From a virus, in IMG/VR virus record IMGVR_UViG_3300034198_011597, positions 1 through 34,558 of that record: a stretch of 34,558 nt of DNA; one strand, 5' to 3'. The position numbers were made by a program, and so were the translations under genes. Under the pieces are notes generated by a model. The model did no database searches. It saw only the letters and a program-made list of their open reading frames with translations, and was not told the DNA's origin. Positions within the stretch are counted from its first letter, which is position 1; each line of letters begins with the position of its first letter. Positions 1 to 34,558 of this stretch are shown here, one piece after another.

Positions 1-957
1 ACTACTGCCATTAGAGCCAGCATTACCACCACCAGAAGCAACCCCTCCGGTTTGTGCTACAAATCCGCCTGAGCCTCCTCCGCCCGAATAACCAGGTCCG
101 CCTGGACCTAATCCAGTTCCACCATTACCTGCGCCACCGGTAGCATAGTTGCCGCCCCCTAAATATTGAGTACCTAAATTCTTTAAAATAACTGTTCCCG
201 TAGTCGTAAATATTCCAGTAGCTCCAGTCATTATATTCTGCTCGATTGCAACTCCGGCGCCGCCGCCAGTAGCTGACGCATAAGATCCAAAACTTGTTGT
301 GCCTCCGGCAGTACCGTTACTTGGGAAAGAGTAAAAAGCACCATTACCACCATTACCACCAGAACCAACAGTAACCGTTATTACTTGTCCCGGAGTTAAT
401 CCGGTTATAAGAGCTTGGCCAGAACCACCTGGACCACCCGTTCCAGCAACATATCCGAAATCAGTGTAACTAGAACCAGACCCGCCTCCACCACCACCAA
501 ATACCCATACATAAACCTTAGTAATTCCGGCAGGAACTGTGAACGATCCACTTGATGTAAACACTTGTTGATTTAACACACCGCTGCCACCAGATGTTCC
601 AGTAGATGCAGGATTTGCATCTAACCAAGCACCACCACTAGCAGTAGTAAAAACATATAATCGTAATGAAGTTCCGGTATCAAACCATAAATCACCTGCA
701 CTAGGACTGCCTGGTGGAGTATCAGAAACTGTTACTGTAGTAGATGAGCCTGCTGGACCTATTGTCACCCAAGATGTGGAAGAAGTTACATATACTTTTA
801 GTAAATTATTAGCACTATCATACCATAATTGACCGTTTGATGGATTACTAGGTGCAGTACCTGATTGAAAATTAGTTAATAAAAAATTAAAATTATTCTC
901 TACTGCTGAAGCAATAATTTTATCATTTTGTGTGATTGCATTTAAACTCGTTGGCAT
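1..957 (-). CDS. Glycine-rich tail fibre/adhesin protein, partial (runs off the left edge)
   Basis: The frame opens at an ATG at 957 and stays open for 319 codons to base 1, so the C-terminus is missing. A good ribosome binding site (AAGAGG, 967-972) lies 9 bases before the ATG, and a late-promoter-like octamer lies just upstream. Residues 1-110 hold two copies of a fibre-type motif, GQLWYD (42-47) and GDLWFD (88-93), each followed by a short hydrophobic strand. From about residue 150 the chain becomes very glycine-rich, with runs such as VFGGGGGGSGSS and many GG and GGNGG pairs. Gly-rich segments of this kind occur in phage receptor-binding tips, for example the gp38-type adhesins of T-even phages, where they pack as polyglycine helices. 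That family link rests on composition only. Its place after two other appendage-like genes supports a distal fibre or adhesin role. The receptor cannot be told from the sequence. Confidence 0.75.
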   Translation of the reverse strand, partial: MPTSLNAITQNDKIIASAVENNFNFLLTNFQSGTAPSNPSNGQLWYDSANNLLKVYVTSSTSWVTIGPAGSSTTVTVSDTPPGSPSAGDLWFDTGTSLRLYVFTTASGGAWLDANPASTGTSGGSGVLNQQVFTSSGSFTVPAGITKVYVWVFGGGGGGSGSSYTDFGYVAGTGGPGGSGQALITGLTPGQVITVTVGSGGNGGNGAFYSFPSNGTAGGTTSFGSYASATGGGAGVAIEQNIMTGATGIFTTTGTVILKNLGTQYLGGGNYATGGAGNGGTGLGPGGPGYSGGGGSGGFVAQTGGVASGGGNAGSNGSS

Positions 958-976
958 GTTTTTAAACCTCTTGTTA

Positions 977-984
977 TATTTATC
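977..984 (-). promoter_or_regulatory. Late-promoter-like octamer GATAAATA
   Basis: On the minus strand the gap before the Gly-rich fibre gene reads GATAAATA, 20 bases before its ATG. T4 late promoters are TATAAATA at -10, and NATAAATA has been described for T4-like cyanophages. A start about 6 bases downstream would leave a short leader that still contains the AAGAGG ribosome binding site. The rest of this 90-base gap shows no clear terminator hairpin. Confidence 0.5.
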
Positions 985-1047
985 GGTTTGTTAAATTATG
1001 ATTAAAGAGTATTTTTGAGTACTAATTACCGATGAAATAGTATAGTG

Positions 1048-2406
1048 TCACACTGTTACTACTGTTCCCCAAACATTAAAATTACCACCTTCAATATGAT
1101 CAGTGCCAAAAGCTCCCCATAAATAGCAGTATCCTTCTAATGTATCACCCGGTAACACATCTACTGCACCTACATATTGAACCCAGGGTCCCGGAACAGT
1201 GAAGTAACACCCAGACGAGTCTCCACCAGTATAGAATGCACCACTTCCATAAGAATTTACTTGAATTGTCGTTCTTACACTGTTGCGAACGCGAGTAAAT
1301 TGCATGTTCCAAACTTTTTCGGCTCCTGCCCAAGTTAAATAATCAACATATACAGTGCCACCATAAGTGGCTGTCCAAGAACCAACTATTCTATAAAAAT
1401 TCTCACCTACACCACCTGCATTGAGCGGTATAGTATATGCCAACTGAACGGTTCCACTAGTACCTTGATTTACATATTGTGTTACCGGTACATTGTTGTA
1501 AGCTAATGTACCTGCTACGCTAGGAGTTCCCCATGAATTTGAAATATAACTAGTACTAGGTGGGCGTAAAGTTAAAGTGCCAACAGTTCCTGTAGCTACA
1601 GTTATACCGTCAGGTATCTCATCAATGGTACAAACGAATGTGACTACTCCTGCACTATTTGTGCTTGCCTTAATTTGTAAAAAACTATCAAAATAATAGG
1701 AATAAGATCCAGCATCCCCTGTTTGTTTAAAAATTTCAGTACTAGTAGAATTAAAAGCGTAGAAACCATAATTCGTGTTGACAGTTTGCCTAACGCTAGA
1801 TACTCCACCTACTTTAGTTACCCCATTGTATGCTGTTCCTGATATACTAGCAGTACCTGAAGTTGGGCTACTTACCCATATAGTACCTGCTTCAGCACAT
1901 ATATCACTTATCAATGTGTTAATACTTCCTGTGTTTGGGTGACTAAAGTTGAATCCGATTTGTCCACCTGCATTAAAAAAATACCTAGCTGCGTTGTTAC
2001 TTTCAAATGTAACCGTGAAAGTCATAACTAAGCTATTATCCCAAGTTTGAATCGAAGTAAGTGTGGTTGTAGATGTTGATCCGCTTGAAGCAGCATTTAA
2101 TTTATTATTAGCTACTGTTGTTAAGTTAGAACTTATATTAGATAAAAATTGTATTTTACCTGCAGTAGTTGGTGTGGGGGTCATTGAAAGATAACTAGAC
2201 CCCTGATGATTTGCTTCTTTTATTATGTTTTCAACTAGTGCTCGCCAATAATCATTAGCTCTGACTTTTTCACCATAACTAACAGATGCTAAAGCAGTTT
2301 GTCCATAACCAGAATTACTTGAACCGGTAGACCATAATGCATTAAAGGTAGTGGTAAATGAATTTAAATCAGTTGATTGAACTTTACCACCTAATGCATA
2401 AGACAT
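1048..2406 (-). CDS. Phage tail appendage/structural protein of unknown fold, 452 aa
   Basis: This is a complete frame from an ATG at 2406 to TGA at 1048-1050. A GGGG run 7 bases before the start may act as ribosome binding site. The gene begins 19 bases after the preceding stop. There is no signal peptide or membrane segment. The protein is rich in Ser, Thr, Gly, Asn, Tyr and Val, as expected of a beta-structured virion protein. Around residues 40-75 is a more helical stretch with the motif DYWRALVENIIKEA. Around 140-155 the motif YFFNAGGQIGF looks like a conserved core strand. The last 150 residues are aromatic- and glycine-rich and could form a jelly-roll-like receptor or decoration domain, but that is only inference. 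Position between two fibre-like genes supports a baseplate or fibre role. I do not recognise a characterised family. Confidence 0.7.
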   Translation of the reverse strand: MSYALGGKVQSTDLNSFTTTFNALWSTGSSNSGYGQTALASVSYGEKVRANDYWRALVENIIKEANHQGSSYLSMTPTPTTAGKIQFLSNISSNLTTVANNKLNAASSGSTSTTTLTSIQTWDNSLVMTFTVTFESNNAARYFFNAGGQIGFNFSHPNTGSINTLISDICAEAGTIWVSSPTSGTASISGTAYNGVTKVGGVSSVRQTVNTNYGFYAFNSTSTEIFKQTGDAGSYSYYFDSFLQIKASTNSAGVVTFVCTIDEIPDGITVATGTVGTLTLRPPSTSYISNSWGTPSVAGTLAYNNVPVTQYVNQGTSGTVQLAYTIPLNAGGVGENFYRIVGSWTATYGGTVYVDYLTWAGAEKVWNMQFTRVRNSVRTTIQVNSYGSGAFYTGGDSSGCYFTVPGPWVQYVGAVDVLPGDTLEGYCYLWGAFGTDHIEGGNFNVWGTVVTV

Positions 2407-2425
2407 TATTTAACCCCAATATTAA

Positions 2426-3622
2426 TTATAGTCTTGCACTTACAAATGCTAATACTAGTCCTTCAGCTTCAGTCGTTTTATTTTCTAATGCTCTACCCAC
2501 AACATTCATTGGGGTAATTTCACTTTTTTCAGCTTGTCTAGATAGACCATCGCCTGCACTTACCAAGCGAGAACCTTTTGTTATTCTACCTATTGCTCTA
2601 ACTTTAACTCTACCTACTAAAGCAATTGCAGGATGTGTTTCTTGTGGACCAGCCATTGCATTCATTAAATATCCAGCAGATTCTGATACAACACCAAAAA
2701 CATTTTCGCTCAATGGTTCTTTAGCCATTGTGACTTCTTTTTCACCGCCTATTTCTAATACTGTACCTGTTGGGTACTCTATATCTGTTTCAAATCGTTC
2801 TGCTAAGTCAGCATAAGTAGCTTGCCATCTTGCATTTGCTGTCAAAGTCCAAATACCAAAAACATTGCCGCCGCCGTCTAATGTATTTGTTGTTACTTTT
2901 GTAGGAGCAATGTTTCCAGTAAATTGTGATATTGAATTAGATCCAGTTAAGTAATCAAACACATTTGCATTTGTGTAAGTGCTTGTTACAAAAGGGGCGC
3001 CGTTTGAGTAAAAATATCCACCAGCTACAACATTAGGAGCTACTAAATTACCATTTCTAATAATTAATGTATTACCAGACAATCCACCGTTAACTGTCCA
3101 AGTACCAATCATACTACCAGCAGTTGTGTTTCCACTAGTTGTTATACTAGCAGTGTTTAATGTAATAATATTACCAGTTGTAATTGCAGCATTGCTTATT
3201 GTTGCATTTGCTGTAACAGTAGCTAGCCTAACAGTAATAGTATCACCTACAATACCATTGGTAGCAGTTAGGTTATTAGCATCAACATCACCAGTAACAA
3301 CAACTTCACCAAATGTTGTTGCGCCACCGCTAGAAGTAGATGTCAGTGCTAACCATGCATTTGCATTAGATGTGCCATCAGCAGGACAAACACATAAAGT
3401 ATTTGCAGTTGTGTTATACCATAACTGCCCTCGTAATGGATTAGAAGGGGGAGTTGCATTAGCAAAATTTTCTGTCATGTGGACAAAATTAGTGTCTAAT
3501 GATTGTCCATAACCTGCAAAATTTCTACCAGGTAGTCCTAAACTAGTACTTGATGTATTAATAGTACCATCAGCAATGGTTGTTAAAACTGTACCATCAC
3601 TTTTTACAATCGTATATGCCAT
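2426..3622 (-). CDS. Tail fibre protein with GQLWYN head and YADLAE-type C-terminal domain, 398 aa
   Basis: The ATG at 3622 is preceded 9 bases upstream by GAGG and by a perfect TATAAATA, so the start is well supported. Residues 1-75 carry a head typical of short fibres in T4-like environmental phages: a GRNFAGYGQ segment near 32-40, NFVHMTENFA near 45-54, then GQLWYN at 65-70. Residues about 100-230 are low-complexity Thr/Asn/Ala/Ile sequence suggesting repetitive beta structure such as a trimeric beta-helix shaft. The C-terminal 120 residues begin with YADLAERFETD and contain FGVVSE and ALVGRVKVRAIG. They look like the C-terminal domain that resembles the Peptidase_G2/intramolecular-chaperone type at fibre ends, where it can help trimer assembly and sometimes cleaves itself off. 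Autocleavage here is not shown. Likely role: baseplate-attached short fibre. Confidence 0.75.
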   Translation of the reverse strand: MAYTIVKSDGTVLTTIADGTINTSSTSLGLPGRNFAGYGQSLDTNFVHMTENFANATPPSNPLRGQLWYNTTANTLCVCPADGTSNANAWLALTSTSSGGATTFGEVVVTGDVDANNLTATNGIVGDTITVRLATVTANATISNAAITTGNIITLNTASITTSGNTTAGSMIGTWTVNGGLSGNTLIIRNGNLVAPNVVAGGYFYSNGAPFVTSTYTNANVFDYLTGSNSISQFTGNIAPTKVTTNTLDGGGNVFGIWTLTANARWQATYADLAERFETDIEYPTGTVLEIGGEKEVTMAKEPLSENVFGVVSESAGYLMNAMAGPQETHPAIALVGRVKVRAIGRITKGSRLVSAGDGLSRQAEKSEITPMNVVGRALENKTTEAEGLVLAFVSARL

Positions 3623-3644
3623 ATCTTTTTACCTCAATATTCTT

Positions 3645-3652
3645 TATTTATA
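3645..3652 (-). promoter_or_regulatory. T4-type late promoter TATAAATA
   Basis: The minus strand reads TATAAATA, an exact match to the T4 late consensus, 22 bases before the ATG of the 398-residue fibre gene. It overlaps the stop codon of the 208-residue gene. A transcript from it would begin in the short gap and carry the GAGG ribosome binding site at 3632-3635. Confidence 0.6.
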
Positions 3653-4274
3653 TTGTTACTAAATTGGTCAAGCTTTGAATCCTGACAGTGTAATCTATTT
3701 GAATTTGTCTATTCAAACTCTTTTGAACTGGGTGAAAAATTACATGAGTTAACAATCTTGTAATTACATTGCCATTTTCATCAGTTCCATAATTAGCAAG
3801 TAGTCCTAATTCATCAAAAATATAAGAACTATCAGTTTGTGTACTATTGTCAAATGCAGCTTGTCCTGCTGGTTCACCGTAGTCTAATAAACACTGAACT
3901 ACAATATCAGTATAAACTTTACCTGTAGTGTGATAAACAGTCATTTTATTTCTAGTTGGGTCTAAATTAAAAAGACTTGTATCATCAACAATCTTTGCGT
4001 ATGTTTGATTATATAATGCAGCATTTTGTCCAGTTGTGTTCGGTGGAAGATATGTAATAACCCCAGTTTCATCAACTGATGCGCCACCGTTACCAAAAGC
4101 CATTTGATAGATTTCTCCATATCCGCGGCTACTTAAAGAGTCGGCAATTGCTTCTGACATATTTTCATAGTTTATACTATTGTCTTTGTCTACCAAAACA
4201 ACAGGATTTTCTTTGTCAGTAACGTCGGTGATAGTAATATGTCCCTTGACACTAAATCCCAAATTAATATTCAC
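3648..4274 (-). CDS. Conserved-looking baseplate/tail-associated protein of unknown function, 208 aa (GTG start)
   Basis: The start is GTG at 4274, not ATG. A strong ribosome binding site (AAGAGGAG, 8-base spacing) points to it, and the only nearby upstream ATG runs into a stop within five codons. The N-terminus has the pattern F-x-x-x-G-x-I-x-I-T-D (residues 7-17), then LVDKDNSINYENMSEAIA. The middle has MAFGNGG, an ITYLPPN turn and LYNQTYAKIVDD, and the end is a run of hydrophobic strands. It has no signal peptide or membrane helix. The 49-codon gene just upstream carries a related G-x-[VI]-x-I-T-D segment. By position it lies where T4 has small wedge or fibre-attachment genes 8-11, so a connector between the giant protein and the fibres is plausible. 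I see no sequence match to those T4 proteins and do not assign one. Confidence 0.7.
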   Translation of the reverse strand: MNINLGFSVKGHITITDVTDKENPVVLVDKDNSINYENMSEAIADSLSSRGYGEIYQMAFGNGGASVDETGVITYLPPNTTGQNAALYNQTYAKIVDDTSLFNLDPTRNKMTVYHTTGKVYTDIVVQCLLDYGEPAGQAAFDNSTQTDSSYIFDELGLLANYGTDENGNVITRLLTHVIFHPVQKSLNRQIQIDYTVRIQSLTNLVTI

Positions 4275-4282
4275 TTGATTTG

Positions 4283-4290
4283 CTCCTCTT
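4283..4290 (-). promoter_or_regulatory. Ribosome binding site AAGAGGAG that fixes a GTG start
   Basis: The minus strand reads AAGAGGAG followed by 8 bases and then GTG at 4274-4272. This is among the strongest Shine-Dalgarno matches in the window and decides the start of the 208-residue protein. Confidence 0.75.
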
Positions 4291-4339
4291 TATCTTTTAT
4301 ACATTTTATCGGTAACTTTATGTAGTTAATCATGGTATT

Positions 4340-4489
4340 TCAATCAGCCCTCATTTGAACTAATACTTGACCAGTTACTGGGTCTGTGATTTTCACCGAA
4401 CCGCTAAAATAAAACCCTGCATTTTCGTTAGGTTTTTTGTTGACCTGCTTTTCAGGTTGTTTTTGACTATTTTCTTTAGTATTATCCAT
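4340..4489 (-). CDS. Small 49-aa protein, possible truncated relative of the next gene's N-terminus
   Basis: A short frame runs from ATG at 4489 to TGA at 4340-4342 in the 229-base gap after the giant gene. Residues 1-24 are very polar (Lys, Gln, Asn, Glu, Pro). Residues 26-49 read FYFSGSVKITD, then PVTGQVLVQMRAD. The second half resembles the start of the following 208-residue protein, sharing F, G, I-T-D and a later LV in the same order. It may be a small paralogue, a remnant of a duplicated or broken copy, or an independent small virion peptide. There is no clear Shine-Dalgarno sequence before the ATG. A late-promoter-like octamer sits only 5 bases upstream, which would give a nearly leaderless message. 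Translation is therefore uncertain. The rest of the gap (4275-4339) holds only the leader of the next gene. Confidence 0.45.
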   Translation of the reverse strand: MDNTKENSQKQPEKQVNKKPNENAGFYFSGSVKITDPVTGQVLVQMRAD

Positions 4490-4494
4490 ATATT

Positions 4495-4502
4495 TATTTA
4501 TC
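4495..4502 (-). promoter_or_regulatory. Late-promoter-like octamer GATAAATA
   Basis: The octamer lies right after the stop of the giant gene and 5 bases before the ATG of the 49-codon frame. It is too close to leave a leader for that frame, so it may mainly drive the 208-residue gene downstream. Confidence 0.4.
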
Positions 4503-4503
4503 T

Positions 4504-7500
4504 TTAGGATCTGTAGGTTCTGAGGAATATTGCAGCTTCAGTGTCACTTATTTGCAATGGATCACCCAATGTAGTGTTATATACATAAGAATTCCAAGTT
4601 AGATAATAGTCTATTGTAGGCAATCTATTTTGTGACAACGAACCGTATACTCGTGAATATTTTGGAATCAATACTTGTTCAGCAGTTCCATTTGCGCCGC
4701 GCTGCAATCCAGTGATTGTATTAGCGTCAAAATCTACATCAGTAAATCTAATTTGTTCGCCGTTAATAAAAATCATATCTCCTAATATTACAGTAATTTG
4801 AACTGAGTTACCTACACTTATTGAACCGTCTATTACAACGATTGGTGATAGATTTTCGATTTGCAAGCTATAATTACTTGCTGGTACATTTGTTGATGTA
4901 GTCAAGTTATACACCAAAATTTGAGAAATTAACTGCTTGTCAACATTTAATTGTACCCTCATTGGGTTGGATGAGGGGTTGTACCCAATCGGTACTGTTT
5001 GAGTAGTAACATAACGATCAACCACATGAGAAACATCATCTAGGTAGATAGTATCATCAATATTTTCTAGTGACTCTGTTAACCAGGTTGTTAATAAGTT
5101 GTCAGCTTTGTAAACACTAAACTCATTGTTTTTATTTACATTTTGAATGTAAACCAACTCATTTGGTGTAGCACTAGGTATCATACTCATGATTGTTATT
5201 TCATCTGATGGGTCTATCGTAGCTAATATGCTAATATTATTGCTAGGATTTACACGAAGATTTGATGGTGCTACACGATAACCATTAACAGTTACCCATA
5301 ATCTATCAACATCAACTTGTTCCCATTGAGTAACATTCATAACTCCAGATGCAGTTGTCAATGGATAAGTATCTCCACCTCTAGTTTCTGTTACTTTAAT
5401 GTTATTAGCATCTATTTCAGAAATATAATAAACCGTTCCCGCAACAATTCCACCAAAAGTTGAACCAGTAAATACTACAGGTGTACCTATGATTAATTCT
5501 GAAACATCAGTCACTGTGATGAACTTGGTACTTCCGTTAGTATTTGTTGCGGTAGTAGTTACTAGAACAAATGATTTATCTTTCCAAGTGTAGCCTCCTG
5601 AAATATATGTATTAATATCAGTTACTGGATTATTATCTGCGGTATAACCCTGGTCATATGGATCAAAATACAAATCAAATGTAGTAGAGTTAATAACTCT
5701 TGCATAGTAAGTATTATCGTTTAACTGAACAGAACCCAAAGTACCGTCAATTCTTATCAAGTCATTAGTAACAAATCCATGAATAGTGCCAGTAGTTACT
5801 CTTACTGCTGGTTGACCACCTACATATGCAAACATACTACCAGAACCATCAGATAGTTCAAAAACTGAACCCCCTGGAGTGGTTGATATTTTGAAAGAAA
5901 TTGCATCAACAATTGTGTGAACATAATACACTGTATCTGTAATATTAATTCCACCAAAACTACTTGCTGGTGCATTAAATATTACAGGTTGCCCAACTAT
6001 AAAATTTTCAGTTCCTGTACATGTTATTGCGTCCGTAAATGAACTGCTTGAAGTACACAATGTAATTGCAATTGGGAGAGTAATATCATTGTTAATATTT
6101 ACAATGTTAGCAACGCGCTTACCGGTAATATCATATTCAGTTAAGAAATACTGTCTATGTGTTTCGTTAAAACTTGTTACTGCAACTGTTGAACCACTTG
6201 AAGGTGTTGTTACCAATGTTAATTCATCAGTTGAAGAATTGATTGTGTACTCGGTATCACTTAATCTTAATCCATCAACTTCAACAATTGCATTTGTAGG
6301 GTTAGCTTCAGTAACATTATTAGTTAAAACAAACACTGAAGTAGAACCATCAGCAGTAAAAATTTCAGTTTCTGGTAATGTATATCCAAATGTGTACGGG
6401 TTGTCTTCTCCTAAAACTGTGAAAGTTATATAATCTACATCATTATCGTATTGTGCAGAGAATATTAAGTTAGCAGTAACACCGTTATCATTTAATCCAA
6501 ATGCATAATCATTTGATATAACAACTGCGCCGCCTGTGGCACTAGTTAGTGCTAATACTGGTCCACCTAATGTAGTAGAAACAGTAAACTCATTACTATC
6601 AATAATCGTTTTTACATAATAAACTGTCTGTGGATTTATAACACCACCAAACATAGTATCACTGAAAACTATAGGATCATTAGGGCTAATATTTGCAGTA
6701 CTGTTACATGTAACAGAATTTGTACTACTACTTGTTCGTGTTACTCTTGTTATAGCACCTAAATTCATTCTAACTCCATTGTAATCTACAATAGGATCTG
6801 TCCAAACAAGACCACTGCCTTCCTGAATAACCACATCCATTGTACCAGTATCGCTAGATAGAGTGAATGTAGGTCCCGAAACTCCTGAAGGCAAAGTGTT
6901 AGAAATAGTTATTTTATTTGTGGCACTGCTTACAGTTTTTATATAATAATTTGTATCAATTGCCACACCACCAAATACATCCCCTTGGAATCGTATGGTA
7001 CTGTTCACTACAAAATTATCTACATTTTCACAAGTTATTGTATTGTCAATTGAACTAGTTTCAGTAGCTAGAACATTAAGCGGGAATGTGCCATTTCTTA
7101 TTACCCCTGAACCTTGGGTTGCTGTAGCTGAATAATTGCAATTTAATGCAATTTCATTAAATCCAGTAACTGTATTAGTTCTAATAGGTTCATAATCGGT
7201 ATTAGATTTCATCAATTGATTTCCATTACCAACTTCATATACCTCAATGAAAACTTGATCACCTATTGCTGGAGCAACAGACAATGTTACTGTTTTTGTT
7301 ATCCAATCAATAGTATAGTCATTTGACTCATAAAGTCTAGTAGCTAGAAACTCATTAGTAGAATCTAAAATATAGACTGCAAGTTGTGCCGGTGTTTCTA
7401 CTAAACCATTAAAACTAAAAGTAGTTTCAGTGCCAGAATCTTGTGTAACTATTCTTGATACTACATTATACCCGACATGTTGATATACTGTAGCATCCCA

Positions 7501-10500
7501 AGTAGTTCCTGGGCGGGTAGTAATAACCATAGTTAAATTGTCGCTTACTACACCTGGAACCAATTCTTCTGGACCATAGCCAGACAAGAACGGTTGACCT
7601 TGAATATTATATACAGTTTCCAATGAAGTAAAAGTATTGGCAGAAGTCCAGGTAATACCGTTTGAACTAACCAATATAGTATTATTATCACCTAACACTA
7701 AAAACTCAGTGTCAATAGAATTAAAAGTAATAGTGTTTAAATCCTCAGATGTTCCGCTTGTTCTATCTACCCAAGTGTCTCCGTCAACTGATGTTTTAAT
7801 TGTGCCATTATCACCAACTGCAACAAAAATACTATTACCATATACAACATCGTTTAGATTTTCAACTAATGTTCCAAAGTCTGTAACATCAACCCAATTA
7901 GATCCATTTATACTATAGTAAATTATACTATTATCGCCTACTGTTACTAATAAATCATTTCCAGGTGTTACTGCATTAAATCCAATAGATGATAAAGTAG
8001 CTGAAGGTTCAGTCCACGATATACCGTCGTCTGTACTTATTAAAATAATATTTCTACTTACAACTGCTGAGCCTATAGTTTCTTGCCCTTTACCCACAGC
8101 AACAAAACCATCAAAGAAGGTTATGTTTGCCCCCACTACATCATTTAACTGATTAACTAAATTACCAGTAAATTCATAAGTTTGAGTCCAATTTATGCCG
8201 TCAGTACTTGTCACAATATTATCACCTACTGCTGCCCAAGATCCATTATGATTACCTACAGCATTCAGTGTGGTTGCCGCTACTGATAATGTTGGGGCTC
8301 CCGTCGACCATGTTACCCCATCTGTACTTGTAAGTACTGGTGTAGCATTATTATCTGATGTTATTACATATCTACTTCCATCATAATCAATATCTGTCAA
8401 ATTAATCATTTGTTCAGATACTTTGTCAATCACCCAAAGTTTAGTTGTAGCTGGGCTGGTAATAGTAGCTGAGAATGTTGAATTGACTGCACCGATATAA
8501 GTAGTACCGTTCCAAACAACTCCTGTACCATTTATATCTTGTACAGTAAAGTCACCGCCACTTAAATCAGTGTCAAGAATGAATTCATCTTCTGGAGAAA
8601 ATGAATTACCCAAATATGTTATATAAGGATAAGTAGTACCGCTTACTAACTGCGTTATGTCATTACCTGGCATATTGATAGTTGGTGCATAGTAACCACT
8701 AATTCTATCTAATGCATTTAACCTGCGGTCACCGCTATCTAATAATTCCCATTTTCCTACAATAAATTCTTCATCGTTATTACTAATAACGCACTCATAC
8801 ACTTTTCCGTTATACTTAACTAAACTTTGTGTGAATATGAATGGTTCTGGTAAGAAAGCATAATCATATGCTGCGTATGGGAAGTCAGTTTCAGGTACAG
8901 GTACTTTTAACAACGGATCAATATATAATTTACATGTTGTAGGAGAAACAACATCTACATAATATGATATTTCAGGTCCAAATGGTGTACCGTATGATAT
9001 TACTTTGGTTATTTCTCCATTAGGTCCTATCGTGTCTACTAATAAAGTCAAGTCATTAGTTGGATCGACACCTCCCAAATCAACACCAGAGATAACTATA
9101 GTGTTGTTTACAGCAAACCCTGTTCCTGCTGTTGCAATAACTGTTAAATAACCTCCTAATTCATATGTAACATCAAACGAAGGTACTGTTGTAGGATATT
9201 GATTTAAAGTTACAGGTCCTAGTTCATCAGAAATTGCTAGCGTAGACCCACCTAATGAATTTGAAACTTTGATGTACGGAGAGCCAGTGAGTGTCATTAA
9301 CCCTACTCCATTAGCTAAGGTTAAAGTAGGTCCTAATAATATTTCAGATAAGGTAAATCTTTCACCATCAATAATAGTTTTTATATAGTAACCTGTATTA
9401 ATATTAATGTTGCCAAAACTATTATTACCAGAAAACTTAACTGACATTCCAACAAAGAATCCTGCAGTGCTCGCACAAGATACTACATTACCTGCACTTA
9501 ATGTGCTTGAAACTTGTGTAGTAACATTACCAAGCTCTGTAATATAATATGTGGTCCCTGCAATTAAACCACCTATACCAGTGACTAATCGTAGGGGCAT
9601 ATTTACATACATTCTGCTTATGCCACCACTAACATCAGTTAAACAAACAAAATCACCGTTTGCTACAGTAGCTGATATTTTACGCTCAATTAAATCGTTA
9701 TTATCTCCGGATACACCATTGTATCCAACAGTATTTGTTTTGTAAAATGTTAGTTTTTGACCTTCAAGTTGTCCTGGACTTAATGGTAAGCCTATGTTAA
9801 TAGTCATTGATCCTGTAGCAGTAGATAAGTCTACCAAATACTTTTGATTAGTTGCTACACATCCAGTATTATCGGCTGCTACCACTGTCGTTAAATCAAA
9901 TATAGGATAATTTATAAATGGCTTTATAGTAAATTGAGTTGAAGATATTACAGTGTTAACATAATACCTAGTGCCATATTCAATATTTCCAAAGTTTGTG
10001 ACAACAGTACCAGCTATAACCATAGATGTAAATATAACTGGATCATTTATAGAAATAACTGAAGTGGTGTTACAAGTAATTACATTTGAGGTTCCGTTAA
10101 TAGCCAATATATTCATTACTAACGGCGTGCTTTCAGTCATTATTGTTAGTGATGTATCTGATAATACTGTACTTACATAATAAATTTCATTCTCAATGAT
10201 GTTGCCAAAAGAAGTGCCTATAAAGAATACAGGTACCCCTGGATATAATCCAGAAGTGCCACCTAAACCACTGAACGATAACGGGACAGTAATTGAATCA
10301 TTTGATCCATTTGTTCCTGTTATTGGTCTTATTCCTGGATAATCAATTGTAATCACTGTTGTATTGATTTCTTTTGCTACTATAGCATACAATGGTTGAA
10401 AAGCAGTTCCATTGTTTAAATTAAAGGGAGTAGAACTACCTTGCTCTAATGTTATAGTAATTTCAGTGCCACTAACAATTGATAAAATATAAAATGTTGT

Positions 10501-13500
10501 ATTTAAAAGTACTCCACCTATAGAAGTACCTTCAAATTTAATTGGCATACCCACATAAAAACCTGTAGTTGGGGTAATAAATCCTTCAGAAGGCGCGCCA
10601 CCTAAAGATGGTTCTATAGTAATAATATTGGTTGAAACTGCTGTAGATACAACTGTTCTAGTTCTCGACGACCATACAATTTCACTTTCACTGTCTACAT
10701 TAGAAATTTGAAAGTTAGCCCCTTCTTTACTTGAAACAAATGTTTCTACTGGGGGTATTTCAGATGATAGATTTATCGAAGAACTTGCAATAGTTTCTGA
10801 AGTATTATACTCACCTGCATAGAAAGAACTATAGTAAGAACCTGGAGTCCAATCTGTAACTTTAGGAGTATAAGTTGTCCTATCAAATCTTAAAGTAATT
10901 TTATTTTCTCTCACTGGAGATGCATCAGATACACAAGATGCTCTTGCACTTACTTCAAGTGTATTGTTAACACCAACTCCAGTATTTCTTAGAAATACTC
11001 GATCAACATCATTAATTGCATTAGCATAATTTGTATACAAACCAATAATAAATGATGGTGCAACATCTAATACTCTAACATAGTAGTATTGATCGGGGTA
11101 CAAACCACCAACTTTAGTAGTATTTTCACCGACTATATATTTTACTAAATCACCTGTTACTAACATTGGTGATGGTAGACGAATAGTGTTTGACGCTGGC
11201 GATACATCAGATGATGTAAAAGTGATACTCATTGAGGGTTCAATTACTATCTCTGGTAAAACTTCATACCCATCACCTGAATCTATTGTATTAATATATA
11301 AGATTTTATCCAAATTCATTACTGCTTCAAAAACTGCTTTTCTAGCAGGCTCTGGATACACTGAGGTGTCAATATAAGCAGTAATTTTAGGAGGATTAGT
11401 ATAGCCTCTTCCAGAATCAAGTAATGTTGCAGGTGGCAAATCAATAAAGATTTGTTGTCCTGGTAAATGAGTTGAAATAGTTGTGCCGTTATAACCCCTA
11501 GTTAAATTATAAATTCTGTTTGCAACACGGTCTATTGCTGAATATACAATTATTTCTTCATCAATTTTTACAGTACCTGCTACAGGAAATCCATATATAT
11601 TTTCAACATATATACTGTTGGAGTTTCGTAATACATATGCAGCAACTATTGTTATTGGAAAGTTTTCTGTTCCAACTAATGTAAGACCCTTATTTTGAAA
11701 CCATTGATTATATGGTGTAGTTTGCCATATTGGATCTGTTGGTAAGAATTCATTGCCATATCCAGGGTTAGTGTTAACTAACATTGGAGTCATGAACTGA
11801 TTTAAATTAAAATCATACTGAGCTGGTAAATCAAAATCAGTAATGTCACCTTCGTATATCTCTGAACCTGTGTACTTAAATACAAATTCTTTAATTAAGA
11901 CATGGTATGGTTTAGCTTCATTTAAATAGCTTTCTAAAAACACTTCATTGTCTGATTGATAAACTTCGATTGGTCGCAATTCTCTAATAGTATGAGACAC
12001 ATCAACTAATGAAGTTTTGTTCAACCAAGGTAAGAAGTTTTGAGATTCTATAGTTTCAGCTTGAGAATATTCAAACAATAATATCAAGCTCTTATTTCTA
12101 TGTATCAATAATTCGTCAGTATAAATTTGTTCGGTCAACGCACGAATAATATTTCTAGTTTCTTCTGATGGGTATTCATCATACGGGGTTGTGTCAAAGA
12201 AATTATCCCCAAATCCAAACTTAGCATAAGCATAATCCCAAAGACTTAGACTGAATTCGATTGTACCATCTTCTAGACCAATACGATTCCATGTGTAATC
12301 TGAACCTAAAACATAAGTTTCTGATTTACCTGCACTATTTTGTGCAACACTAACTATAGTTCCAATTGGAACCACTAGTGCTGATAAATCAGCATAGATA
12401 GGTACTTGAATAGCTGCTTTAGTGTTATTATCATATCCAGTAGCCCACCAATTTACATATGACCAAAATAATGTAGTGTTATAGAAAGGCTGATCAGTTG
12501 ACGGATTTATCGGTCCAATTTTTTGTAGGAAACTTATATTGTTTCTAATTTCAGTTATTGGATATAGTGAAAGTATCTCATTTGCATAAGTTAGATAATT
12601 TTTAACTGCATTAAATCTACTTATAAAGAAGCTTTGTCTAGGTCTAGCATAGATACCAGTTTGTACTGCTTTAGGCAAATACGGATTAGGTACTATAGCA
12701 CCGGTCTCATCAACGCCAGACATACTGTCAAGCATTCTGTCATATAACGAAATAGGCACATTGTCAGGGTTTGTGTTTGGTAAGCCTGGTAAAAAGTCAT
12801 CAGCATAGTTAGTACGGATTAATGTGTAAACAGAATGTGAAACATCATCACCTGTACCAGTAGAAAACCCTACATGTAAAACTGTGTCGGCATTGTTGAT
12901 GTATTCATCACAGTTGTATAATCCAAACACACTAGGTAATAATGAAGCAAAATAACTTATACCTGACGCTTTTGGATTTTCGATATATGATTCTACGATA
13001 GTGTCAGATAAAGTTTTTCCTAATCTACTAAACACTACATTAGTATTGCGTACCCAAAAATAATACACAGGCACTAGATTGCCCCTTGCATCTTGTGTAT
13101 ATTGAATAACATAGTCATCAATATTGAACGCTGTACCTGGGCCAGTATATTCTATTGGTGTTACATCACTTGCAATCCAGCTATAAACTGCAACATCACT
13201 ACCGGGAAACACTGTACCCCAATATTCACTGTTATACACTACATCGTCTTGATGATAGTTTACAAACCTAACATTGCTTGTATTAAACCAAAGTTGTCCT
13301 AATTGTGCAGACCCCCAAACGACATTACCGTTAGTTACTGAATCAGGACTATTATAACTTGCAGGATCAATATTTGAAATTACATCAATATTTTCTCTTG
13401 CAACACCTAGTATTTTACCTTGTAGTGGATCAATATAGTCTAGATTTTCTAGTGTTTCGTTTGTTAATGCACTAAACAATTGAATGTTTTGAATTTTATT

Positions 13501-16500
13501 AACATCTACTACTAAGGAACTACTTCTATAAACTACCCAATCTTGTTGTTCTGTAGTGTTTTCATAAATCACCACTCTACCTTGTGTACTACCTACATTA
13601 AATTCGGGAGTACCTACCATGACTTTCCAATTATTAAAATCTAATGCTTGTCCATAGTAGGGTTGGTAACCATAATCTGTTACTGTGTCATTTACGCTCT
13701 GCGCATAAATAAATTTTCCAGAGTTTGCTAAAGTTTCATTATAATTACTTAAATAATCAAACATGTAGACAGCGCCTGCATTTAATGATTCATCTATCCA
13801 CTGAGTGGTGTTATTGTCAAAAATAGTATCGTTGTCAAAATTTTCATCATCTGTTTGATCAAAAGTAGTTGCTATGAATCTATTACCAGTAGGTGCACTA
13901 GCCACAAAAGATCCATATTCATTAAACTTTATAGTAGAACCAAACTGAGTTGTGCCATTAGGATGCGGACAGTTAATAGTTTGAGTTTTTGTGTACGGAA
14001 TGATACCTAACTCACCCCAAATACCACTTGATAGGGCAACAATATCAAGTTTATTGTTTACTGCTGCGGCTGCTGTGTTTATTAAACTAATTGTTAATTT
14101 TCCACTCAACGCACTAGCAGCAACATTCAATACATTTGCTGAATTAATTTGTGTTGCTATACTTTCTGCATTACCAGCCACTAATGGAACTGCATAACCG
14201 TTAATTAATAATGTAGTAGATGATGTCAATACTGCATTTGTCGTTCCAGTAACATAACCGTACTTACTGCCACTATTTGTAAATCTATAAATAACACCTT
14301 CAACATCATATTCTACTAACTCAAACGGACTACCAACTAGAATTTCAGTAGAATAAGTAGTTGAGTCTAAGCTATAACCAAACTTAGAACCTGATTTTGT
14401 TGTTTGACTTGAGGTTAGTTTTTGTTGTTCGGTAAAATTTGAAACACTTACTTCGATTAAGTCACCAGTAGCTATCGCTGATAATATATATAAAGTGTTA
14501 TTGACTACATAATATTCACTATCTAATAATAAATTGCCATTTTGTGTTATATATGGGAATTTACTCTGTACTGAAATATTCATGCTACCGGTGTCAGTTA
14601 TCACAACAACTTCGGCGCCGCCTCTAGTTATAGAAACAGTAAATTTTGTACTATTAATGATACTTTTTACATAATAAACTCTTGAAGTAGAAATTGCGCC
14701 TGCTGATAATAAATTACCAGAAAATGCTACAGGAATACCCACTTGTAAAATATTGGTATTGCTAGTAGTTAATGAATTATCAACACTTGATGTTGCAGTA
14801 ACAGTAGCAGTTGTGACTAATGGTGAACTAACTAATGGGAATGTAGTTGGTATTAACGGTATGCTATTAAATTGTGCGATAAAAGATTGGCTTAACCTGT
14901 CAAACACATATGCCGCGCCCCAATTATCTACAGAAATACTGTAATCATAATTAGGTGCGCCAATAACTACTTTGTCACCGTAGTAGTTAGTTGAAATTGA
15001 ATATCCAAATAAATCTCCAGCAGCACTTGATACTGATGTAAGATAGGTTGCAAATTCATATAAGTCAGTTACAGGACTTTTGTTATATACATATACTCTA
15101 TTATTTGCAGTGTCAGAAATATAAATCCATTTCTTGTCACCAGAGATAGCTACTGAGCTACCCCAACTGGTTACTAAATTACTAGGTGCTTGTATCTGCT
15201 GTAATTCAACCAAATCATTTACAGTCAATGAAGTATCTAAAATATAAACATATACTTTTCTATCACTTGCTGTTGCTCCGGTTGGTTGTGATACTACAAA
15301 CACATCACCGGCATAAGCAATTGAACTTCCATATGATGTTTCTTCTGATTTTGTACCATATAAATTATATTCATTATCTAGTGGATTGAAAACATATCTA
15401 TATAGAACACCTAAACCTGCATCACTAATTAAATATCCTGATTCGGGTGTGTATGCGACTGCACTTCCAAATGTTGAACTTCCCGATCTTGTTATAGGAT
15501 TTTGAAATTGATAGTTTATACTTTTTCTATATACTTCCCATCCACCAGAAGTACCAATATCTACCCATGCTTTATTTTTATAAAATTCATTTTGAAGTAA
15601 AGACAAGTTAGTAATGTCTGATACATTCGTACAACGATGTGATTGGAATGTAAATACAGTTCCACTACCAGTAATTGTTAGTTGTCCAAGAGTATTATCA
15701 GTAGTGGTTACTTGTATATTATACGGATCTATAACAGTGTTTACTGTATAATAACCATCTATCCTAGCGTCAAAATTAATTACAGCGAAAGGTTGATATT
15801 TAGTTAATGCATGTGGCTCTTTGAATGTAAATGTTAAAACATTAGTAATTGTATTTGATGCTAGGGTCAATTGACCTTGACTTACAGGGGATTGTACATT
15901 CCATTTACCCTGTAGATTAGCTATCCAAATATAATCCCCAACATATATTTCACTTAATGGTTTAATGTTGTTTGCCATTCCTGAATAAAAATAAGAATGC
16001 GCTTTTACATCTTTAAAGTTTACATATCCTGCATCAGGTAACAATGTACTTGGAATACTAGAATTTCTTGTAGGCAATACATTTGCATTTGTAATAGGTC
16101 TGCCATAATTAAATAATGAATATAACGGTACTTGCTGTTGCACACCGTCAATCCATATTCCATTAGTTAGACCAACAATACTTGGATTGCCAGTTAAATC
16201 TGGTTGGCTAAGACGGAATTCAATAAAATTGTTATTTAAAACGCCACCAAATTCACCTGATTTAATTGCCCAATTTTCATATATATCGTATTCTATGCCA
16301 CCTTGTGGTAGATTTACACCCTTAAATGCTTCTGTTGCATTTCGTGTACCTTTATTTTTAATTAAATTCTTATAAACATTAATTTGAGTAATGTCAGTTA
16401 GGTCAGCTAAGGCTAAATAATCTCGCGGTCTATAACCTATCAAACTGAAACTAAGCAAATCAGCATCACGCTCTAAATTAGCTTTATTTGAGTCGTAGTA

Positions 16501-19500
16501 TAGTGTACTTTCATAAGATCGAGTGCTAGAGTTAGGTAACAAACCTTTTTGAACTTCATTGTAATCAGTTTCTTTCCATTCAAGTTCTTCAAAATATAAT
16601 TTTGGTTGTATTATTTTTAATGCTGTCCAATATTTGTTTTTATACTTTACAATTTCACCTTTAGTATATTTGACATTTGCATTCCAGTCAAGAATATTGT
16701 CCTGATTTAAAATAAAGCCCTGAGCATCAACAGTGCCGTCCCATTCTGCTGTTTTATTACCGCGCAAATATATTCGATTCTGTCTTAGACCAGTAATCAA
16801 ATTATAAATCACATCATCAAATAATGTTACATTGTCAAATACAACACCATGCTCAAAATTAAATAAATTAAACTGCCCGTACGCAACCGTATCACCTTCA
16901 TTTAACGGCTGAGCAGAAAATGCAGTGCTTTCACGAATAATTGCCAAATCAACTGATTGTATTGGATATAAGTTTTGATTTAATATAAAGTTTTGTTGAT
17001 GTAGTGTTAATGGTTGAACAACACTACTTTCTTTATCAATTAAAATTAACTTGGCTGCAGGATTTAAATTAATAATACTTCCTGGCTCCCATCCAGATTG
17101 AGCCCAGTATAAAAACTCAGCAACCATTTGGTTCCAATTAACTTCTAAACCTGTTTCAATCTTATCAAAAATTACACCTTGTTGAGTTAGATATTTTCCG
17201 TATCCAACTAAAAAGTTTGCAACTTCTTGTACTGAATATAATTCATTACCATATGGTAATACATCAACTTTATTTTGAAAGTCTTTAGGTGTCTGAACTG
17301 TCAACCCACCAACAGTAATGTTTTCATAGTTTCCGTTAATTTTAGCTTTTAGTAATTTAAAATATGCATATGTTTGTGAGTTACCAAATACTTTAAAATA
17401 ACCATCAGATGTTTGCTGCACGATAACACTACTATAAATGATCCTATCAAATGGTTGATTATCATACAATAATACTGAGTAGCTTTCATCAGGTATTAAA
17501 AGACTTGCATTGGTACTATTAGGTGTGCCTTTTTCTACATAAAACTTTAACAAATCTTTATCACTGAATCCAGCAACTCTATAAACTAAACGAACATCTA
17601 AGTTATCCAATAATGTTGTAATATTGGCTGTTGCATCAACACCAACTTGTTTTTCATAATCAACAATCCAATTTATATAGCTAGTTTTAGCAGTACCTGA
17701 TCCATAGATTTCTATATCGTTAATTACTAAGTGGCTTCTATTGTTTACTAGATATTGATTAAATTCACTACTATATTTGTAATTGTCTACATCGACTCCT
17801 AAATTAAAGAATTGTGCTGGTTTAGTCAATGCTAAAATTTTCATCAAATCGAAAGGCCAAGAACTACTTCTACGATAACTTAGTTCTGCAGGACCAACAT
17901 CTCCCACTCTCCAATCACGCCTAAACGATTGATTGCTATAATTACCTACGATAGCATCAAACGCACTAACTAATTCACCCGCACTATCAACTGGTATTAC
18001 TTGCAACAATTCAGGTCTTACATATTGGGGGAGTATTACTGGATCTCCGTTGTTCCAATTAACACCTTGAGCCAAATCATTCCATAATATTAAGTTATCA
18101 CTTGTGTATGGAGCAGGACCATATCTGTCTTGCCACCATGACGGCTGAATTGTAAACCCTAGCATTTCCCAAGGTTTAGTATCAGGATTAGAAGTATCGT
18201 AAAAATATTGATAAACTCCTCTCCAATAACCTTGCGGTATAACTGCTTTGTCTATCTTATTACCACTTCTATTGTAGTTGTAAGTGTACTGATTGTTAGC
18301 ATTATAAAATTGCGTTTTATAGTCAATTCTATTTTGTCCTATCCAATTTAAAAAGTTAATTGAATAAATTTCTAATATTTCATCATATGAATAATCAGTG
18401 TCTCTGAAAAATCCAGGAATTACATCAACTTCACTTATTGGTATTTCGTTACTTAATTTTAAATTGTTGTAAATTCTCTTTTCAAACTCAAGTAATACTT
18501 GGTCTCTAAAATCAATTAACTGCCCAGTGCCACTATTATATGATCCATATAATTTATTATAGGATCCATCGTGGCCCACAATGAAATATGTAGGTTGTGA
18601 ATAGTTACTGTCTAGAATAACTGTAGGTATAGTTGCAGGATATAATCCTAATTTAGTAGGAGTGTTAGGTACATAGCTACCATATGTTTGATTATACTCT
18701 TTAATTGTAATTTGATCGTTGGGTAATAAATCCAATGTTATAGTTAATGATGGACTGTCTGTACTTACAGTATAGTCTATGCCTCTAATTAATTGAGTAA
18801 CTACATTTGATCTAGTTAGATAAACCAAAACACTATAATAATTGGCTGTTTCAAAATTATAGATTCTACTTAATGGGTAAATAGTAAAATCAGCAGAGTT
18901 TGCAAAATTATATGTATTAGTAATAAATGCTGATTTAGATGGAAGCATATCAGACCAAAAGAACGAATCTGCATCTGTTTTATTTGCTGTAATTTGCTCT
19001 AACGCATCATCTAACATATAAGAAGCAGTATTGTACCTGACATAATCGGTATTATTAACTGTGCTTACTAGTAAAGTTTTAAAGTTAATATATTCTTTAC
19101 TGTTAAACATCAATGCATTAAACAAACTATGATTTTGTTGTCGTAAAAAAGTTCCTGGTAAAACTAATGACGCACTATTCTGAATAATTTTATTGCCATA
19201 TGGAACAAGATTACCTAAATCTCTAAAATTATTAGATCCAAACACAGGGCCAACAGTTTCAGATGTATTATAAAATATACTTTGATATTGACCACGAATA
19301 TCACCAATATTAACTGAGGTAATATCTGCATTGAGTGGATTATTATTTAAATTTATTGGAATATCATAATATGCAATACTACTTACTTGATCACTCAATA
19401 TAGCAATTTGAATAACTGTATCTACCAATGACGGAACACTTGTAAAAGTAACAACAGTAGAATTGGTTGAAACTGTAACGGTATAGTCGGTACTTTGTAC

Positions 19501-22488
19501 AATTTGATTGTTAACAAAAACTTGAATAGTAGGCCATTCACTAGTAGTCAACTTAGCAATATCGCATGTGAAAGTAAGTGTTTCATTGCTAGCATAATAA
19601 TCAAGTTCAAAAATTTGATATTGAACACTAGGACCAATTGCAGTTTGCCAACCTATTTCTCGAACATAAGTGTCTATATCACTATAGTTATACACATATC
19701 CTGTATTAACTGATTGGGTAACCGGGCTTCTAGTAACCGAATTAACATAACTAAATGAATCAGAATTCAAAGAAACATCAAAATTAATGTCTCCTACATT
19801 TTGAACCGCACTATATCGTATAGGGAAACCCAAAATTGGATCATCGGTGCCAGTACCTAATCCATATGCAAATAATTTATTTCCTTTAAAATTTGTGCCT
19901 TCATAGAATGTTGGATTTCCAAAACTTATACCATTTGCATCAAAAATGTCAAACAACGGTGGTTGATTTACTCTTGTTTTTTGTTGTGCTTCAGACCAAA
20001 CCCCATTGGTATAATAAAAACTTTGTCCTTGATAGTTATATCCTCTAAAGGTTACCACTTGCTCACCGTCTAATACCTCACCATCTTCAGCAACAGATAA
20101 AGTAATTATTAATGGGGTCGAAGGAGTAATAGTAGTAAATCGTGCAGTATAAATTTTATTTCTAACTTGATCATTGGCATCATTAGCAAATACTATTCTT
20201 GCTCCATCATACAATTGATAATTGTCATTTGATACATCACTTGCTACAATAGATGCATTAGTAAATCCAGGAATTAATTGATATGCTGACCAAGACGCAA
20301 TTAAAGTTGTTACTCCACTAACTGTTTCTACTGAACTGATTCTAGCAGTGCTTGGTAACATATTTTCAGAATCAGCAATAAATTGCCCAACTACAAAAGT
20401 TCCACTAACATTGGTAGTATTAACTGTTATAGAAACACTTAGTGGTGTTACGGTAACTGTCATGGTTCCTGATGCAGAAGTTAACGGCATAGCAGGACCA
20501 CCCAATGTTTCAGAAACTCTAAAAGTTATTGAATTTATAACTTCAATTATATAATAACCGGTATCAGCAGTTAGTCCACCAAAAACAGTTCCACTAAAAA
20601 CAACGGTGTCATTTACATTGAATCCCGCAGTAGAAGAACATAAAATAGAATTATTTGGACTTACTGTTGTTTGAGTAGCTGTTTGTACTATAGGGCCAGT
20701 AATACTAGATATAGTAGCGTTATACCCAGTATAGACTTCTACATCAGGATAATAAACTAATTTTCCTTCTACTTCAGTAAATGCGTCAGTTGACCGTGTG
20801 TCAAAAAAATCAATAGGTTGTTTACCAACTATTCCAGTATTGTATAGTCTTAAATTAGGATAGAATTCTATTATTGGTCTTTTTGCTTTATAATCTTGTG
20901 TAGTGTATGCAGTTAATAAGTCAGGATTGTTATTATAACTTGCAGTTGCTTGAAGCACCTCAATGTGGAACCAACGATTACTTCTAGACCATGGATTTTT
21001 ACTTATAGAGTTTCTAGCAATAGTTATATAATCAGGAACAAGTGGTATGTATAAATTAGAATCATAATTTTCTATATCATACGGTGTAGTGTCATATGGA
21101 ATATAATCAGCAGAAGTGAATGGCTCAGGTGATATTAATGAAGTTACTTCTATCAATTCAATTGCAGTTCCAACACCTTGAACATAATATTCATTGTTTT
21201 CGTAACTAGCTGGATAAATATTTCCTTCGAAGATAACTTTTAACCCATTAGTAAACACAACGCCATTTGGTGCTGTATATTGTTTTTTACCAATAATGTC
21301 ACTAAGAATGTCAACTCTGTTAGTTGCATTACTTTCTACTAAATTAATTTTACCTACATTGTTTATTGAAGTACCGTCTTGATAATATAACTCATCTAGA
21401 ATAGTGCTATTATACGGTATTAATGTGTTAGACCCTGCAATATTTCTATAAAAACTTCTTGAAATCCATTCTGTTCCATATCTTACTGTTATTTTTTCAG
21501 TAGAAGGTATTAAAGTTGCAGGTGTTAAATTAAGTGTAGGGTCAGATGAACTTCCAGAAAAACTAATAGTATAAAAATATTGTTGCTGCTCTAATGTTCC
21601 GTTTTGATAAAACATCAAAGTTAGACCATTCAATGCAGTTATACCATCGATGCCATTTTCTAAACTAGATAATGTCTGGCCATTAATTGCAGTAAATGCT
21701 AATGTAGTTACAACATCTACATAATTACTTCCGCTAATTTGAAAAGCTTCTAAGCTATTTGGTTGCGGTACAGTAAAAGTAACAATGCCGGTAGAAGCAC
21801 CGTTGTTGCTCACTCCTATAATATCACGAGTTTGTATGTTAGATTGTGCGGGGTCTATTCCAGTCAACCCAGGAACACCTTGAATCCAAAACGAAGAAGT
21901 TTGATCAACCGTGAATGTATAAGTGCCGCCGCGCAATAATGTTATATTAGGGTTAATATTACTACCCACATCCCCTTCAACAGAGATAACATATCCATTG
22001 GGAGTGTAAGTTACTATATAATTTACATTATTAAAAATAGTATCGGTGGAAACAACAACAGCCTCAGGGCCATTAGGTACCCAATAGTATTGATGGAAAT
22101 TGATTATCTTATCTAAATCTGTAAAACTATCCCATGAATAGAATTCACTTTCAAATAATCTACTATTGTCACCGGTGATTCCATTTTCTAGCTTAAGAGC
22201 ATCGATAATTCCAGGATAGCTAATAAAATCTTTTGCAGTCTCAGTATCAGTTTTAAGGAAAACAACACCAGGATCTAACTGATAGTCGGTTCGTGTTTTA
22301 GTAGGTTCTGTTACATACTTGTCTTTAGCATTAATACCATAACCAAACTTACTACCTATATATCCTTCGATTCTTTCATTTCTGGGTTGTTGTACCACCT
22401 GATCTAAAGTTGCACTTAAAAATTGTGCATTAGTAGGTGTTTTAAAAATATCTGGTAGAAAATTTAAAGTTCTGATTCTTGTTGTCAT
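4504..22488 (-). CDS. Giant modular baseplate/tail protein, 5994 aa, in the gene 7 position
   Basis: One uninterrupted frame covers 52% of the window, from ATG at 22488 to TAA at 4504-4506. It starts 28 bases after gp6, where T4 has gene 7, whose product is about 1030 residues. The head (1-150) has FLPDIF, NERIEGYIGSKFGYG and PGVVFLKTDTETAKDFISYPG, a pattern I associate with large tail proteins of environmental T4-like phages. Residues about 1350-2300 are Trp/Tyr-rich, for example WWQDRYGPAPY and SGWEPGS. Seven FG-GAP-like blades start at 2340, 2386, 2442, 2494, 2703, 2849 and 2945. A GQLWFN motif is near 3064-3069, and EAKPYHVLIKEF lies near 3520-3545. Six Asp-box-like S-x-[DN]-G-x-x-W motifs span 4721-4947. 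Eleven copies of a Tyr-Tyr module are scattered from 606 to 5720. Two RG-x-NGT modules sit near 3664 and 5931. No enzyme motif, signal peptide or membrane helix was seen. Peripheral baseplate and host-recognition roles are inferred. Confidence 0.85.
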   Translation of the reverse strand: MTTRIRTLNFLPDIFKTPTNAQFLSATLDQVVQQPRNERIEGYIGSKFGYGINAKDKYVTEPTKTRTDYQLDPGVVFLKTDTETAKDFISYPGIIDALKLENGITGDNSRLFESEFYSWDSFTDLDKIINFHQYYWVPNGPEAVVVSTDTIFNNVNYIVTYTPNGYVISVEGDVGSNINPNITLLRGGTYTFTVDQTSSFWIQGVPGLTGIDPAQSNIQTRDIIGVSNNGASTGIVTFTVPQPNSLEAFQISGSNYVDVVTTLAFTAINGQTLSSLENGIDGITALNGLTLMFYQNGTLEQQQYFYTISFSGSSSDPTLNLTPATLIPSTEKITVRYGTEWISRSFYRNIAGSNTLIPYNSTILDELYYQDGTSINNVGKINLVESNATNRVDILSDIIGKKQYTAPNGVVFTNGLKVIFEGNIYPASYENNEYYVQGVGTAIELIEVTSLISPEPFTSADYIPYDTTPYDIENYDSNLYIPLVPDYITIARNSISKNPWSRSNRWFHIEVLQATASYNNNPDLLTAYTTQDYKAKRPIIEFYPNLRLYNTGIVGKQPIDFFDTRSTDAFTEVEGKLVYYPDVEVYTGYNATISSITGPIVQTATQTTVSPNNSILCSSTAGFNVNDTVVFSGTVFGGLTADTGYYIIEVINSITFRVSETLGGPAMPLTSASGTMTVTVTPLSVSITVNTTNVSGTFVVGQFIADSENMLPSTARISSVETVSGVTTLIASWSAYQLIPGFTNASIVASDVSNDNYQLYDGARIVFANDANDQVRNKIYTARFTTITPSTPLIITLSVAEDGEVLDGEQVVTFRGYNYQGQSFYYTNGVWSEAQQKTRVNQPPLFDIFDANGISFGNPTFYEGTNFKGNKLFAYGLGTGTDDPILGFPIRYSAVQNVGDINFDVSLNSDSFSYVNSVTRSPVTQSVNTGYVYNYSDIDTYVREIGWQTAIGPSVQYQIFELDYYASNETLTFTCDIAKLTTSEWPTIQVFVNNQIVQSTDYTVTVSTNSTVVTFTSVPSLVDTVIQIAILSDQVSSIAYYDIPINLNNNPLNADITSVNIGDIRGQYQSIFYNTSETVGPVFGSNNFRDLGNLVPYGNKIIQNSASLVLPGTFLRQQNHSLFNALMFNSKEYINFKTLLVSTVNNTDYVRYNTASYMLDDALEQITANKTDADSFFWSDMLPSKSAFITNTYNFANSADFTIYPLSRIYNFETANYYSVLVYLTRSNVVTQLIRGIDYTVSTDSPSLTITLDLLPNDQITIKEYNQTYGSYVPNTPTKLGLYPATIPTVILDSNYSQPTYFIVGHDGSYNKLYGSYNSGTGQLIDFRDQVLLEFEKRIYNNLKLSNEIPISEVDVIPGFFRDTDYSYDEILEIYSINFLNWIGQNRIDYKTQFYNANNQYTYNYNRSGNKIDKAVIPQGYWRGVYQYFYDTSNPDTKPWEMLGFTIQPSWWQDRYGPAPYTSDNLILWNDLAQGVNWNNGDPVILPQYVRPELLQVIPVDSAGELVSAFDAIVGNYSNQSFRRDWRVGDVGPAELSYRRSSSWPFDLMKILALTKPAQFFNLGVDVDNYKYSSEFNQYLVNNRSHLVINDIEIYGSGTAKTSYINWIVDYEKQVGVDATANITTLLDNLDVRLVYRVAGFSDKDLLKFYVEKGTPNSTNASLLIPDESYSVLLYDNQPFDRIIYSSVIVQQTSDGYFKVFGNSQTYAYFKLLKAKINGNYENITVGGLTVQTPKDFQNKVDVLPYGNELYSVQEVANFLVGYGKYLTQQGVIFDKIETGLEVNWNQMVAEFLYWAQSGWEPGSIINLNPAAKLILIDKESSVVQPLTLHQQNFILNQNLYPIQSVDLAIIRESTAFSAQPLNEGDTVAYGQFNLFNFEHGVVFDNVTLFDDVIYNLITGLRQNRIYLRGNKTAEWDGTVDAQGFILNQDNILDWNANVKYTKGEIVKYKNKYWTALKIIQPKLYFEELEWKETDYNEVQKGLLPNSSTRSYESTLYYDSNKANLERDADLLSFSLIGYRPRDYLALADLTDITQINVYKNLIKNKGTRNATEAFKGVNLPQGGIEYDIYENWAIKSGEFGGVLNNNFIEFRLSQPDLTGNPSIVGLTNGIWIDGVQQQVPLYSLFNYGRPITNANVLPTRNSSIPSTLLPDAGYVNFKDVKAHSYFYSGMANNIKPLSEIYVGDYIWIANLQGKWNVQSPVSQGQLTLASNTITNVLTFTFKEPHALTKYQPFAVINFDARIDGYYTVNTVIDPYNIQVTTTDNTLGQLTITGSGTVFTFQSHRCTNVSDITNLSLLQNEFYKNKAWVDIGTSGGWEVYRKSINYQFQNPITRSGSSTFGSAVAYTPESGYLISDAGLGVLYRYVFNPLDNEYNLYGTKSEETSYGSSIAYAGDVFVVSQPTGATASDRKVYVYILDTSLTVNDLVELQQIQAPSNLVTSWGSSVAISGDKKWIYISDTANNRVYVYNKSPVTDLYEFATYLTSVSSAAGDLFGYSISTNYYGDKVVIGAPNYDYSISVDNWGAAYVFDRLSQSFIAQFNSIPLIPTTFPLVSSPLVTTATVTATSSVDNSLTTSNTNILQVGIPVAFSGNLLSAGAISTSRVYYVKSIINSTKFTVSITRGGAEVVVITDTGSMNISVQSKFPYITQNGNLLLDSEYYVVNNTLYILSAIATGDLIEVSVSNFTEQQKLTSSQTTKSGSKFGYSLDSTTYSTEILVGSPFELVEYDVEGVIYRFTNSGSKYGYVTGTTNAVLTSSTTLLINGYAVPLVAGNAESIATQINSANVLNVAASALSGKLTISLINTAAAAVNNKLDIVALSSGIWGELGIIPYTKTQTINCPHPNGTTQFGSTIKFNEYGSFVASAPTGNRFIATTFDQTDDENFDNDTIFDNNTTQWIDESLNAGAVYMFDYLSNYNETLANSGKFIYAQSVNDTVTDYGYQPYYGQALDFNNWKVMVGTPEFNVGSTQGRVVIYENTTEQQDWVVYRSSSLVVDVNKIQNIQLFSALTNETLENLDYIDPLQGKILGVARENIDVISNIDPASYNSPDSVTNGNVVWGSAQLGQLWFNTSNVRFVNYHQDDVVYNSEYWGTVFPGSDVAVYSWIASDVTPIEYTGPGTAFNIDDYVIQYTQDARGNLVPVYYFWVRNTNVVFSRLGKTLSDTIVESYIENPKASGISYFASLLPSVFGLYNCDEYINNADTVLHVGFSTGTGDDVSHSVYTLIRTNYADDFLPGLPNTNPDNVPISLYDRMLDSMSGVDETGAIVPNPYLPKAVQTGIYARPRQSFFISRFNAVKNYLTYANEILSLYPITEIRNNISFLQKIGPINPSTDQPFYNTTLFWSYVNWWATGYDNNTKAAIQVPIYADLSALVVPIGTIVSVAQNSAGKSETYVLGSDYTWNRIGLEDGTIEFSLSLWDYAYAKFGFGDNFFDTTPYDEYPSEETRNIIRALTEQIYTDELLIHRNKSLILLFEYSQAETIESQNFLPWLNKTSLVDVSHTIRELRPIEVYQSDNEVFLESYLNEAKPYHVLIKEFVFKYTGSEIYEGDITDFDLPAQYDFNLNQFMTPMLVNTNPGYGNEFLPTDPIWQTTPYNQWFQNKGLTLVGTENFPITIVAAYVLRNSNSIYVENIYGFPVAGTVKIDEEIIVYSAIDRVANRIYNLTRGYNGTTISTHLPGQQIFIDLPPATLLDSGRGYTNPPKITAYIDTSVYPEPARKAVFEAVMNLDKILYINTIDSGDGYEVLPEIVIEPSMSITFTSSDVSPASNTIRLPSPMLVTGDLVKYIVGENTTKVGGLYPDQYYYVRVLDVAPSFIIGLYTNYANAINDVDRVFLRNTGVGVNNTLEVSARASCVSDASPVRENKITLRFDRTTYTPKVTDWTPGSYYSSFYAGEYNTSETIASSSINLSSEIPPVETFVSSKEGANFQISNVDSESEIVWSSRTRTVVSTAVSTNIITIEPSLGGAPSEGFITPTTGFYVGMPIKFEGTSIGGVLLNTTFYILSIVSGTEITITLEQGSSTPFNLNNGTAFQPLYAIVAKEINTTVITIDYPGIRPITGTNGSNDSITVPLSFSGLGGTSGLYPGVPVFFIGTSFGNIIENEIYYVSTVLSDTSLTIMTESTPLVMNILAINGTSNVITCNTTSVISINDPVIFTSMVIAGTVVTNFGNIEYGTRYYVNTVISSTQFTIKPFINYPIFDLTTVVAADNTGCVATNQKYLVDLSTATGSMTINIGLPLSPGQLEGQKLTFYKTNTVGYNGVSGDNNDLIERKISATVANGDFVCLTDVSGGISRMYVNMPLRLVTGIGGLIAGTTYYITELGNVTTQVSSTLSAGNVVSCASTAGFFVGMSVKFSGNNSFGNININTGYYIKTIIDGERFTLSEILLGPTLTLANGVGLMTLTGSPYIKVSNSLGGSTLAISDELGPVTLNQYPTTVPSFDVTYELGGYLTVIATAGTGFAVNNTIVISGVDLGGVDPTNDLTLLVDTIGPNGEITKVISYGTPFGPEISYYVDVVSPTTCKLYIDPLLKVPVPETDFPYAAYDYAFLPEPFIFTQSLVKYNGKVYECVISNNDEEFIVGKWELLDSGDRRLNALDRISGYYAPTINMPGNDITQLVSGTTYPYITYLGNSFSPEDEFILDTDLSGGDFTVQDINGTGVVWNGTTYIGAVNSTFSATITSPATTKLWVIDKVSEQMINLTDIDYDGSRYVITSDNNATPVLTSTDGVTWSTGAPTLSVAATTLNAVGNHNGSWAAVGDNIVTSTDGINWTQTYEFTGNLVNQLNDVVGANITFFDGFVAVGKGQETIGSAVVSRNIILISTDDGISWTEPSATLSSIGFNAVTPGNDLLVTVGDNSIIYYSINGSNWVDVTDFGTLVENLNDVVYGNSIFVAVGDNGTIKTSVDGDTWVDRTSGTSEDLNTITFNSIDTEFLVLGDNNTILVSSNGITWTSANTFTSLETVYNIQGQPFLSGYGPEELVPGVVSDNLTMVITTRPGTTWDATVYQHVGYNVVSRIVTQDSGTETTFSFNGLVETPAQLAVYILDSTNEFLATRLYESNDYTIDWITKTVTLSVAPAIGDQVFIEVYEVGNGNQLMKSNTDYEPIRTNTVTGFNEIALNCNYSATATQGSGVIRNGTFPLNVLATETSSIDNTITCENVDNFVVNSTIRFQGDVFGGVAIDTNYYIKTVSSATNKITISNTLPSGVSGPTFTLSSDTGTMDVVIQEGSGLVWTDPIVDYNGVRMNLGAITRVTRTSSSTNSVTCNSTANISPNDPIVFSDTMFGGVINPQTVYYVKTIIDSNEFTVSTTLGGPVLALTSATGGAVVISNDYAFGLNDNGVTANLIFSAQYDNDVDYITFTVLGEDNPYTFGYTLPETEIFTADGSTSVFVLTNNVTEANPTNAIVEVDGLRLSDTEYTINSSTDELTLVTTPSSGSTVAVTSFNETHRQYFLTEYDITGKRVANIVNINNDITLPIAITLCTSSSSFTDAITCTGTENFIVGQPVIFNAPASSFGGINITDTVYYVHTIVDAISFKISTTPGGSVFELSDGSGSMFAYVGGQPAVRVTTGTIHGFVTNDLIRIDGTLGSVQLNDNTYYARVINSTTFDLYFDPYDQGYTADNNPVTDINTYISGGYTWKDKSFVLVTTTATNTNGSTKFITVTDVSELIIGTPVVFTGSTFGGIVAGTVYYISEIDANNIKVTETRGGDTYPLTTASGVMNVTQWEQVDVDRLWVTVNGYRVAPSNLRVNPSNNISILATIDPSDEITIMSMIPSATPNELVYIQNVNKNNEFSVYKADNLLTTWLTESLENIDDTIYLDDVSHVVDRYVTTQTVPIGYNPSSNPMRVQLNVDKQLISQILVYNLTTSTNVPASNYSLQIENLSPIVVIDGSISVGNSVQITVILGDMIFINGEQIRFTDVDFDANTITGLQRGANGTAEQVLIPKYSRVYGSLSQNRLPTIDYYLTWNSYVYNTTLGDPLQISDTEAAIFLRTYRS
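5330..7090 (-). repeat. Cluster of four Tyr-Tyr modules in the giant protein
   Basis: Four degenerate modules of about 75-90 residues have their Tyr-Tyr pairs at about residues 5181, 5290, 5521 and 5687. Shared pattern: T-x-x-[IV]-T-C near the start, then P-[IV]-[VI]-F, then F-G-G-[IV], then T-x-Y-Y-[VI], then F-x-[VI]-S, then G-G-P and L, ending G-x-M. The copies differ at DNA level, so the duplications are old. Confidence 0.75.
7620..8440 (-). other. Six-blade Asp-box-like beta-propeller region in the giant protein
   Basis: Residues about 4683-4956 hold six motifs: STDGVTW (4721), STDGINW (4761), STDDGISW (4818), SINGSNW (4859), SVDGDTW (4900) and SSNGITW (4941). Spacing is 40, 57, 41, 41 and 41 residues. 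Between them recur strands such as FVAVGDNG and LLVTVGDNS. This is the layout of Asp-box (sialidase/BNR) or Ycf48-like propellers. No sialidase catalytic set was recognised, so a binding or structural role is more likely. Confidence 0.75.
9270..10670 (-). repeat. Cluster of five Tyr-Tyr modules in the giant protein
   Basis: Five modules are centred on aromatic pairs at about residues 3999, 4103, 4175, 4314 and 4367. The first has Phe-Tyr in place of Tyr-Tyr. They share the F-G-N/G-G turn before the pair and the F-x-[IL] strand after it. Module lengths vary because loops between the conserved strands have grown or shrunk. Confidence 0.7.
13560..15480 (-). other. Seven-blade FG-GAP-like beta-propeller region in the giant protein
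   Basis: Seven blades begin FGSAVAY (2340), YGSSIAY (2386), WGSSVAI (2442), FGYSIST (2494), FGYSLDS (2703), FGSTIKF (2849) and YGQALDF (2945). Most continue with a strand ending near a G-x-P or D-x-G turn, such as VVIGAPNY, ILVGSPFE and VMVGTPEF, and then a G-x-[VA]-Y-x-[FY] strand. Seven is the number expected for a closed FG-GAP (integrin alpha-like) propeller. Long insertions lie between blades 4 and 5 and between 5 and 6; the first holds one Tyr-Tyr module. Confidence 0.7.
14568..14830 (-). repeat. Single Tyr-Tyr module inserted in the FG-GAP propeller
   Basis: Residues about 2553-2640 match the module found elsewhere in the giant protein: PVAFSGN, then VYYVKSI (Tyr 2605-2606), then KFTVSITRGG and a G-S-M end. 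It lies between propeller blades 4 and 5. Confidence 0.65.
20455..20672 (-). repeat. Single Tyr-Tyr module near the N-terminal part of the giant protein
   Basis: Residues about 606-678 form one of the clearest copies: SILCSSTAGF, VVFSGTVFGGL, then GYYIIEV (Tyr 645-646), then FRVSETLGGP and LTSASGTM. Confidence 0.75.
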
Positions 22489-22516
22489 CTTCTTTTCTCT
22501 GTAATTATATTATTAC

Positions 22517-25500
22517 TTATCTTATTTGTAATTCGGCGGGTGTAAGCGCAGCGATAACTACTACATCATTTGCAGTTGCTGCGTTAACAAAAATTTCATA
22601 AGGTGCTGCTTTTATTTCATACAAGTCACCAAACGATTGTGTTGGGTCATTTGGAACTAGTACTACTGAGTTTATCAATTCACCTACTTGGTCATGAAGA
22701 TATGCAGTCAACTCCGAGAAGTAAAAAGTGTCTCCAAAATCCCAATTATTAATATCAAAATATGTATTCATTGCTGATAAAACTGCACTTCTTATTTCAC
22801 TGTTACTAGCATTAGTAGTATTTGATTTGATTACTTTAATTGTTCCTCTTAGTGCAGGTGCTGCTTTATTTCCAAATAAAGGTTTGAAAATTACGCTATT
22901 TGGAATTAAACTATCACTTAACATTTTGTAATTTTGCAATGTACCATATGCTTGATTTAATTCATTGATAGTTGGTCTTTCAGGTTCAGGAATTGTGTTT
23001 GTAGAATCTTGAATATAATTTTGATATGAGGTATAATAAGATTGAGTAACCAAATACAAATCAATAATATTAGTTGTAGCAGGATCAATTCTAGTTGTGT
23101 TATTAGAATTGTGTCTATATTGAAAAGCTAGACCTTGTCTACCAGGCTTCATAAAATAATTTGTTAATTCTGTAACAATATATAATTGTGATATTGATGT
23201 TGGATCCTGTATAGTTTGATAAAATTTATCTTCAGTATAGGCATAAAATATTTGATTTTCAGGATATTCATATTTTACTACCTCAATTTGTCCTTTGGTA
23301 GCATAAGAATATGCTATACTATCAGTCGGTAATAATTGTAATCTAGACAAAGACACAGCATCTTCAACTCTTACAAAGAATGTGTACACTCCTACATTTG
23401 TCCCAGTTGAAGAATAACCAGTTACTTGTGTGAAGAAATCTGGATTACTAACTAAGGTTCTATCATTTACATCGATGCTTGCTACTTCAACTTCAAAATC
23501 ATTAACATACCCATCAGATGCTACAGTTTGTCCAATAATGCTTGCAGTTACCGGTAATGCTAAGGGATAATTAGAATTGAATTGTGTGTTAGTTGCTAAT
23601 ACTTTAACAAAGTCTTGTAACACAACACCTGAAAATGGATCATAAACTAACTTATCTGATTCAAATGTAAATCGCAAATCAGAAACACTTCCAAAATAAT
23701 ATGCTAATGAGCGATACTCAACATTATATATGTTGTTACCTAAACTTTCAAAGTTAACAAACCAATTAGTCGCATCATACGCTTCAACGGACCATCTATC
23801 TTGTATTATAGAAAGAGAATTATTAAAAACTAAAGAGAAATCTTGATTAAACTCAATTCTAAATATACACTCATTTATAACAGTAGAAGAAAGTGTGTTG
23901 TCAAATACTGGAATTATTGTATTAACGATGGCCCCTGTGGGTATAAATTGATTTAAGGTTATTGGTCCAGAACCATTAGAAAAATTACCTTCTCCATTAT
24001 TATATCCATCACCCACAACATTTAACACAGTTGTCCAAATCGAAGTTATATTGCTTGGTGTTGCTATTCCTGAAACCAATCTATTATTACTATCAAAATA
24101 AAACCCAGATGGCGCTACAAATTTAATCATAGCACCTTTAGTGGCATATTTCATGTTGTTACTGTTAAACATTCCTGCTGGTATAGGAGTAGAAATGTTG
24201 TCAACTATATTGTAAAAATATCCAGTAATACTATTGGCATCAACTGTTGTTTCATTCCAATATACGGTTCCGTCACCAGTTGAAGAATCAACTGGGTATC
24301 TAGGATAATTTTGAAGATAATATTGTCTTGCTCTATTTTCAGATAATAAAGCTCCTAATTTATCTGTTAAGAATGTAATTATATCATTGTTGTTATTGAC
24401 GGTGAAGCCAGCAAAACCATTACTGTCATCTTGATATAAACCGCCATCGTTTGCAAAAGAATTGGTGCTGGAATATTTTCCTGTAGGGTCTAATAAATCT
24501 AAATTTTTACTTACGCCTATTGAACTTCTATTAATTGCTTTGCTTTTTATAATTGAACTATAAAGAGTATATGGGAAGTTATTATAATCTTCACCATTTA
24601 CCATTCTATTTTGAGTATAATATCGGGCAGGGGCTCTTTGTTTTATATTTGCTAAAGTTTCTCTTGCTTGTGCATTGGACACTGGTAATTGTAATGCTAG
24701 ACCTAATGTGAGAGCTTCTGTTCGTCCTGACCTACTAATATAATTTATTGTAACATTTAATCCCTGCATTTCAGAAGGATCAATAGTGTATGTAAGTGCA
24801 TTACCTGCTCTAACATACGCTCTAAAGGTTCCAACTGGAATTTCAGAAAATACTCCATCACCAAATGTATAACTTACTTGATCGTTAAATCGTGATACTA
24901 CTGAAAAAATCTTTCTAACACTTGCTTCAGTTTGAAGATATGCGTCAGCATATACATTTTCAACTTGTTTCCATAAAAGTCTTGATACTGCCGCTGTGTT
25001 ATCTGTATTAAGTTGATATAACCAAGTATCTGTATTATTAATACCTTGAATATCTATATCTACTACTTGATTCGCAATTTGTTGCTCTAAATTAAAATCA
25101 TAGCTTTGCAATGAGCCTTGTTTAAAATAAAAGAAAAATCCTGTATTTGGACTACCATAACCTAATTTGTCATTTCTATATAAAATATTAAATGTTCCCG
25201 ATGGGGCAGGTGGTATTTCATAAACATAGTCTTTATCTAAACTAGTACCACTTACCAATTCAAAATTCATAGTTTGTTCATCTACTACACTAGTAAAAGG
25301 AACTATAGGCAAGTTATCTGCTGGAATATTCATTGAATATTCATCTGTTTTTATACCTAAAATTTGCTGACTATTGCCAGGGCGGCCGATTCGTTGAGCA
25401 TTTATTAGTGTACTATTAATAATAGTATTATACTGATTTAACCAATTTGGGTTTGCTGGGTCATTCCATAAAATTGGAATATTGCTTAGATTAAAACCGT

Positions 25501-25897
25501 TAATGTCAGTAACATCTTCAGTAGTTTGAATGCTTGTTACTTTAATATATCCTTCAGCGGTTAAGTTTCTTTTTGGTGTATAACTTACCAAATCAGCAAG
25601 TTTTATTACACTATCTCTGCGTTCAGCAGTATCAATAAAGTTTTCACGAGTATTTAAGTCGTTACGGAAAGCAAGACCTTGGCCCATAAATGCAATTACA
25701 TCTAGTAACGCAATAAATTCTGAGCTTTCTATGTAGTCGTTATATGTTTCAGGGTAATAAACGCGCAAATAATCAATGAAACTTTTACGCAAAGTTTCAT
25801 AATCATAGCTTTTAAAATCAGCTTCACGGAAAGTCTGATATATTGCTTTCCAATCATTTATGCCAAATAATGCGCTTTGTCTGCTACTGGTTGCCAT
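22517..25897 (-). CDS. 6: Baseplate wedge protein gp6 (baseplate J family), 1126 aa
   Basis: In T4, gp6 joins neighbouring wedges into the inner baseplate ring. The N-terminus here has the family's hallmark run: YPETYNDYIESSEF, then LLDVIAFMGQGLAFRND, NTRENFIDTAERRDS and VSYTPKRN (about residues 50-115). The C-terminus is also typical, with DTFYFSELTAYLHD, SFGDLYEIKAAPYEIFV and the ending AELQIR. The protein is much longer than the 660 residues of T4 gp6. The extra length lies between about residues 400 and 950 and looks like added beta-structured domains. The start is ATG at 25897 with an AAGAGA ribosome binding site and a GATAAATA octamer before it. The gene lies between gp25 and the giant protein, the same neighbourhood as in T4-like phages. 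Confidence 0.93.
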   Translation of the reverse strand: MATSSRQSALFGINDWKAIYQTFREADFKSYDYETLRKSFIDYLRVYYPETYNDYIESSEFIALLDVIAFMGQGLAFRNDLNTRENFIDTAERRDSVIKLADLVSYTPKRNLTAEGYIKVTSIQTTEDVTDINGFNLSNIPILWNDPANPNWLNQYNTIINSTLINAQRIGRPGNSQQILGIKTDEYSMNIPADNLPIVPFTSVVDEQTMNFELVSGTSLDKDYVYEIPPAPSGTFNILYRNDKLGYGSPNTGFFFYFKQGSLQSYDFNLEQQIANQVVDIDIQGINNTDTWLYQLNTDNTAAVSRLLWKQVENVYADAYLQTEASVRKIFSVVSRFNDQVSYTFGDGVFSEIPVGTFRAYVRAGNALTYTIDPSEMQGLNVTINYISRSGRTEALTLGLALQLPVSNAQARETLANIKQRAPARYYTQNRMVNGEDYNNFPYTLYSSIIKSKAINRSSIGVSKNLDLLDPTGKYSSTNSFANDGGLYQDDSNGFAGFTVNNNNDIITFLTDKLGALLSENRARQYYLQNYPRYPVDSSTGDGTVYWNETTVDANSITGYFYNIVDNISTPIPAGMFNSNNMKYATKGAMIKFVAPSGFYFDSNNRLVSGIATPSNITSIWTTVLNVVGDGYNNGEGNFSNGSGPITLNQFIPTGAIVNTIIPVFDNTLSSTVINECIFRIEFNQDFSLVFNNSLSIIQDRWSVEAYDATNWFVNFESLGNNIYNVEYRSLAYYFGSVSDLRFTFESDKLVYDPFSGVVLQDFVKVLATNTQFNSNYPLALPVTASIIGQTVASDGYVNDFEVEVASIDVNDRTLVSNPDFFTQVTGYSSTGTNVGVYTFFVRVEDAVSLSRLQLLPTDSIAYSYATKGQIEVVKYEYPENQIFYAYTEDKFYQTIQDPTSISQLYIVTELTNYFMKPGRQGLAFQYRHNSNNTTRIDPATTNIIDLYLVTQSYYTSYQNYIQDSTNTIPEPERPTINELNQAYGTLQNYKMLSDSLIPNSVIFKPLFGNKAAPALRGTIKVIKSNTTNASNSEIRSAVLSAMNTYFDINNWDFGDTFYFSELTAYLHDQVGELINSVVLVPNDPTQSFGDLYEIKAAPYEIFVNAATANDVVVIAALTPAELQIR

Positions 25898-25914
25898 ATG
25901 TGTTCTCTTTTATG

Positions 25915-25922
25915 TATTTATC
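25915..25922 (-). promoter_or_regulatory. Late-promoter-like octamer GATAAATA before gp6
   Basis: The minus strand reads GATAAATA 17 bases before the gp6 start, in the 53-base gap after gp25. A late transcript from here would have a short leader containing AAGAGA. Confidence 0.5.
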
Positions 25923-25950
25923 ATAACTAAAAACACTGGTTTTTAAGAAA

Positions 25951-26400
25951 TTACTGTATAGTAGCTGAATTTGTTAAATTATTGAAAAATACATTTAAAA
26001 GTTGTGCTCTATTAAATGGCACAACAGCTAGTTCTATTTCTACTAGAATTCCATTGTCTTTAGGATAAGCTTTAACGGAATTGATTATCATTCTTGGATC
26101 ACCGCTAGCCACTCGCCTAATTTCGTCTTGCAATTGAAATTGAACATCAGTTGTGTTAGGTTCAAATACAAACGACCACAATGTGGTTCCGTAATCTGGT
26201 TTTCCAACTTTTTGACCCTGTTGTATGTTTAAAGCATTTATAAAATCTTGAATAATTAACTTTTCATCAACTGCTCTATATTTTTTACCATAGTTGATTG
26301 GTGAAATTGTTGAACCCGTACCACCGTCGATTCCCGGCATTACATTAGTTGATCTGGGTTTATTAGCGTTTATTGTACTGAAACCGATATATGTAGGCAT
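25951..26400 (-). CDS. 25: Baseplate wedge protein gp25 (GpW/gp25/TssE family), 149 aa
   Basis: gp25 is the small wedge subunit of contractile tails and pairs with gp6 and gp53. The length is close to the usual 130-150 residues. The sequence shows the family order: YRAVDEKLIIQDFINAL (about 43-59), KVGKPDYGTTLWSFVFEP (about 65-83), LQDEIRRVASGDPRMII (about 92-108), and C-terminal strands ILVEIELAVVPFN. The usual Glu-Pro-Arg motif that contacts neighbouring sheath or wedge parts reads Glu-Pro-Asn here. The ATG at 26400 follows an AAAGAGA ribosome binding site and a CATAAATA octamer. The gene lies between gp5 and gp6, with gaps of 24 and 53 bases. Confidence 0.93.
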   Translation of the reverse strand: MPTYIGFSTINANKPRSTNVMPGIDGGTGSTISPINYGKKYRAVDEKLIIQDFINALNIQQGQKVGKPDYGTTLWSFVFEPNTTDVQFQLQDEIRRVASGDPRMIINSVKAYPKDNGILVEIELAVVPFNRAQLLNVFFNNLTNSATIQ

Positions 26401-26415
26401 AATATTTTCTCTTTA

Positions 26416-26423
26416 TATTTATG
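26416..26423 (-). promoter_or_regulatory. Late-promoter-like octamer CATAAATA before gp25
   Basis: It sits in the 24-base gap right after the stop of gp5 and 15 bases before the gp25 ATG. The downstream leader contains AAAGAGA. Confidence 0.45.
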
Positions 26424-26424
26424 C

Positions 26425-29400
26425 TTATCTAGTTGCACTATTAAACTGCCGTTGCTCTAGAGATATGATCTGCTGGTCAAGGTCAGCTAATTTTTGTTTA
26501 ACCTCAGTATATGCAGTTTCTGCGGTTATAATATTTGGGTCGCCTTTAGGTAAGTCTCGTTTTGCTTTATTCAATTCATAGCGAGCATCATTAAGTGTTT
26601 TTTGCAAGTCAAATCTTTTATCTTGCAATGAGTTAATTTCTCCAATAATTTTGCCTTGCTCATCTAGTGCAGCTTGTGATACAGAGCCACCAATAGAAAG
26701 TCCTGAAAAGTTTGGAACAGGTATTCTAGGATTGCCTAACTGTGCAGTTAGTTGCGCTGTTATTTGATTGCGGTTTGTTGTGTTAAGTGCTGCAATAGGC
26801 ATTTTTATGTCAGCAACTCCGGTTGAACTTATTGAACTTATAGCTGAATTAAGTGCAGCGGCTGCTGACGGTGGAAGACCTAATGCAGCCAAGTCAGCTA
26901 AACTATTTTTTCCAGCAGCAAGATTGTTTAATTCGGTTGATAATCCACCTTTTAAGTTATTCGCTGTACTTAATAAGTTACTACCCAAATTGTTAGGTAA
27001 GTTAGTTCCTATCGACGATAGATTAGGTATAGATTTTTCTTTAATTAAGTCTGCAACATGAGATGTTCCTGGAATTTGATTCAAAGAATTTAATTGATTG
27101 GTTACAACTGATGATATGGCGTTATCAACGCCTGGTATTCCTGACAATCCAGTAGCAGATCCAGGTATTGTTTTGGCTCTGTTTATAGCACCTGCTACTG
27201 TTCCAGAAATAGCTGTAGTTGTCAATCCCCCAATAACTCTTGCGGCGTCACCGCCGATGCGACCACTCAATCCAGTAGACACTGCACTTCCCACAGCTCC
27301 AGTAAGTGCCCTGTCTACACTATTAGCAGTTGCTGTTCCAGAAACAACTGCTGCCACTGTTCCCCCAATAACTCTAGATGCACTGACACCCAAAGAATCT
27401 CGCAATGCATTAGACACTGCATTTCCCGAAGCTCCACTAATTATTCTGTTTAAATTACCAGTAGGTCCACCTAGTGCAGCACCAATTGCGGCTGTAGCAG
27501 CAATTTCTTTCAAGTTCTGCGGTCTTCCTGATTGTAATAAAGGAAGACCACTAACTATAACTGAAAATGCTGCTGCGGCTGCGCCTTTAGTAGTATCTAG
27601 TAAACTTGCAGGATTAGTACCAATATTTTTAATAGATGATGTCAAAGAGCTTCCTATTGTACTAATACTTCCTGTTGATTTATTAGAGAGAGTTGCTGCA
27701 ATAATTCCACTGGCGATTAAGCTTTGTGTTGTTCCCATAAGTAAATTGTTTGCAGATTTTTTAGCTCCAATGGCCCCACCTATAGCACCAGTAACTGATC
27801 CAACAATAGAACGAGATACTAAACCGCCGATAGCATTAGCCGAATTGACCCCTAAAGAACTACCCAATGCACTGGATACTGCACTTCCTACAGCACCACT
27901 AACTGTTCTGCCTAAATTAATAGAAACAGATCGTGGAGTAGCACCTATAATAGGAATTGAAGCATTTCTAATAAAATTTGCAGTGTTATTTAAACCGTTA
28001 AATGTAGTCGCCATAACTACACCTGAAATCTGTGTTGGAGATTCTTTACCAGTAATTATACCTGATTGAGTGAGTTGTGTTTGTGCTTGTTGAAAATTAG
28101 TTACTTGGGTGTTAACTTGAACTTGAATATTTCTTGTATAATCTTCTAGATTATTAACACCGTCTTTACCCGTAAACATATTTGGCGTCATAGCAGAATC
28201 AATTGATCCTCCATCTGCAATGATATTATTAACTAAAGGAGCACTACCTGGTTTTAAATATCCCGCATCTTGTAATTGAGTAGGAGTTTGTGCTAATTTA
28301 CCTATCGAAGCAACCGGGCCTTCATCAGTTTGTACTACGGCTGCACCTTGACTTATCGCTTCTTTTGCAGGCCCGGTTGCAGCAATTACCGCAGTTTGAG
28401 CTACCATAGTAGATGCAGTTCCTTTATCAATCGACTCGCTAACTGGAGCAGTAGCTGGAACTGTAGCTGCCACTGGGGTTGTAGCAGGGGGCACCGATTG
28501 TGGAGTTGTTGAATTGGCTGCTGAAGTGTTTGCTTGCGTGACTGATGCCGGAGGCGCACTAGGTAACGCATTACTAGCATCATTATTAACTGTTACATCA
28601 ACACCCTTATTTGCCATTGCATAAGGTTGATGTGTAGGTGCTCTGCTTACAATACTTAACAATGAACCTGGACTTGCTAGCCATCCTTTACCACTATCAA
28701 ATAATGCATCAGTGTGTGCTATTATGGGTATTGGTTTTACTTCTTGTGGTACTAAACTAGCAGAACCAGTATTTAAGTTTATTTTTGATCCGTTTACGAA
28801 TGTAGTAGATGAACTTGCAAATGAGGCTTCGCCGGAAGAATTTAAACTCATGGGCCCACTTACTTTAACTGTGTATTGTGCCTGAGAATAAATGTTCGAT
28901 TTACCACCAATTCTTTGCGTGAAATCTTTTTCTGTTTGAACATTAATATTTTCAGCAACTATGTTAAAATTTTTCTTAGCGTTTATGTTTATGTTATTAT
29001 CAGCATGTAAGTTAAGATCACCTTGGGTTCTGACATTGACACTATTAGTGGCATACATATCAATAGTGCCTTCTTTTCCTAATTCAATCCAGCTTTGTCC
29101 ATTAGAGTGTATAATAAATAAAGTTTGCCCATCATCACTCATTAATATTTGATGCCCTAACGCAGTTCTAATTCGTACTAACTGGTCAGTTCCTAATAAA
29201 TCACCGTCATCCATTACAATAGAATGGCCGCCCCTTCGTGCTATTACATTTAATTTTTCTGAGTTATTAGTATTGATTGCATCAGTTATTTGATCGTCTG
29301 TATAACCACCTTCATATATAGGTCTGCCGGGAGTACTCACACCCCAACCCACTCTTGAAGGAGACTCTCGCTGTGCCGAACTACCAATAACACCTCGTAT

Positions 29401-30006
29401 AGGATCACGAACTAACCCCTGCTGACTTAATATAGATGCTACATAACTGTGTACTGGTTTGGGTGTTGATAAGAAATTGTTGGAAGTTGAATCATTTTCA
29501 TTGTTACTGTTTAAGTTAGTTACTGGTAATCTAGTAGCTCCTCCTAAACTACTTGCTTCTCCTGAATTAAGAATTACATTCTCTGCGCCACCTATTGCAG
29601 GCACCATGTGTAGTGCGTTTGGATCAGGCACACATCCAATGTAAAAACCAAAGTTTGGATCACCATTGATAAAAATACAAATAACTGTGCTGCCGATATC
29701 TGGTGGGCTGTTCCATAATCCATATGAACTTGGATTTCTAATATATTCACCCGACCCAGTTTTTTGAGCACTAGCTTGTGTACTACCAAAAAACGGAGTC
29801 ATATAATTAACAGTGACCCAGTTGCTACTACTATTAGAATCATTTCCGCTCATATCACCTATGTAAACTTCAAGTCTACCTGATCTAGTTGGATCTACAT
29901 TATTTTTAACTGTGGCTAATACGGGCAATGATCTAAGAACTGCTCCACCTGCTTCTGGTGTGCTTGATTTTGGTTGCCCCCTGGGCATTATGTCATTATA
30001 TGGCAT
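26425..30006 (-). CDS. 5: gp5-type baseplate central spike/hub protein, 1193 aa, no lysozyme domain
   Basis: gp5 forms the trimeric spike under the tail tube. Residues about 25-140 look like the OB-fold: LRSLPVLATVKNNVDPTRSG, RLEVYIGD, NWVTVNYMTPFFGS and STVICIFINGDPNFGFYIG. Residues about 205-300 have SRVGWGVSTPGRP, GGHSIVMDDGD and TALGHQILMSDDG, a gp5/VgrG-like core. Residues about 309-405 look like a short beta-helix of alternating strands (INVQ, VRTQGDLNLHADNN). T4's central lysozyme domain is absent, as in other environmental T4-like phages. A Pro/Ala/Thr linker (about 483-528) leads to a long extension not in T4 gp5. That extension has three Gly/Ala-rich repeats (from residues 704, 858 and 903) and a Lys/Glu/Gln-rich coiled coil at about 1110-1193. 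The ATG at 30006 follows AAGAGA. Confidence 0.88.
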   Translation of the reverse strand: MPYNDIMPRGQPKSSTPEAGGAVLRSLPVLATVKNNVDPTRSGRLEVYIGDMSGNDSNSSSNWVTVNYMTPFFGSTQASAQKTGSGEYIRNPSSYGLWNSPPDIGSTVICIFINGDPNFGFYIGCVPDPNALHMVPAIGGAENVILNSGEASSLGGATRLPVTNLNSNNENDSTSNNFLSTPKPVHSYVASILSQQGLVRDPIRGVIGSSAQRESPSRVGWGVSTPGRPIYEGGYTDDQITDAINTNNSEKLNVIARRGGHSIVMDDGDLLGTDQLVRIRTALGHQILMSDDGQTLFIIHSNGQSWIELGKEGTIDMYATNSVNVRTQGDLNLHADNNININAKKNFNIVAENINVQTEKDFTQRIGGKSNIYSQAQYTVKVSGPMSLNSSGEASFASSSTTFVNGSKINLNTGSASLVPQEVKPIPIIAHTDALFDSGKGWLASPGSLLSIVSRAPTHQPYAMANKGVDVTVNNDASNALPSAPPASVTQANTSAANSTTPQSVPPATTPVAATVPATAPVSESIDKGTASTMVAQTAVIAATGPAKEAISQGAAVVQTDEGPVASIGKLAQTPTQLQDAGYLKPGSAPLVNNIIADGGSIDSAMTPNMFTGKDGVNNLEDYTRNIQVQVNTQVTNFQQAQTQLTQSGIITGKESPTQISGVVMATTFNGLNNTANFIRNASIPIIGATPRSVSINLGRTVSGAVGSAVSSALGSSLGVNSANAIGGLVSRSIVGSVTGAIGGAIGAKKSANNLLMGTTQSLIASGIIAATLSNKSTGSISTIGSSLTSSIKNIGTNPASLLDTTKGAAAAAFSVIVSGLPLLQSGRPQNLKEIAATAAIGAALGGPTGNLNRIISGASGNAVSNALRDSLGVSASRVIGGTVAAVVSGTATANSVDRALTGAVGSAVSTGLSGRIGGDAARVIGGLTTTAISGTVAGAINRAKTIPGSATGLSGIPGVDNAISSVVTNQLNSLNQIPGTSHVADLIKEKSIPNLSSIGTNLPNNLGSNLLSTANNLKGGLSTELNNLAAGKNSLADLAALGLPPSAAAALNSAISSISSTGVADIKMPIAALNTTNRNQITAQLTAQLGNPRIPVPNFSGLSIGGSVSQAALDEQGKIIGEINSLQDKRFDLQKTLNDARYELNKAKRDLPKGDPNIITAETAYTEVKQKLADLDQQIISLEQRQFNSATR
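27190..27897 (-). repeat. Three Gly/Ala-rich glycine-zipper-like repeats in gp5
   Basis: Repeats start at residues 704 (GAVGSAVSSALGSSLG), 858 (GASGNAVSNALRDSLG) and 903 (GAVGSAVSTGLSGRIG). Each is followed by a variable stretch ending IGG and then a Ser/Val/Thr-rich hydrophobic run. Spacing is 154 and 45 residues. The regular small residues resemble glycine zippers that pack helices tightly or insert in membranes. That function is inference. Confidence 0.7.
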
Positions 30007-30026
30007 ATATTATGTCTCTTAATTTA

Positions 30027-32801
30027 TTATAAATTTTCTCGGATAAATTGATCTGGATTGGTTGTTTCTCTTCCGCCATCATTTCCATTTATTAATACTT
30101 TGCTAGAGGCACTTAATGTAGATATTGCATCATCATTAACAACATTTTTATTTACTATTGGTGTTGGTACACTACCATCACGCAAAGTTAAACTATTAAT
30201 AGAGCTACCGGCAACAGGATCATTCAATCCAGGACCGCCGCCAGTAGGTGATGTAATTTGAGTACCTCCTGTTGGGTAACCCAGATTAACAGAATTAGTT
30301 TCCCGCACTTCTGTTGGATTGGGTGCCGGAACGTCTGTCACAAACCCAGAACCAAGCGTAGTTATATTTTGACTAGCTGCTGCTGCTGGTTTACTATTAG
30401 TAGGTAAATTTGTTCTTCTAGGATCTGTCGCTGTAGCTTCTCCCGATGATCTTCTTGTTGGTGTCGATTCTCTAGCTGTTGCTGCTGGCGCATTCTTACC
30501 TTCTGGAGCTGCCTTAGTGTCGAATGGTGTGGGCCTACATTCTAGGACTTGCGTAAACTTTCCACCTTGAAATCTGCTCTCTAATCCAATGACTTGAAAT
30601 GCTACACCTTTTATTATATTTTTTAATTCAGGTGGATATTTCCAAAATAAAATACTTTCATTAATTGTCATTAAGCCATTGTCATTGTTATAATCTACAC
30701 CTTCTTTGAAATCAATTTCAATAAACACTTGACCGCCTGTGCCGTTGATTGTGAAACCATCACTTCCATAAAACTGTCGATATACAGTATTGATAGTATT
30801 TGGGGTGTCTTGCATTAGATAATCAGGATCGCCTATTATAGTTATTTTTGCCTCAGACCAAGTTCTTGGTGAATACAAGCTAGTTAAATAAGAATTTTCT
30901 GCTTGTTTACCTGCATTTAATTGTCCTGTTTTATCTTCATTTTGTTGAGTATTAGGAACTGTAGGGATATTAGCTCCTCTACCATGTGACTCTGGGCTAC
31001 CAGTCGCCTGTACAGTTGCATTATAAAATGAATTATCAAATTGCTGTTCGAAGTTTAAAATTTCAGAATTTTGTCCAGTTAACCAATAATCATATCTTTT
31101 ATACGGTCCTTGATATCGAGTTGTATTACTAACATATGCACTAGCTACATAGGGCGTTTCGTATGGTTGGATATAGTAAGTTATATTATACGCATAATCA
31201 CCTACTATTGGATCCCAAGCTCTTGGTATTACTTGACTTGTTAAACTATACCATTTTATAGGTTTAGGTGTAGCTTTTCGTTCTTGATTTTCTACATTGG
31301 CCATCCCATCAATTTCATTTCCATATGATGCTATTAGTGCGTTGGACAAATATTTACTTTGAGATATAATAGAACTTACCGCTTGTATCATTGAAGTTTC
31401 TTTTGAAAAAGTAATAGTTCTTTTGTTATTATTTGGAGTAGCGGTTACTGTTAAAGTGTCATTAACTTGTTGTGTGTTTGAAACTTGACTCATTGGCCAA
31501 AGTAACTTATTTTTTTTATCAGCTTCAGTAACTACTTCAGCATTTTTAATGTCATCACTATCTCCTAAAAATTCCACATCATATACATTTGCTTCTGCGA
31601 TTGTTGGTTTTCCACTTGGTCCGTTTTGTTTTTTTAATTCTTCTTGTTGTTTATTAAGTTGAGTTAATAATCCTTGCGGACCTTTCAATGCGTCATAAAC
31701 AGTAGATGCAACCAATCTAGCATCTTTTTTAATTCTACCTCTAATATTACCAAATGCTTCTAAAGGAGAAATTGATGTAGCAGAAAAATTGTATGTTGAA
31801 ATTTTACCGTCTAGTTTAAATAACATGTTTGTTATTCTTATATCATAGAATCTTTCAAACATACCACCGGCGTCAGGAGCTACTGAACTATTTTCTACAT
31901 TTTTTTCAGTAATTATATTACCTTGAGCATCATATCCTAAAAATCTAATTCCTAAAATAAAAAAACCTCTAGTATAGTTGTCCAAGTCATTTTTATTTTT
32001 TAATTTACTAGTTTGCCGTAATGTTTCTCCTGCTTTCTGTAATTTACTTACTAACGAAAATCCATAAGGTTCATAAATGGTAAATGCTATAGAAGTGACA
32101 CTGGTTGCTGAAGTAGTACTAGGTCCTGCAGGCGCGGCAGTTATTTTTAAATTGTCTATGTAGAAGTCTAACTCCATACCTGGCGCTCTAGGTATTGTAG
32201 TGCCCAATCCACCGCTTTGCGCCACAATACATGCACCACCAGTACCTTGAACTAATTTACCTGATGGGTCTCCTGCAACTAAAGCATTAATGTTCTTTCT
32301 TCCAGACTCTACAAATGCCTGATATGCATCAGGGGTAATCATGTATAAAGTTATTTGATAATTGTAGCTTGAAAATTCACTTAATGGATTAAACTGCCTT
32401 CTTCCTGGCTTGTCAGGGGCAGTATCAGTGGTAGATGTGTTTTTTGTGTCTGTTACACCTGTATTATAATCTGTTTTAAGTTTACTTAATCTAGCCGTTT
32501 CAACTTTATCGTAACTTTTGTCATCACTAGCCTCAGTTCTATTAAGATTGTTTCGATTATTACGAACAACTTTTTTAGCAGGTACTGCTGGTGCAGGCTG
32601 AGGTGGAGCAGTCAACGAACTGTAACTAGGTATTTGACTCAGTGCTATAGTATTTGGACCTGCTTTATCTCTAACTCGTAGATTAGTTACTAGTTCTGCG
32701 CGAACAATAGACCTACCGTATGCACCTTTACTTTTGTCACTGGCGTTCCAAGACTCTAAAAATGCAGTTAAATATCGTTGAAGTTGTTCTTGGGTAGCCA
32801 T
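30027..32801 (-). CDS. Probable baseplate hub protein (gp27 position), 924 aa
   Basis: The ATG at 32801 has only a weak GGA-type ribosome binding site. The gene sits directly before gp5, where a tube-like hub partner of the spike is expected. After a charged, Pro/Asn-rich N-terminal linker (about 65-140), residues about 140-360 have NPLSEFSSYNYQITLYMI, LDFYIDNLKITA, FTIYEPYGFSLVSKLQKAG and FILGIRFLGYD, and end in FNISATS-like strands. A short coiled-coil-like segment (LLTQLNKQQEELKKQ) lies near 375-395. Residues about 660-756 hold TIIGDPDYLMQD, ILFWKYPPELKNIIKG, and GLESRFQGGKFTQVLECRP. The last pattern is the kind seen at the end of hub domains. The final 165 residues are disordered, rich in Thr, Pro, Asn and Gly. 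I infer a hub role from position and these patterns, not from a recognised match to T4 gp27. Confidence 0.55.
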   Translation of the reverse strand: MATQEQLQRYLTAFLESWNASDKSKGAYGRSIVRAELVTNLRVRDKAGPNTIALSQIPSYSSLTAPPQPAPAVPAKKVVRNNRNNLNRTEASDDKSYDKVETARLSKLKTDYNTGVTDTKNTSTTDTAPDKPGRRQFNPLSEFSSYNYQITLYMITPDAYQAFVESGRKNINALVAGDPSGKLVQGTGGACIVAQSGGLGTTIPRAPGMELDFYIDNLKITAAPAGPSTTSATSVTSIAFTIYEPYGFSLVSKLQKAGETLRQTSKLKNKNDLDNYTRGFFILGIRFLGYDAQGNIITEKNVENSSVAPDAGGMFERFYDIRITNMLFKLDGKISTYNFSATSISPLEAFGNIRGRIKKDARLVASTVYDALKGPQGLLTQLNKQQEELKKQNGPSGKPTIAEANVYDVEFLGDSDDIKNAEVVTEADKKNKLLWPMSQVSNTQQVNDTLTVTATPNNNKRTITFSKETSMIQAVSSIISQSKYLSNALIASYGNEIDGMANVENQERKATPKPIKWYSLTSQVIPRAWDPIVGDYAYNITYYIQPYETPYVASAYVSNTTRYQGPYKRYDYWLTGQNSEILNFEQQFDNSFYNATVQATGSPESHGRGANIPTVPNTQQNEDKTGQLNAGKQAENSYLTSLYSPRTWSEAKITIIGDPDYLMQDTPNTINTVYRQFYGSDGFTINGTGGQVFIEIDFKEGVDYNNDNGLMTINESILFWKYPPELKNIIKGVAFQVIGLESRFQGGKFTQVLECRPTPFDTKAAPEGKNAPAATARESTPTRRSSGEATATDPRRTNLPTNSKPAAAASQNITTLGSGFVTDVPAPNPTEVRETNSVNLGYPTGGTQITSPTGGGPGLNDPVAGSSINSLTLRDGSVPTPIVNKNVVNDDAISTLSASSKVLINGNDGGRETTNPDQFIRENL

Positions 32802-32833
32802 TAATTTATTATTCCATTAATCATTAAATATAT

Positions 32834-33145
32834 TTAAATACCTAAAAGTTGCGTTAACATTTCTGGTTTTGGTAGGTAAATTCCCACATCAGTTTTAAAG
32901 TCAAATAATGGATCTTTTAATGTGTTTGGATTTCTACTAGCGAACACCCACCAAAGCCTAGAATCAGAATACATATCATATGCTAATAAATCAGGTCTAT
33001 ATTCATAAGTAGTAGTTATGGTCCAGTATATATCTGAAGGGTCTTTAATTATAGGCCTATCAATCATAATATCTAAAAATTTTCCATTTACAACACCAGT
33101 TAAATTATAAGGGCTTGTTGAAGGATACAAGTCATTATTAGCCAT
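32834..33145 (-). CDS. 53: Baseplate wedge protein gp53, 103 aa
   Basis: gp53 is a small wedge component that clamps onto the gp25/gp6 core. The family pattern is clear: DIYWTITTTYEYRPDLLAY, then DMYSDSRLWWVFASRNP, then DPLFDFKTDVGIYLPKP (residues about 40-95). At 103 residues it is shorter than T4 gp53 (196). I choose ATG at 33145 rather than the TTG two codons earlier. The GAGGAGG site is 9 bases from the ATG but only 3 from the TTG. The ATG overlaps the upstream stop by one base (TAATG), so translation is probably coupled to the junction protein before it. Confidence 0.88.
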   Translation of the reverse strand: MANNDLYPSTSPYNLTGVVNGKFLDIMIDRPIIKDPSDIYWTITTTYEYRPDLLAYDMYSDSRLWWVFASRNPNTLKDPLFDFKTDVGIYLPKPEMLTQLLGI

Positions 33146-34557
33146 TACCAAATTCCTCCTCTAGAATTTTGTCTACCTCTCATTAATGCCCCTGTTGCAT
33201 AGTCTCTAACACTAAAGTTATCACTAATGTCTTTACGAGTGACAATAGGCAATGCAGTTATCGACACTTGAATCTTAGTGGGAATATAAGTAGGTTCGAT
33301 GTTAGTTTGCGTAGTCCAATTGGGAGCAGCATTTTGTCCTCCTGCCGGAACATTATTAGATTGCATTCTGCTTGTAGATGTGTTTGTAGAATTATTAGGA
33401 GTACTATAACCCGATGAACTTTGTCCTGCAGGTAAAGTAGGGGCACCTGCTCTGATATAGTCAACATCATTGGGAAGAGTATAACTAAAGTTACTTATCA
33501 CCAATGGATGTTGGTTGAACTGAAAGTCTCCCATACCATTTATATAACACAACGGAGGAGGTGTTCCTGGTTTTGGATTTTGATCTTTACCATAAAACAT
33601 TTTAGTAACAGTTCTAAAAAAATGAATTACTGCAAGTACATATGCAGCTTCGGTAGCATCCTGGGCAGTAAAGTCTGCTGTAATTGATAGTTGTTCTACA
33701 GCACTGTTTTTATATTGAAAAATTTTATAATTGCTATGAACCAACTCAAATGCATCGTAATTAGATACATATCCCATTTGTATACTTGGTGTATAAGGGA
33801 ACACTACGCCATTTGTTGCTTGTAATGGTTTTAATATGCCTGGATTCTGTACCTTATACAAATAACTAGCACCCTGAGCTAAACTAATTCTAACACGCCA
33901 GTCTGGCAATTGATTATAATTTAATGTATCTTGCGTTATTGCCTGTTCTCGGGTATTTTGCAGTTCTCCTAATAATCCTCTTCTACCCTCTCTAGTTAAT
34001 TCAGAATTAGCTTCTGCTGCCACTTGTTCATCAAGTGCAGCTTGTATTGCTGCTGCTTCAGTGGTTAAACCTGATATTTCTTCGTCGGGAACTTGCTTCT
34101 GTGCTTCGGCATTGATAATGTCAGCTTCTGCTTGTGTAGCACCTAATTCTGTTTCTATCTGCTTTTGTTCTTCGGCTTTAATAAAGTCAGCTTCTGCTTG
34201 CGTAGCACCTGGATCTTCCGTTACTGATTGTTGCGGCTTAATCGTAGTGTCTTGTTCGACTGGGGTATACAGTTCTCCTGTTTCGGGATTTTTTTTGGAT
34301 ACAGCCAGTGATCCATCTTCAGCTACTACAGGAAGGCCTTGAGTAAAATCTACGCTAGTTGGGTCACCGGGATTAGCACTAGCCGGCACAGTTGTAGAAT
34401 TACTATTTGGTGGGCCTGCTTCTGCTGTAGCTTTTTGACTGAAGGCATAATTTAAGTCTTGATCATATTGGGCAACTTCTTTCATAACATTACTTGTTAC
34501 TACTTTGTTTCCTGCTATTTGATTGTCAACTTTAGATATTTCTGACCTAATAACTGC
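33145..34557 (-). CDS. Tail-tube junction/cap-like protein (gp48/gp54 type), partial at its 5' end
   Basis: The stop is TAA at 33145-33147. The first ATG is at 34485, but the frame continues upstream without a stop for 24 more codons to the window edge. That ATG has no ribosome binding site, so the gene probably begins outside the window and at least 470 residues are seen. Counting from that Met, residues about 20-190 are acidic, Gln/Ala/Glu-rich and coiled-coil-like, with a 22-residue tandem repeat. Residues about 205-360 hold the conserved part: VVFPYTPSIQMGYVSNYD, LSITADFTAQDATEAAYVL, AVIHFFRTVTKMFYG and PPLCYINGMGDFQF. This is a pattern I associate with tail-tube cap or junction proteins of T4-like phages (gp48/gp54 type), which nucleate the tube on the baseplate. 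A Ser/Asn-rich linker and a short C-terminal strand region follow. gp48 and gp54 cannot be told apart here. Confidence 0.65.
   Translation of the reverse strand, partial: AVIRSEISKVDNQIAGNKVVTSNVMKEVAQYDQDLNYAFSQKATAEAGPPNSNSTTVPASANPGDPTSVDFTQGLPVVAEDGSLAVSKKNPETGELYTPVEQDTTIKPQQSVTEDPGATQAEADFIKAEEQKQIETELGATQAEADIINAEAQKQVPDEEISGLTTEAAAIQAALDEQVAAEANSELTREGRRGLLGELQNTREQAITQDTLNYNQLPDWRVRISLAQGASYLYKVQNPGILKPLQATNGVVFPYTPSIQMGYVSNYDAFELVHSNYKIFQYKNSAVEQLSITADFTAQDATEAAYVLAVIHFFRTVTKMFYGKDQNPKPGTPPPLCYINGMGDFQFNQHPLVISNFSYTLPNDVDYIRAGAPTLPAGQSSSGYSTPNNSTNTSTSRMQSNNVPAGGQNAAPNWTTQTNIEPTYIPTKIQVSITALPIVTRKDISDNFSVRDYATGALMRGRQNSRGGIW
33155..33161 (-). promoter_or_regulatory. Ribosome binding site GAGGAGG that fixes the gp53 start
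   Basis: GAGGAGG lies inside the end of the preceding gene. It is 9 bases from ATG at 33145 and 3 bases from TTG at 33151, so the ATG is favoured. Confidence 0.75.
34080..34211 (-). repeat. 66-base tandem repeat encoding a coiled-coil unit
   Basis: Two adjacent units encode ATQAEADFIKAEEQKQ and ATQAEADIINAEAQKQ, each with a short tail. The DNA repeat offset is 66 bases (22 codons), seen from a shared run of about 14 bases at 34121 and 34187. A third, weaker unit follows with AAAIQAALDEQ. The heptad-like spacing suggests a helical coiled coil. Confidence 0.75.
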
Positions 34558-34558
34558 G

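Follow-up and report, generated by a model that had tools for sequence, protein, structure and literature searches.

The gp7 of phage T4 is a protein of 1,032 aa (phrog_964; PF21427/21428/21456), and its counterpart in simple phages, gpI of P2 (Tail_P2_I), has 176 aa. Cyanophage proteins annotated as gp7 'baseplate wedge initiator', which also stand in the gene-7 position, reach 3,007 aa in S-SSM7 (SSSM7_101) and 4,107 aa in DSL-LC03, and they contain a true T4-gp7 module that matches T4 gp7 with an E-value of 4.7e-10. Both SSSM7_101 and SSSM7_103 of S-SSM7 (NC_015287) are labelled gp7 in the gene field; SSSM7_103 was tried as a gp7 reference and dropped, and its label 'baseplate wedge subunit gp7' looks wrong, since the T4 gp7 profile matched SSSM7_101 (E 1.4e-8) instead.

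A second set of very large proteins is found in jumbo phages under phrog_10938, a nameless family of 3,300-4,600 residues described as 'virion structural protein'. Its isolate members are those of 121Q (gp582, 3,323 aa), CBB (CBB_236, 3,340 aa), Vibrio phage 2.275.O (3,771 aa), SCTP-2 (gp140, 3,807 aa), PA5oct (gp355, 3,857 aa), Atu_ph07 (AUZ94962, 4,449 aa) and Phosso (XYS97451, 4,555 aa). The gene lies directly after gp6, or after a large gene in the place of gp6, and the order gp25-gp6-giant is kept in Atu_ph07, PA5oct, 121Q, Phosso and CBB. CBB_236, which is encoded beside gp6, was detected by mass spectrometry of virions with 21 peptides and 7.7% coverage (PMC5259590), and the record of PA5oct gp355 is tagged ESI-MS/MS; the family is thus considered to be part of the virion. 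The category 'head and packaging', to which PHROGs assigns this family, is at odds with its place in the baseplate cluster.

The window analysed here is the whole of the 34,558-nucleotide IMG/VR record IMGVR_UViG_3300034198_011597, about half of which is occupied by a single minus-strand open reading frame that runs from an ATG at 22488 to a stop codon finishing at 4504 and encodes 5,994 aa, with a mass of 659 kDa and a pI of 4.3 (hereafter, the giant). It is not without precedent: its residues 1 to about 3,300 match phrog_10938 in successive pieces (E 1e-80, 5e-146 and 1e-49), and profile-profile comparison with the isolate orthologues gave an E-value of 8e-230 over 2,304 columns that span positions 9-3,589 of the profile, with strong support for residues 1-140, 410-600, 780-2180 and 2950-3560. 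Judged by these profiles, the giant is the long form of the family, with which it shares a homologous core (residues 9 to about 3,560), the slot after gp25-gp6 and the organisation as one giant CDS. The two groups differ in length (3,323-4,555 aa in isolates, 5,702-7,756 aa in the clade of the window), in an approximately 80-aa repeat present in 12 copies in the giant and in none or one in isolate orthologues, and in the BNR propeller of the giant, to which no isolate orthologue could be matched.

The order of genes on the minus strand is 446-aa (phrog_12050) - gp53 - 924-aa - gp5 - gp25 - gp6 - giant - 208-aa - 398/452/319-aa (Table 1), in which the 446-aa and 924-aa products are virion proteins and two of the last three genes are fibre-like. 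The gene-7 position assigned earlier to the giant was thereby recovered (gp53 - 924 aa - gp5 - gp25 - gp6 - giant). None of the genes downstream could be identified as gp8-gp11. The gp5-type hub shows a trace of an OB domain and no lysozyme domain in Pfam, whereas gp5 of RaK2-like phages bears a lysozyme; Ala/Gly/Ser hydrophobic repeats abound in the C-terminal half of the hub. At the end of the 398-aa structural protein, whose gene is the second one downstream of the giant, there is an autoproteolytic domain of Peptidase_G2-like type (E 1.8e-4, below cut-off).

Table 1. Position of the genes of the putative baseplate cluster in the window and of the regions delimited within the giant protein (residue numbers refer to the giant)
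Feature	Coordinates	Strand	Remarks
gp53-type wedge protein, 105 aa	32834..33151	-	
gp5-type hub protein, 1,193 aa	26425..30006	-	
gp25-type wedge protein, 149 aa	25951..26400	-	PF04965
gp6-type baseplate wedge protein, 1,126 aa	22517..25897	-	phrog_10646, E 2e-252; directly upstream of giant
Giant ORF	4504..22488	-	phrog_10938 member with large internal expansion
N-terminal domain, residues 1-140	22069..22488	-	LPxIF..FLxATLDQ ... YSW ... NFxxYYW; length sd 0.5 aa
Beta-sandwich, residues ~160-250	21739..22011	-	weak cupredoxin-like fold matches only, prob 0.44
~80-aa repeat copy, residues 602-679	20452..20685	-	within core
Best conserved core, residues 780-2180	15949..20151	-	common to Atu_ph07, PA5oct, 121Q, SCTP-2 and CBB
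CBM5/12-like (chitin-binding type 3) motif, residues 1935-1956	16621..16686	-	below Pfam cut-off; 14/25 family members
KGT...ExW module, residues 1995-2100	16189..16506	-	candidate gp7/gpI-type wedge module
FG-GAP-type propeller region, residues 2350-2949	13642..15441	-	length variable; poorly shared with isolates
~80-aa repeat copy, residues 2559-2639	14572..14814	-	within FG-GAP region
End of shared core, residues 2950-3560	11809..13641	-	AF2 model confident (mean pLDDT 83); no PDB fold match
Five ~80-aa repeat copies, residues 3943-4401	9286..10662	-	
BNR-like propeller, residues 4640-4999	7492..8571	-	55-514 aa in relatives, where it is optional
Five ~80-aa repeat copies, residues 5139-5723	5320..7074	-	
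C-terminal cap, residues 5740-5994	4507..5271	-	length near-constant, sd 5.7 aa
208-aa protein	3648..4274	-	phrog_11259; directly downstream of giant
398-aa structural protein	2426..3622	-	

As the source record is a metagenomic fragment, and as the gene is broken in some isolate records (two CDS in SD-1_S14, scrambled in the K64-1 RefSeq record), the possibility was considered that the giant is an assembly or annotation artefact, in which neighbouring genes were joined through a chimeric contig or missed frameshifts. The size and the single open frame given in the initial annotation were recovered: only the terminal stop is found in frame, the other five frames contain 304-807 stops each, and the chance of an open frame this long was estimated at log10 P = -205 (dinucleotide model). 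The ATG lies 28 bases past the gp6 stop and is preceded by the stretch agagaaaagaag. GC content by codon position is flat across the gene (about 0.41/0.41/0.18) and thus gives no sign of a join. In three close pairs of relatives, dN/dS was 0.03-0.27 in every 500-codon window of the gene, rising somewhat beyond residue 4000.

Relatives were searched in IMG/VR with residues 1001-2400 of the giant, which retrieved 213 sequences. In all of the best 80, a single long frame comes after gp6, which measures about 1,127 aa except in one relative (L084) with a shorter gp6 frame, and the 208-aa gene directly follows the giant in 32 out of 32 relatives. Thirty-one genes closed at their stop encode uninterrupted proteins of 5,702-6,796 aa, and in another relative (G023) the giant reaches 7,756 aa, read as two overlapping stretches that share one frame. 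In the latter genome the counterpart of the 452-aa ORF consists of two adjacent similar copies of about 319 and 318 aa (L139:11865-13800). Another relative (G026) is a contig of 524,565 bases, among the larger phage contigs, with a giant gene of 5,889 aa. A second scan of IMG/VR, using the isolate sequences as query, gave more than 570 distant relatives; of those fetched, the ones with a complete gene encode between 3,467 and about 4,700 aa, and several with an open gene run past 5,300. The splitting of this region into separate genes in related phages, named beforehand as an observation that would count against a single giant protein, was not the pattern seen: of more than 150 relatives, all but a few have one frame, and the broken copies (SD-1_S14, K64-1 RefSeq, L341) look like frameshifts, sequence trouble or poor gene calls. 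With the same closed gene in more than 30 assemblies and the orthologue annotated as one CDS in most isolates, the artefact explanation is already refuted in practice by the relatives. Because many independent assemblies show one frame and purifying selection extends over the full length, the giant gene is confirmed as a genuine single coding frame and not an assembly artefact. The lineage that carries it is an abundant one of uncultured jumbo phages, and its protein family is widespread yet unstudied; no paper describing the family or its clade was found in the open-licence literature.

Within the giant, the N-terminal domain (residues 1-140) is common to all isolate orthologues, and the C-terminal cap has clear profile links to distant uncultured members and weak ones to the C-termini of the PA5oct (E 1.6e-4) and Atu_ph07 (E 4.4e-4) orthologues. 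The two propellers proposed earlier were both recovered as propeller-type regions, one as an FG-GAP_2 match at residues 2484-2529 (E 1.9e-7, Pfam) and the other as BNR-like S.DG..W motifs at residues 4721-4900. No fibre or receptor-binding family domain was found along the giant in Pfam or PHROGs, a PDB sequence search returned chitin-binding chains and chance matches only, and the C-terminal halves of relatives gave no match in a Pfam scan. The CBM5/12 match was discarded as proof of carbohydrate binding (a motif only, below cut-off), and a cupredoxin or laccase identity for residues 1-630 was abandoned because the fold hits were low in both probability and TM-score. Propellers, CBM5/12-like motif and the faster evolution of the expanded part are indirect signs of an outward function of the protein.

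In the comparison with T4 gp7 recommended in the initial annotation, most of the chain matched it neither in sequence nor in fold. Whole-profile comparison gave no match (hhalign E 0.1 or worse), none of the Pfam Gp7 domains (helical domain, domains V and VI) was found in the giant, and the T4 gp7 profile phrog_964 was silent in five complete isolate genomes and in six long relatives. AF2 models were obtained for residues 1-630 (mean pLDDT 76, N-terminus poor) and 2940-3660 (mean pLDDT 83), and Foldseek placed no gp7 among the best 50 PDB hits of either; the second model had strong matches in BFVD only, to family members including the Atu_ph07 structural protein, which implies a fold with no solved relative in the PDB copy used. 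The N-terminal 140 aa were also tried as a gp7/gpI module and rejected (profile comparison gave nothing, and the AF2 model of this part was poor).

The KGT module is the only hint of a link to gp7. The most constant stretch of the protein (residues 1930-2099) contains an invariant KG(T/S) with an E-W strand motif after it, and a KGT/KGI motif is present in the conserved module of P2 gpI, cyanophage gp7 and T4 gp7; in P2 gpI, KGT is likewise followed by an E-W strand motif when compared by eye, although no significant profile match was obtained between gpI and the giant (one gpI sequence, little power). The isolate profile was tiled into 73 windows and compared with the cyanophage gp7 module, and the KGT window ranked first (E 9.6e-5; overlapping window 3.1e-4; next non-overlapping window 0.013) with the register at KGT, a match that is weak, was found after the fact and is absent against T4 gp7 directly. 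It was much weaker with the profile of the window's own clade (E about 0.006-0.009), and the family K2 profile against cyanophage gp7 gave E 0.003, against 0.26 for the reversed control. Beyond this module (E 1e-4, isolate profile) and a shared hairpin motif, no homology was detectable between the core of cyanophage gp7 and the giant, although the BNR-like segment of cyanophage gp7 resembles that of the giant. T4 gp7 and the giant can be compared in gene position after gp25/gp6, likely role and possibly the KGT module, but the giant is six times longer, and along the chain neither its sequence nor its fold matches T4 gp7 significantly. By position the giant corresponds to gp7. From the KGT module and the absence of another gp7 in complete isolate genomes, we infer that the giant is likely a gp7 equivalent. 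As cyanophage gp7 of 3,007-4,107 aa has a true gp7 module, giant size at gene 7 is seen in at least two lines, and it looks as if the cyanophage and window families became giant separately.

The many repeats mentioned in the initial annotation were found as the 12 copies of the ~80-aa unit; relatives have 9-17, and across them repeat number and protein length are related (about 94 aa per copy, r 0.61). The profile of the repeat found at most one copy in each of T4 gp7, the cyanophage proteins and the isolate orthologues. With its middle part (positions about 186-280), the cyanophage gp8 profile phrog_438 finds eight places within the giant of Atu_ph07 and other large proteins of S-SSM7; this is another repeat that they have in common, and it may lead annotation astray. 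Among 32 relatives, length barely varies in the N-terminal 140 aa, in residues 1300-2349 (sd 1.5 aa for residues 1300-1929, and sd 0 for residues 1930-2099, which count 170 aa in 32 out of 32) and in the last 255 aa; it varies in residues 141-779, 2350-2949, 3900-4639, 4640-4999 and 5400-5739, and the BNR-like propeller has shrunk to 55 aa in some relatives. The extra length sits mostly between the core (to about 3,560) and the cap (5,740-5,994), and consists of repeats and the optional propeller. Since both core and cap are conserved, growth has been mostly internal, not by a tail appended at the end.

Considering these data together, the giant is probably a baseplate structural protein of a jumbo myophage, one 659 kDa chain that takes the gene-7 slot of the T4-like wedge cluster, where it most likely has the function of gp7. 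An adhesin or fibre-like protein attached to the baseplate could also occupy this slot, the wedge partner of gp6 then being another, unrecognised protein; such a protein would agree with the lack of a significant direct match to T4 gp7, with the adhesin-like character of the modules (BNR and FG-GAP propellers, CBM5/12-like motif, repeats) and with the faster evolution of the expanded part. We regard this as unlikely, because the core is more conserved, and in residues 1300-1929 and 1930-2099 more constant in length, than would suit a host-range adhesin, is retained across hosts from Agrobacterium to Vibrio, and occupies a fixed slot beside gp6, in addition to the hint of gp7 provided by the KGT module.

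Distinctly less probable is a giant in which gp7 has merged with the functions of gp8, gp10 and gp12, wedge, pin and short tail fibre then being one chain, close to the suggestion of the initial annotation that the giant replaces gp8 to gp12. What speaks for such a replacement is absence: the gp8 profile was silent in six long relatives (the positive controls, T4 and S-SSM7 gp8, were found), and the genes downstream of the giant are not recognisable as gp8-gp11. However, gp8 is equally undetectable in 121Q and PA5oct, whose orthologues are at least 2,000 residues shorter, and a missing gp8 therefore does not go with giant size. Tail-fibre-like genes lie downstream within the window, no gp8 or gp10 family match was found inside the giant (Pfam, PHROGs), and five out of six relatives have weak matches to the N-terminus of gp10 in other places, although these phrog_958 matches, restricted to 30-70 residues of the N-terminus, were not accepted as gp10. 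The replacement of gp8-gp12 by the giant is thus speculative.

Under the preferred reading of a baseplate protein in the role of gp7, the core, with about 2,600 conserved residues (1-3560 minus inserts), would dock beside gp6, gp25 and gp53 in each of the six wedges, and the region between core and cap, with its ~80-aa beta-type repeats and optional BNR propeller, would stand out from the baseplate as an exposed arm or rim. This arm may bear surface contacts with the host, as it is the fastest-evolving part and its propeller has been gained and lost. A tentative extension, which we hold to be possible, is that a strut was turned into a modular platform of six arms of about 660 kDa (if one per wedge), providing a built-in, evolvable host-contact or trigger device in replacement of separate pins and short fibres, and that cyanophage gp7 followed the same course separately.

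For annotators, these results mean that a nameless family filed under 'head and packaging' is linked to the baseplate. Whereas baseplates are usually described as made of numerous small proteins, in this lineage one chain of 6,000-7,800 residues occupies a wedge-protein slot, and the family provides a natural series, from 3.3 to 7.8 thousand residues, in which to study the growth of a contractile baseplate and its acquisition of surface modules.
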